Source of the DNA: Lobosporangium transversale
Taxonomy: Eukaryota > Mortierellomycota > Mortierellomycetes > Mortierellales > Mortierellaceae
NCBI RefSeq assembly: GCF_002105155.1
Contig: NW_019029002.1
Coordinates: forward strand, 186,001 to 250,000
DNA length: 64,000 bases
Direction: 5' to 3'
Position 1 is the first letter of the stretch, and each line of letters begins with the position of its first letter. The notes beneath the pieces were generated by a model. It did no database searches. It was given only the letters and a program-made list of their open reading frames with translations, and was not told the DNA's origin. The position numbers were made by a program, and so were the translations under genes. Positions 1 to 64,000 of this stretch are shown piece after piece.

Positions 1-707
1 CAAAAGGCTAAGCGTGAGGAAGAAGAGAATCGGGGATTTAAAACATCTGCAGTAAGGGCGGAAGAAGAAAAGGCTAGAGAACGTCGCTATCCCAAGACGA
101 TCATCCGCATCCGCTTTCCCGACCGAGTTCAGCTTCAAGCCACATTCCGCAGCCAGGAGACTGTGGGTGATCTTCGGAAATGGGTTGCCAGTGCATGTGT
201 TGGTCAAGGAGAAAAGTTTGATCTATGTGAGTTTTTTTAGAAACATAATTATGTGCAGGCATTTTGATAAGACACTATTCAGTATCTTAACATGAGCTTA
301 TTTTCTTTTGTTATTACCTGACATAATGCACAGATATTACTCCTCCTAGGAAAGTACTTTCAGACAACAAACAAACATTGTATCAAGCAGGATTGGCGCC
401 TCAGAGTATTGTTTATTTCTCTTGGGTTGACTCGAAGCTCAATCAGAACCCACCATTCCTTAACGGTGAACATATGATGATGATGCAGGACCTACCCAAC
501 CCAGGTGAGGAGCCTGAAGAGAAATCAGAAGAAGCATCTTCTTCCACAATGCCTGCGTCAGGTGGGCATACTCTGAACCAACAGGGATCGACTCCTATAC
601 TTAGCAAGGAAGAACGACGGATGAGTGAGCTTATGAGCACAGAAAAGCGTGCTGGCGGTGGCAGCAATGGAGCGTTGCCTAAATGGATGAAGCTGTCAAA
701 GAAATAA
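1..707 (+). CDS. UBX-domain protein, TUG/ASPSCR1 (yeast Ubx4) type, 3' part
   Basis: Coding exons are 1-226 and 334-707; the gene enters from outside the window, so the start is missing. The intron has a GTGAGT donor and CAG acceptor, and the frame is continuous across it. After an acidic/basic helical stretch (KREEEN, EEEKARERR) comes a UBX domain: RIRFPDRVQLQATF, then ETVGDLRKWV, then ITPPRKVLSD and the LYQAGLAPQS turn. The family binds the AAA-ATPase Cdc48/p97 through this ubiquitin-like fold; TUG/Ubx4 proteins act in p97 hexamer control and membrane traffic. The C-terminal PKWMKL tail resembles the end of vertebrate TUG, which is why I prefer this subfamily over other UBX proteins. The stop is 211 bp before the ASF1 start on the same strand. 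Confidence 0.85.
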
Positions 708-918
708 ATAAATAATAGAAATAATAAAAAAATTGATACAATCATTTAATAAAATACAGAAATACATCACTGAAAACAACGCGTTGATTTTGTTTACAAA
801 CGAGGTTCGGATTTGCAGTCACTGACGCGCCGAGTTCTTTTTGCCACTTTTTTTTTTTTTACTTTTTTCTTTCCTTGTCCATTCGTCCTTTTCTCCATCC
901 TTATACACCTGCACCGCT

Positions 919-1955
919 ATGAGTATCGTCAACATTACGCAGGTCAACGTCCTCGACAACCCTACTCATTTTGCAAACCCATATCAGTTTGAAATCACCT
1001 TTGAATGCATCGCTCCACTAGCAGCTGGTAAAGTCTGGCAGAAAAAATGATTTTTCTTTTGCTTTTCCTTCTTGTAGTCGTTACCCTGTAAGCTTCGTCA
1101 TAAACCTAGCTTACCTTACAAGTATAATGCGGGAGTTTAAATAGGTCACTAAAAGAGAAAGTAATTGCTTTTTTATTCAACTCACATGGTTAGATCTCGA
1201 ATGGAAGATCATTTATGTGGGTTCAGCTAATAGCAATGCTCATGACCAGGTACTGGAGTCCATCATGGTTGGACCTGTTCCTGTTGGTGTAAACAAGTTT
1301 GTCTTCCAGGTAAAAAAAAAAAAAAAAAAAAAAAAGCGGAGCAGGAGTGTATTTGATCATAGACAACAACATTGGCAGCTAAGGTTGAGTCTATTTGATA
1401 CTTCTGTTGAAATGGAATGTCATTTTCGTTGTTATTTTATTTAATTTATTTATTTATTTTTCTAGGCCGATGCCCCTAAGCCTGAGCTGATTCCTCATAA
1501 CGACATCGTAGGCGTGACAGTTATTCTCATCACTTGTTCGTATCAGGACAAAGAGTTTGTCAGGATTGGATATTATGTCAATAACGATTACTTGGATGAG
1601 GAACTTCGTGAGAACCCACCAGAACAGATTGCTTACGACAAGCTTTATCGGTCTATTTTGGCAGAGAAGCCAAGAGTCACCCGTTTTCCTATCAATTGGT
1701 ACTTATTTGGCATCCGGGAAAAAAAAAAAAAAAAAAAAAAAGCAAGTAGTCTTGTGAATTTTTTAATTTTGAACTATTTCGGTGCATTAACAAGTGTGCC
1801 CTTTTTTTTATTTAAAAAAAAAAAAAAAAAAAAAAAACATTAGGGAAAACCCAATGGAGGAAGAACAACCACCAGTGCAGGTGGAACCTGGGATGGATAC
1901 ATCCTCAAAAGCAAACATGATGGAGGGCAGTGACTGGGAAGATATGGAAGCTTAG
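919..1955 (+). CDS. ASF1: Histone chaperone ASF1
   Basis: Exons 919-1027, 1194-1309, 1466-1698 and 1844-1955 give 189 residues, close to other short ASF1 proteins. ASF1 hands H3-H4 dimers to CAF-1 and HIRA in nucleosome assembly. The protein opens with the family start ([20 protein letters not shown]), continues with [12 protein letters not shown] and [14 protein letters not shown], and has the H3-binding strands (GVTVVLITC-type, here [11 protein letters not shown]) and RVGYYVNN-like [10 protein letters not shown]. The conserved core ends at [11 protein letters not shown], followed by a short acidic tail (SDWEDMEA). Introns 2 and 3 contain A-runs of about 20 or more bases; intron 2 begins GTAAAA and runs straight into one. 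Every exon junction preserves frame. Confidence 0.97.
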
Positions 1956-1972
1956 ACATAAACTTAGAAAGG

Positions 1973-2003
<31 letters not shown>

Positions 2004-2187
2004 ATTAGCAATAATCGATGGAACTCTTTCATCATCCATACTGTAATTCTCTATATCAAGATACATAATACTGAAAAAGGTTCTTTAAACTGAATCAATA
2101 AGAACCATTTAATGGAGATAATGAATATAAGGATATTATAAGAGATTAAGGATATGGATTTTACTAACTAGTAAGTATATATATATT

Positions 2188-4185
2188 TTAAAGGATCAAA
2201 GTAATAGTCAAAAGACCAAGAAGAGTGGTCAAGACGCCAGCTGTGGCCTTTGAAGCAGAGTTGCCATCCTTGCCACCATCGCCAGCCTTCATGGTCGAGC
2301 ATTGAATGGCCCGGTCAAGCACAGGCTTGGTCGAGTCGGTAACAGTGCAGTTGGCACTGGACAAGATCTGACGGGCTTCATTCTCAGCAATGTTACGGAT
2401 CCAGTTGTATGGAACATCTCTTGGGAGGACTTCAGGGTGAACTGCACGGACAATGTCTTGTAAGACAGCATCGTCCATTACGACGGCGCTCATGAACCAA
2501 TCGCGACCATTGTTGGGGTTAACAATACCATCCTCACGGAAGACAGCCTTGTTCTTCAAAAACTTGTAATCAGCATCAGCAGTCAATTTATAGTTCTTGA
2601 GGAATTCTTCCATTTCAAATCCTGAAGTCATGGACTCATCAATGATAATATCAACATCTTTAATGGCGGCAAGGAAGTCTGCATTGTTGGTGAATTTGTC
2701 TGTGGTGGTACCGTTGAACAAGGTGGCCCCTGCATCAACAGTGAGAATTCGCTTGTAATCCGCTCCAGAAAGCAACCAGGATTCTGTGTTTTTGTTATAT
2801 TCCGAAGGAGCCTCATAGGCTGTCCATGCAACAATAGGTTTGTTTGCTTTAGTATTAGCAGCTTGCTTGAAACAGTTGTAGTTGTTGTTGATGGAACTTG
2901 TCAAATTCTGAGCATTCTCCTCAGTATTAAAGAAGGTAGAATAGAACTCGAGCCACTCAGCGCGCTTAATCGTGCAGTTACCGATTTAGGAGCAACAAAA
3001 TAAAAAGAAACAAAGTATTATTAATTGTGTTGTTCTAAATTCTATGGCGCTGCAACCTGTTGTAATTTTTTTTTTAAAAAAAAAATAAATAAATAAGAGA
3101 TTGAAACTAAGACAAAGATCCCACTTATGGATACATACGTGCAATGGGCCTGGATCCGAAACTTCGGAGGTGATAACGGTCTTGTTCTCCATACCAGGTT
3201 CCGATCCAAATGTGCTAAAGACAACATCAACACTCTTGAACTGATCCGCACGTTTGGCCAAGTCTTTGTCCTCAATACCAAGGATGGAGCCACGCTCGAG
3301 ATCGTATTGAAGGCAAGGGGAGCTAATCAAACCCTCTGTATCCACTGCCTTGAGGGCTGAACGCATACCCAGCATCTCAATGAATGCAACTGCAGTTGTA
3401 GCAGTTGAGGCAGCATTCTTGACTGGAATATTGACAAAGACAGTCTCATTACCGAATTGTGAAGCAGGAGGAACAGGAGTACCGCACTGAGTCAAGACAT
3501 ACTCCTTCTTGAGAGCATTGTTTACGACAACTTTGTAATTGCGCTCGTAATGGACACTAAACAAAGTAGCGTTGTCCACTGCCACAAAAAAAAAAAAAAA
3601 AAAAAAAAAAGGTCTTTTAGTAAACACATATACTTACATAGGTAAAAAAGAAATAATAATGGAAACATCAAATGTCGGCTTTAGGAAGAAGAAGAAGTGG
3701 GAATAAGTTTTATGCACAACTACACAGAGAAGGTTTGTTTGTATTTGATCAAGGTAACAAAAAGAGAATTAGTCGGATCTCGAAACACAATCTGACTTTT
3801 TGTCGGCTCTCATTAGATTCTGTTGTTGTTTTGGTTTCTGATATGCTCAGCACTTCACCTGGGAAGTTTTTCCTTTTCTTTTTTTTTTTTTTCTTTTTTT
3901 CTCACACAATTCATCTGATGAGGATGGAAATAAGAGCAGCTGCAAAGAAAGAAGAAAAAGAGAAAGAGAAAATAGGAGAAATAGGAATGGGGACGGGGAG
4001 ATAAGATGCCACAAGTTTAGGAGGATTAACATACCGGTGATTTTGTTTGTAAAGTAATCAAAGTTAGGGTCGTAGTTAGTCACACAACCATCCTGGTTGA
4101 TTGGGTTCTGTCCCTGAGATGCAACAGGGTTGGCCAGGAAGGGGAGGAGGGCCATCAAGGCAAATGAAATGGTTTTGATGGACAT
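2188..4185 (-). CDS. Secreted, probably GPI-anchored periplasmic-binding-protein-like protein
   Basis: Exons (minus strand) 4185-4035, 3578-3139 and 2964-2188 give 455 residues. An N-terminal signal peptide is clear (hydrophobic residues about 5-23, ending VASQG), and the C-terminus is small/polar followed by a hydrophobic tail (GVLTTLLGLLTITLIL), the pattern of a GPI anchor signal. The body has the look of the bacterial substrate-binding fold used for siderophores, haem or metals: DPGPLHRAEWLEF, GADYKRILTVDAGA, DVDIIIDESM and FREDGIV. Several Asn-X-Ser/Thr sites suggest glycosylation. The ligand cannot be read from sequence. Intron 1 holds an A-run near its acceptor and the intron 2/3 junction is set by an in-frame TAA just upstream of the chosen acceptor. 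Convergent with ASF1 (232 bp apart). Confidence 0.75.
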
Positions 4186-4568
4186 GTCGTAAATTGTAAG
4201 TCGAGGGCAACAAGACTAAGGTGGAGACAAGAGAAGGATGTAGAAGGAGATAGAGAGGATAGAGAGAGTGAAAAAGAAAAAAGTAACCAAAAAAAAACGT
4301 GTAAATTATAATGAATGGATAGAACGTGGCTTGGGTCACACAAATACGCCATGTACCGAATAAATGGATTTAGGTATTGTAGATTGTTACTCCTCCTCCC
4401 CACTTACATCTTTTTCATATTGAATGGTTTGTCTTTCAATTGGATCAAAATTTCTTTAGTTCTTCTAGAGCAATGCAATTTTAATGTTTTAAATGGTGTT
4501 AAATGATAAAAAAGAAGAAGAATAATAATAATATAAAAGTCAATAGTATGTATTTGTAATGTGGGCCT

Positions 4569-6383
4569 CTATTCAAGTTCAATGGTGGCAGGAGGCTTCG
4601 ATGATACATCGTAAACAACACGGTTGATTCCTTCAACCTCATTGCAGATACGTGATGAGATCTTCTTGAGGACAGCAGTAGGGAAATCGAACCAATCTGC
4701 GGTCATAAAATCAGTGGTCTCAACAGCACGCAAGCAGATCATCTGTTCATAAGTACGCTTATCACCCTTGACTCCGACAGCCTTCACAGGGAGGAGAGCA
4801 GCGTATGCCTGAGCGATTTGGCGGTACAGGCCAGCCTTCTTGATCTCCTGAATATAAATATAATCTGCTTTGCGGGCAATAGCAACTTGCTCCTTAGTGA
4901 CCTCTCCAAGAATACGAATAGCAATGCCAGGGCCAGGGAAAGGATGGCGCCAAACAAGTTCATCGTCCATGCCCAACAATCTTCCGAGCTCACGGACTTC
5001 ATCCTTGAAAAGCTCCCTAAGAGGCTCAATAAGCTTAAGCTTCATGTTCTCCTTAAGACCACCGACGTTGTGATGAGTCTTGATAGTGGCGCTAGGACCC
5101 TTGAATGAAATAGACTCAATAACATCAGGATAAAGAGTGCCTTGAAGCAAGAACTCAATTGGTGGTGCGCCTGATGCAGCGTTAGCCTCATCGATGGCCC
5201 TAGCCTCTTCCTCAAAGACATCGATAAAAGTGTTACCAATGACCTTGCGCTTTTGCTCGGGATCAGTCTTTCCTGCAAGGTTGGCCAAGAACCGGTCGCT
5301 GGCATCAGCAATCTTGAGGTTGATGCCCATTTTATCAACAAGCATCTTCTTGGCATCCACACATTCATTGTGACGCATAACTCCATTGTCGACCAAAATT
5401 CCATGGAAACGATCTCCAATAGCCATGTGCATCAATTTGGCCGCGACTGACGAGTCGACACCTCCACTGACAGCTCCAATAACCTGCCCCTTTTCTCCAA
5501 CGATAGAGCGAATGCGCTCAATCTCCTTGCCAATGAACTCGGACATGGTCCACTTTTGTTCGGCCTTGCAGACCTTGATGACAAAGTTCTTGAGGATCTG
5601 CTTTCCGTCAATAGAATGGGTGACCTCGGGATGGAACTGAATGCCAAAGATAGGTTTCTCGTTATGGCGCACGGCGGCATAGGGGGCAGTATTGGTCGTG
5701 GCAATAACACGGAATCCATCAGCGATGGTGGTAACCTGATCACCATGGGACATCCAGACCTGAGACTCGTCACTCAGTTCCTCAAAGAGCATAGAGGATT
5801 GAGCGTCAGCTTCACCGGCAGGAAGGATGGTGAGAGTGGCAGGACCATACTCGCGGTGATCGCATGGGTCAACTTTGCCTCCAAAGTAGTTGGTCATTTC
5901 CTAATAAATAAATAAAAAAGTTGGTTTCAATAAAAAAAAATAAAATAAAAAAAAAAAAATTAATCTATGGTCAAGTATGCTTACCTGAAGACCGTAGCAA
6001 ATTCCAAGGACAGGGACACCAAGGTTGAAGACATCAGGATCAAGACGAGGGGCATCGTGATCATAAACAGAGAAAGGACTTCCGGACAGAATGACACCTA
6101 TACGAGTGATATTAATATTTCATTAAAAGCAATTCAATTGATGAATAGTAAGAACAAAGAAAATATAGAGTCCCTATTAGAAAGAGCAATATCGGCGGGG
6201 CATAGAGGCATTACCAGTGGGCTTCCAGGTCAACTCCGAGATCTTTTGGGTACAAGGGAGCAACTCGCAGTAGACACCGAATTCACGAATGCGTCGAGTG
6301 ATCAAGTGCGAGTACTGTGAACCAAAGTCCAGAATGAGAATGGTGTCAAACATCTCATGGACTTGAATGGTGGAGTCAGCCAT
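4569..6383 (-). CDS. GUA1: GMP synthase (glutamine-hydrolysing)
   Basis: Exons 6383-6215, 6097-5985 and 5900-4569 give 537 residues; yeast Gua1 is 525. The enzyme turns XMP into GMP using ATP and glutamine, the last step of guanylate synthesis, in the cytosol. The N-terminal class I glutamine amidotransferase domain shows [16 protein letters not shown], the nucleophile in LGICYGLQ (Cys near residue 90, at the end of exon 2) and FHPEVTHS with the catalytic His and Glu. The ATP-pyrophosphatase domain carries the P-loop [16 protein letters not shown], then [13 protein letters not shown], and the C-terminal dimerisation domain has [16 protein letters not shown] and ends PPATIELE. Start chosen at the first ATG that precedes the [12 protein letters not shown] core. 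No fusion or missing residue seen. Confidence 0.98.
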
Positions 6384-6979
6384 GGTGGTGAATGTGTCCT
6401 TTTTGGATTGTGGGGAGGGTGGAAGGAGTGAAAGGAGTGAAGGGGTGTGAGTAAAGAGATAAATCCCAACCAGAAGTAGAAGAAAAAAAAAATAGAAACC
6501 CAACCACCAAAGTAAAGAAAAAAAGTTGATGCCTTTTATTTGTGGATGAGCAGTCATGTATTTGTTTTTTTTTTCTTTTTTTTTTTGGGAATCATAATTG
6601 ATCACAGTGTATTCATTCCATTCTGTAATTAAGGGCTCTTTTTATCAAGACCATCTCGCCCAGCCACAGATGGATGGGCGAAGCAGGACATCTGCTTTAT
6701 TCATGCTAAGCTAAACTATAAAAGTGGTATATTTAACATCTAAACAGGAAAAAAATTCTCCTTGCAGATCGGCTTCTTTCAATTATTTACAATGGTTGAG
6801 GAATCCTGAATATCAGACTAAACCGCGTTTAATTAAGACACTTTAACCACAATACTGGGAAACAATATGGATGAGAAAGTAAAAAAAGAAAAAAAAAGAT
6901 CAGATCTTTAAGCAGGACTCCGAGATGAAAATCCTAAAAGATCGAGAGATAATTTTTATTTTCTTGTTCTTTCCAAAAC
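6384..6979. other. Spacer between GUA1 start and GUCD1 end
   Basis: About 600 bp with the GUA1 promoter and 5' leader (purine-rich GGAGTGAAAGGAGTGAAGG near 6423) and several A/T runs. I see no gene or RNA here. Confidence 0.5.
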
Positions 6980-8378
6980 TTACCAGTCATGATCAGTACC
7001 ATTGGAGCTTCTGGCACGCTCCAAGTTAGAAGCCGAAATACTGCATAAATCATCCCTCACCGCTGGATCTATTAGTACATTAGTAATAACACATCGCATG
7101 CATGAGAAATAGGCTATAGCGGTGAAAGAAAAAGCTTTTTAGGTATTCTACATAATCATATATAGTCACCTCGATAATAAAACATATCTGTATTTGGCTC
7201 GTAGGCCACCAGTAGAATGAAATGTCCTATGATTAGAATATATGACGTGGGCGATTTCTCAGCATAGGTGCCTCTGATAAGTTCAATCAAGGAAATAAAA
7301 TATTGAATTGTAGTTACCAATGTAGCGAAAACCTTTCATCCTTTGCACAAATGAGTCGAATACTCCTATAGTGCAATTACAGATTGTAGTTTTTTCCTAA
7401 ATATGAATAAGTTTCCTATGTAAGTCCTGAATGATTGTGAACACCTGTGATAAAACAAATTAGACAATATAAAAAGTTGGTCAAGTGTGCCACTTACCAA
7501 GCATTGAAGACAGCTCAACAATCGTTGATTGACAAGTGTGATAATCCCGTACTTTCTGCAATACAGGAAGCGTTTGAAGTCGTCAAGCGGAAGTACCCTT
7601 CAAAAAGCCACGCATTCATAAAATAATTACAATAAGAGTAAGTATAACGTCTACGCTTATTACTGCTTGTCTCAAAGCCACGCTTCTTTTCAACAGCTCA
7701 TGCGGCTAATTTTATTACAACTATGATTATTATTATGAATATTGTTACAACCAATTCAAGACATCCTTACTTACAACTGAATCACTCTGACATTTTCAGC
7801 ATCCGCATTATCGAACAGAGCATTAACTCTCTTCTGATCATCATCAAATGACTACATATTTAAACAAGAGCCGTCTTTGCATTAATGTTGTGTATACATG
7901 TGATGCCTTTAATCAACATAGCAACTGAAGTTGCGGTATGAGCCCTACCTTCCTATAAAACTTTTCTCTAGAATGCGCTGCATCGGCACCAATGGTGCTT
8001 GTATAATACGTAAAATCCCAGCCTTCGTCACGTCTGGGTGAGAGATTTGGGATTTGTAATCGTTTTGAGAAATTGAGACGAGGTATACTGACTTGGTCAT
8101 CAGACAATTTCCGCAAAATATAGGCCAAGTCAATTGTCCATACTGACTCGTCTGTTTAGTACAAAGGAAAGGTCAGGGTTATAGGTACAAGGATTTGTTG
8201 GCTAATTGAACTAATTGAAACTAGGAAAAAGATACTTCAGACTACCTTTGCAATGCATGGCGACCTCTGCTAGGGACAAACGTGCACCGAGAGCATTGGC
8301 GACCATGGCAACACAAGCTAGCCCACAGTCCCAATCGTTTTCCTGATTGATATGAGGTATTGGCGTTGAAACTTGCAT
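6980..8378 (-). CDS. GUCD1: GUCD1-like protein (guanylyl cyclase domain-containing 1 family)
   Basis: Seven small exons: 8378-8246, 8151-7949, 7851-7775, 7597-7498, 7396-7318, 7226-7170 and 7068-6980, giving 245 residues against about 240 in human GUCD1. No long open frame marks this gene; it was found by joining exons in frame. Conserved landmarks appear in order: NDWDCGLACVAMV near residue 13-25, DESVWTIDLAYIL, EKFYRK, RVNALF, LPLDDFKRFL, YIGHFILLVAYE and RDPAVRDDLCSIS, and the family end (GTDHDW). The Cys of DCGLAC and His of GHFI recall a papain-like C39 peptidase fold, so the cyclase name of the family may be misleading; activity is unproven. All seven junctions are GT-AG and keep frame. 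It diverges from MLH1 across a 628-bp promoter region. Confidence 0.88.
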
Positions 8379-9006
8379 GTGTTGGTAATAAAGCTAAGAA
8401 GACAATGAGAAGGAAGAGAAAGGAAGAGAGAAGGAAAATAAAAAAAAATAAAATTAAAAAAAAAAAAAAATAAAAAAAAGAGAGAGAGAGAGAGAGAGAA
8501 ATGGAGAGAGAAAGAGAGAGAAAGAGAGAATAAGAAGTGATTGTGAATTATAGTCGTGTATGTGTGTGCAAGGAACGTTACAAAGCTTAATGGATGAGTA
8601 TGATGTGTAGCATGAGTGAATGTTGAAAAATGTGAATGTTAATTGTAGATTCTAAAGGCGAAACTAGTCGGCTGTGCCAAAACAAGTGATGAAATAGGGA
8701 AATAGGAGCAGGGCCCTTGTGAGCTGTGCGTGTGTGCGGACCTCCTTTTTCTTTCTCCAGGGCACTGTTCATGTTTGACCTATGTGGTAACTGTGCTATC
8801 CATTGCAATACCTTATTCTCTAATTAACAGGTCTGATTATCTTCGAGATGATAATGAAGAGTACCTTTGACAAGATACCAGCCGGCTCCTTCACCAATCT
8901 TCGCCATACTTAATCAGATTATGAATAAGTTGATCTCAGCCACATTGACAACTTTGTCTTCTTTCCTTTTTCTTTTTTCTTCTTCTCGCCTTATTCACGA
9001 TCCTCC
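8379..9006. promoter_or_regulatory. Divergent promoter region GUCD1 / MLH1
   Basis: A 628-bp intergenic stretch between two divergent starts. It contains A-rich and (GA)n tracts around 8430-8530, and a T/C-rich stretch just upstream of the MLH1 ATG. I see no clear individual factor site. Confidence 0.45.
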
Positions 9007-12000
9007 ATGTCTGCCGACGGAGAAGCTCTCGCTAATGCTACCAATGCAGTCCCTACCATTAAGCGTCTAGAGGAGGCTGTTGTTAATAGGATCGCTGCAG
9101 GCGAGGTAATGACCACCTGTTGTCATTTGAATACATTTCCATCCTTTCCTGGACATGACTAATGCAAATGATTTTCATTACTTTCATCAGATTATTCATC
9201 GCCCAGCTAATGCTCTTAAAGAGCTCATTGAGAATTCGTTGGATGCCAAATCTACCACCATTCAGATCTCTGTGAAGGATGGGGGACTGAAACTTCTCCA
9301 AATTCAAGACAATGGCCATGGCATCAAGGTAACGCCACCATTTTCACTAAATTAGAATATGATCGCTGTCAAAATTAAACTGTGACCGCTAATGGCTTTT
9401 TGCCCCTAACGGATAGGTCGAAGATATGGGGATCGTTTGTGAGCGATTTACCACGAGTAAACTTCGTACCTTTGATGACCTATCGTCTATGTCTACTTAT
9501 GGCTTTCGGGGCGAGGCACTTGCAAGTATCAGCCATGTTGCACATGTCACCATAACAACAAAGACCAAGGATTCTAACTGTGCCTACAAGTAAATATTGC
9601 AAAGTTGCTATAGTTCAATGCCAATCGGAACCCTAAATGCACTGCTATTAGCAAGCATATACTCTTCCTTGCATAACACTTTTGCTCTTTGCTATTAGAG
9701 CATCCTACTCAGATGGGGTAATTGTACCCGCCAAGCCAGGAGCTACTGCAGAACCAAAACCGTGTGCTGGTAACAACGGTACTCAAATATCAGTACGTGC
9801 CGGACCTGTCCAATTTAACTTCGAATAGTAGGAGGAAGAATGTGTAGTTAACCAGAGCCAATACTTTTTTTTTTATTTTTTTATTTTTTTAAAAAAAAAA
9901 CTAAGGCCGAAGACTTATTTTATAATGTTCCTACGAGACGGAACGCCCTTAAGAACCCTACGGAAGAGTATAATCGTATTTTGGATATTGTCAATCGTTA
10001 TGCAATCCATAATGAGGGCGTAAGCTTTACATGTCGAAAGGTATGTTATTATTAAAAGCAATGCGTCATTTAGTATGATTTGCATGTTGTGTGCATATCT
10101 GTGTTAATGTTAATACATCTTTCAATGGTTTCAGGTTGGATCGAACACACCGGATGTTCATACAACAACTACTGCGACTGTGCTTGACAACATTCGGACG
10201 ATATATGGCTCTGCTGTAGCTAATGAGCTGTTATCATTGGAGCAAAATTTCCCGGTCTTTTCCCTGAAGATAAAAGGATGGATTTCTAACGCTAACTACA
10301 GTGTCAAGAAATTTGCTTTCCTCTTATTCATTAACCGTATGTACCCATATTGTATCAGGATATAGCTAGTTGAGCCATGAAAGCAATTTGATCCAAAATG
10401 CTCAACGTCTTTTTTTTTTAAAAAAATATATATAGATCGATCTGTGGACTCTCCTGCTATTCGGAAAGCGATCGAGGCCGTGTACGCGGCATTTCTTCCA
10501 AAGAACACACATCCATGGGTCTATCTTTCTTTAGAAATGGATCCTAGGAATGTTGATGTAAATGTACATCCTACAAAGCGCGAGGTAAATATCCATAAAA
10601 GAAAATGTTATTTACTAAGAAAAGGTAAGCCATATTCAAGTATCTAATGCTATTGTTATTTCTTATTATGAATATAGGTTCATTTTATGAATGAGGAAGA
10701 GATCATAGAAACAATCTGTGGCGCAATCCAGAACCGATTGGGAGATGCCAATGTCTCCCGTAACTTTTTGACACAAACTTTATTGCCACAAGTAGCCGTG
10801 AGAGCCCGTACTGAAGAGGCATCGTCTAAAAAACCATCACAAAAACTTTATGAATATGATCAAGTTAGAACAGATAGTCGTGCTCAAACACTGGATTCAT
10901 TTTTAATCTCTGCTTCACCATATACCACCATTACTTCCTCATCAAACAAACGCCTGAAGATTGGTGTCGAACAACTGGTAGATATCGAGGACAACAGCGA
11001 TCAAGAGATGGATCAATCGAATGGAAAAACTGTTCAGAGTCGAGACAAAAGAACAGCTTTCGATGATAGTGAAGACGAAGACATTACTTCTACATCATCG
11101 GGGGCACGAGGCTCATTGTTGAAAAACATTGGTCAATACAAAAACAGCACACTTGAGCGAGGGGCACAAGGACGAACTCACACTTCACCACAGGGAGCTG
11201 GGACCGCGAAACTCTTAAAAAGTAGCGATTCATCAAACTCAAGAACAAAGACAAAACATCAACGTATTGAGGTCAAGTTGACGAGCGTACTTCAATTACG
11301 AGAAGATATTCGAAAGCAAGGGCACCCTATCCTTACCCCAATCTTTGCAAATCACGCCTTTGTAGGTATACTGGATAACCAGCGTGGTCTGATTCAGAAT
11401 GAATTGGCACTTTATCTAGTCAACTATGAAGCTATCAGTGAGGAGCTGTTCTATCAGATATGTTTGCGCGACTTTTCAAATTTCGGCTATATTCGACTGA
11501 CGACACCAGCACCGATTAAAGACCTTGTTATGATGGCTCTCGATGAAGAACAGGAATTAATGGAAGGAGGCACATGGCCGGAAGAGCTGAAGTCCAAAGA
11601 AGAAATTGCTGAGGTATGAAGCTATTACTTTGATTGAACAGTGTGTCTGCAATTAAAGTAGTCATTGATATTTAACTATTCCATTTTTTTAAAAAACATA
11701 TTGAAAAAGACCGTTAAATCCCATCTTGTCACCAGAAGAGAAATGTTGCGAGAGTATTTCTCAATATGCATTTCAGACAATGGCGATCTAACTGCTATTC
11801 CAATGATGCTAAAAGGATATGTTCCAAATCTTGAGAAGCTACCTGATTTCCTTTGGCGATTAGGATCAGAGGTATGCTTCACGATTTCTTTCAACGCATT
11901 AAAAAAAAAAAAAAAAAAAAAAACTAAACTGTTCGAAACTATGACTTTGTGATTAGGTTGATTGGACAGCAGAAAAGGCATGCTTCCATACCGTGGCAAG

Positions 12001-12280
12001 GGAGCTTGCCATCTTTTACAGTACCCAACCCGAATATGTAGAAGACGACATCGATGCTGATAGGGATAGTGAGGACCATGTCGACGATGAAGAAAGTTTA
12101 CATGATAGAAAGTCACCACAGGACATCCGGGATATTCAGTTCCGGCACATGGTTTCATCTACTATCTTCCCAGCCTTCAAAAGGAGCTTCATTCCTCCAA
12201 AAGCATTAATTGAAAAGTCGGGCATGGTTATCCAGGTTGCACAAGTTAAAGATCTTTATAAGGTCTTTGAAAGATGTTGA
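9007..12280 (+). CDS. MLH1: DNA mismatch repair protein MLH1
   Basis: Ten exons: 9007-9105, 9191-9328, 9417-9589, 9699-9792, 9906-10040, 10135-10336, 10436-10584, 10678-11613, 11710-11871 and 11957-12280, giving 803 residues (human 756). MLH1 pairs with PMS-type partners to form the MutL endonuclease complex acting after MutS in the nucleus. The GHKL ATPase motifs are present: ELIENSLDA with the catalytic Glu, DNGHGIK, TTSKLR and [23 protein letters not shown] closes the ATPase module. The variable linker (exon 8) has [13 protein letters not shown], matching the conserved MLH1 motif. The C-terminus ends KVFERC, the MLH1 signature that completes the PMS endonuclease site. Exon 9's 5' border is the least certain; the chosen acceptor is preceded by an A-rich stretch. 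Confidence 0.96.
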
Positions 12281-12360
12281 TTAAATAAACAAGTAAAAAA
12301 AAAAACTTTGCATTTTATTATCATAATGATGATGATATTCCTAGATAGGTTGCATTGCTC

Positions 12361-13826
12361 CTAGAGTCTGGCTTTGATCTCGTTCGGTCCATGAACATAC
12401 TTTCGCACATTCATTCCCTTTTTAGACTTTGTAATATGAATTCGATGTCTGTGCCCCTTCTTCACATGAGTGGAGTGACCCTCGTCTCCAGGCAAAATAC
12501 CACTCAAATGTACACCGTTTTCGTCCTGTGACTCGACCACAAACTCTGGCATGGTGTTTACGATTTCGAGGTCCTTGAAATACTCCAAAAGGTCTTCATG
12601 TTTCTTGACTGGCAATAAATTTGCCAAAGTCACGAACTGGGGAGGCAAAAATGTCTGAATAGTATTATTACGATAGGCTTCAAGAGCCTCCTCAGGTGTA
12701 AACCAATCCAAGCGTGTTGTTTCCTTGCCATCCGCAAAGACTCTTGAATCTGAGAACGAGCTCCTGGACCATGGCAATACCGTCAAATAAAAGTGAGTAT
12801 GAAATCGCTTTGTTTCCATTGGTGGAGTGATCCAAGAGGAGAAATGTGATAATCGCTCAACTGCAGGCTTGATATGATGCGATGTACAGAGGTTGTAGAA
12901 TTCTTCGCCATTAGCATGTACACGATCTCGCCAAACTTTGATCTCCTCATCTGACAACTCCGTAAGAGGATCACAAACAAGGACACCCGATTCTTCAAAG
13001 GCTTCTCGGATAGCACAAATAGCACTGCAGAGTGGTGGATCATTAGGGTTCTTGGATTTGTAATTCAACAGAGTAGCCCAACGAGGATCATGGTCCGCTT
13101 TATCCACATTTCCTCCTGAAAAATTGCCACGAATTATTTTGTTAGTTACATACACATGAATAAAAAAAAAAAAAAAAAAAAAAAGGTAAGCAAAATAAGG
13201 AATGTAATATTCGGGGAATACAAACCTGGGAAGACATGGGCACTAGCAGAAGTTCCAATCCGTCCACGCTGCAGCAAAAGAAGCTTGTAATTGGCTTTTC
13301 CGGGCTCGACTTTAGACCTGGAAATAGGGGCAGCAATGATAAGAGTAGCTGAAGGCCTCAATTGTTCCAAATTGGATGACATTTTGGCTAGTACAGTTGA
13401 AGCAATATAATACAAAGAAAAAAAAAGATAGAGATAAGGACCGAGACAGAAGCAGAAGCAGAGACAAAGAGGAGAAGGAAGAAAAAGAGAAAGACATTTC
13501 AAGCTCGGTAAGTATAAATAGAGAGAATGAATAAAGCGCAGATACAAGACTGCTATCGGGTTGAAACAGCATGCTCTATTACCGCTTGTAGTGAAGTGAG
13601 AGAGCTGCTGGTAATAATTTAGAGTGGACACGGACAAAGGCTTAGAGCGTTTTTGTTGTGGAGCTGAATGGATAAACAATGAGTATGGAGCACGGACGTG
13701 CGAAGTATTGAAAAGAGGAGAAAGTGATGAAGTGGCTCTCAAATGAGGTGATTGTGTAAATGATGAAAGATTATTCAATCTCGTTCGTGCAGAGAAAGCC
13801 AATGCATTCTTTAACAATGGAATCAT
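12361..13826 (-). CDS. NUDT19: Nudix hydrolase, NUDT19 type (probable CoA diphosphatase)
   Basis: Exons 13826-13583, 13387-13226 and 13115-12361 give 386 residues (human NUDT19 375). The long-spaced Nudix signature runs from VFPGGNVDKAD to AIREAFEESGVLV, as in the NUDT19/RP2 branch that cleaves CoA and acyl-CoA. The last three residues, ARL, fit a type 1 peroxisomal signal. The first exon encodes an Arg/Ser-rich, acid-free leader (MIPLLKNALAFSARTRLNN) typical of a mitochondrial presequence. It joins in frame through a GTAATA donor and TAG acceptor placed 5 bases before an internal ATG (13382-13380), from which a 303-residue form without the leader could start. Ends 81 bp from the convergent MLH1 stop. 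The start choice is inference; the Nudix core is firm. Confidence 0.85.
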
Positions 13827-14020
13827 TTGTGTTGCAGCTGGGCACTCTTAAGTTTTTATTTTCGTTTTTCGGCTCGGAAGATAGAAGTGAACATGACAAA
13901 AAGAAAGGGAAACCGGAAAAAAGTACCCGTCCTTTATTCTAACTTTTAACAAACCATTCCCTTGCTTTTTATAAAGCCGTTCTGCATTTTGCAGTTGGGA
14001 CCTTGCTCAAGTCACCATTT

Positions 14021-14991
14021 CTATATGATCAATGGCAATGTGTTTTCATATTCAACAGAGATCGATCTGGGGTGCAGGCCAAAGAGGCACCAATCGCCAA
14101 TTTTCTGTGAAATTTAAGGGATCGTGGGAACAAATCAGTCAATGCAACATTTCTTCAAAGCAGGACAAAAAAAAAAAAGATCTTACAAGTCTTGCAGATT
14201 TCATAATTTCTGCCATCCTCATGGGTCCTTTTGAATTTTGATCAAGCGTTTCGATTCGACTTCTAACGTCATACCCCCTCCCCTTGCTCTTATCGACTTG
14301 ATGGGGTACATCCTTTTGCAATGAATGAGCAACGGATTGCCTTCGATTATTCCGAGGAATCTTTGACAGATGAACAAGCGAATCAGTTGCATATCTCCAG
14401 CCTGCGCTTTGATCCGGTTTTACATGACATGTTGCCAGAACAGAAGGCGTTTGTTCCTCAGGGTGAATAGGGACAGACATAGTAGTCACCTTTGAAAGAA
14501 TGAGTTCAAAGACAGATATCATGTAGTAGCATAAATAACACCAATCACGTCTTTTGTCATCCTACCAAAACCGTGAGGTTAAAGTCAATAGCTATACGTC
14601 GAAGTTCTCTTGATAAATGCATCATAGTAGCATATCCTAAATTGTTTATCCAAAAGACTGTATAAACAAGTGGAGGCCTCAACATAAATAATACATGTCA
14701 ATAAGTCAAGAATCAATCGACTAACCAGTGTTGTTATCATTCTGCATTAGCTTCGTAAGCACTTCGCTCATGGAATCAATTACAATGAGCCGTATAGACG
14801 ACAAGGATGCGACAGTAGGTTGCTCAAGGCCCTTCCTTATTGACTCAATTGCATTTATGATGTCAAAAATATCTTGACAAGCACAAAGATGGATCCTTGA
14901 GAGAATTTCCAGAGCTTGCTCCTAGAAATCCAGATTGAGATATTGAGTTATTCGTGGATTAAAGTGCAGATCCTGATTGGGAACTCTACAT

Positions 14992-15026
<35 letters not shown>

Positions 15027-15832
15027 ACCTCCGACGCTACATACTTTAGGCACATCAAAGTCTTCTTGTTGAGATAGTTGGGTCTGGATAATATCTGAGG
15101 TTCGTTGACCAGAGAATCCTCCGTCAAGGGTATCAATCCAGATAGCATACGATGACCTGTCTTGGATCAGCATGGTAGACATGGTACTGAGGCACAACTG
15201 TGTCTTGCCAGAGCCTGAGATTCCACAAATCTCGCTGACTTCTCCTGTAGACCAGCCCTGACCACCAAGAAGCTCATCAACTCTATTAAATGGTAACATT
15301 TAGTTTTTAATATTTATTACAAAAGCTGTTTTAGACATTTAATATGGACACTACGTACGTTGACAATCCGGTTGACAAGTGTTGGAGATTTGTCTCTGAA
15401 CATAAATCTGATGCTGCCACCGCATCTGGTATGGCATTGAGCATGATAGGAAAAATGAGTCTATCAAGCAAACTCTCAATGGCCTGAGGATAAAAAGATA
15501 TAAAGTGAATTACAACCTCTTTTGTAACAAAGATAAAGTCTTTACGATTCAATCACTTTGTCGGCTTTGTATTATCATACGGCTTTTGTGATACGACCAT
15601 TTGATTTTGCGACGACTGCATTGGGATCTAAAACTAGGTTGGAATCTGCATATTTACAATACAATTAATGGATTGGAAGAAAGAATTTGGTTTTACAATG
15701 TCAAGTCGTTCTGATTCACTCATTTCACTTATTCACTGCACCTGTTTTGATGCCATGAGCTATAATCTCATTCAACAAGATTCTGTCGCGTGGAATCAGA
15801 TTCTCATTTAAATAAGACTTGAGCAACGGCAT
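14021..15832 (-). CDS. RAD51D: RAD51 paralog, RAD51D type
   Basis: Eight exons: 15832-15742, 15645-15581, 15483-15359, 15282-15045, 14921-14726, 14636-14566, 14489-14187 and 14104-14021, giving 390 residues (human RAD51D 328). RecA-fold ATPase that helps load RAD51 at breaks in homologous recombination. The family opening LSTGLSTVDELLGG leads to Walker A GISGSGKT (about residues 112-119). Walker B is IRLIVIDS (about 217-223), followed by YATMMHLSRELRRIA, which matches the RAD51D segment after Walker B. The end, IMKSARL then KIGDWCLFG, parallels the AKSSR...DIGTWG end of RAD51D. The family's NHI strand is not conserved here; exon 7 carries about 75 extra low-conservation residues. All junctions keep frame. 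Confidence 0.85.
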
Positions 15833-17029
15833 TGTTTTTTTTTTATTATTATTTTTTTAAAGTCTCAAGTTGTGTTCTTTCCACAAGACCATCCAAATGC
15901 TTTATACACCGTCACAAATTATGGTGAAAGCTTCCAAAGTCCTACCCAGTGCATCTTTCCAATATATTTCTCTCGGAATAGACCTCATAACGGTCTTTGT
16001 GTTGCGTATGCGAGCAAATCCCTATATGCTATCACTACGATGTCTCCAGCTGACATTCGCGTATAATAGCGGTGCCTGCTTCAAAGGGACACCCAGTTAT
16101 TTTGACGCATAAAAGAGACAAGGGGTTCTGAGATTCCAAAAATTCTTTTCCAAACTTTGAGCTCATGCTAAGCACGGGCTGAATTAGGGGTTTTGTTGCG
16201 CGCTCCAAATGAGTTTGCTACTTTTCTTCCGGCGGCCCTCCACCCAAGTAAAGAGCTACTGTTGTTATGCTCGATTCAGATTTACATTCAACTGAGTTGT
16301 CCATGAAAAAATAACAGATGTTGTTTTTCAAGGACTACCGACGTGGTCAACGATGTGGTTCCTGTGTATGTTGCCTCGGCCAATCAGATCAGTAGAAAAC
16401 TTTCCAATATGAACAGGCCAAGCCTATATGGTGGCCTGAGCGCACAAAAAAAAATCCACTACCACTCTCTCTTAATCGCATTATTTCACCTCTTTTTTAG
16501 TTTTATTGCGCCTGGTACTTTCATCAGGACATCGCAAACGCTGGTAAGGTTAATAGGTTACAGATAAAGAAAGCATGCAGGCACCATAAAACATGAGTTT
16601 ATTGTAATGTAAAGGAAGATGTTACTCGTTGCCTGAAAAATGTCACCATCACAGATCTTGAACAAGAGGAGGATGCTGCCAGCACCAGTAATACTATCGG
16701 AAGACTCACGTCACGCAAGGAAACAATTCCAACTTGCAAGTGTCTCAAGCGATCAAGGAAAATTACGACGATGAGCAGTCAGAACCGGAGATTCAGGAGG
16801 AAATGTGGGGTGGTGACCACGCAAGTCTACCTTTTTGAGCTCTAAGGGTCTAAGTGTATTTCAAATAGTCCTTACGGAGAGTTGGATGCTCTACTCCATG
16901 GCCTGTTACAAGCTGACATAAAAGCGAAATGTGATACCCGGAAAACTTACCTTCGTAATAATATTGAAAAAAACAATAAAACCCCGTCAGGTGAATATTA
17001 AAGTGCACCACCAATCTATGTCCCTTAAA

Positions 17030-17066
<37 letters not shown>

Positions 17067-17529
17067 ATTCATTTAATGCATGCGTAGTTAAGCCCCGGCT
17101 TCCTTTCCCTCTAGTCTTAGGAGGTTTGCAGTTACTAGGGTCATAAAAGTCTTCATCAGAGACCTAGGATGGCACAACACAAGCTACTTCGCGAATATTT
17201 TTTGATGATCGGCATTAAAAGTGAATACAAATTTAGCGATTGGCCATCTTTCCCTGACCTGATTGGTTGCCACCAATTACCAAGAGGTCAAGGTAGCGAG
17301 AGGCTATTGGTGAATGATTTAGTATGGAAAGCACCGTCGCTTTCCTATGGATGAATATTTATATACTCATTGCAGTTGTCTCTCCATCTTTATTTTTCTG
17401 TAAAAGTGGCTCTCGGTAGCTTTCGTTAGATCCAGTGAGCAGTCTGCTATTCTAAGAACAGCCACTGCTCTAAGAGCGGACATGTTCAGTTGCCAAGTAG
17501 ACAATCAAGAGAATATCAACTCAATCTAC
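15833..17529. other. 1.7-kb stretch without an intact gene
   Basis: Left flank of element A. Short coding-like remnants occur near 16615-16840 (acidic, with several frame changes), but I recognise no family. An A-run of more than 30 bases lies at about 17031-17064. No RNA gene seen. Confidence 0.4.
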
Positions 17530-18079
17530 GGCGACTGTTCGATGCTTGTTGGTTTTCCAAATCTGCTCTGATTTCACCATAATTTAGCAGAATTGATTAG
17601 CATCCCCTGAATAGCTGCCATCCAAAGGGATTAACTTCGAATGGACAGGATTTACTGTGTTGTTCAAAACAATAAAACTTGACTGAAAGTCTGCTAATCC
17701 TCAAACCATGAGGCAAATAATGCCTCTGAACGCTTCAATAGGATTATGGCGAGCTTTTGGGGTGCAGAAAAGACAAGATTGTCTCTTTTGAGCAATGAAG
17801 GATATAGGATTTGTTCCTTGGAGGCAAACTTTTTTAAAACCACGCTTGTTGCTAGTAAAAACACAAATGGTTCCCGTTTTCCGCATACTTTCAGCGCTTC
17901 CACAATCCAAGGGCTGTGATGTAGCCATTAAATGTTACATGTTTGTCGAAGTGTTGACACATCCCTTGCAAAAGTTCAGATGTATGCTAAGAATATTGTT
18001 TAAGGGACGTAGAGTGGTCAATAGCATGTGGCAGTATTCAGGTGTTTATACAGTATCAGATGGAGTCCGAACAGTCGCC
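17530..18079 (+). repeat. Left terminal direct repeat of element A
   Basis: 550 bp, nearly identical in the same orientation to 27455-28003. It begins GGCGACTGTTCG and ends CGAACAGTCGCC, so each copy on its own looks like a small inverted-repeat element. About a dozen differences from the right copy, mostly transitions. A short open frame inside (17795-18103) is probably not a gene. Confidence 0.9.
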
Positions 18080-18211
18080 ATATTCGGATGGATTGTAAAT
18101 TGAAGTGAATATTTGAATAGGTAGGATGAAAATAAAGTGAACACATGGAATAATATAGAGGAGTTGTAATAAAGCGCTTTATATCCAATAGCTTGCAAAG
18201 AGTATATCTGT

Positions 18212-19600
18212 ATGAGCGCTGTTTCTGAGGAATATGTACGCCTTGTTGAGGCTCAGTGGAGGTTCATGCAAGAGGAGTGGCCAGCTATAAAGAAAGCCAA
18301 GTTTCATCGCACAGAGATGAAAGAGATATCTGACGTAACACACGTCAAGTCAATGGTGCTTGACCGTCTAGGATTCATCCCTACGTTCTTTTTTCTGACA
18401 CAAGTATTTGGAGTGCGTGACTATGGTAGCCCATATCGTAATGTCGAAAAGGGTCTTCTGCTCCTGTATGCACTAATCACAGGAGATTCATTGTCTACAA
18501 TGTCAAGGTTCATACCAAAGACGTCCTTTTACGACTTGCACAGGGAATTTTATCTTCGGGACCCTGTGAAACTACATGATGACATAACCTCAATGATGAG
18601 AGATATGTGCTCGAGTTTGAAGCTACGATTGCTACTTGCCAAGAACAACCCTGATCCATTCAAGCATGTGACATTGAATCTAGACGGACATGACACAAGA
18701 GTCAGCTACATCGGTGCTGACAAGCCAAGTCTCTACTCTTATAAACTCAAGAAGTCGGGTTTTCGTATTCAAGTGTGTTCAGACATGAACAATATCATAT
18801 TGTTTGCATCCAAGCCAGCTCCTTGTCGAGATTTCAATGATGGGACTATGCTTGTGAAGATGAACATTGCATCGCATATACACAAGCTGGACTGTGTTGC
18901 TCTTGATGGTGGCTACAGTGGGTTCGTTAGACAAATTGTCGAACCATCAAATGCACTGTCCTACGAAAATTTCTCTTATCCTGTGCGCAAGACTAGGGGG
19001 ATCGCCATGACAGACCAAGAGTTACATTACAATAAAGCGTTTGGTGGGTTTCGGTCAAGCATCGAAGGGTGCTTTGGAGACATGCAATCCACCTTCTCCA
19101 AGTTCACACACGACGCTCCCATCCGTTTCTCAGACGCAAAGACGTTTGATCTCCAATTCAAGCTTTGTTGCCTGCTTATGAATATCAAGAGAGTCGTGTC
19201 AATCCATAATATCCCCACTCAGACGCACCACACATTCTGGATGCAAGATGCGTTTGACTTTCCAGACAATAATGAGTATCAGGTTGCTTATGAGAAGCTC
19301 CCCAGCATCAAAGTCAAACTAAATCATGGTCGAAGTCTTTTAGAACTACAAGAAGCGTTCCTATCTGTAGCTAGTTCGCAGCCTAACATACTAGACACTG
19401 CAGATGAGACTATGGCAGAGACAGCGCAGGAGGGATACGAGGTTGCTAGGATTTTAGACCATCGCGGGGAAGGTGAGGACATGGAGTTTCTGGTTCAATG
19501 GGAAGGCTTCGATATCTCTGAGGCAACATGGGTGGCTCTACAGCATTCCAACTACAAACAGTGCATCCAAGACTATTGGAGAACCAAAATCAGCTTCTAG
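18212..19600 (+). CDS. DDE transposase with C-terminal chromodomain (element A)
   Basis: Single exon, 462 residues, ATG at 18212. It has the layout of DDE_Tnp_4/PIF-Harbinger-like transposases: first Asp in LNLDGHD (Asp158), second in ALDGGY (Asp232), Glu in SSIEGCFGDM (Glu285). Residues about 409-462 form a chromodomain (YEVARILDHRGEGEDMEFL, then VQWEGFD and ATW), which elsewhere binds methylated histone tails and could steer insertion. The 461-residue homolog in element B has the same parts. It would cut the element ends; both ends lie within reach of conserved inverted repeats. The frame is intact, so it could be active. Subfamily placement is inference because the chromodomain fusion is unusual. 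Confidence 0.85.
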   Translation: MSAVSEEYVRLVEAQWRFMQEEWPAIKKAKFHRTEMKEISDVTHVKSMVLDRLGFIPTFFFLTQVFGVRDYGSPYRNVEKGLLLLYALITGDSLSTMSRFIPKTSFYDLHREFYLRDPVKLHDDITSMMRDMCSSLKLRLLLAKNNPDPFKHVTLNLDGHDTRVSYIGADKPSLYSYKLKKSGFRIQVCSDMNNIILFASKPAPCRDFNDGTMLVKMNIASHIHKLDCVALDGGYSGFVRQIVEPSNALSYENFSYPVRKTRGIAMTDQELHYNKAFGGFRSSIEGCFGDMQSTFSKFTHDAPIRFSDAKTFDLQFKLCCLLMNIKRVVSIHNIPTQTHHTFWMQDAFDFPDNNEYQVAYEKLPSIKVKLNHGRSLLELQEAFLSVASSQPNILDTADETMAETAQEGYEVARILDHRGEGEDMEFLVQWEGFDISEATWVALQHSNYKQCIQDYWRTKISF

Positions 19601-19649
19601 AGACCGATTGCACGTACTTTCAAAAACCATCATGACGCGCACAGACCAT

Positions 19650-19700
19650 GGGGGCGACTTTCCAAATTCTTTTATAGAGATGAAATCCAAAGTCGCCCCC
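19650..19700 (+). repeat. Palindrome R1 of element A
   Basis: 51 bp: left arm GGGGGCGACTTT, AT-rich centre (AATTCTTTTATAGAGATG), right arm AAAGTCGCCCCC. Flanks CAGACCAT and GGTTAAATATT recur at the other copies. It lies between the converging transposase and primase-helicase genes. Confidence 0.9.
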
Positions 19701-19770
19701 GGTTAAATATTAATCCATGACTTTTCAAAAAGAATACAATATCGTAATCTGCTCAAGCCCTCCGTTGTAT

Positions 19771-22700
19771 TCATTTAGTTCCATCATTGAAGAAACCTTC
19801 CCAATTCTTCCCTACTTCCCTCATGTATTTTATATGATAGCTTGTGGCTTTCTTGTTAGTTCCAACTATATGAATACCAAAAACCTCATTCAAGACAGAG
19901 TTGACAAAGTTCTGCCGGTTTCTGAAGTTCCAGTTGCTATGAGATGGGTACGGGATTAGAAGTTGTGTGCAAATATTCCGCATGTTTGACGATAGCGATT
20001 CCCATTGCTCATCCAGGCTTGATTTGAGAGCAGTGGATGCTCTACATTTGGGATCAAATGGGGAGTCATAACCACAGGCAAAGAGGATGTCTTTTGCATA
20101 CTTTAGTTTGGTATACTTTGAATGATGTAGTCTATGTAGTATGGCGCCAGTGTCCCTCCTTTCTTGATCTTTCCCCAGAGGATACGAGTCGCTCTGCTTT
20201 GTCATCTTCAACTCTGGGTCGTTCTTCAAGGCTCGCAGATTCTGAAAGACCTTCATCTCTTTTGGGTTACTGTAGGTCTGCACCCATTCAGGCGTAAGGA
20301 TAGATGGGTCCTCAATGCCGTAGGCGTCCATAATCCTGAATTTTTGTACTGCGTAATACTCTTCAGTAGAAAGGTCTGACCTTGTTTCCAGTCGTAGTAA
20401 TTCTTCGTAATCAATTACCTTGGCCTCCGATATCCCTGTATACTTGGCTTGAAGTAGGGTGGCTGTCCTCTGTTTCAGAGATTCAGAAACCTTAAGGTCC
20501 TTGGGCTGATTAGATAGCCCAACAACTCTGCAGCCAGCCTGAACCATTTGAGCAATGAAACGCTGAAGAAAATCATTCATTGATAGATGCTTCTTTATCA
20601 GTGCATTGATGAATATTGTGTAGTAAATATCGCCAACATCATGCTTCACTCCAGGACCTTGCCCTACCCTCAGATCAAGCGGAAAGCCATTCGTATCCAT
20701 AGCGCATCCCTTGATTTGAACCTCTTGGCTGCAAAGATACTTGACTATTTCGTTGTGTGTTGTTGGAAGATTGTTTATTGAATTGCTGATATAGACAAGG
20801 TATTCTTTTTGCTGGACGTGCCGTACTCTTCTGAGCATTTGCCTACATGTCTCTACATTGACTTTACTTTGTGACATGAAAAATCCTGCAACATAATCAA
20901 AGTGTTGCATGTTACAATCAAGCCCAACTGTGATGGTTGGAGTATGAATAAAATAGTCGAGAGTTGGTGCGATTTCATTAATATTCTGTGCAAATGCCCT
21001 CTTCTCCAACTCCAGGGAATTCGCAGTGATGCACATCCCAATGAACCCCATATCCTTCAATTCACTATGTAAACTTTCAGCATCTTCAGCCTTCTGTGTG
21101 CTACATATCCACACTTTCTTTCCAGACTTGACTAAGTTAATAACCTTTAACTTCAGAGAAGCCTCATTCTCATAAAGAGAGACGAGATCTCCTTGCTGTG
21201 GCTTGAATGTATTATGGATAATGTGGACATCATCTCGAAGCTCCTTGATGACCTGAACGTCTCGGTCTGTTAGATCAGCATCCAAGGCAATCACCTTCCT
21301 GGATACCTTAATGAAGTCTCGTAATATATCATTATTGGCCTTGTGGAAGCCCCTCATGGTGGCGACACTTGTCATCTGATCAAAGATAGATGACACTTCA
21401 TCCAGAACCAGAACAACATCCATGGTGTAGTATGCAAGATCCAGTTTATGTAAAGATTCGGCTTGTATGACAATCTTCTGACCTTTGATATAAGTGGAGG
21501 GAAAATCCAAATAGCTTTTAAACCCGAGTCTCTTCTCTAGACTGGAGGCTAGTGTCTGTCTTGGAGATATTGCAAGATACGTCAACTTTGGGTTCATTTG
21601 AATAAACTGCTCCAAGAATGTCGTTTTTCCAGTGCCAGTCTCGCTCCTTATCAAGAGACTCATCGGTGATTTGTGGTATTTGATGTAGGGTGACGCATAC
21701 ACTTCGCCTGGATGCAAGTGCTGATCTGTGTCCAACGTAGCAAGATGTTGTCTCAGGACAATCTTTTCGCCGAAATCCAATTCCCCGACGAGGATATTGC
21801 GGGATAAACCCTCGGCAATAGCTCTGTAGCAATACAGCGTCACTCTTCCATTTCGACTCACTTGAAGATAGCCATTCTCGTTGTCGTGTCTTCTCTTGCA
21901 TACATCGCATTGACCAGATTGAACTCGTTGCAGCTTATAGATCCCACCTTGGCCATCATACTGTATTCTGTATAGGTTTGCATGCTTGTACTGTGCAAAT
22001 ATTCTATGTACAGCATCAGAGACGACAGATACGGACAACTGGTGTGGTAATGTCATATCTCTAGATGCATCTCCAAGTGCTGCTGAAATTGACGGTATCT
22101 GGTTACGCTGGCGCCTTGAGAACCTGTCGGCAGCTGGAGATTTTTCCACTTTGATACTATTGGGCTGAACATTGGTGATGAAAAATTCTGCATCCAATGC
22201 ATGCATAGATGGCTGATGCCATGGGGCACGGATGAAACGTCTGGTTATGTCTCTACGTTTCGAGCTTCCGAGACATCGGATGCTTCTGCTTCTTGAGTAT
22301 ACACCTGAATCAATGTACTTGAGCAGATTACCTTCATTCTGATCCTGGTCAGCTTTGATATCATTGAAAAAATCAAGCAGGAATGTCCGAAGGTGTCTGT
22401 GATTGTTCTCGAATGTGTACGTTGGTATCATGACATGTAATGATATCTTTTTATGAGTGGATGAAGTCAAGATTCGGCATTGATTCTCGGTGACGGGATA
22501 TTTCGGTGCATATTGGTTGCGAGCAGCAAGAAACTCACTAAACACTCGTCTTTCAAGTTGCGCAATAGCATCGATGCCCTCGCTAGGGACGAGTGGACTA
22601 GCGCCGTCTTCGAGTGAAGGAGTATCGGTGTTTCCCTTGGAGGTCGTAGCAAGTTTCCAGTCAATGTCGTAATACTCACAACAGGGATTTCCTTCTCGGA

Positions 22701-22963
22701 TTTGCTCGAAAAAAGCATCTGTAAGGGTTCGGGAGTTTGTTATATATATCCAAAAATGTAGGTAGATCCTTGTAGCTTGCAAACTCATAAGACGACTTCT
22801 TGCCATCGGGAGAAAGGCCACTTTCGTACATCACAAAGAAAGTATTACTGTTCGCATCAGCCCATTCGTGAGCCCTTGCTTGTGGACCCAAGGTTTGCTT
22901 CTTGTCAGCAGCAAAGTAAACTGATTCAAATTTTTTGTAAGTCCGGTTTGTATTTTCAGACAT
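19771..22963 (-). CDS. Primase-helicase (UL52-type primase, zinc finger, UL9-like helicase), frameshifted, element A
   Basis: About 1,064 codons from ATG 22963 to stop 19771, with one frame break in a run of six A/T bases at 22709-22714. The N-terminal part has archaeo-eukaryotic primase motifs: YYDIDW (DhD), KISLHV (SxH) and a third site GVYSRSRSIRCL. Next is a UL52-like zinc finger (CDVCKRRH, then LYCYR). The C-terminal half is a superfamily 2 helicase of the replication-origin-binding (UL9) group: Walker A SETGTGKT, DEVSSIF, ITVGLDC and QMLRRVRH. It would unwind and prime the element's own DNA. Compared with the intact 1,018-residue copy in element B, only one base at the T-run separates the two frames, so it is a recent break, a recoding site or a base-calling error. 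Confidence 0.85.
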
Positions 22964-23057
22964 AGTAGGTAATATGTTGATAGTTTATAGTATATGAGTA
23001 GCAATTTCATTTTATTTTGTAAACTGAGTGAACAATAGACTATCATGGGAATGATTC

Positions 23058-23620
23058 TTATTTTTCTTGAGTATGGGTGTTAAAGACCTTTTGAACATAA
23101 ACGATCATCTCCTCCTCAGCCTTGCTATCCTTGAGAACGAAGTTGCGGCGGCTGAAGTCGATTGGTGCAGCCACGTCATCTTTCATCTGTAGGTAAACGT
23201 TTTCGCCTCTTGGAGAACGATCAGATCGCAACTCTGCAATCTCAACGGGGTCGAGGTCAGGATTGTCAGCAATGAACTGGTCCAAGGTACGATCGACAGC
23301 CTTGCGCTGCAGCGCAAAGAGACGATAGCCTCCAATAGGCAATGGCTGAGGCTGCCGGAACTTCAAAATAGCAAAGACCTCCTGCTTTCCATAAGGGCGA
23401 CTCAATACTCGGTCGCGGTTGGCCTCCAGGCGTGCACGCTCGCTATTGGCAAGAGCATCCTTAGTGTTCTTCAGCTCAAGTTGAGTTTCAGAAAGACAGG
23501 ATAGGGTGCCCTCAAGTTGTGCCTGTGATATTTCAAGATCATCCTTTGCATCTGCGAGTTCAAGCGAAATAGCAGCAAGCCGCTTGCGCAGTATCTCGAT
23601 GGTAGTGGGTTCTTCGCGCA
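23058..23620 (-). CDS. Coiled-coil protein with conserved C-terminal domain (element A), start unclear
   Basis: Open frame of about 187 codons ending at 23058. Residues about 5-70 form a heptad coiled coil (LAAISLELADAKDDLEIS). The C-terminal half (FAILKFRQPQPLPIGGYRLF, then NPDLDPVEIAELR and SPRGENVYLQM) is shared with the homolog in element B. Its pattern of a YR-aQ-R core followed by a NP-x-R-G-N-Y-x-M stretch recalls the DUF3627 domain that follows KilA-N in large DNA viruses; this link is by eye only. No in-frame ATG lies near the 5' end; an acceptor-like CAG at about 23622 hints at an upstream exon, but I could not join one in phase. It sits tandem behind the primase gene. Confidence 0.6.
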
Positions 23621-23980
23621 CTGTTTATGAATTGCAGAGTATTAGTTTAAGAGCAGGCTTCATTGGTGCGCGCAGAAAGCATGTACGTACTGGTTGTCTT
23701 GGCTTATAGCGACCTGGTGGAGGAATTCAGGGAGCGAAGGGAAAGGGATGGAGGAAGGGAAGGAATAAAATGGATGTTTCTCATGGCGATGAAAGTGTTT
23801 TAACATTTTGTGATGTGATAAGGAAAAGAGATGAGATGGCATAATTTCATTGGATGGAAAGTAAATCGCATGACCCTTTGACCTTATGCTCTTTATTTAA
23901 AAAAAAAGCCACACCGCCGTCTGCAGGACTTTATCAGATGTGGTGACACGGCGGCGCAGATGGGTCTGTGCACGGACCAT

Positions 23981-24030
23981 GGGGCGACTTTTCAAATTCT
24001 TATATAGAGATGAAATCCAAAGTCGCCCCC
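23981..24030 (+). repeat. Palindrome R2 of element A
   Basis: 50 bp, same orientation as R1: GGGGCGACTTT, centre AAATTCTTATATAGAGATG, AAAGTCGCCCCC. Flanks CACGGACCAT and AGTTAGATATT. It separates the coiled-coil gene from the Crinkler gene. Confidence 0.9.
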
Positions 24031-24423
24031 AGTTAGATATTCTACCGCGGCATGGCTCTGGTGGTCGCTCGCCAGAACGACAATTATAAAATATGTCTTA
24101 TAAATTGTTCTCTGAACTGAAAGCACCTGAAAGATTGTGATTGCTTTTCACGTCACAAAGAATATGACATGTGAATGATTTGAAAAAATATTCCTCAGTC
24201 CTGACTTAAAAGGAACAGATTTATCAATTGTCACTCCTTTTCCTTCGTCACGCAAGCAACTTTTTTTTTTCCTCCCTCAACTTCATCATCACAACTTACA
24301 TTGTCACAATTTTGAACCATCCTGCTACTGAATTAACATCCTTTAACATTTTTATCAAACTTTTCCTATTTTCTGCCCTCTGTCCATTTATATCCTTGTT
24401 TTTAAAAAGTTTTTGAAATCACA

Positions 24424-27244
24424 ATGGGAAAGACCAGAACACCATCTCGAAACGCATCACCTCGACCTAAACCGTATGAAGAGTGTTCAAGCACCAGTGG
24501 GCCTAAAATCTCCGAGCCAACTGAACTAAAGATTTTTTGTATTGTTGAGGGAGAAGCAACGTCTTTTCCTGTAAACACTCTTTCCAATCGTTCGGTCGGC
24601 GAACTCCAGCAAGCCATCAAGGCAGCGAAGAAGCCAGAACTCGATCATGTTGCCGCAGACAAGCTCACCCTCTACAAGGTTTCCATCCCTGACGAAGGCA
24701 AGACCATCGTCGAGTCAGAAATCGAGTCAAAAGAGGCTCTCGCAATCGCGTCAAAGAAGCTTGGGAACATATTTAATTCTAAACTTCCAGATGAAACTAT
24801 CCATATTTTTGTCAAGCTGCCGCCGCAAGGTATGTATTTAGCTTTTGATGGACTGATGGTTGTTGATATTTTCAATTGATGAAGCTATCTCATCACGGTC
24901 ACGTGTATCCCTCCCTTTTTTATGTTGTTTGAGATGAATCTCGGCAACACTATTTAACCGGGGGCGACTTTGGATTCATCTCTATAAAAGAATTTGAAAA
25001 GTCGCCCCCGTGGTCCGTGTGCATGCTCTGACTCTCACTGTTGTCTGAGAACATAGTTCATTTTTATTTTTATTTTTATTTGACCTTTTACATTGATGCA
25101 TTTGTTAGTTTTTCTGATTGAATCTGTTCGCGTTTCGCACACATGCTCTGACTCTCCATTAGCTGGCGTTTATATCTCATTGACAGCAATATATTCTTTG
25201 ATCTGATCAAAATGCTAACGTTTCTGCCATTGCTGCGCTCTCTTATCTTTCTAGAGACATCGGAACAGATTCTCAAGAGAAAAATGGATGAAGGTAATAA
25301 TTTGTTTTTTGCTGTATAGATAGATAGACTTGGTGACTGACTATATGTTATGGTACTAACCAACTGTGTATGTGTACGATGGTCATAATTAGATCCACGG
25401 TATATTTCAGCTTCAAAGAAGATGCGCATTGAGGAAGGGTGGAGAGAATACAGGGCTTCTGATGGCAAAATGGTCACGTTACCGCCCTCTTGGATCGCAA
25501 TGCTGGAGAATCCTGAAGACCCGCCCGATCCACGTAATAAGTTTAATCATCTGAAAGCGGTAATCAGGCTGGTGATCGAGTTTGACATTCCATCCTTGGG
25601 CCGAAGACCGAAACAATTTAAGAAATATAATTCGGAATTTATGATTACGGATCAGATGCTGGAATTGTGGAAGGAGATTAGTGCTGAACAAATATTTTCA
25701 TACCAGCGAGTCCTTTCTGGTCCTATGGGGGTTGGCAAGTCATATCTATTCCTATTTCCTTGCTGCAAAAGGATATGCGGAAGGGTGGCTTACCCTTTAT
25801 ATACCAGATGCCGCGATATTAGATGGAGCTACGGATGAAATCTTCGGCAATGGTACTGTTAGAATGTTTCTTCGCTTTCAACAGGGATATCTTGACGGCA
25901 TCTGATCTGGAAAGTCTCCTCAACTTTCTTGGAAATGTACATTACTCAATTAAGGGTGCTTGCGCAGTATTCGACCTATTCAAACAGAAGGAGCGCAAAA
26001 CACTGTTCATTATCGACGAACATGGAAAGTTATTCCAAGAAAAACCGTACGTGCCGGGAAAAATACCCGTTCCTGAAGCATCTAATGAACCTTAATCTAT
26101 GGGAGTCTCAATACAAAGGATCTAGAGTGATATTTACAGGAACAGCCCATGCCAAATATGAATTGGAGATTATGGAAGACAGTGCTCGAGTTTCCTTATT
26201 GTACTTTGTTGGCCCACTATCCGAGACAGTGTTTTCAAAATGGTTGGAGGTCCACCTGAACCAACCCGATATTGTCCAGGATATAATGAGGATTACAAAC
26301 CGTGTGCCACGAGAGTTTATGTTCCTCATCCGGTCAATTGAGGAAAGACCACTCACAAGAAATAGCATTGATTCGTATGTAACTGAGAGAACAAGCGAGT
26401 TTCACACTGTAGTTTGGACGTACTACGAATCTCGCAGCGAGACATCGAAGAAGAAGTTCGCTAAAAGCCTTGCAACAGTCTTTCCTTGGCAACAACTCGC
26501 AGAGTAGTGATTTTGAATGGGATTTCCGTGACCTAGGGCTTATCTATCGTCTCAACAAGAGCCGCGGAGCCATAAACTATGTCTTGTGCCTCCCAGCGCA
26601 GAAAGCACTCTTTCAGGCGTTTACAAATATGCCTCATCATGAGCATATCCTGAGGGGAGTTATTCTTGGAGAGATGAGTGGAGATGATTTCGAGTTGGCA
26701 CTGCTGGTCCCGGTTTTTGACTTTAACCAAGCCAATCGTTCTCAAAGCAACAAACCTTATCGGCCAGAATCCAACAGAGATTATAATGAACTTTAAGGAT
26801 CATGAGACAATCTATCAGGGCAAGACTTCTCTTGGACGTGGCTATGGACATGTACTGAGCCATTGTCATTCGAGTTATCCTCGCTTTGATTTCATACTCG
26901 ACACAATGTTTATCCAGGTGTCCATAAGTAATTTCCAAGAACATGAGAAGACGCCAAGTAAGAAGATCCAGAACGCTTTTAATGTGAGAGGTACCGACGG
27001 CAAAAATCAGATTGAAAAATATTTGGACGAAGTATTTGAAGGTAATCATTCCGCCTCAATTGACGACGATGGACATTTTGTTGTCAAAAAGGATGGAGAG
27101 CCAGTAACTGGATTTAAAATAGTTTACATGCGTGGTTCCCCTGGTGCACCAAACCACACTGGATTAATCAAGGATTACAAAGATCTTCTTCATGTCAGCT
27201 TCGACGAGCTCAAAGAGAAACTTTTTAGAAATATCCCAACTTAG
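24424..27244 (+). pseudogene. Crinkler (CRN) effector gene with NTPase and nuclease-like body, frameshifted
   Basis: Exon 1 (24424-24829) encodes a Crinkler N-terminal ubiquitin-like domain (IFCIVEGEATSFPV, VGELQQAIKAAKKP, KLTLYKVSI). Exon 2 (25255-25293) and exon 3 (from 25411) join in phase and lead into a P-loop NTPase (VLSGPMGVGKSYL; IIDEHGKLF; RVIFTGTAHAKYE) and a C-terminal PD-(D/E)XK-like part (RFDFILDTMFIQVSIS; IVYMRGSPGAPNHTG). Exon 3 is broken by five single-base frame changes: near 25748, near 25870, in an A-run near 26060, near 26475 and near 26735. Between them the protein stays well conserved without stop codons, so decay is recent or some breaks are base-calling errors. Crinklers are secreted or intracellular effectors in oomycetes and early fungi. 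Palindrome R3 lies inside intron 1. Confidence 0.8.
24960..25009 (-). repeat. Palindrome R3 of element A (inside Crinkler intron 1)
   Basis: 50 bp, opposite orientation to R1 and R2 as judged from the centre and flanks (TATTTAACC on the left, TGGTCCGTG on the right). It falls within intron 24830-25254, between the Crinkler N-terminal exon and the body. Confidence 0.9.
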
Positions 27245-27363
27245 AATTTTTGTCACGGTATTCAGTAATAATATAGTTCTTAATCCTATAAAAAGGCTTG
27301 TCGTAGAAATTTAATAACACGGTTCTTTATTTTTGAGATGTATCACGGCTAAAATATTTAACT

Positions 27364-27414
27364 GGGGCGACTTTGGATTTCATCTCTATAAAAGAATTTG
27401 AAAAGTCGCCCCCC
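27364..27414 (-). repeat. Palindrome R4 of element A
   Basis: 51 bp, same orientation as R3, with flanks TATTTAACT and CATGGTCCGTGCG. It stands 40 bp before the right terminal repeat and 120 bp after the Crinkler stop. Confidence 0.9.
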
Positions 27415-27454
27415 ATGGTCCGTGCGCGCCACAGAGAGGTCACTCACTTGCTAA

Positions 27455-28003
27455 GGCGACTGTTCGATGCTTGTTGGTTTTCCAAATCTGCTTTGATTTC
27501 ACCATAGTTTAGCGGAATTGATTAGCATCCCCTGAATGGCTGCCATCCAAGGGACTAACTTCGAATGGACAGGATTTACTGTGTTGTTCAAAACAATAAA
27601 ACTTGACTGAAAGTCTGCTAATCCTCAAACTATGAGGCAAATAATGCCTCTGAACGCTTCAATAGGATTATGGCGAGTTTTTGGGGTGCAGAAAAGACAA
27701 GATTGTATCTTTTGAGCAATGAAGGATATAGGATTTGTTCCTTGGAGGCAAACTTTTTTGAAACCACGCTTGTTGCTAGTAAAAACACAAATGGTTCCCG
27801 TTTTCCGCATACTTTCAACGCTTCCACAATCCAAGGGCTGTGATGTAGCCATTAAATGTTACATGTTTGTCGAAGTATTGACACATCCCTTGCAAAAGTT
27901 CAGATGTATGCTAAGAATATTGTTTAAGGGACGTAGAGTAGTCAATAGCATGTGGCAGTATTCAGGTGTTTATACAGTATCAGATGGAGTCCGAACAGTC
28001 GCC
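27455..28003 (+). repeat. Right terminal direct repeat of element A
   Basis: 549 bp, same orientation as the left copy, with the same GGCGACTGTTCG / CGAACAGTCGCC tips. Confidence 0.9.
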
Positions 28004-28945
28004 AATAGGTTTGTGCTGTATGAGCGACAAGTTTGTGCTCGTTTTCTTCCAACACGTGCTGGAAATCGGAACATCACGCCCTTTCTCTTCAGGCTCAGAT
28101 CTCTAATAATGTCACCTTTCGCCTACCAAAAAGAGAACATGGACCATAATGAAAAAAGCACGATGAACTCAAGTCTTAGTGAACCAGAACAGCCTATTAA
28201 CCTTCCTGGAAACTCAGGTGATGTTAATGAGAACGATGATAATGAGGACGTGGAAATAGTTTCAGGAAGTTCAAGTCACCTATATGAATAACCAGAACAT
28301 TGACCTATGGAACTGTCTTCACAAGAACTGTCTCTAAAGATCTATCTCATTTGCTCAAAGCCAAAAGAGGAGAGGAAAATGCAACAGTAATGACGAATAG
28401 AGTACTGAGCCAAAAAAAAAAAAAAAAAAAAAAAGCTGTGTAGACAGTAACAACCAGTCATCTAAAATGAAGTTTAGTCAAAAAAAATAAAATACTGAAA
28501 TAGCTTCGCAGGGAAACATTTTCTTCAATCTCTTTCTTCCGTTTCCCAGATATAAATAGTTTGAGTAAGCTACCATGTCCTGACACTTAGACATCGAGCA
28601 AAAAGGTATCATTGTTGGGATGCACCTCGCAGGCATGAAGTATGTGGAAATCGCATTGCAATGCGGTGTAGCCCGAACCCCTGCCAATAATGTATCAGGG
28701 TGTATTGAGAAGGAGGTACAGGAACTTTGCTGTATATCCGACTTTCTGGCTCTTCTTAAAGACGCGTCTCCTTTCCTTTGTCTCTGTTCCTGCCCAGAAT
28801 CTTGAAGGGCACCTTGAGGGGTATCTTGGGGAGAGGAGGGCCTTGAGGAGCGGTTTGGGCGCAATTTTGGCCTCGTGAGTTATGGTTACGGTAGTATTTG
28901 TAGGTTTAAAATAAAATACTTGCTTCTGTCATCTAGTTTATTTTC
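28004..28945. other. Right flank of element A: decayed coding fragments
   Basis: An open frame continues to 28291 (about 95 codons from the element edge, acidic C-terminus), with no family that I recognise. A separate plus-strand patch at about 28590-28720 (KGIIVGMHLAGMKYVEIA) looks like the helix-turn-helix start of a Tc1/mariner transposase; no catalytic part follows. An A-run of about 22 lies near 28412. No intact gene. Confidence 0.4.
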
Positions 28946-29326
28946 TCAATGTACGTGACATATCCAAACGAAATAATGATCGCGACAATCTTGTTCAAGC
29001 CAAGAGCTGAAGTCCTCTTCGTTCACGTAAAAAACTCGAGGCAGATAGTCATACGGTTCTTTATGGAAGTCGTTTACAATAACATTGATCGTTTCATCAT
29101 CGAGAGTTGACTTAATCCATTTATAACCATGCACCTCCGAGCGCAAAATCTTAGTTGTTATTTCATTGGCCTTCGCAATGATCCTCTCGTCAAGTTCTGA
29201 ACTTTCTGAACCATCCGGCATGAGTGACCTTTCCCTGGTATCAAAATCTGCTGTAGGATGGATATCAATGGCCTCAACGAGAGCTGCAGGTGATTCACGC
29301 TCTATTTCTGAGTCGGAATCTGACAT
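28946..29326 (-). CDS. Small acidic hypothetical protein
   Basis: 126 codons with a true ATG at 29326. The first part is acidic and serine-rich (MSDSDSEIERES), the second part more globular (IIAKANEITTKILRSEVHGY, DDETINVIVNDFH). The same frame extends upstream through another acidic stretch to about 29390, where the frame breaks, so this may be the end of a larger decayed gene. No family recognised. Confidence 0.35.
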   Translation of the reverse strand: MSDSDSEIERESPAALVEAIDIHPTADFDTRERSLMPDGSESSELDERIIAKANEITTKILRSEVHGYKWIKSTLDDETINVIVNDFHKEPYDYLPRVFYVNEEDFSSWLEQDCRDHYFVWICHVH

Positions 29327-30233
29327 CTCACTCGAATAGTTATTACAGTCAACGTTCCATGAGTCCCAGTCAGAATTTGATTCCTCACCCCATAGTCATG
29401 ATCAGAATCGAACTCTTCTAGGCCATCAACGCGTTCTATTTCGTTTACATTATCCAATAAGCTATTCCTAATAAGCTCTAAGCTCTACACAAAAAGCAAG
29501 GACAAGGAGAACCGAAGGACGAATAATAATTGTGCAAATGCTTATTATTGATAGAAAAGAAACAGAGCTTTGCGCTATAATCTTTGTTCAATGAAATGAT
29601 CTAACTGAATGCTGAAATAATACAAATGTTAATTTACATTCAGCATTCGACACGCATAGGCAACAATTTGCGAGATGACATGAAGGAAATCCATGCATAT
29701 CTTCTATTATAGTTTAGTATATCATATTGCAAATGCATCCATTGCAGCAACTATCGGATACGCCACACATATCCAATATGTCCAGTACAAGGCGCTGTAC
29801 AAGATCATTAACAAGGCCCCTCTCAGCAAGAGGAGGACGATCAAATATATGTTCACTCACACTTTCGCTTCAAAAAGCAATAAGCACAATCAACAACATC
29901 CCTCCCCTTCTCCCTTTTGATGAACGAATGCCTCTAATATAATGCTGATTTACTAGAGTTGTTGAAACAAAGAGTGACATCTGAACCCATTCTCCTTGAT
30001 TAACAAAAAAAAAGGCCCTTTTTCAGCTGTTGTTCCCTGACAAGACTAATAACCTTCTGCTTCAAAACCAGTTCCTGAACACGAGTCAAATCTGTTCATG
30101 TAAACAGTGCTTCCAATCCCCATACAATAATTTGAATCTTTTGTTTTGTTTACTATTCAAACTACATCCGTTTCCTTTTCCACTGTCCTTAATATAAATC
30201 CGATACATGGGCCGCTTGCTGCCACAGTCCCCT
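29327..30233. other. 900-bp stretch without a recognisable gene
   Basis: Acidic coding-like patch at 29330-29460 (minus strand), otherwise AT-rich with short chance frames. 3' flank of the tetraspanin gene on the right. No RNA gene seen. Confidence 0.35.
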
Positions 30234-31880
30234 TTAGATCAAACTCGGCTGCACCACAGGGCGATCGTGAGTAAACCTCGCTGGCTCTGTCTCGACATTG
30301 ACCAGGAACGGTGTCTCTCCATTGCGAGGACTCGCGTCCTCCAGTAGAGGGCGCTCATACTGAGTATCCCCTCTTCCATTCACCACCGGCACGATTGTTG
30401 ATGCTTCTGCTTGTGTCTTTGCGTCTTCAAGTTCTTCTTGCTTCCAGCCCCTGAGTTTCAAGAAGTTGATTGCAGAAAGAGTCATGACTAACAACATGAG
30501 TGGGAGCTAGCATAGGAATAAATGGAGAAAAAGTTAGTATGCACAATTCAGAAGCTATACCTTATTCCTTACGTCCCCCTCCTTGGTTTGTCCTGTATTT
30601 TCCTTCAGAAGCTTACCAGTATGGTCACTTGGCCAAGCAAAAGATTTCGGATTCCTTTATGCCATCGTTCAAAATCCTTGGTAAGATCAGCCTTACAAGC
30701 CACCTTGAATCCATAAGCGTCATTCTCACTGCAAGTCCGGTCCTTGGGCTTCTCGGAGCCCTTTGGGGCTATAGGCGGGAAAGGTCTATCTGAGATATGG
30801 TTGTAGCCACAGCATTCATGACGGAGCTCAAAGTCACTAATAAGCTTTGTGCGGTGGCGATTCGCTTCAGTCCAGGCATTATTCAGCTCAATGCCCATCT
30901 ATTGTTAAAACCAGAAAGAGGTAGCAACAGGGTCACTCTAGTATATCAAAAGAGGTAGCATTCATTTAAAAAACCCAAAGCAAAAGGCTTTTTTTTACCT
31001 GTGAAAGATGACCCGACCGTTGTGTAACACAGATTATAAAAAACATTAGGGTCACAGCTAGGAAGATGGCGTTGCCATTTAACAGATAAGCAGATGCTTT
31101 AGTGAACATGATTCTTGGACGCCTGGCCTGCTGCTGCTGTGGGGCTATGGGAGAGTCACTATTGCGTCCATGCATAATATTGGTGGAGTGTGGTGGAGTC
31201 GGGGTCCTTGGTCCTAAATCCCCTCCATTCCCACCAGAGCCGTTGCCTCGACGACCATCGTCATTGTCCCTTTTATCTCCTCCCTTAGTGTCTTCCACTA
31301 AGAGATTGTAAGCGACCGCAAATCCAAAGGCGCCTGCCACAATCGCAAAACCTGCGGCAAAGATTGTAACCTCACTTTCTGGAAGCAGATAATCCAAAAT
31401 AGGTTCACGTAACACCATCTCTACTATTTCTACACCCATTAAAAGAAAAGCTGAAACCTAACATAGGCGAGAGAGAGATGGCATACATGAGGAGAGAAGG
31501 AAGGTAGCGAGTCGGCTTGTTGAGAATAGGATAGCCAGAGAGGAATAATGGGCGTGGGAAAACTGGTATACAAAGCAAAGAAAACTCACCACAAGAATGA
31601 CATTGACAATCATCATAAACATTCTGGCGACCCGTGCGTTCTGCACCCAGTTCACGGCAGACGAATCTTCGCTCTCGTGAAGTACCTTGGCTGCCCAGCC
31701 CTGAAAGAGTGCAAGACTTCGTTGGACTTGGGTAAGAAACGTCCGAGGGTCCCGTCGGCCAGGGTCTTCGCTGGTGCGCGGCGGATGGTTGTAGTTGTGA
31801 TGGGGAGCATTCCCAGCATTGTAGCCGTTCAAGGCACTATTTGAACGGACAAGGCTTGTTCTTTCGTCGTGTTCCTCCAT
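30234..31880 (-). CDS. Tetraspanin-like membrane protein
   Basis: Exons 31880-31590, 31457-30999, 30898-30617 and 30506-30234 give 434 residues, larger than most tetraspanins. Four membrane segments are visible: about 85-107 (MFMMIVNVILVVSAFLLMG), about 125-150 (VTIFAAGFAIVAGAFGFAVA), about 225-243 (AIFLAVTLMFFIICV) and the fourth in exon 4 (MLLVMTLSAINF). The large loop after segment 3 has the hallmark CCG (HECCGYN, residues about 279-281) and further cysteines. Unusual are the polar 80-residue N-terminus and a Gly/Asp-rich insert of about 70 residues between segments 2 and 3. Such proteins organise membrane protein clusters. All junctions are phase 0. Confidence 0.75.
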
Positions 31881-33205
31881 AGTTAGTTGAAAAACAAAAG
31901 TAAATGTGTGTTGTATGTGAGTGGGAATGAAGAAATGAAAGCACATGAGAGTGTAGACTTGAAACCATTTCTTTTCATTTTGCAGTCACGAAAGCCAGCT
32001 GTAGTTGGTGCCCTGTGTCTGTAAATTGTTGGTCTTTCAGATTTTGCCTCTTCATAATTTTTTTGCTATTACAACTATAATTCTCCTTTCATCGTCAATA
32101 ACCGCGCCTTGAGTATCAACTGTTAATTTTTACACTTTATGCTTTTTCTCTCGGTCGTTTAATACAGCTTTGATCATCCATAAGATTTGCGTGAGGATCG
32201 CCTCTGTCTCTTACTCTCAGTGCTCGCTTTTGTATGAGAGCATGAACAGAGCCTCATCAAAATAATGGAACAAGGAGTGGTGGTAGTGCGTTACTTAAAG
32301 GCGACGTGTCTCTTGTTAAATCGAGCGTGCATTCAACGAAATACCATAGAACCCCAGTTGTGGCGATACTATACGAAACCATCAAAATTGTTTCATTGTA
32401 GAACACCCAACGATATCGAACGCTCCTTTAGGGGTGTTGTTACAAACAAATAAAAGAAAAAAAAAGAATACGTGTGGAGCATATCAATGGTTCAGTGATA
32501 GAGATAGAACAATGAATACACCACCAATTAAATTGAACAAAAGCCCAATATTGTTCCCAAATGCAGAAGCTACTTTTTATTGATCATCGATTATTACGAG
32601 ATATGGAACCCTTCGTTTGACATGTACCGAAAATATTCCCAACCGACGCGTGTCCAGAAAAAAATAAGAAGGTAGGTCATGCAATCTGTGGCCGGCGTGC
32701 CTTCTTCAAATAATATTTCTATAGCAAAAAAAGGAGATAAAAAGGTTGCCAATGGCTATCACCTTAATTTTCTGTCATGAATCCACAACATACAGCTCGC
32801 TCTCCCCGGTATCAACGCCTGCGGGGCTCCTGTTGCCAAAAGCGACTACAAACACAAAATGTATCCGTCCTTGTTCATCTCGTTGGTGGGGATAATGCTT
32901 AATGTCCATCAATTGGCTACAATGAGATCCTCAGGATCAGCGCTTTGGTCAAGCCCAGGATGGACTCAGAAGTCACTGGTAATCATTACTAGAGGCGTCT
33001 CATAGTTTGGTAGGCTATAAACGATGAGCTGATACTCGGAATGAGCATTGAAAATCCCCCTTTATAGGTAGGCCACGATCGTCATTTGAGTAGTAGAATC
33101 TGTCAACGAAGCTAGAGGCCCACCGTTCGACTATGACGAGAATACAGGAGCAACAGCAGAATCAGAAGAGAGCGCAAGCATGTGTAAAGGCTGGATATGC
33201 TTGGC
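31881..33205. other. 1.3-kb spacer without a recognisable gene
   Basis: Upstream region of the tetraspanin gene followed by unassigned sequence. Only short chance frames (for example 32265-32453). No repeat or RNA gene recognised. Confidence 0.35.
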
Positions 33206-33615
33206 TCAACTCGGCTTCATGACTAGGCGTGGTGGTCCAGATACCGAAAAGGATTGTTGTGGATCTACCCAGTCGCGTTTATTGCGGAAATAGTCGTCCA
33301 AGTCAACGATTCTCCAGGCCTTGTCGGCCCCTCGTAGATGATCGACCATGGGGCCGGCGGAATAGTATGCATTTTTTTCGATTGAACATGTATTTTCAGA
33401 TATTTGGGCAGTCAAATCTCTGAAAATACTGCATGCTTGCGTGAGATTATTCAAGACTGGGGGTCATCTACATGGCCTATAATTTGCAAAAGCACTTCGT
33501 TTGGATAATCTGTTATGCGGATTTTCTTGCCGGGTGGAGATATGGCTCCTTTATCGTTAGAGTCTTGATGGTCGGCATCAGGATACAAAGGATGCTTTCG
33601 CTGGGATCGGTTCAT
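33206..33615 (-). pseudogene. F-box protein fragment, frameshifted
   Basis: From ATG 33615 the frame reads KKIRITDYPNEVLLQIIGHV, a good F-box opening (P-x-E-hh-x-I), then stops at about 33451. The F-box continues in the next frame with LNNLTQACSIFRDL to 33206. A single-base shift at the DDPQS/LNN junction explains both. F-box proteins bring substrates to SCF ubiquitin ligases, but no substrate-binding domain follows, so this is a short or broken gene. Confidence 0.5.
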
Positions 33616-34196
33616 GGAAGGGTTAAAAAAATGCTTGGATATACTGGAAGCTGTGAGGATTTCTCTTTTTTGTCTGTATTTATTGCCCAAAAGTTACTTC
33701 GCCAAGAGAACCTACAATAATATGAGCAAACGGCATATTCTTATTGAATTAATTTCCAAATGTTGAGTACATATAAATATATATTATATATAAATATATA
33801 TATTTATTTAATCAATTGAAGTATAAATATTTATACAATTGTCGTTTGTCAGTCATTGATAGACCCTGACCTTCGGCCATAACAAGGTCGAAACTTCTAA
33901 GAAGTTGTCAACTTTGTTGGAGAGCAAGCTACTCAATATCCAATCAAAATCAGAGTTGCTCAGCTCTTGAACGGGGAGGTGCGTGTCAGAGTTGCTCAGC
34001 TCTTGAACGGGGAGGTGCGTGCACATGTGTTACCGTGCATAGATATGTAAATTAACACGTTACGATCTCGCTCAGGTTGTTGCACCTTCACGCTATTGTA
34101 GGCCGAGGGCTATTTAAGAAACAAAAAAGTACCAAAGAAGAAAAAAATACAATTGTTCAATATCCATATCTTCTATCATTATAACAAGCCATCGCC
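33616..34196. other. AT-rich spacer with a 36-bp tandem duplication
   Basis: 33776-33840 is almost pure A/T (ATATATTTA patterns). A 36-bp unit starting CAGAGTTGCTCAGCTC is present twice in tandem at 33951-34022. A TATTTAAG box-like motif near 34110 precedes the next open frame. Confidence 0.6.
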
Positions 34197-34535
34197 ATGT
34201 CCAGAAGCGCTGCTAGACGGTTTCCCCGTGTCCCATTGGATCCACAGATTCATATCCCTCATCCAACCGCTCCAGTAGCCGCTGCTCCTGCTCCTGCTTC
34301 TGCTTCTGCTCCTGTTCCTGTTCCTGTTCCTGTCCCTGTTCCTGTCCCTGTTCCTGTCCCTGTTCCTGTCCCTGCTCCTGTCCCTGCTCCTGTCCCTGCT
34401 CCCGTTCCTGCTCCTGTTCCTGCTCCTGTTCCTGTCCACGGCTCCGGCGACGATGTAGCTGTGCTGATCGATCCACTTTATTATACTGTCAAGGTTGAGG
34501 TTATCGATTTCGCAATGGATGACCAAGGTCTATAA
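34197..34535 (+). CDS. Proline-valine/alanine repeat protein, uncertain
   Basis: 112 codons, ATG at 34197 in a good context (GCCATGT). The middle is made of a six-base repeat (CCTGTT/CCTGCT/CCTGCC) encoding alternating PV and PA. The ends are non-repetitive (MSRSAARRFPRVPLD; VKVEVIDFAMDD). A TATTTAAG motif lies about 85 bp upstream. It could be a real short gene, the first exon of a larger one, or a repeat expansion with a chance frame. Confidence 0.35.
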   Translation: MSRSAARRFPRVPLDPQIHIPHPTAPVAAAPAPASASAPVPVPVPVPVPVPVPVPVPVPAPVPAPVPAPVPAPVPAPVPVHGSGDDVAVLIDPLYYTVKVEVIDFAMDDQGL

Positions 34536-35363
34536 TAAGGCTAGGCAGGCCTATAACTCGTGATACCAATGCAAGAGAAGTTGAGAAAGGACAACCCTGG
34601 ACTGCAAATGCTGTATAGTTGTGCTTCTCTATGCGATCAATGTCGCGCTGCGATATGTCTGTCGGTTCAGTATCCTCAAGCTTATACGTTTTGGTTGGAA
34701 TTCATTTTTATTTTTGAGTGTTGTGGGTGCATACTAATAAAAACTACCTTTGCTGGTATATGTATTTATACATCAGCAATAAATATTAAAGAGTTTTCGC
34801 AGATTTTTTTTTCGTCATTTTCATCACAGGCAATTGAACCTTATTTTCGCCAGTTTGAAAAATACTGCGGTACTGTGATATCACGTTGGTGAAAAGAAAA
34901 TTTCCAAAAACGTCGCTTGATGTTAAATTCATCAGGAGAATTCTATTAAACGCTCACATCACCAATCACGCATCACGCTCATTCTGGCGGTCAAAAAAGA
35001 AAGAACACCAGACAAAAAAAATATCAATAAATTGGAAAAACTAAACATTGGAAAAGTTGACCACGCCAATGCCTCCAAAAAAAAAAAAAAAAAAAAAAAA
35101 GGCTGACAATGCCTTCCATCTGCATCTTCTGCTACCCATGATTTCATAATAACCATCTCTCAATAGCTGCAAGGCTCCTGTAAGCACAATGCGCATCCGC
35201 CCTTCCTTGTTAAGCTACGACGGTATCCAATCATGTGGCTGTATTTTACGTGTCAAGAAAAGCGTGTCAAGAAAAGCGCACTGACTTTTTTTTTTTTTTT
35301 TTTTTTTTCTCATATTTACATTCCATTTCACTCATTTTCATCGACCTTTCATTTTTTCTAATC
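34536..35363. other. 830-bp spacer
   Basis: Unassigned sequence with an A-run near 35079-35100 and a T-run near 35288-35308 just upstream of the thioesterase. No gene recognised. Confidence 0.4.
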
Positions 35364-36203
35364 ATGAATCCTATTCATCGCTTGGCCCAGGTGTTTGCCC
35401 ACCTCCGGGCTCAAGCTTTTGCTACGACATCAGCTTCATCTCCAATGTCTCGTATGGTTTCTGTTTCTACTTCTACATCCTCTCTCTATCGTAACTATAC
35501 CTCGTCCTCATCTTCCCCTACTTCAAACAAAGGTGCTGCTGATTCTACCACTACTGCCGCGACCACTCCAAAGGCTCACAAGGTCACCAAAAAGGACCGC
35601 GCCTTTTACCCTTATTCCCTTGACATCCAATCCCGTTGGGCAGACAATGATCAATACGGTCACCTCAACAATACTTATTATTATGCTCTCTTTGACACGG
35701 TGATAAACACATTCCTCATCCAAGAGGCAGGATTAGACCCACATAACCAAAGTCAGGGCACAGCCATTGGCGTAGCCGCTGAGTCAGGTTGTCAATATTT
35801 TGATTCCCTTTCGTTCCCAGACATGATCGAGGCACGATTAGCTGTGATCAAATTGGGACGATCCAGTGTTGTCTATCAGGTTGGTATTTTCAAGAAACTT
35901 TCGCTTACACAACGACAACAACAACAACAAGAAGGAGGAGGAGAAGCAGGAGCAGGAGGTAATACGGTTACTCGAGGTGCATCTCCATCGTCCGCAGGAG
36001 TATTTTCGAGAGCTGCGACATCAGTCTTGGATCCTGTAAAGGAAGCAGATATCGACAAGGTATTCCATCCGAACCAGCTTCAGGGAGATGTGGCAGCAGC
36101 TGGACATTTCTGTCATGTCTTTGTGGACAAGAACAGTCGTCGGCCTGTTCCGATCCCTGAAAGGATCCGTGCCGGATTAGAACGTCTTCAAGTGACACCA
36201 TGA
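35364..36203 (+). CDS. Hot-dog acyl-CoA thioesterase (4HBT/YbgC-like), mitochondrial
   Basis: Intronless, 279 residues, ATG at 35364. The first about 45 residues (MNPIHRLAQVFAHLRAQAFA...) are Arg-containing and acid-free, as in a mitochondrial leader; a Ser/Thr linker follows to about residue 70. The hot-dog core begins SRWADNDQYGHLNN (about 90-103) with the likely catalytic Asp, the central helix YYYALFDTVINTFL and then AESGCQYFDSLSFPD. Between GIFKKLSL and GHFCHVFVD is an insert of about 55 residues rich in Gln/Gly/Ala, which is not part of the compact fold. Substrate unknown; the family hydrolyses acyl-CoA thioesters. The upstream in-frame extension to 35235 crosses a T-run and is not needed. 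Confidence 0.8.
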   Translation: MNPIHRLAQVFAHLRAQAFATTSASSPMSRMVSVSTSTSSLYRNYTSSSSSPTSNKGAADSTTTAATTPKAHKVTKKDRAFYPYSLDIQSRWADNDQYGHLNNTYYYALFDTVINTFLIQEAGLDPHNQSQGTAIGVAAESGCQYFDSLSFPDMIEARLAVIKLGRSSVVYQVGIFKKLSLTQRQQQQQEGGGEAGAGGNTVTRGASPSSAGVFSRAATSVLDPVKEADIDKVFHPNQLQGDVAAAGHFCHVFVDKNSRRPVPIPERIRAGLERLQVTP

Positions 36204-36460
36204 ATACTATCATATTGAAAATAATAATAATAAAAAAAAAAAAGAAGAAGAAGAAATAGAGATAGAAATAGAGATAGAATCAGAACATTGCTTGATGGAT
36301 ATCTCAAGAGGCAGCTTCTTTTTCTGCGTTGGTATCTTTGCTCCCAACTCCATTCCTGCGATTTTTTTTTTTTTTTTTTTTTTTTATTTTTCTTTGTCTT
36401 TGTTCTCCTATACCCATTGATTACAACAGTAAACTGTCGAATCAGCTTTGTCCCCGCGAT

Positions 36461-36498
<38 letters not shown>

Positions 36499-37073
36499 CA
36501 TCCGCAAAGACCGCATGTTTAAAAAAAAAAAATTATTGATCTTTTTTCTACCAATAATCCAAAAAGGGCTTGACACTCGAGGCATGTTATCGGGAGAAGG
36601 AAACAAGGCAATAAAGAGAATAAAAATAAAAAATAATAATAAAAATTAAAAATAAAAATAAAATAAAATAAAAATAAAATAAAATAAAAATAAAAATAAA
36701 AAAGAAAACAAAGTATACAATTCTTTTCTTTTTTTTTTTTTTTTTTTTTTTCCTCTAGCCTTTGCGATTTAAGATCCAAGAGCATTCGAAAAATTGATGC
36801 CGATTATTATTCTGTATACCATAGTTAGTCCCCACACCATAAAAAGCTTTCTTCTTTAACTTTTCCTTTTCTTTTTTTTTTTTTTTTTTTTTTTTTTTGT
36901 AAAATAATTCAAAAAATAAAATTAAATTAAAATAAAAGGTTTAATCGTGGATGCTTCATGATTGTGTTGCTACAAAAAAAAAAAAAAGAGAGGGATGAAG
37001 AAAAAGAAAGAATGGTATGCGGATGACAATAAAAACAAAAGGAAAAAAAAAAAAGCGTTTGAACGGCCTATAT
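36204..37073. other. 870-bp homopolymer-rich spacer
   Basis: 3' flanks of two convergent genes. Contains T-runs at about 36361-36385, 36464-36494, 36729-36750 and 36870-36898 and a (AAAAT)n stretch at 36620-36710. No gene. Confidence 0.6.
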
Positions 37074-39728
37074 TTAAAGATTACGAATTGTGTTGCGCCC
37101 AGCACTTCTTCTCTCTCTGCGTTGAGGTCCACCACCACTTTCGCCTCCATTCCTTGATGATGATGATGTTGATGATTTTGTATTACCACGACCACCCTTG
37201 CCTCCACGTCCCTTGACCTGGAATGACATCTCCATACCACCAGCAGTCGAACGTGAGACTGAATTGTCACTGCCTCTATCCTTTGCAACACGTTCTGCAA
37301 AAGATCTCTGAGCTTGTGATTTGAGTACGGGTCCTGAACTGTTTCCTGCTCGTTGCTATCAATAATGAAAATTAGTTCGGTTAGAAATACTCCTTATCGA
37401 GTTCACGCCTTTTTTTTTTTTTTTTTTTTTTTGTCTTGTCATATTGTGTATGTACCTTGAGTGCCTCCATCTTGGGAATGCGTTTACGGTCCTTGACTCC
37501 GGAACGAATCGATGTAATTTGATCCGCCTTCTTCTTCTTATTGTTATTATCCCGATCTGACTTGTAATGACTAACACGGATCAAATCCTCATCTGAATCC
37601 ACATCGCTACCATCACTGTTGCTAACCTCGCTAGCCTCCTCGATCTCATCCTCGCCCACAACGCGGTAGCTAGGCTTCGCAGTTGATTTCACAGGGTTGA
37701 GCAACTTGTATTCGTTCGTATCCTCATCCACCTGGAAATCAGGGTTGGTGAACAGATCTGCGAAACGGCTATCCTTCAGGGCTCCGCCTTCTGTGGCCGC
37801 CTCAGGAAGAGCACCATCTCCAGAAGCTGCAGCCTTGCGACGAGCCTTGGCCTCATCCAACATCATCTTGGTCGCCAATTGTTTGTTGACCTTGGGAAGC
37901 TTCATCGTCGCACGAATACGAGAACCAGCCTCCTTGGCCAACTTCTCCTTTGCTTCTCTCTCCCGGTAATCTGCATACGCGAATGGATTGGCGATTGCCT
38001 TGGCCTTCTCATAGAGTCGTAGGTCAATGAAGAATCCATGCATGTAAGGCTTCAATACAGAGCTTCCAACCAAATGATCCAATCCCAGCCTATATGTTAT
38101 CATATTCAACAAAGAATTAAAGCGTTCATTAGTTAGCCACATTAACAAGATCGGTCATCTATCAATAAGGACCTGAATAAAATGCAATAGCAAACAAACA
38201 AACAAACAAACGAAAAAAGAAAAAAAAAAAAATCATATACGTACGAGGCAAGTTCCTTGCGTGTAACAAACTTGTAATCGTCATAGATATTCTGAACAGG
38301 ATTCTCTTCCAATTCTTCTGTGAGGTTATCGAGGAAGGAACACCATTTTGGTGCTGGTCCCAATGAAGGGATATAATAACTCTGCATCTGAATACCCTCA
38401 TTCGCCACAAACATCAATCCCGAATTATCGACCACGCACACATCATTGATATCGTTGACAGGTTCGATCGATGTGAAATTATTGCCATTTTCTCTGTCCC
38501 AAATCTTGATAATCTTACAATCGGCCGAGACCACTTTAGTACGACCGTCCTCACCCTGGGTACCCTCATGGAATGTCAAACTCTTGATAGGGAAGCCATA
38601 TTGATGATCCTTGACAAAGAGGGGAATACTGCTACGAAGATCATACATGAGCACATGTCCTGTGGTCGTACCAACAGCCATCGTTAATCCATCCTCTCTG
38701 AATTTCATGGAGGAGATACCGAGGGAGGAGGACATGACACTCTCGGGTAAAGAGGGTGCCAGCACTCCAACTCGACCTCTGACACGCAAATCCCAGAATT
38801 CGACTGTTCCTGCATCTGTTCCACATCCGTAGAGTAAATGAGCAGGGTTGATCTCTCCACAGTTGACTCCATTGCCTCCAGTGGGGTCGATGTCTGTGAC
38901 GAGTGAGTTCAAGAACCGTCCTTGTTCCAGATTCAGTCGATAGATTTCATTAGAGGATGCTGTGACGAGAAGATCGCATGAAGGGTAATGATAGGTAAGA
39001 GAACGTCCGAATTTAGGGATCCTGGTTCTGAAATGAAGTCCTCCTTGAGCCTGAAACTCAATACTCCGATCGGCTTGAAGGTGTACAGTCTTTGTCCAAT
39101 CGTCCGATAGGATCTGAAAGTCGACATTCTCCGCATCAGTATGACGATCAAACTTCATGGACATTTCTGAATACTCGTATACTCTCATCTGAGGCTTATA
39201 GACACCTTTATTTATTTAAATAAATAATAAATAAAAAAAATTAGTTATAAAACAGAAAAATAAAATAGGACTTGAACCCTAGATGCGGGGGTAAAAAAAC
39301 TTACCAGTAGCGATAGCATATTTCCCATCCCGAGTCGTTTTGATCTTGAGTGATGCTTCTGGGAATTCGAAATCCTGAATGAGCTCGATACGATGCCTCC
39401 ATTCTTTTTTTTTTTTTTTTTATTTTTTTTTTTATTTTAAAAATAAAATAAAAATCATATTAACACTTGATGGCATTATTAAAAAGAACTTCATGATAGT
39501 ATAAAGAATCTCTAACCCTATTTCCCTATTTCTTTGTCTTTTTTCTTTTTTTTTTTTTTTTTTTCCTTTTCATCACCACTCCTTCCTAGATAAAGGATTG
39601 GTACCTAAATCATTCTTGAGTGCTTTCTTGTTCCGTCTAGCAAGCCAGTCAGGTATGGACCGTGAGCCTTTTGAACCCGAAACTGTGTAAATCTTGACAT
39701 TGTTTGCATTCTGAACTTGCAATGACAT
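37074..39728 (-). CDS. ENP2: NOL10/Enp2, nucleolar WD40 protein of 40S ribosome assembly
   Basis: Exons 39728-39605, 39403-39305, 39205-38245, 38089-37456 and 37355-37074 give 699 residues (yeast Enp2 707, human NOL10 688). Part of the small-subunit processome. The N-terminus is family-typical (MSLQVQNANNVKIYTVSG, then IPDWLARRNKKALKN); the WD40 part shows GTVEFWDLRVRGRV and CKIIKIWDRENG. The NUC153-like end has RFADLFTNPDFQVDED, followed by acidic and Lys-rich stretches and a Gly/Arg tail (VKGRGGKGGRGN, RRSAGRN). Introns 1 and 4 carry T/A runs of about 20 bases. All junctions keep frame. Confidence 0.95.
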
Positions 39729-39795
39729 TGTGATAAATTAAGCAACGAACTGCAATGGAAATATTTATGTGTATATTTATATATATATGTATGTC

Positions 39796-39827
<32 letters not shown>

Positions 39828-40267
39828 ATGGTATGTGTAATAGAGAATAAGACCTCATAAAAAAAAAAAAAAAGGCAAAAAACAAACAGAGTGACTGCTA
39901 CATCTAGGCAGGCACGTGACGCTAGGAAGTTCAAAAAAACGTTTGAGACAGCATTAGATTGACGCCAAGCAGATAAAAAGGCGTAATATCCCACGGATAT
40001 GTCAATAGCTGAATCCAGAAGCATGGGGGCAACAAACAAGAAAATGCTTAAGGTGGGGTAGGCTACTTCAGAGAAACTTTAGTTAGAATAGTAATGTCAT
40101 GTTATGAACACTGAATAAACTTACATCAAGGGCGCTTTTACATCACGATTATTAGTCGATCATCGAAAGAGACATTCCCATCCCCATACTCGCCTTTTTT
40201 ATTTTTTTATTTTATTTTTATTATTGTTATTATTACTTATTTTTGATCTTCCAACAAAATATGCTTC
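39729..40267. other. 540-bp spacer
   Basis: Upstream of ENP2, with A-runs at about 39796-39823 and 39858-39873. No gene recognised. Confidence 0.5.
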
Positions 40268-40948
40268 TTAAACAGTACTGATCCTCAGTGTAGGCAATCT
40301 CTCTTTAAGCATCGCTTTCAACTTTTGAATCTCCTCCAGGTGTTCTGCTCGTGCCAGGCAATGGCTGTAAAGGCCAAACTTCCGCAACGGCAGCATTAGT
40401 TGCTTACTATGTAGCAGATGGTCCACCAGAAGCTTAAACATCTCCAAATTAAAATGCATCAAGGAATCGGACGACGACATATGGAAAGGCATTACCTTTA
40501 GGATAAATAAATATCATAAGCCTTTCCAACATGCAACGTCCTTTCAGCAGTACCGTTTGCTCTCGGATTTCTGTAACACTTTCAATAACTGTGGCGAATT
40601 CACAAGAGCTTGGTGATCCATAGAGAAGCTCCAGCGACCTCAGTGTTCGAACCAGTGGTAGTTTGTCGTCAAATACTCTTTCAAGTAATGTACCAACTAT
40701 GAAGGTTCCGAGTGTAAGCTCTACAAGGTTGGGGCAGCAGACGAGAAGATTACTGAAATGGGACACTGCAGAGGGGTTACTGAAATTAATTCTGATCAAG
40801 TGAAGGCTTCGAAGGTTTGGTGCCATTGCAAAAGTCGAAATGTTGACACGGGAGAAAAGGTTCTCAAAATATCTGAGTTTCATCGATTGGATACGTGCGT
40901 TGCTAATGAGCTGAATAAGTGGATTGAACCGGCGACCGCGATTGATAA
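40268..40948 (-). pseudogene. LRR gene, C-terminal part, cut off by element B
   Basis: Minus-strand leucine-rich repeats (FNPLIQLISNARIQSMKL; APNLRSLHLIRINFSN; CPNLVELTLGTF) ending at stop 40268. The frame changes once near 40495 (a single base between IYPKG and MPFHMSSSDSL). The upstream part of the same gene is at 52045-53980. Joining the two parts through a single TTA keeps frame exactly, showing that element B split this gene. The first codons read from the minus strand here run out of the element's terminal repeat. Confidence 0.8.
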
Positions 40949-41464
40949 GGCGGACATCCGAACCCGAGAAGTTGCCCAAAATACAAATAAATGTAAGATA
41001 TTCGAAGGTCCAAGCTACATCCGAAGGCTCTCAGAAAGTAAGTTGTTGCCATAACTAATCTTTTAAAATATATTCTGATGAATAGATGCGAGACTCGAGC
41101 AACAAATCTAATTAAAAACATTCTAACTATCACAAAGCTGAAGTCCTTTTGCCCGGTGATTTGATAGGCTGTTTAAAATTTATTTATTAAAGACATTGAC
41201 TACTTATCTGAGGATAGACTTCATGTGAGACACTGATGCGGCTGGTCAACCTATAACCAGACCAACAGACACCACTGCTGCCTTCGGATTATAATGCCAA
41301 ACACCCAATACATATACTACGGGTTCATTAAAACACACTGTTCGGCCTGCAGCCCACTAATATCAAACACTCCCAAATTGGGCATCTCTTTTTTAAAAAG
41401 TGCGATTAAATTCGAACAGGATTTATCTGGGTGGCCAAATCAGTTTCGAGCTCGGATGTCCGCC
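40949..41464 (+). repeat. Left terminal direct repeat of element B
   Basis: 516 bp with tips GGCGGACATCCGA and TCGGATGTCCGCC, same orientation as the right copy. The single difference I found is C at 41354 against T at 51934. The inner flank is TTG, not TAA, so the repeat did not insert on its own here. Confidence 0.95.
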
Positions 41465-41557
41465 TTGTGGTATCCCTTCTTTCGTTTTCGGTCCTCATGA
41501 TACCCGAATTCTCATATGATAACACATTCCTACGGAAGAAGGGATAGTTAAACTAGA

Positions 41558-42943
41558 TCAAAACTCGCGTTTGGAGTTCCAGTAGTCATCAATGGCGCGA
41601 GTCTGATTAAAGCTGCTGAGTGGCTCCCATGAATTGTCACATTTATTGTAGCCCTTCCATTGAACAAGATATTCTACTCCATCCCCTTCTCCTCGGTGCT
41701 CTATTATCTTTTTGATTTCATATGCAGTTTCTATATTGCTATCACCCATTTCATGATCGTTGTCAACATTTGAGGTAGTAGTGATACCGAGATTTAAAAA
41801 AGCATCCTGAAGCTGATACATGCTTCGAGCATCTTTGATTTCTACAACATAGCTTGGAGCAGTGGGAATTTGAGAAATGTTTGCCTCAGTGCCATCTGGA
41901 TAGTCGAAGTTCTCTTGCATCCAGAAGCTGTGATGTGGCTCTATAGTTATATTACGTAAGGCAACCATGCGTTTGATATTGAGAAGTAGGCAGCATAGCT
42001 TAAATTGCAGAGAGAAAATACTCTTTTCAGATACCCTCTTCACCACAGTATGACTGAATTTGGTGAAGATGGTCTGCATTTCTCCGAAATAACTTTCAAT
42101 CCTAGAACGAAAACTCCCAACCATTTCGTTATACTTTTTTTCCTGGTCTGTAAATGCTATCCCTCTTGTCTTGCGGACTGGACAGCAGAAGTTTGTTGAT
42201 TCCAGTTGGTCACTGTGTTCAATGATCCCATGTAGGAATTGCGAATAGCCTCCATCCAGGGTAATACAGTCAAGGCGATCGATTTTCTTCTCAATGGCCA
42301 TTTTGGAGAGCATGGTTCCATCACTAAAATCACGGCATTCGGCGGGTTGTGATACAAACACAATCATGCTATTCATATCACAGCATACTTGTGTGCGGAA
42401 CCCAGACTTTTTGAGTTTGTATGAATACAAACTGGCTTTATCTGCATTTAGGTATGCCACTCGACTATCATGGCCATCGATGTGAAGTGTAATATGTTTG
42501 AACTCCTCTGGGTTGATGGATCGTGATGTGAGCAGACGCAAGGTAATACTTGAGGACATGTTAGCAAGACAGGACGTTAACTTTGAATCCAGGGTATGTG
42601 TTTCCCTGCCAAAAAAATCTTTATACACATCATGGAATGAACTCTTGGGTAAAAATACACTCATCTCAGAGGTCGAAACCCCTTTCAATAACATGTACAG
42701 TATTAGGATGCCTTTCTCAACATTTCTGTAAGGGCCAGGATAATTCCTCGTGCCAAAAATCACTGTCAAGAAAAAGAACACTGGAACGATGCCCAGACGG
42801 TGCTGCACAAAGTCTTTGGCCTTCTCTATATTTTCCACACTCTTGATCTCAGTACGGTGGAATTTGCTCCGCTTCAAAATGGGCCAGTCCTGGTGCAGGA
42901 ATCCCCATTGAGTTGATATCAATCTGTCAAACTCTGCATCCAT
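41558..42943 (-). CDS. DDE transposase with C-terminal chromodomain (element B)
   Basis: Single exon, 461 residues, ATG at 42943. Homolog of the element A transposase along its whole length. Catalytic acids: Asp156 in HIDGHDS, Asp230 in TLDGGY, Glu283 in SRIESYFGEM. The last about 55 residues are a chromodomain (YEIKKIIEHRGEGDGVEYL, VQWKGYN, SWEP) with a better aromatic cage than in A. It reads outward toward the left repeat, opposite to the element A arrangement. Intact frame, near-identical terminal repeats and a clean target duplication suggest recent activity. Confidence 0.88.
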   Translation of the reverse strand: MDAEFDRLISTQWGFLHQDWPILKRSKFHRTEIKSVENIEKAKDFVQHRLGIVPVFFFLTVIFGTRNYPGPYRNVEKGILILYMLLKGVSTSEMSVFLPKSSFHDVYKDFFGRETHTLDSKLTSCLANMSSSITLRLLTSRSINPEEFKHITLHIDGHDSRVAYLNADKASLYSYKLKKSGFRTQVCCDMNSMIVFVSQPAECRDFSDGTMLSKMAIEKKIDRLDCITLDGGYSQFLHGIIEHSDQLESTNFCCPVRKTRGIAFTDQEKKYNEMVGSFRSRIESYFGEMQTIFTKFSHTVVKRVSEKSIFSLQFKLCCLLLNIKRMVALRNITIEPHHSFWMQENFDYPDGTEANISQIPTAPSYVVEIKDARSMYQLQDAFLNLGITTTSNVDNDHEMGDSNIETAYEIKKIIEHRGEGDGVEYLVQWKGYNKCDNSWEPLSSFNQTRAIDDYWNSKREF

Positions 42944-43016
42944 TGTATAACATCACTAGCTATTATAGATATATATTCATTTAAAGATTATATTTTGGGA
43001 TTTGCTCTGCGGACCA

Positions 43017-43066
43017 GGGGCCAACTTGCAAGCTCTCTCTTAGAAAAGAATTTGTAAGTTGGCCCC
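43017..43066 (+). repeat. Palindrome P1 of element B
   Basis: 50 bp with 15-bp arms: GGGGCCAACTTGCAA and TTTGTAAGTTGGCCCC side, centre GCTCTCTCTTAGAAAAG. Flanks GCGGACCA and, further right, GGGTAAATATG. Confidence 0.92.
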
Positions 43067-43258
43067 GGATAAACTGGTCGGGTAAATATGTTAAAAAATA
43101 AAAAGATAGCCCTCGGGAGGGAGCAGGCGAGTGGCAGACGAGAGATACGTTATACTCGACTTTTTAATAAAAGCGGAAATAGGCACATTTTTAAATCAAA
43201 ATCTTGTGTTCTTTATTTTTAAAAAGTGCATAACATATAATGCAGTCAGCGCGAGGTC

Positions 43259-43325
43259 ATTGAGTGTTGGTGTTGTAGATGCGAGTGATATATTCGATCA
43301 TCTCCTCCTCAGTCTTCTTTTCCTA
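43259..43325 (-). pseudogene. Remnant of a coiled-coil/C-terminal-domain gene (last ~20 codons)
   Basis: The minus strand encodes EEEMIEYITRIYNTNTQ and a stop, matching the last residues of the coiled-coil proteins of both elements (EEEMIVYVQKVFNTHTQ in A). It lies just downstream of the intact tail of the element B copy, so it is a leftover of a second, lost copy or a swapped 3' end. Confidence 0.55.
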
Positions 43326-43386
43326 CCGAAGGTCCTATCCACTAAGCGTGGGGCTGGAGGATTGCAGAATGCTGTGGGCCTTCAGG

Positions 43387-44170
43387 CTAATCGCTTTCTG
43401 GGCTGGGAGCAACAGCAGGAGTGGTGGCAGTGGCTGGACTGGCAGCGGCAGCTGGGCCGTCCCTAGTATAGGTATGGAAAACCTTTGTGATATACCCAAT
43501 CATCTCAGCTTCAGTGTTATTCTCGCTTCGAAGTACAAAGCTACGGTTATTAAGCTTGATCGGGGCATCTTTGTCGCGCCTCATATGCTGAATGACATTA
43601 TCTCCTCTTGGCGACGGATCAAATCGCAACTCCTTAACCTCAATAGCATCAAGCTCAGGGTTGTCGGTAATAAATTGCTTGACTCTACCGTCGATAAGCT
43701 TCCGTTGTTGAGCAAAGATGCGAAATCCTCCAACTGGCAATGGTTGAGGCTTCTGGAACTTTAAAACAACAAAGATCTCCTGGTCTTTAGATGGACGCGG
43801 TAAAACTCGATTCTGGTTGGCTTCTTGGAGTGCGCGCTCGCAGTTGACAAAGGCATCTTTAACGTTCTGCAGTTCGAGCTTAGTCTCAGCGTGGCTAGAT
43901 AACTCCTTATCAAGCTCCGCCTTGGTCCCTTGGCGCGCATACTCACTGTTGGCAAGAGCGAGTTTAGAGTTTTTCAACTCCAGTTCTTTCTCTTCCAAAT
44001 TGGATAGAGCTGTGTCAAGATCCGATTGAGTGGATTCCAGGTCATCCTTGGCATCCATAAGGTCTAGCTGCGTATTTCGGAGTTCAAGTGAGGGCTGCAA
44101 CCTTCTCTTGCAGTCTTTCAATACTGGACTCTTGTGCTGGTCTGGCGGGTCTGGTGGTGGTGGTGGTCAT
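43387..44170 (-). CDS. Coiled-coil protein with conserved C-terminal domain (element B), one frame change
   Basis: ATG at 44170 opens (MTTTTTRPARPAQESSIERL) and runs into a stop near 44094; one base shift there continues as the 230-codon frame ending at 43387. About 100 residues of heptad coiled coil (LELRNTQLDLMDAKDDLEST and on) precede the conserved domain: FVVLKFQKPQPLPVGGFRIF, FITDNPELDAIEVKELRF, PSPRGDNVI. An Ala/Pro tail follows that element A lacks. Role unknown; a DUF3627-like (KilA-N partner) relation is my pattern-based guess. Position between two palindromes, as its own module, differs from element A, where it stays with the primase gene. Confidence 0.6.
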
Positions 44171-44526
44171 AGTTCAAAATTGTTTTTTGGGTGAAGTAAT
44201 TAAGAAAGTTTTGAGTGGCATAATTTCAAAAGGCCACGGTTTAAATTGCAAATTTCGACAGAAATTGGTTGAGCTGGCATAATTTAATTGGTTCAGGTAA
44301 GGAAAATTGGGAAGGAAAAGAGGTGATTTGGCAGAATTCCATTGGACGAATTTTTTTTTTAAAAAAAGAAAAGGAAGGAAAAGGAAGCAAACTCACGTCA
44401 CAGGGTGAAGGATTTTATTTTAATGACTTTAAAAAGCACTATCTCGTTTTGGCGAACCTGAGCCACAGCCGGAAATTTTTTTTTCGGTGCATTTGAACAG
44501 CTTCATGCGCACGGGCCAGGCTTGGC

Positions 44527-44578
44527 GGTGGCCAACTTACAAATTCTTTTCTAAGAGAGAGCTTGCAAGTTGGCCACC
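44527..44578 (-). repeat. Palindrome P2 of element B
   Basis: 52 bp with arms GGTGGCCAACTTACAA and TTGCAAGTTGGCCACC. Both arms carry the same extra T/A pair relative to P1 (GGTGGCC against GGGGCC), so the pairing is kept. The centre is reversed relative to P1, but the outer flank order (GGCCAGG side left, GGGTAAATATGG right) is the same. Confidence 0.92.
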
Positions 44579-45353
44579 GGCTAAACTACGGGTAAATATG
44601 GTGACTGGATCGCACGGCCACCACTACCACCACTTTTTTGCATTTTTAAAAAAAAAAAAAAAAATTTATTACTGAGATGTCGATTGTGTTACCATTCGCC
44701 TCCAGAAATAAATGCTCTTGAAGACCAGCTCAAATTCCATATAAATACACCCAACTTGTGGAGGACCTTTTCTGCTCTATTTAATTCTATTTTCTAAATA
44801 CGACAATTAAAAAGGTGACCAACATTTGCATCATTGCGTGGTGGATTGGACGTATCTGGCACGATCTGGACTAATAATTAGCGAAGCCACTTCTTAGCGA
44901 CAGCCGTGGACAGCACGTGACAATCCTGTCGGGGTATGGACATATCTGGCACAATCTGGACTAACAGTTGGCAAGCCACCTTTTAGCGACAGTTGTGGAC
45001 AGCATGCGACAATCCCGGGTAGCAAAATTTCTTTCACTACGCCACAAAGAAACAAATGCTGATGTCTGGCAAGAAATTTGCGACCGTAAATTTATAAACA
45101 TTTAAGCTGTCACAATAAAACTCTCATGGAATTTTTTTTGGAAAAATGCATTTGAAGTATGTGGGACCTAATCAATATGTCTTTTTTTGAAATTTTAGAT
45201 ATAACAGTCACAAATGTGACATGATGCTAAAAATAGATGGTTTTTTTTTGAAAAAAGAAAAATTCTCACACTTCTTCTCACACTTCTTCTCACACTTCTA
45301 CAACTTTTCAATCACACACTTTATTCCCAAGTTTTCCTTTCGCCCTGAAAATA
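44579..45353. other. Upstream region of the element B cargo gene
   Basis: 775 bp without a gene. Contains an imperfect direct repeat of about 65 bp (GGACGTATCTGGCACGATCT near 44848 and GGACATATCTGGCACAATCT near 44936) and a triple TTCTCACAC near 45262-45297, just before the cargo ATG. Confidence 0.6.
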
Positions 45354-47208
45354 ATGATTTCAAAAGCAGAATTTCTCCGCAACACCAAGGCAACTGAGCC
45401 CTATCACATTATTGAACCATTCGTACGATTATTTGGAATTAAGGATACAGAAGAATTTTTAAGTGTTATTTCCGCCGCCTTGACGGAGCTCCTTGATGTA
45501 AATTACGACAATAATGACCAGGAACTATATCAACAATGCAAACGCTACGCTCGATGGAAACAAGTTGTTGAGGTATAGAGGCCCGAGATAGTATTAAATA
45601 ATTCATATTTGAACGCCTCTAATGTATGACCAAGCAGACCGTAACACGATCTCTTATTGTTATTTATAGTCAAAGACATTCCGCACGTCTTGTACCAAAT
45701 TTTTCGCTAAGAAGACTGCCGCCGCGACGTCTACCCCTGCTACCACTGCCAACACATTTCGTCGCTCGGACCGAATTAAGGAGATCCAGTCACCAGCAGC
45801 GCCTGTGAAATCCCTAACTGAGGAGGAAATACGGATTGATGGATTATTTTTAAAAAAAGACACGGAAACGATCGGACAAAGGATCAAACAGAGAGCTCTG
45901 GACCTAGAAGCTACTGTAACATCACCTGAGTTCAAAGATGTACACGAGCGCCGGATCTTTTCTCTTGGAGCCTCGTCAATTCTGGATCTAGTAGATATGT
46001 CAAACGAGAGTCAGCTTTTCGATGTATTTCCCAGTAAGAGTGATCAGGATGAGTTAATGACGATGTTTGCTCATCTAAGCATGAAGAGATCCATTAATGC
46101 ACCTGAACCAACTGAGTTGCTGACACATTGGGATATCTGCAGTGCGATTGCTTCTAAAGATGGGCTTGCTGAAGCACGATCCTACCTATATCGAGAGATG
46201 GGAGCCTGTCTGCCGAGCTTTGCGGAGAATCTCAAGCCTCTCCTGATAATGATTGACGCCCTCCTATGTTATCCCAAGATATTTGCACAAGAGTATGACG
46301 TAACGGAGCAGGACTTAATGAATGTTCTTTGGAGCCCGATGCTGTCTTCCTTATTTCTCCGGCAGCAGAGTGAAACTGGGATTAGGATAAAAGGAGGAGA
46401 TTCGACACAGGTAGCGTCAAACATCGAGAAAAGAGAATTCTACGATGACGGACACGCTATTGCCTTCAAAATAGATTCTCGGATCATAATAGATGTTTCC
46501 CGAAAGGGTGAAATCGACATTGCAGCCGTCGAGGTTGCTCCCAATTGCCAAGAGACCAAAATTTTTTCAGATGGGGCCAAAGTCCTCCGAGAGGCGAAGG
46601 AGATAGTAAATGGCTTGACCAAAATTTTTCCGGATGACGAAAACTTTCTCAAGAATACGATTGGTTACGGCGTTCAGATAGGGAATCTGTCTGGGTCGAT
46701 ATTTTCTCTGCATCTAGTTGCTCCGAAGCTATATGTAGCATGGCCAGAACATACATTCTGCCTTCCTGATTCACGAGGATCCTTGGATCGATTCAAGGAA
46801 GTCATTATAGCACTATCTTGGTTTCAACAGGCCGTCCAAGGCACCGCCATGAATATCAAATCAGCTCTTTCAGTGCAGAAAACAGTCGGAGCACTCTATG
46901 GCCACGGCTACAGCCATAAACCACTGGGTCAAAAGCAGTGGACTAACCCAACCTGGTTTGAACCATCAAAACCATCTAAGGCTCGGCCAATCCAGGAATT
47001 AATGAGGGTGGTGCACCCCATTCAGACTGCAATTAGTCCTCAATCAAGCGAAGACCTAAATAAGCAAACCCATGCGAATGCTACATATGACAGTAATGGA
47101 TGGGCCATTGTAGTGGCCAAAGATGGCCGACCAATGTACTTTAACAAGCATACACTGCAGTATCTTGAGGAACGTGGTGGCAAAAAAGCCAAAATGGACG
47201 TAGCTTAA
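45354..47208 (+). CDS. Cargo protein of element B, possible PD-(D/E)XK nuclease
   Basis: Exons 45354-45572 and 45670-47208 give 585 residues, intact. The start ATG follows a TATA-free, TTCTCACAC-rich leader. No Crinkler N-terminal domain is seen. A segment near residues 330-365 (HAIAFKIDSRIIIDVSRKGE, then IDIAAVEVAP) has the D...E-x-hydrophobic/charged layout of PD-(D/E)XK nucleases, though the last residue is Val rather than Lys. A KKTAAATSTP-type basic linker separates a small N-terminal part (about 73 residues) from the main body. It sits where element A carries its Crinkler, so cargo is the likely role. Function is inference. Confidence 0.6.
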
Positions 47209-48053
47209 TATATCAGGTAATCTATACTCTTGCTTTTCATACATGCATCTGACGTTATTCTACTTGAATTCAGTCTTGTTTTTTTTTTAAAAAAAAAAAA
47301 AAACAAAGGGTATTTTCTCGCTTCGCATTTGTATTTTCTTCTGATATTCAGATAGCATAGTGAGACCTGCACCCAATCTTATGTAGAAGTATTCCTGTTT
47401 TACGAAATAAATCAGCCATTCACAAAGACTTAGCATATCTGGTGTCCTCGAGACTCACGAGGACGAAGTGCGGGGAAGCAGCTGTGGTCGAAAGCCATTG
47501 TCTTTTTTTTAAAAAAAAATGTAACCCGAGACTTTTCGAATTAATGGATGCCTGGGCTCCAACTGCTGGGCCGCTCCCAAAGCTATGTAAGACTCGCTTC
47601 GGCCTCTTCCACTTTTTTTTCAGCCAAGGCTCGCGAGAGCGCATATATCCAATAAGCGGAAGAAATTATTTGACAAGGGTCCCAATCAGTCAGCTCAACT
47701 TTGATATTGGATCCCGGATGTCCAAAATGGCCCACGATAATTCCAATAAAATAACAAGATATTTTCAAAAATCCGGAAGATTACGTCTTTGAAAATGCTG
47801 TGCTGTTGGTCATATTATATTTGCATCAGTTCACAGCCCATAATCACCCCGGATCATACTAGGGTCGACACAGACCCGGGGCAGTTTGTTCAGTTGCAAA
47901 AGGATTAGACTGGGATTATAAATTAAAGTTATTTGTATTAATAATAATAAACTTGGGGATTTCTTTTTTTTTAAAATGCAAAAAAGTGGTGATAGTGGAG
48001 GCCTTGTGATCCAGTCCCATATTTAGCCGGCCGAAGGACCTGACAGTTTAGCC
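47209..48053. other. 845-bp interior spacer of element B
   Basis: Between cargo stop and palindrome P3. Short A/T runs only, none of 18 or more. A half-copy of the palindrome flank (ATATTTAGCCGG) occurs at about 48020, 25 bp before P3. No gene recognised. Confidence 0.5.
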
Positions 48054-48103
48054 GGGGCCAACTTGCAAGCTCTCTCTTAGAAAGAAATTTACAAGTTAGC
48101 CCC
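48054..48103 (-). repeat. Palindrome P3 of element B
   Basis: 50 bp, GGGGCCAACTTGCAAGC ... ACAAGTTAGCCCC, with one arm mismatch. Flanks TTTAGCC and TGGTCCGTGCGCAGGG: outer orientation opposite to P1 and P2. Confidence 0.92.
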
Positions 48104-48192
48104 TGGTCCGTGCGCAGGGAATGATTTCAAAAATTAAATAACTGAATATAAATTTTTTATATGTATATACAACAAGACGCACATTATAAACA

Positions 48193-51100
48193 ATGTACAA
48201 ATTTGGAGCCACATTCTACTCGCAAAAGCAACAGGGCCTTAGGCCACAGGCAGCATCTTTCAAGAGAGCTGATGAGGCTCAGAACACATTTCTTGTTGCT
48301 CATCAATTCAAGCTCAACTCGGAGGGCAAACCGCTTTGGGCATTTGGTAGCTACAAAAATCTGCAGAGCTTCCTGGAATGCACAAAGTATGTACCAGCCA
48401 CTGAATGCTTCTTCTTTGAGCAAATCCGCGATGGGACATCTTGCTGGGAATACTACGACCTGGAATGGGATCCCTCAAAGACAGAGGACACTGAGGAGAC
48501 AATCTTCTCAGATTTTTTGCAGCAAAGGAATGCCTTCTGTCTAGAATATGAGGTCTTAGCTTCTGAGTGCCGCATCTTGAGTGCATCAAATGCTGAAAAA
48601 GGGTCAATGCATATCATCTTATCAGGGTCTGGATTCAAGTTCAGAGACAACACATGCCATATGAAAAACTTTATGGACGCCTTCCATTTGATGGTTAAAG
48701 AACATCCACTTTCAAAACACATTGATTGGATTGTCTACACAAAGAATCGAAACTTCAGATGCATCAATAGTGCTAAGCGCCATGATCCAACAAGGGTTCT
48801 CCGACCTGCAATTTGGCACAATGCCTCCTGCTCTGCACCTGAGAGTGAGTTTTTTGTCACCAATGTGAGTGCTGATGCCACAGATATTGTGCATTGTCAT
48901 CTTGCAGCAAGCAAAGGTGCTAGAAATAAAGTACCTCAAGTACAGGGGTCTGAGCAGGATCAAGACCAAGAGCAAAACGAAAAGTTGCCACCTAGTGTGA
49001 TTAAAGCAATAAATACCATGCTTGCAAATATGGATTGCTTGTCACAGTTCAAGATTGGCGAATCTCATAACAATCGTATGCACCTGAAGCGTATAAGATC
49101 AGGGCACTGTCAAATATGTAATAGGATCCACGACAATGACAATGCATATGTGACAATTGCAGATCAGGGGAAAGTGTACCTCCACTGCTATAGGGTGGAT
49201 GCAAATTCCAGGCGTGATGGACTTCAAATTGGCAAACTGGATTTTCCAAGCATGATCGCACTTCGAGTACATAGGGCACAGACCAATCAAGAAGAAACAA
49301 TCACTGCGAACAAACATTGCTCACTTCGCCATTTGGAGTATAAGAAAGTTATGAAGCTGCTGCAAAACCAGAAACAGAGTCTTGTGATCCGCAGTGAACC
49401 AGACACTGCTAAGACCTCTTTTGTTGAAAGTTTTATGGATAGGCACAAGAACTTAGCATACATTTTTGTGTCTCCTCGACAATCACTAGCACGCAATCTA
49501 GAGAAGCGCCTTGAGCTAAGGAGCTATCTTAGTTTCCCTGGGCCTGTCTCTGGGAAGCGCGTGATCATTCAAGCTGAGTCCTTATATAAGCTTGACCTTG
49601 AATACTATAGCATGGATGTGGTCCTGGTCTTGGATGAGGTCTGCTCTATTTTTGAACAGATGACAAGTGTGGGCACCATGAAAGGCCGCCATGGCGCAAA
49701 CAATCAAGTCCTAGAAGAACTTATGCGCAAGTCCAAGAGGGTAATTGCCTTGGATGCTGATGTGACAGACCGAGAGGCTGAAATCATCAAGTCTGTGAGG
49801 AGCGATGTTTTTGTCATTCACAACACTTTCAAGCCACAGCAAGGGCATCAAGTTGTGTGCTTCCAGCATAAAGAAGTCTTAGAGTCTCATGTTATTGATC
49901 TTGTAAAATCTGGTCATAAGGTCTGGATATCAACCACACACTCAGCTGAAGATGCCGAGACCCTGCATAAGACACTGCAGAAAATGGGCAGAAGGGGTGT
50001 CTGTATCACAAAGAACACATCTGATGCTGATAAGATTGGCATCTCACAAAATATCAACAAAATTGTGCTGGACCTTGACTATTTCATTCACACTCCGACC
50101 ATCACAGTTGGTATAGACTGCAATGTGAAGCATTTCAACTATGTCGTGGGGTTCTTTGAAGCACAAACTGGCGTCATTGTTGAAACATGTAGACAGATGT
50201 TGCGACGACCGCGAAATGTCAGCACTCAAAAATATCTCATCTATATCAAAAATGTAACTAGCAATCTACCCACCACTTTCAGAGAGATTGTTGAGTATAT
50301 GGAAAGCCAGGAAGTGCGACTGAATGGATGTGAATTAGACATAAGTGGATTTCCTTATATATCTCAAATGGGTCAGCCTCCATCCGTTGACTTGAAAGTG
50401 CTATATGCATTAATATACATGCAGACACTCATCAAGAAGCACTTGACAAAGAATGACTTTTATCAACGCTTTATTGACCAAATGGTCCAAGTTGGCTGCA
50501 GTGTACAGGAAGCTGACTCGCATCTGTGTAAAAACGATGAATATACTGTGGAACTAAACCAAAACAAGAAAGAGCTGCTACATATCAAGTACACAGGAAT
50601 TTCGAAAGCTAGGGTCCTTGATACTGAGGAGTTTTCTCGGTTAGATGTACAAAACAGTCGAACACAGGAGGAACAATATGCTGTGACGAAGTATAAGCTA
50701 ATGGAGACCTACAGTGTACAAGATGCATCTCTTTTGACTCCTGATTGGGTTGAGAAATATGACAAACCTCGAGAGAAGAAGATCTATAAGAATCTTGCTA
50801 TGTTGAAAGAGGACCCCACACTTCAAATCTTGCGACAAGAAGATAGATTGGGTCTCAAATGTGGCAAAGCTACAGTTGGGGTTCACACACTGGGAAATTC
50901 GAGATACCTCAGGTTTAAGTATGCAAAAGACATTCTTGACAGCTGTGGATTTGATTCGCCATTTGATGACAGAGAGATGTCAGCTGAGGAGCTCAAGAGA
51001 AAAATAGATCTTCGTTGGTCAGATTTGGTCAAGGACGGAAGTATGAGAGACATCTGCACTCAGCTGGGGATTAGATGCCCCTCACACAACAATTGGGACT

Positions 51101-51249
51101 TCAAAAATAAGAAAAGCTTTTTGAATAGTGTGTTGAACGAGATTTGGGGGATCCACATAGTCAGAACTGATCACAAGTCGCATCATTATTATATCAAGTA
51201 TATGACAGAGGTTGGTAAACACAAAGATGACTTTTTCATGACACAGTAG
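48193..51249 (+). CDS. Primase-helicase (UL52-type primase, zinc finger, UL9-like helicase), element B
   Basis: Intact single exon of 1,018 residues, ATG at 48193. Primase motifs: YYDLEW (Asp89, Glu91), GSMHIIL (Ser138, His140) and IVYTKNRNFRCINSAKR (about 180-195). Zinc finger: CQICNRIH to LHCYR (about 306-333). Helicase: VIRSEPDTAKTSF (about 398-410), SPRQSLARNLEKRL, VLVLDEVCSIFEQMTS (about 478-492), HTPTITVGIDC and VETCRQMLRRPRN. Herpesvirus UL9 and UL52 do origin unwinding and priming; here both are in one chain. The Walker A loop has lost two glycines compared with element A (PDTAKT against TGTGKT), which may weaken ATP binding. Flanked by palindromes on both sides. Confidence 0.9.
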   Translation: MYKFGATFYSQKQQGLRPQAASFKRADEAQNTFLVAHQFKLNSEGKPLWAFGSYKNLQSFLECTKYVPATECFFFEQIRDGTSCWEYYDLEWDPSKTEDTEETIFSDFLQQRNAFCLEYEVLASECRILSASNAEKGSMHIILSGSGFKFRDNTCHMKNFMDAFHLMVKEHPLSKHIDWIVYTKNRNFRCINSAKRHDPTRVLRPAIWHNASCSAPESEFFVTNVSADATDIVHCHLAASKGARNKVPQVQGSEQDQDQEQNEKLPPSVIKAINTMLANMDCLSQFKIGESHNNRMHLKRIRSGHCQICNRIHDNDNAYVTIADQGKVYLHCYRVDANSRRDGLQIGKLDFPSMIALRVHRAQTNQEETITANKHCSLRHLEYKKVMKLLQNQKQSLVIRSEPDTAKTSFVESFMDRHKNLAYIFVSPRQSLARNLEKRLELRSYLSFPGPVSGKRVIIQAESLYKLDLEYYSMDVVLVLDEVCSIFEQMTSVGTMKGRHGANNQVLEELMRKSKRVIALDADVTDREAEIIKSVRSDVFVIHNTFKPQQGHQVVCFQHKEVLESHVIDLVKSGHKVWISTTHSAEDAETLHKTLQKMGRRGVCITKNTSDADKIGISQNINKIVLDLDYFIHTPTITVGIDCNVKHFNYVVGFFEAQTGVIVETCRQMLRRPRNVSTQKYLIYIKNVTSNLPTTFREIVEYMESQEVRLNGCELDISGFPYISQMGQPPSVDLKVLYALIYMQTLIKKHLTKNDFYQRFIDQMVQVGCSVQEADSHLCKNDEYTVELNQNKKELLHIKYTGISKARVLDTEEFSRLDVQNSRTQEEQYAVTKYKLMETYSVQDASLLTPDWVEKYDKPREKKIYKNLAMLKEDPTLQILRQEDRLGLKCGKATVGVHTLGNSRYLRFKYAKDILDSCGFDSPFDDREMSAEELKRKIDLRWSDLVKDGSMRDICTQLGIRCPSHNNWDFKNKKSFLNSVLNEIWGIHIVRTDHKSHHYYIKYMTEVGKHKDDFFMTQ

Positions 51250-51432
51250 GCTTGTATATAATGATTTTTAAAAAAGTGGCGTCCTTCAGTCAAGATTTAG
51301 AAGATGGATTCAAGTATAGTTCATGTAATATTACCATCTGGGTAACCAATCAGAGCAGGCTAATAGGCTAATAGGCTAATATATTATTTGAGTTACTACT
51401 GAGGACTATATAACCGGGAGTAACATTTAGCC

Positions 51433-51482
51433 GGGGCCAACTTACAAATTCTTTTCTAAGAGAGAGCTTGCAAGTTGGCCCC
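51433..51482 (-). repeat. Palindrome P4 of element B
   Basis: 50 bp, GGGGCCAACTTACAAATTC ... GCTTGCAAGTTGGCCCC. Flanks ATTTAGCC and TGGTGCGTGCGCAGGG, as at P3; the centre is reversed relative to P3. 47 bp before the right terminal repeat. Confidence 0.92.
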
Positions 51483-51528
51483 TGGTGCGTGCGCAGGGCT
51501 TGACTCACCCTCCAAAAGAAATTGGGAA

Positions 51529-52044
51529 GGCGGACATCCGAACCCGAGAAGTTGCCCAAAATACAAATAAATGTAAGATATTCGAAGGTCCAAGCTACAT
51601 CCGAAGGCTCTCAGAAAGTAAGTTGTTGCCATAACTAATCTTTTAAAATATATTCTGATGAATAGATGCGAGACTCGAGCAACAAATCTAATTAAAAACA
51701 TTCTAACTATCACAAAGCTGAAGTCCTTTTGCCCGGTGATTTGATAGGCTGTTTAAAATTTATTTATTAAAGACATTGACTACTTATCTGAGGATAGACT
51801 TCATGTGAGACACTGATGCGGCTGGTCAACCTATAACCAGACCAACAGACACCACTGCTGCCTTCGGATTATAATGCCAAACACCCAATACATATACTAC
51901 GGGTTCATTAAAACACACTGTTCGGCCTGCAGCTCACTAATATCAAACACTCCCAAATTGGGCATCTCTTTTTTAAAAAGTGCGATTAAATTCGAACAGG
52001 ATTTATCTGGGTGGCCAAATCAGTTTCGAGCTCGGATGTCCGCC
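51529..52044 (+). repeat. Right terminal direct repeat of element B
   Basis: 516 bp, same orientation and tips as the left copy. The outer flank is TAA, the target duplication. Confidence 0.95.
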
Positions 52045-53505
52045 TAATGTCAGGTGTTGGTCGTCGAAGATACTCTCCGTCCACGCAGAGGCGGACAAGG
52101 TTTGATGTAGTAGCAGCCGTTGCAAATTCTCAAAAGTCCTCCATTGTTGCGTCCCACCCGAATTTGAAAGTCAACTCCTGGATACCGCGCGCTTGGACCA
52201 TGACTTCATAAAACTCCTTTGCTTGTACTGACGATCTGAGACTAGTGTCGATGCTACCATGCTGCTCATCATATTCGCCGCCGTTAGCTGCAACGATCTC
52301 CTTGAACCGCTATACTACTGATTCCCTGTAGCTCTCTCGATAGTGGTCGAAACATACCCATTTGACATGGCCCTCAAGAGTGACAATGCGATATAGGTTA
52401 CCGAGGGTACGGCTCTGGTTGTGGGCCAGCAAAAACGATTGGAGCCGCCGTAGGTCTGCCCCTTCAAGCACTTCTGATTTCCCGATCATTGCCTGGCCCG
52501 CAATGTTATTAATACCACCATCGGCTTCCTGATGATTGTTTTGGAAGTAATTGATTGATTCATCCACAAGTAATACGATCCCGTGCCCTGACACCTTCAC
52601 TACACCTCTCGCTACATCAATCCAGTCTGAGATGTCGAGTTGAGCCAATGGAGGCAAGACAAAGCCAGCAGCAAGGACTCCGTATTTAAGTATCTGTAGC
52701 ATTGTCAATACATAGGATCCGTACTTCTCAAAGAACTCTGCGGGTCGGTCGATATTATACCCTTCATGCTTTGCCAGATGTATATGGTGCGGGATATTGC
52801 TCTTGGATGGCTTCGTGTGACCGCCACACTTACGCAGGAAGAACAACCGAAACTGGTATGCAAATGGTTTCCCTAGCTTATCAAGGGGTCCTGTAAGCTT
52901 TGGGAGGACGATGAACAGTCTGGGGATTGGGTATTCGTGCAATTCGTAGGTCTGAGTGATGGGAGCTTGCACTCGGCTTTGAATGATGGCTAGCCTGTCC
53001 AGAACCTGTTTCTGCATCTGCAACATCTCACTCTGTTTATTCTGCAAAAGCTGCAGTTCCTCCCTATTCTTCTTTATCTCTTGTTGCATCTGCTGTCGAA
53101 GGGCTTTGATGAGCTCGGTGTCTTCTCGCTGCTGACTAAAATGTACTGCCATGGTTGCTTTGAGCCATAACATCGGTTTGATTCATTTGGATCACCTCCG
53201 TTGATTTAGAGTGAGAGCTGTCGATGCAGTTATTCTGAAAGGATGGCGGTTGGACATTAGTGTCCATAGCACTGGGAAGAAGGGTCAGTTTGGGTCCCTC
53301 CAAAAGCTTGTCTGAGATGGGAAGGTCCCCAATGTGCTTTGACATTGCACTCGTTAGTGCTTCGGCGGAGGATGCTTTTAAGAACGCATGAAAAGGTGAA
53401 AGGGGTACCTCAGAGGTGGCGTTGATACGAGCTGGCGCGCTGACCACGACTTGCAAGGTAGTCCCTGGTCGATATTGGACCCTTAAAGGAACAAGACTAA
53501 AAGGA

Positions 53506-53536
<31 letters not shown>

Positions 53537-53980
53537 GATTGAAAGGAGAAGAAATGTGCGTTTTTGCACGTCGAACAGTTAACGCTGTGTCAATTCTGCA
53601 TTTATTCTGCCTTTGTTCTGCCTGCTTTATGGATCCCTCCTCCCCTGTGATTTAACAAGCTGATTCAGAAAATGAGGAGGCTTTATGGTATAGCATACTC
53701 TTCACAGTTTTGACCAGTCAGTCATAAAGAGTATGACTTGGGCATGATCCAAAAGGTATTCCGCGTTTTTAAAGACTTGTTGGAGATCTTTCCACATTAT
53801 CAGTTGATGGCCTGTCTCTTTGTCAGCTCTTGTCTGAATAGAAAAGATTACGTCCGAGAGTGGACGAAGATCAGAGATTGAGATGGCTATGAATGCCTGT
53901 TGAGGCAGCGTAGTGGTTACTGTATCTGTGTCTGTATCTGTGTCTGTATCTGTGTCTGTATCCGTATCTGTAGGAGCCAT
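52045..53980 (-). pseudogene. LRR gene, N-terminal part, interrupted by element B
   Basis: Exon 53980-53715 starts MAPTDTDTDT (a six-base DT repeat) and has a small N-terminal domain (DLRPLSDVIFSIQTRAD, LQQVFKNAEYLL). It joins in phase to an exon from 53481 (VQYRPGTTLQVVV), then a Gln-rich coiled coil (IKALRQQMQQEIKK) and a conserved middle domain (HIHLAKHEGYNIDRPAEFFE; YGSYVLTMLQILKYG; GNLYRIVTLEGHVKWVC). The gene then runs into leucine-rich repeats at the element edge. Damage: a frame change near 53150, TAG at 52310-52312, TGA at 52130-52132. The C-terminal part is at 40268-40948. The family looks like large fungal NLR-like or regulatory LRR proteins, function unknown. Confidence 0.75.
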
Positions 53981-54922
53981 GATTTTATTGCTGTGAAGAA
54001 GAGAGAAAGGAGGTGTTTTCAAAGAAGTTTAAAAGAAAATGCATATGCCCTTGATGAGCAACCACAACAAGCGGCATATATACGCCCGGCTTCATTCTTT
54101 CTTTCTTTCTTTCTTTTTTTTTTTTTTTTCTCTCTTTGCAAACTCTATTAACCTTTAGTACTTTTTTAAGCAGGGAGGAATACATGTTGCACAAAGATTA
54201 TGCATATACACATATACCATCATCAATCTACCCGAGTATGTAGTTACTAATTCAGTGGCTATGCTTCTGTATACATATGTTGTAGCTTTACAAATATACA
54301 TATCATTGTTTCATTGGTTGTTGTGTTGTTTTGACCATTGCTGTTGTCATTCCGAGATTGTTGAGACAAGCGGTAAAAGATGAATATGAACGTGATGGTG
54401 CCAGATAAAAAGGATTTACTTTTTTTCATTCATTCACTGTTTGCTTTTTTTTTTTTTTTTTTTTTTTTTTCCTATCGCTTTGGATCGGATCGTTGATAAA
54501 TATACAACATATACAGATATATACTTCAATAAGAAACGCGTTGGGATCGAATTAATTCGTTGCAAAAGTACATGTGTTACGTTGCTTGCATGAAAAAAAA
54601 TTATCCGTTCCGAAACGGGTCCAATAAAATCGTTCTGCTTCTTTTTCCTTTTTAGAGCTTTCTCTTAGGGAGGGTTTCTTTTAGAGGGGGGGGGGAAATC
54701 TTTTAAAGAAAGTTGATGGCATAATAATATAAATAAATATAAAATATTATATATATACATTTACATTTACATTTACATTTACATGTTTATTTTGTTACAT
54801 GTTTCACCATAATAATCGAGAAACAAATGAAATCCGTTGCAGCAACACATTTTTAGTCGATCATTGAAGACTAATTTGAAAATGAAGCCACGCTATCGCA
54901 CTATCGCAATGCAAAAGGCAGA

Positions 54923-54954
<32 letters not shown>

Positions 54955-56620
54955 GGGAAGGGGTTTTGGTAGGTAAACTGCATTAGAAATCAAGACGAGA
55001 GAGATGTAAACAGATTCATAGTCAAAGTAGGCTAAGAGGTTTTTTTGTTTTTTGTTGCAACAGAGCTTTTGAGAGCGAATTATGAAGAACAACTGTCGAG
55101 CAGGGCTGTTCAAGACAGGCGGATGTATGTATATACAATGTTATAAATGTACATGTATATAATATACATTATAAATAATCTATATATGTCTGTATATATA
55201 AATGATGCGAAGACTTTCTGAATTCAGAAAAGTAGATGTTTAAATATATATTTGTGATTGCCAAATTAGTAGAGAGGCAAGTGGGTAGGGGATCTGTAAA
55301 GTGCTCAAGAGGAGTCATCAATGTCAAAAGAACGAGAATGACAAAAGAAAATAATAAAGGTAAGAAAAAAAAAAAAAGGAGAGAGAGAGAGAGAGAGATG
55401 ACGAGAAATGAGGAAAAGGGTTTCTGTAGCCCTCTTTCATTGGGTACACTTCAGGAGGACAAACGCGTAAGGGCGGCAAGGGGTTGTTTACAGAAAAAGG
55501 AACGGGTCCATCATATCACAAGCTGTACATGTACACAAGAAAAGAAAGAAAGAAAGAAGGAAAGAAAAAAAAAGGGTCTTGAGCAGTTTATGCAGATCAA
55601 ATGATATTGGTTACTTTTTCACATTGCAGCAAGCAGCGAGTCAGAATGGTCTTTTTTATTTTATTTTTTCATTGCTCTCGCTCTCATGGACTCCAATTGA
55701 CTGTGATGGACAACCAGACGGCCGTAACAGAGGCAGGTTATCCAAATAGAGACAAACCTCTCTCTACTTTACACTTTCTTGGGAGGATAGAATCCATGTC
55801 GATCTTTGTGAGTACCTTTTCTTTTACAGATCCACAAATCCACAAATCCGTTGAAAGAGCTGACAAAACTGACAGACAAAAACAGAGAAGACCTTCATCA
55901 TCAATGCTCTTTTTGGAAAAGAAAATAAAAAAAATAAAAAAAAAAAAAATGATGGTGGTGGCTGGCTCAGTTGGGTTGCATCTTTCGTTTATTTATACAG
56001 TAAAACTATATTGCGATTACCATGCATATATACATGTTGTATACACATCCAACGAGTTTTGCTGGAGGAAAGAAAGAAAGATGAAAAAAAAAAAAAAAAA
56101 AAAAGACATGGGCAGTAGATGTTTTTTGTCACCAATAGGGCGTTTCTACAAATACAGACGTATACATGTACAGTATAGACAGATATATCTACATGTCTAT
56201 ATACTAAGGATGTCTATTTGTCAAACAAGGAATTCGATGTCGGATGGATGTGCTCCAACGTGTTTGCAGCCACATGGCTTATTTGCACATCTCTTTGTCT
56301 TACTATTTTTGGTCTCTTTCCTCTATCTCTTTCCTTTTTCTTTTCTCTTCTCTCTTTTCTCATCCTCGTTTAATTTCTATTTCCTCCTTCTCCCATGCAT
56401 CCAAATCCATTCCCCAACACCCTTCCCTAGAAAAAAAAGTCTTCTCAACCTTGTTTCTTGCATGTCTCCTTAATTTTTATTTTATTTTATTTATTCTTTA
56501 TTTTATTTTATTTTTTTATTTCTCTTTTCTTTTCTTTTCTTTTCTTTAGTGTATTTCACTTTACCCCATCTCATTACTTTCAGTTTTTTTTTATTCTCAC
56601 CTTCACTTTGACATTCACAC
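53981..56620. other. 2.6-kb spacer upstream of the PAS cluster
   Basis: AT-rich with many homopolymers (T-run about 54449-54470, A-run about 54921-54945 next to a G-run, A-run near 56084). Short ATTTAC and TTTC repeats. A pyrimidine-rich stretch at 56290-56620 precedes the first PAS gene. I recognise no gene. Confidence 0.5.
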
Positions 56621-56685
56621 ATTCAGATTCAGATTCAGATTCAGATTCAGATTCAGATTCAGATTCAGATTCAGATTCAGATTCA
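56621..56685 (+). repeat. Hexanucleotide tandem repeat (ATTCAG)n
   Basis: About 10 to 11 copies of ATTCAG ending 8 bp before the PAS gene ATG, so in its 5' leader. Read in one frame it would encode alternating Ser-Asp. Confidence 0.9.
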
Positions 56686-56692
56686 TTTAATA

Positions 56693-57330
56693 ATGTTTCA
56701 GGCCGATAATTACATTTCATTTCATGACCTCAGTCCCGAGGCACGCATCCTTTGGGTGTCACCGTCCATGATGGATGTGCTCGGGTATTCGTCAGAGGAT
56801 GTGGTTGGACGGAATGCATATGATATCATTTATCCGGATGACCACACCCAGGGGCGAGTGGTTCATAAGGAGAATGTGATGAATGACTTTGTGGCCAGTC
56901 AGGTCGTCCTTCGATACAAGGCCAAGGACGGTCGAGCTGTGCCCTGTGTAGCAGTCTTCAGTCTCTGCTATGACTTTATCCTCAATTGTTCCACCCTTGT
57001 CGATCCAAGTGCTGCTGCCTGTGAGTTTTCTTTTTCTTTTCTTTCCCTTTCCCTTTCCCTTTTCTACCTTATCCTCACTCAATCCTCAATCAATCCTCAA
57101 CCAACCCGTAACTGGTTTTTTATTATTATTATTATTATTATTGTTGATTCAGGTCCCTTTGAGGACCGTTTTTATCCAAAGGATATCACTGGTTAAATTT
57201 CTTTTTTTGTTCTAGTCTCCTATTTTCTTTTTTTTTTTTTTTTCTTCTTGACCAATTGGGAGAGGATTGCTTGTCCAAAGGTTGAAGCATTTAACAACAT
57301 AGTATCAGAAAACTCAAACTGACAATGTCC

Positions 57331-57364
<34 letters not shown>

Positions 57365-58963
57365 TTGCAGATAGACACCTTCGAGCGCATTCTTCTGCAA
57401 TGACTCGCCTCGTAGGATCTAGAAAAGCGGTAAGTGAACTAACTTGTTAGCTAAAAAAACATTTATGCACTTTCTTTTTTAAAAAAAGAGTGTAACTCTT
57501 CCCTTCCATTCCTCCATCTATCTGTCTACCAATCTATCCATCCATCCATCCATCGGAGTGTAATAGTGCAATGCATTGCATTGTCCATATTCTGTATACG
57601 ACTGTATACATATCTATATACATATATGTATACATTAATTCAAAATTCAAAATTCAAAATTCACTATTCAGTATTCAGTATTCAATATTCAATATTCAAT
57701 TTGTACAAAAGATTAAATGCTGCATTTGCATAAGGTCTAGAACAGCTCGTATTCCATTGCTATCAATATATGACAACATGAACTTGTGGACTAGACAATT
57801 TTTTTTATTTTTTATTTTTTTATTTTTTTATAAATATATTTTTTTTTCTTTATTTTGTCGATCAATGGATGAATAAAAAAAAAAAAAAAAAAAAAAGACT
57901 AATGACAGCAATTTGCCTTTGATTTTTACTTGATCCGTAGGAATTCGAGCGGATCAAACGTCATCACGAGGCATTTGCAGCCAATTCATGGAATCATCAC
58001 GGATTGGAACCAGAGTTGAGGGTTTGTATGATTATGAACCGGTTCACGCGGAATCTGGTGATCATGTACGCCTCCTCAGCATGTGAATCCATCTTCCATA
58101 TCGATGCAGACTCGATCGTGGGCAAGCCCGTTCTGTTGTTTGTCCGTGCCGATGACCTGGCCCCGTTCGTGGAGCAGATGGACTCTGTCAAGGCCTCGTC
58201 CGCGATCTCCCATATGCGCTTCTGGTTTCAATCTCCTCATTGGCCACGGGAAATTCCATGCGAGGCCATCATGTTTGGGGCTGCAGACGGGATTGTGGCG
58301 ATTATGCGGAGATGTAAACCTTTTTTGAGAAAGCAGTTTATCACGGACAGTTCACATTGTGGGCCATATCATCATCATAATAATAATAACAATAAAAGTT
58401 TGGGATCATCATGGTCTTCCCTTGCCAGTGCTGCAAGGTCACGCCTCTCCACGCCCTCGACCTCCTTCAACTCGACCTCATCTCTAAAATATCCATCCCA
58501 GACAGCAAGTCCAGGGTACTATGCTGCCTCCAGAGCCAGGCTCAATAAGATCCGCATTGTGGATGAGAACGATGGACGGTTAAGGCCCCTGGCCATTCCG
58601 AAGGACGATCCCAATCTTTTGTCAGACACATCTCTCCCTGCAGCGTTCAAGGAGCATCGGGCACAATATGTGGAGGAGGAGGAGGAGGATGATGATTCGA
58701 TCGAGGTAGAGAATGAGGAGGAAGTAGAGAGATTGAGCATAGGTCTAGACGATGGAGAGACCCATATGGATTTCAATCTTGTGCAGGGTACAAAGGAGAT
58801 GGACATTGGAGGTGGCAATAGATTTCATTACCAGCAGCAGCAACAGCAACAACAACAATACTATGACTCTCACCATGATCACGGGAGTGTATACAATTCT
58901 CAGTACTCTAGTCATTCCAATATATTGGATCGTACGCGTAACAATCGTACTTCACAATCATAA
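56693..58963 (+). CDS. PAS-domain protein, paralog 1
   Basis: Exons 56693-57020, 57371-57429 and 57941-58963 give 469 residues. The N-terminal PAS domain (YISFHDLSPEARILWVSPSM, DVLGYSSEDVVGRNAYDIIY, HKENVMNDFVASQ) is followed by a short exon (AHSSAMTRLVGSRK) and a second PAS-like region (NRFTRNLVIMYASSACESIF, GKPVLLFVRADDL). The LOV-type cysteine motif is absent, so blue-light sensing by flavin adduct is unlikely. The C-terminus is low complexity: His/Asn, Ser, acidic and Gln runs. No kinase or zinc finger is seen. PAS proteins of this sort are sensors or partner-binding regulators. First of three tandem copies with the same exon plan. Confidence 0.85.
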
Positions 58964-59110
58964 TCCTAATCGAATTTGAATAAAATAAAATAAAATAATA
59001 AAAAAACGTGTCGTATATGTGATATATATATATTATACATGTATAGTTCAAGAAAGAAAAAGAAAAGGCAAGCAATGTTGCTTATGCTGTGTTTGTTTAT
59101 AGCCGGAAAG

Positions 59111-59143
<33 letters not shown>

Positions 59144-60304
59144 ACTACATGTACATGTATATAGTCTATGCCTTTACACACATATACTGTACATGTACAT
59201 GTACAATGTGAAAAAAAAAGACAAAGATTATAATTTATAGAGTGGAATATGTATAAATGTAAACATTCTTTTTTTTTTTTTTTATTTGTTCCTATTAGCA
59301 GACTATCTGCAGAAAAAAAAAAAAAAAAAATGCCATGCACGTTACATGTTACATGTTACAAAACCATAAAAGAGATGTGGATGTTCGGATGGATATAGAC
59401 AAGCGGAAAAAAAGAAAGGGCTCTCGTCTGTCTGTCTGTCTGTCTGTTTTCTTCTGTTTGTTTTGTTTTCATGGGTTTTTGGCTTTTTTACCTCTGCTGT
59501 GGTTTGGACGGATGGATGGAGGGCAGGGATGTCTGCATCTGACTGGAAAAAAGTTGTTATCCATGCATAACAGTTACAGTTACACTTGCAGGGTTATACA
59601 GTTACACTTGTAGCGTTATTCATGTACATGTATACATATGTACAGTACAGTTACACTCGCACTCTACCCCTGCAACTCATGTGTCCATTATAAAGACATG
59701 GGACGGACATGGTTTATTGTTCATTCATGCATCTATTCCACTGGTAAAAAGCCAAACCAAAAAGCCGGGAACTTGCATGTTTGTGTACAGCAAAACATTG
59801 TTCGCTTGTTCCTTCCCGTCATCTTTTTTTTTTTTTTTTTTTTTTTTTTTTCACTTTGCCCAGGCTTCGACCCCCTCTTCCCCTTCTCCTTCCCCTTCCC
59901 CTCCCCCTTGACATCCTTTGGCTCCAGACCAAAAGAAGGGGGGCAAGAAACAACTTGACCTTGACATGTTCTTTTTTGTTTGTTTAAAAACATATTACCA
60001 ATCTTATCCGGGATGCTGTGTTGTCCACTCATTCCCTATCACCCTATCATTGATACTTTTTCTGTTTTTTCAACTTCAATCTTTGGTGCTTAATCTTTAG
60101 CATGGCATCGTTGCCCTACCCAATCAACGTTCACCTGTCTTTAACAAAACCCGCTCCTGAGGGTTTTTTTGTCATGGGTAAATTCAAAAAAATATTTCTT
60201 CTCTCTCTCTTTCTCTCTTTTTGCGTCTCTTACAACACACAAACACTTACTTCTTTCATTTCATTTTATCACTCTCTCTTTTCATATCTCTCCTCACCAT
60301 TTGC

Positions 60305-60340
<36 letters not shown>

Positions 60341-60543
60341 CTACAACACAACACAACTCAATACAACACTACACTACACTGCACTGCACTACACTATCTA
60401 TACCATACTATACTATACTACACTTCACTACAACTGCACTACATCATAAACACACACACGTTTATACCACTCTTAATCGAATATATACAAATATATATAC
60501 ATATAAAAATACACATACAACATATACATATTCACATAGAGCC
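58964..60543. other. 1.6-kb spacer between PAS paralogs 1 and 2
   Basis: Many A/T runs (about 59110-59138, 59270-59283, 59825-59850), TACATG repeats, a (TA)n at about 60309-60337 and an ACTACACT-type repeat at 60350-60430 just upstream of the next gene. No gene recognised. Confidence 0.6.
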
Positions 60544-62748
60544 ATGGCCGAATCACCAAGTTACATCTCATTTCATGACCTGACTCCAGAGGCTCGGTGG
60601 TTATGGGCGTCTCCGTCGATTGTTGATGTACTTGGGTATACAGCAGAGGAGCTGATTGGCAGTTGTGTGTACGATGTGATCTTGCCCTCGGATGTGCAAC
60701 AGGGAAAGACAACCCATAAAGAGAATGTGATGAATGACTTTGCCGCAAGTCAGACATTACTTCGATGCAGAAATAAGGACGGACGGGTGGTCCAATGCCT
60801 TGCTGTCTTCAGTGTCTGTTACGATGTCATCATCAACCGTTCCATCCTTGTCGATGAAACGGCCTGTCCATGTAAGCTTTTTTTTATTTTTTTTTTTTTT
60901 TATTTTTTTTTATTTTTTTTATTTTTTTTTATTTTTTTTTTTATACATATTTTACATAAAAAAAGGAAAGGAGAAGGAGAGGGGGGATTGAACTTTATGC
61001 GATACATGCCATTATGCCATTTATGCCACATGCCATAAGGGAAATAAGAGGAGAGTAAGGGGGGGAGAGAGGAAAAAGGAAGGCTTTTTAATTGGTCATT
61101 TGGTTGGCGATTTTTTATGCGCAACGTGAACATATTAGCTAAACACTAAATGCCTAAATGCCTAAATGCTAAACATCTTAAATATTAAATATTAAATATA
61201 TGTATATACATATACATTAACTATATCTTTTCTATCATTCTAAACATCATCTACGGTTATTACTTTTGTCATTGTGTTTAAAAAAAAAATGTTCTAGATG
61301 TTCCACTTCGGGCCCATTCTGCTGCAATGACTCGTCTCGTAGGATCAAAGAAACAGGTACAGTCAAATTAAAAAAACAACAACAACGGTTCAGGAACCTG
61401 TCACGTTATTTCCTGTCTCATTTAGCATCGTTTGACATGTAGTTTGAAACCACATGATATGACGTCACGTTTCTTTTCAGTCTCACTGTTTTCAAAAAAA
61501 GTGGATTTTATATACGTTCTGTGATCCTCATTGGCTAGATTCACATTTAATTCAAAATTTTTTATTTTAAATTGGCTGGCAAAGGGTGAGAGGAGAAAGA
61601 AAGACAAGCAAAAAAATCAGCCAATTGAATTGTGGTTTTAGAATAAATATTTTGAATTAAATGTGAATCTAGCCAATGAGCATCGCAGAACGTATATAAA
61701 ATCCACTTTTTTGCACATTTTGCAAAACAGTGAGACTGGAGTGTATATTTCTATTTCAATCTGATATTTGATTTGATTTGATTTGATTTGGTTTGATTTT
61801 TTAACATTTTATTCCTTTTTCTCTTTTTCCTATCATTTATTCCTACCATGGATATCCGATTGATTCATTGATAAAAAAAAAAAAACGAAACAAAAGGAAT
61901 TCGAGAGAATCAAACGCCATCATGAAGCATTCGCAGCCAATACCTGGGATTCTCAGGGATTACAGACAGAATTGCGTGCCTGTATGATCCTGAATCGATA
62001 CTCACGGAACCTGATGGTCATGTATGCCTCCCCCACGTGTGAACAAATCTTCCATATTGACTCGGAGCAAATTGTTGGCAAGCCCGTTCTGCTGTTCGTT
62101 CGGGCAGACGATCTGGCCTCGTTTGTGGAACAGCTGGATATGATCAAGGCCTCTTCCTCGATCCTGCACATGAAGTTTTGGTTCCAATCCCCTAACTGGG
62201 CTCGAGAGATCCCTTGTGAGGCCATGATCTTTGGTGCCTCGGACGGGATCGTGGCCATCATGCGACGGTGTAGACCCTTTGTGAGGAAACATTTCCTCAC
62301 CAACAGAGCTCACTATGATGTCTACAACAGCAGAAACTCCTCCTGGTCATCAACCGTAAGCACAGCACAGTCCTATACCTCCACCCCTTCCTCCTCCGTC
62401 TCCTCCAGTCCGATCACGATGTCCAAACTCCGGGAGATCCGGATTGTGGAACAACATGAAGATGGGAAGGTCAAGCCCCTGACTATTCCTAAGGACGATC
62501 CCAGTCTAATGTCAGAGATCTCTAGTTTTCCTCATGGAGTCAAGGAGATCCAAGTCCGAGATTATGTAGAGGAGGAGGATGATGATGATGAGGATGGCGA
62601 TGAGGATGAATATGAAGAGGATGATAGTTATTATGATGACATTAGCAAGGATGATGATATGGCTGTGGATGGTAGGGCTCGAGATGTTCGATATAACGAT
62701 GGCAGAGTAGATAGTGCTATGAGAACTTTGAGACTTCGTGAGCAATAG
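60544..62748 (+). CDS. PAS-domain protein, paralog 2
   Basis: Exons 60544-60871, 61298-61356 and 61897-62748 give 412 residues. The first two exons have exactly the same lengths as in paralog 1 (328 and 59 bases). First PAS: YISFHDLTPEARWLWASPSI, DVLGYTAEELIG, HKENVMNDFAASQ. Second PAS-like: NRYSRNLMVMYASPTCEQIF, GKPVLLFVRADDLASF, FWFQSPNWAREIPCEAM. The tail is Ser-rich, then strongly acidic (EEEDDDDEDGDEDE). No LOV cysteine. Intron 1 is packed with T-runs; intron 2 contains a fold-back element (61478-61738). Confidence 0.85.
61478..61738. mobile_element. Fold-back MITE-like element in a PAS-gene intron
   Basis: Two arms of about 80 bp in inverted orientation, starting CAGTCTCACTGTTTT and ending AAAACAGTGAGACTG, about 261 bp in all with a short AT-rich loop. 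Arms share GTGGATTTTATATACGTTCT and its complement with a few mismatches. No coding capacity. I see no certain target duplication. Paralog 1's intron 2 lacks it. Confidence 0.85.
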
Positions 62749-63048
62749 TATATAATTAAAAGGAAAGGAATAAAATAAACCCCCCTTTTTTTAAAAAAAA
62801 AAAATAAGAATAATAGAGATAACTCGTGTAAAAGGATCGAAGGAATGGATGGTCATAAAATCGGACTCTGGCAGAGTTGCACGAGGCACCTTGTAAAACA
62901 AGAGCAAGAATAAGAGTAAGGGCAAGAGCAAGAGCAAGAACAAGGGCAAGAGCAAGAGCAGAGCAGAGCAGAGCAGTGCAGTGCAGGACCCTTTTTTTTT
63001 TTTGCGGTTTGATTTAATTTGATTTGATCAAGTTCTTGAGGACGTCCT

Positions 63049-63084
<36 letters not shown>

Positions 63085-63788
63085 GAAGATGAAATTTTCT
63101 TCTATAATTGATTGATCGGTTGAATAATTGAACATGAATAAGCATGGCATAGCCTGCATTGGCTGCATGTGTTGATGTTCATTTAAATGGCTTTAGATGC
63201 GTATTTGCACAGACTTGTTGATGTGATCCCTTTTCTTTTAGGGACAAACGGTCTCTGGGCCCTTCCTCTCATTGGCCTTTTCTCTTCACTGTTTACTCTC
63301 TGCAGAAACAACAACAAAAAAAAAAATCATTGGGGAGGAAGAATTGAAGGAGGGAAAGAAGGAAGGAAAAAGGTTCCTTTTCCTTTTTGCACAAGTTTGG
63401 TTCAAATAAACATTCTCTTCATTGCTTCTTCTCTTCTCTTTTTCCTTTCTTCTTTCTTTCCCACATTCATTGCAAATCAACTCACTCTTCTTCTTTTTCT
63501 CTCATTCTCATTCTCAGTCTCATTCTCATTCACATTCTTATTCACATTCTCATTCAACTTTTGCTGTTGTTGTTGTCTCCCTTTTCCTTTCCTTTCCTTT
63601 CCTTTTCCTTTTCCTTTTCCTTTCCTTTTCCTATTTACTTGGACTGTTCAATTTTGAACCTTGGATAAACTTTTTCTCTCAATCTTCTTCCTTTCCCTTC
63701 TTCTTCCCTTCTCTTCTTCTTCCTCCTCCTTGTCTCGACAATAGTTTGTCATATATAAAGATTAATTGAAGACTTTTTCTTTTCTCAA
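62749..63788. other. 1.0-kb spacer between PAS paralogs 2 and 3
   Basis: Contains a (GAGCAA/GGGCAA)n stretch at about 62900-62965, (GAGCA)n after it, (TC)n at about 63051-63080, and (TTCTCA)n- and CTTTTC-type pyrimidine tracts at 63500-63640 upstream of the third PAS gene. Open frames across the pyrimidine tracts look like chance. Confidence 0.6.
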
Positions 63789-64000
63789 ATGTTTCAATCT
63801 CTCAATTACATTTCATTCCACGACCTAAGTCCAGAAGGCCGTTTCATATGGGCCTCTCCCAGCGTAGTCGATGTACTGGGCTATCAACCCGAGGAGCTCG
63901 TCGGTGTACCAGTCTATGCCATCATTCCAGAAGAGGACATTCCCCTGACAAAGACCGTCCATCTAGAAAATGTCCTAAATGACCTTGCCGCCAGCCAGAT
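63789..64000 (+). CDS. PAS-domain protein, paralog 3, 5' part
   Basis: ATG at 63789, open to the window end (70 codons). Same opening as the two upstream paralogs: YISFHDLSPEGRFIWASPSV, DVLGYQPEELVGVPVYAII, then HLENVLNDLAASQ. The rest lies outside the window. Spacing to paralog 2 is about 1.0 kb. A pyrimidine-rich leader precedes it, as with paralog 1. Confidence 0.85.
   Translation, partial: MFQSLNYISFHDLSPEGRFIWASPSVVDVLGYQPEELVGVPVYAIIPEEDIPLTKTVHLENVLNDLAASQ

Follow-up and report, generated by a model that had tools for sequence, protein, structure and literature searches.

Element 1 is a recently inserted DNA transposon of about 11 kb at positions 40949-52044 of the 64-kb window, the whole stretch of Lobosporangium transversale DNA analysed here, and we take it for a new form of the transposon type bounded by paired direct repeats, here one that encodes a replicase of its own. 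Specifically, we consider it fairly probable that this is an autonomous DNA transposon bounded by terminal direct repeats (LTDRs), equipped with a PHIS-type chromodomain DDE transposase and its own replicase, and copied as a circle or as multimers. In this regard, replicative transposition with a self-encoded replicase is now testable in a culturable fungus.

Insertion site and terminal repeats

The left flank of element 1 ends in GATTGATAA and the right flank starts with TAATGTC. Read from these flanks, the target site duplication TAA stands at 40946-40948 and again at 52045-52047, which makes the borders given in a preliminary description exact. The insert had also been said to interrupt an LRR gene, and its excision in silico joined the flanks on the minus strand as D-I-I-N-R. 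An empty site was found through a paralogue: the LRR gene at C78:159099-160074 lacks the insert and reads through the joint uninterrupted in a single alignment block (1,631 columns, 71.6% identity, no gap at the joint). A second LRR paralogue on C78 can be aligned too, but is gapped near the joint. An in-frame stop interrupts the LRR reading frame (minus strand) about 30 codons ahead of the joint, and the gene may therefore have been defective already when element 1 inserted.

The two LTDRs of element 1, at 40949-41464 and 51529-52044 (both plus strand), are each 516 bp long and, as had been claimed, differ at a single base (C vs T at 41354). Each of them carries 13-bp inverted tips of its own at both ends, and the tip GGCGGACATCCGA has eight exact matches in the genome, four of them within element 1, against none for the reversed control pattern. 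Within the genome, the 516-bp LTDR is present in full at the two ends of element 1 and nowhere else; together with the 1/516 difference, this makes it more likely that one LTDR was copied to both ends than that two repeats inserted independently.

The proposed rule of TWA targets did not survive comparison of the copies. The family duplications are 3 bp long with no fixed sequence, comprising TAA, AAA, AAT, ACT, TAT, ATA, TGA and GTA, and TWA occurs in three of the 11 scored, always as TAA.

Genes, palindromes and Crinkler cargo

Pfam found neither reverse transcriptase nor gag, which an LTR retrotransposon would carry between its repeats, in the four internal proteins of element 1. The transposase (461 aa; 41558-42943, minus strand) matches DDE_Tnp_4 (E 4.8e-8) and Chromo (5.8e-11), which confirms the chromodomain DDE transposase of the preliminary description, and its catalytic D156, D230 and E283 are invariant across 15 aligned sequences. 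The coiled-coil accessory protein (43387-44121, minus strand) has no Pfam match above cut-off, and its extension to an ATG near 44167 lies in a different frame. The cargo gene (45354-47208, plus strand) consists of an ORF at 45805-47208 and an upstream exon predicted to start at 45354; Pfam gave no match above cut-off in the ORF and no Crinkler domain (PF20147) in the gene.

The replicase (1018 aa; 48193-51249, plus strand) joins a primase-like N-terminus to a UL9-type helicase. The helicase half of the previously described primase-helicase is borne out by a Herpes_ori_bp match (Pfam, E 6.2e-14). The UL52 primase match stays below the Pfam cut-off (E 0.012), and the primase half rests on the motifs EYYD, SxH and ID, which are conserved in seven sequences and which we take to be primase (PrimPol/AEP) catalytic motifs. 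Within subfamily 2, the helicase shows eight nonsynonymous vs two to three synonymous differences, with no sign of selection. Inactivity of the element 1 helicase on account of its Walker A motif DTAKT (vs GTGKT) was considered and rejected, since the relative in Entomortierella lignicola shares this motif; judged from these sequences, DTAKT looks like a clade trait. Three further helicase matches are distant (24-31% identity) and could be viral in origin.

The second member of the family in the window, element 2 (17530-28003), has its LTDRs at 17530-18079 and 27455-28003 (both plus strand). It encodes a chromodomain DDE transposase (18212-19600, plus strand) sharing about 50% identity with its element 1 counterpart, a helicase (19771-22830, minus strand) whose N-terminal part lies upstream in another frame, and a coiled-coil protein (23061-23624, minus strand). 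Its cargo comprises an exon with the Crinkler N-terminal domain (24406-24876, plus strand; PF20147, E 2e-21) and module pieces at 25389-27241 (plus strand) related to the NTPase module of the copy C98. Palindromes are located at 19651-19699 and 23981-24029 (both plus strand), at 24961-25008 (minus strand) in the intron predicted to follow the Crinkler exon, and at 27364-27412 (minus strand) before the right LTDR. This second member, the intergenic palindromes and the Crinkler cargo of relatives go beyond the claims of the preliminary description.

Palindromes of about 49 bp stand between nearly all genes of the elements, those of element 1 at 43017-43066 (minus strand), 44529-44578 (plus), 48054-48103 (minus) and 51433-51482 (plus). 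The palindrome pattern has 106 matches in the genome, against 0 for the reversed pattern, with folding z values of -4.0 and -5.0. The arms are perfect in 38 of 45 palindromes, a count that caught the element 2 type and missed that of element 1, and in our reading three of 11 arm pairs appear to be altered on both sides between subfamilies. Modules between palindromes vary from copy to copy; for instance, the cargo between them differs between element 2 and C98. Derivation from shrunken LTDR tips was rejected, with the arms of element 1 scoring 8/13 and unrelated places 10; the palindromes of element 1 are dissimilar to LTDR tips, whereas no internal stretch of element 2 matches the tip better than the palindrome arms do (10/12). 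Rfam at the gathering cut-off returned no structured RNA in 17000-53000.

We infer that the palindromes may function as replication origins. Their layout, with inverted boxes flanking an A+T-rich spacer (76% A+T), is one that we take to resemble herpes oriS, and a relative of the oriS binding protein is among the gene products of the element. There is close to an even chance, however, that they are not origins at all and act as recombination sites or as regulatory hairpins such as terminators or insulators; in agreement with such roles, the spacer is asymmetric, the orientation after Crinkler exons is fixed, the palindromes are found at gene 3' ends and also between divergent genes, and homology between copies stops at their edges. 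Against recombination sites, Pfam identified no recombinase among the element genes.

The relatives of element 1 carry Crinkler effector modules. Among 150 Crinkler domains scored, 16 have a palindrome 131-251 bp downstream, in a single orientation always, where it probably sits inside intron 1; 20 of the 150 have a palindrome within 700 bp, compared with 0.6 expected. The element family may thus copy, shuffle and spread Crinkler-type effector genes, and would then be a concrete carrier of some of the Crinkler genes in a Mortierellaceae genome.

Copies of the family and a proposed mode of mobility

Besides elements 1 and 2, six further two-repeat copies were traced in the L. transversale genome, and LTDRs are paired in each of the eight autonomous copies for which both ends were inspected. 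Perfect 3-bp duplications flank six of ten two-LTDR elements, while the other four have no matching duplication. Solo LTDRs with a 3-bp duplication account for four of the five scored, plus a single element-1-type solo. Likeness within LTDR pairs has exceptions, with four substitutions in C26 and about 6% divergence in C33, which counts against the mode of mobility proposed below. A third subfamily is represented by C73 and C52, for which the comparison covers gene order only.

From the borders, duplications, solo and tandem repeats, palindromes, differing modules and Crinkler cargo read in the DNA, we infer how the family might move. The transposase would cut at the outer tips and insert with a 3-bp stagger. 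Recombination between LTDRs would give a circle with one LTDR, which the replicase would copy, initiating at the palindromes and producing multimers whose LTDRs are identical, and the transposase would then excise one LTDR-to-LTDR unit from a multimer and insert it. In this way the replicase gene could account for both LTDR likeness and multimer formation. Palindromes at module edges and in the cargo intron might allow swaps of effector modules by recombination. The full version of this scheme is more tentative, and we hold it to be possible but rather doubtful: two engines, with the DDE transposase inserting and the primase-helicase amplifying an extrachromosomal LTDR circle or concatemer, would be combined with herpes-type palindromic origins that double as cassette borders, even within introns, and amplification would thereby reshuffle effector headers and toxin modules.

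Paired repeats and arrays could instead arise solely from unequal crossover between LTDRs, with the replicase serving otherwise and mobility being ordinary cut-and-paste. In the C35 tandem array, which ends without matching duplication, neighbouring units share LTDRs and two units of 4,982 bp are identical, which fits the multimers of the proposed scheme but could also stem from unequal crossover or assembly; flanks common to several copies likewise point to recombination or assembly joins, and the mismatched flanks of element 2, C98, C13 and C120 may have either source. However, the long helicase frame is maintained in two subfamilies with pN < pS between them (for transposase and helicase alike), and helicase or coil genes remain in linked pairs in other Mortierellaceae. 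We regard crossover as the sole source as unlikely.

Even less probable is a chance composite, in which two independent MITE-like 516-bp repeats came to bracket other genes as in bacterial composite transposons. The tips of each repeat and the solos with duplications would suit such an origin, as would C33, whose TAA duplications match though its LTDRs are about 6% apart. Yet the 516-bp repeat has no further full copy in the genome, the LTDR pairs of C98 and of C76 are identical internally and distinct from the other LTDRs compared, and the LTDR-internal-LTDR plan recurs in two diverged subfamilies. Finally, it is extremely improbable that the element is a DNA virus or a linear plasmid in degraded or reduced form: the replicase is related to a herpesvirus origin-binding protein, but Pfam detected no capsid or packaging gene in six proteins scanned, two scans of viral contigs, reaching close relatives only, gave no viral relatives, and the three named helicase relatives are all Mortierellaceae.

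Comparison with known systems

Membership in named transposon families fails on the tested features. The unfamiliar type announced in the preliminary description stands as far as the gene set is concerned, as no transposon family with the same set was found in the literature searched, whereas its transposase belongs to DDE_Tnp_4 (PHIS-type), a group already known.

The UL9 SF2 helicase region was matched by the C98 helicase (E 2e-8; PDB 9zgf, 9vjh, 9hgj). Unlike UL9, the element helicase has a primase-like N-terminus in the same protein, and the alignment covers just a part of the helicase. Teratorn, reportedly a 180-kb piggyBac-herpesvirus fusion in fish with a viral gene set, also couples a transposase to herpes-related replication functions; its size, its gene set and its unrelated transposase set it apart, and Pfam found neither piggyBac transposase nor herpesvirus structural genes among the element proteins scanned.

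A second ORF with a Myb/SANT domain is typical of PIF/Harbinger, and Pfam returned no such domain among the element proteins scanned, even with E values of up to 1. PMC4482050 states a Myb/SANT second ORF for NuwaI, gives an autonomous PIF/Harbinger consensus of about 4.1 kb and defines PHIS groups by the fixed target sequences TWA, ANT, CWG and TNA. Element 1 shares with PIF/Harbinger and other PHIS transposons a DDE_Tnp_4-type transposase with conserved DDE, 3-bp duplications and inverted tips, but no Myb/SANT ORF was found in its family, which has LTDRs, a replicase and a chromodomain in addition.

Crinkler (CRN) proteins, according to PMC5289972, have a modular header joined to NTPase/nuclease-type C-termini at a junction described as a recombination hot spot, and their genes in P. 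infestans are linked to helitron-rich regions. The element cargo has the same modular construction; unlike the genes described there, it lies inside a DDE transposon, and the palindrome in the predicted header/toxin intron places a physical feature at the junction long called a hot spot.

A recent DNA transposon with exact borders was correctly described, but its plan is not wholly unfamiliar. The closest plan is that of the animal KolobokP (Kojima and Bao 2022, on composite-like DNA transposons; PMC9587614), for which that source describes long direct repeats at the termini, each ending in inverted tips of its own, as well as solos and LTDR-sharing multimers, with unequal crossover as one model proposed for the repeats. 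The likeness extends to the LTDR-internal-LTDR arrangement, the short tips and LTDRs of about 450-660 bp. KolobokP has an animal host, a Kolobok transposase, 4-bp TTAA duplications and a His-Me homing endonuclease; among the proteins scanned here Pfam found DDE_Tnp_4 and neither Kolobok transposase nor His-Me finger nuclease, and the duplications are varied 3-bp sequences instead of TTAA. In contrast, the element 1 family is fungal and combines DDE_Tnp_4 and chromodomain with a replicase, palindromes and effector cargo. Reported for one animal lineage, the paired-direct-repeat plan seems to have arisen a second time, in fungi and around a different transposase.

Borders, insertion site and genes of the 11.1-kb element

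By reading the sequence directly, we recovered the borders of the 11.1-kb transposon inserted in the LRR gene (element 1, 40949-52044) and its TAA duplication just as the preliminary description had placed them. The two terminal direct repeats (40949-41464 and 51529-52044) are 516 bp each with one substitution between them. Both copies start with GGCGGACATCCGA and end with the complement of GGCGGACATCCGA, so each long terminal direct repeat (LTDR) is an inverted-tip unit by itself; TAA is absent at the inner edges of these LTDRs. The proposal that excision restores the LRR frame holds at the joint, where D-I-I-N-R reads through, with the caveat that a stop interrupts this frame about 30 codons ahead of the insertion point (within 52048-52310). 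Empty-site evidence comes from an LRR paralogue on contig C78, a paralogue rather than an allele, which runs through the joint in one block (1,631 columns, 71.6% identity, gap-free at the joint).

In the transposase, DDE_Tnp_4 and Chromo both scored above the Pfam cut-off, and D156, D230 and E283 were invariant in 15/15 aligned sequences, 13 of them chosen among 120 matches listed of 175 in total. Relatives among these 120 are widespread in Mortierellomycota and also occur in Apophysomyces, Cunninghamella and Rhizomucor. One gene model from Linnemannia hyalina (KI688_007928) fuses the N-terminal domain of a Crinkler, a modular effector, to the transposase, as either a real fusion or a model error. 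The helicase, or replicase, carries a Pfam Herpes_ori_bp domain in both subfamilies, and its best solved-structure match (query, the helicase of the copy on C98) was the herpes origin-binding protein (E 2e-8). Its N-terminus keeps EYYD, S-x-H and ID, which we take to be primase-polymerase motifs, in 7 sequences; the Pfam UL52 match falls below the cut-off. The protein database returned seven helicase matches, namely the window's own, three from named Mortierellaceae (44-60% identity) and three distant ones (24-31%), and 35 for the coiled-coil protein, of which the named ones are presumably all from Mortierellales, going by organism names. Gene numbers and contig sizes suggest that transposase and coiled-coil genes share a 12,593-bp contig in Entomortierella lignicola and a 14,870-bp contig in E. 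chlamydospora, and that the helicase gene adjoins the coiled-coil gene in Mortierella sp. AD010 (27,540-bp contig). Between subfamilies, the transposase gave pN 0.33 and pS 0.85 and the helicase pN 0.36 and pS 0.83, the pS values being close to saturation; inside subfamily 2 the helicase gave no sign of selection (8 nonsynonymous vs 2-3 synonymous differences per pair).

Family copies, terminal repeats and target sites

The genome search covered a 42.7-Mb assembly of 127 contigs, in which the window is C45:186001-250000. It yielded seven more transposase copies that match residues 3-461 without a stop and are about 50% identical, one on C52 that matches residues 1-411 at 66% and has one stop, and numerous fragments. 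One of the seven lies inside the window as element 2 (17530-28003), which stands 13 kb from element 1 and carries a Crinkler exon and NTPase-type cargo. Together with the copies on C98, C13, C74, C76, C120 and C26 it makes up subfamily 2, each member of which has a pair of directly oriented LTDRs about 550 bp long. The helicase has four more long open copies (C45, C98, C13 and C26) and is broken in C74, C76 and C120. No other full copy of the element 1 LTDR was present in the assembly, where its other matches span only 169 bp (70%) and 54 bp; for the second LTDR type there were 101 candidates, of which 40 were scored, giving at least 40 copies. Adjoining a third-subfamily transposase on C73 are two inverted repeats of 546 bp (606838-607383 and 607495-608040) that share 94% identity.

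The two LTDRs are identical in C98 and C76, whereas they differ at 1 of 516 bases in element 1 and, in C74, by a single substitution plus two gap columns. C26 and C13 each show four substitutions between their LTDRs, C120 shows 9 and element 2 shows 12, and the C33 pair is about 6% divergent. Target duplications were read at both outer ends of 10 two-LTDR elements. Six have a perfect 3-bp duplication: TAA in element 1, C74 and C33, AAA in C76, AAT in C26 and ACT in C40. A matching duplication is absent in element 2, C98, C13 and C120; such mismatched flanks accompany unlike LTDRs in element 2, C13 and C120, but also identical ones in C98. Seven solo-like LTDRs were fetched, and the five with both exact tips were scored, single tips on C35 and C63 standing outside this set; 3-bp duplications (TAT, AAT, ATA and TGA) flank all of these but the one on C41. 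A solo LTDR with element 1 tips (C33:725112-725653) is flanked by GTA. The duplications at two-LTDR elements and solos thus set the stagger at 3 bp, and the TWA target rule first suggested fails, since they include AAA, AAT, ACT, TAT, ATA, TGA and GTA.

Some flanks are shared between copies. TAC stands both to the left of element 2 and to the right of C13, and ATT both to the left of C120 and to the right of C98. On the transposase side, C13 has a flank in common with C74 (99.7% over 798 bp). To the right of element 2, but not to its left, the flank is shared with C26 (99.5%, 1,292 bp) and C120 (99.7%, 360 bp). We read these swapped flanks among the near-identical C45, C13, C26, C74, C98 and C120 copies as either crossovers between copies or assembly joins.

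Palindromes and modular cargo

Each element of the window has four palindromes between genes, each about 49 bp long, in which 11-bp inverted arms enclose an asymmetric spacer. The two elements differ in gene order, and palindromes mark the joints in element 1 (transposase, coiled-coil, cargo, helicase) and element 2 (transposase, helicase plus coiled-coil, Crinkler module, NTPase module), with none between the helicase and coiled-coil genes of element 2. The arms read GGGGCCAACTT and GGGGCGACTTT by subfamily, the opposite arm changed to match; by our own reading of the sequences, 3 of 11 arm pairs appear altered on both sides. The one-arm consensus has 106 genome matches at ≤2 mismatches, the backward-read pattern none, and single-strand folding was better than in 200/200 shuffles (z -4.0 and -5.0). 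The sequences of C98 and element 2 agree at 99% until just beyond the second palindrome and at 89% across a stretch of about 680 bp surrounding the Crinkler exon; past this region no match is seen before the final palindrome and LTDR.

In element 2 the cargo begins with a Crinkler N-terminal domain (E 2e-21) and continues with NTPase-type pieces; in C98 it comprises a Crinkler exon, another ORF and a 667-codon open frame with weak P-loop matches. Pfam shows no Crinkler domain in the cargo gene of element 1, a gene to which the rest of the genome has three partial matches. The genome holds at least 150 Crinkler domains (150 scored of 228 candidates). A set of 95 palindromes puts one at ≤700 bp from 20 of the 150, where uniform placement would give 0.6; the 95 come from 100 listed (106 in total), five two-mismatch ones being left out. 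In 16 the palindrome is 131-251 bp downstream, always in opposite orientation (16/16), and in four it is about 430 bp upstream. For the other 130, none of the listed palindromes lies within 700 bp, so cargo status is not shown for most Crinkler genes of this genome. In element 2 and one unit on C35, a Crinkler exon, a donor-like GTATGT, the palindrome and an acceptor-like TTTCTAG follow in that order, which probably puts the palindrome in a predicted intron 1; the C98 exon has a donor other than GT.

On C35, cargo units that share LTDRs are arranged in tandem at positions 574917-609265, an array that may also be an assembly product. Its LTDRs (581768, 586750, 594895, 602965 and 608727, plus 574917 upstream) run in a single direction, a palindrome precedes each of the five array LTDRs examined, and two units of 4,982 bp, which start at 579282 and 584264, have the same sequence. 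The outer ends (574917 and 609265) do not match, with TAC against AAT.

A possible replication route, and a precedent for the repeat plan

At the sequence level, the family combines inverted tips, 3-bp duplications, a transposase, solo and tandem repeats, and palindromes at module joints. We infer a cycle in which insertion would proceed via the outer tips, recombination between LTDRs would yield a circle with one LTDR, the encoded replicase would copy this circle into multimers, and a single unit would be cut from a multimer. The last step would account for a near-identical LTDR pair of a type that the assembly lacks elsewhere at full length.

For the palindromes, we tentatively favour origin function over any other single reading, because of their layout, which we take to resemble herpes oriS, their 76% A+T spacer (element 2 type only) and the encoded helicase, a relative of the oriS-binding protein. 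Service as recombination sites or as regulatory hairpins is, the two taken jointly, at least as likely as the origin function we prefer.

We found no description of this transposon family in the open-access literature searched, Repbase and most subscription papers lying outside that set. The PHIS groups, of PIF/Harbinger and other transposons, follow the definition in PMC4482050, and Crinkler modularity is described in PMC5289972. For the LTDR plan itself, PMC9587614 describes a eukaryotic precedent, the animal transposon KolobokP.
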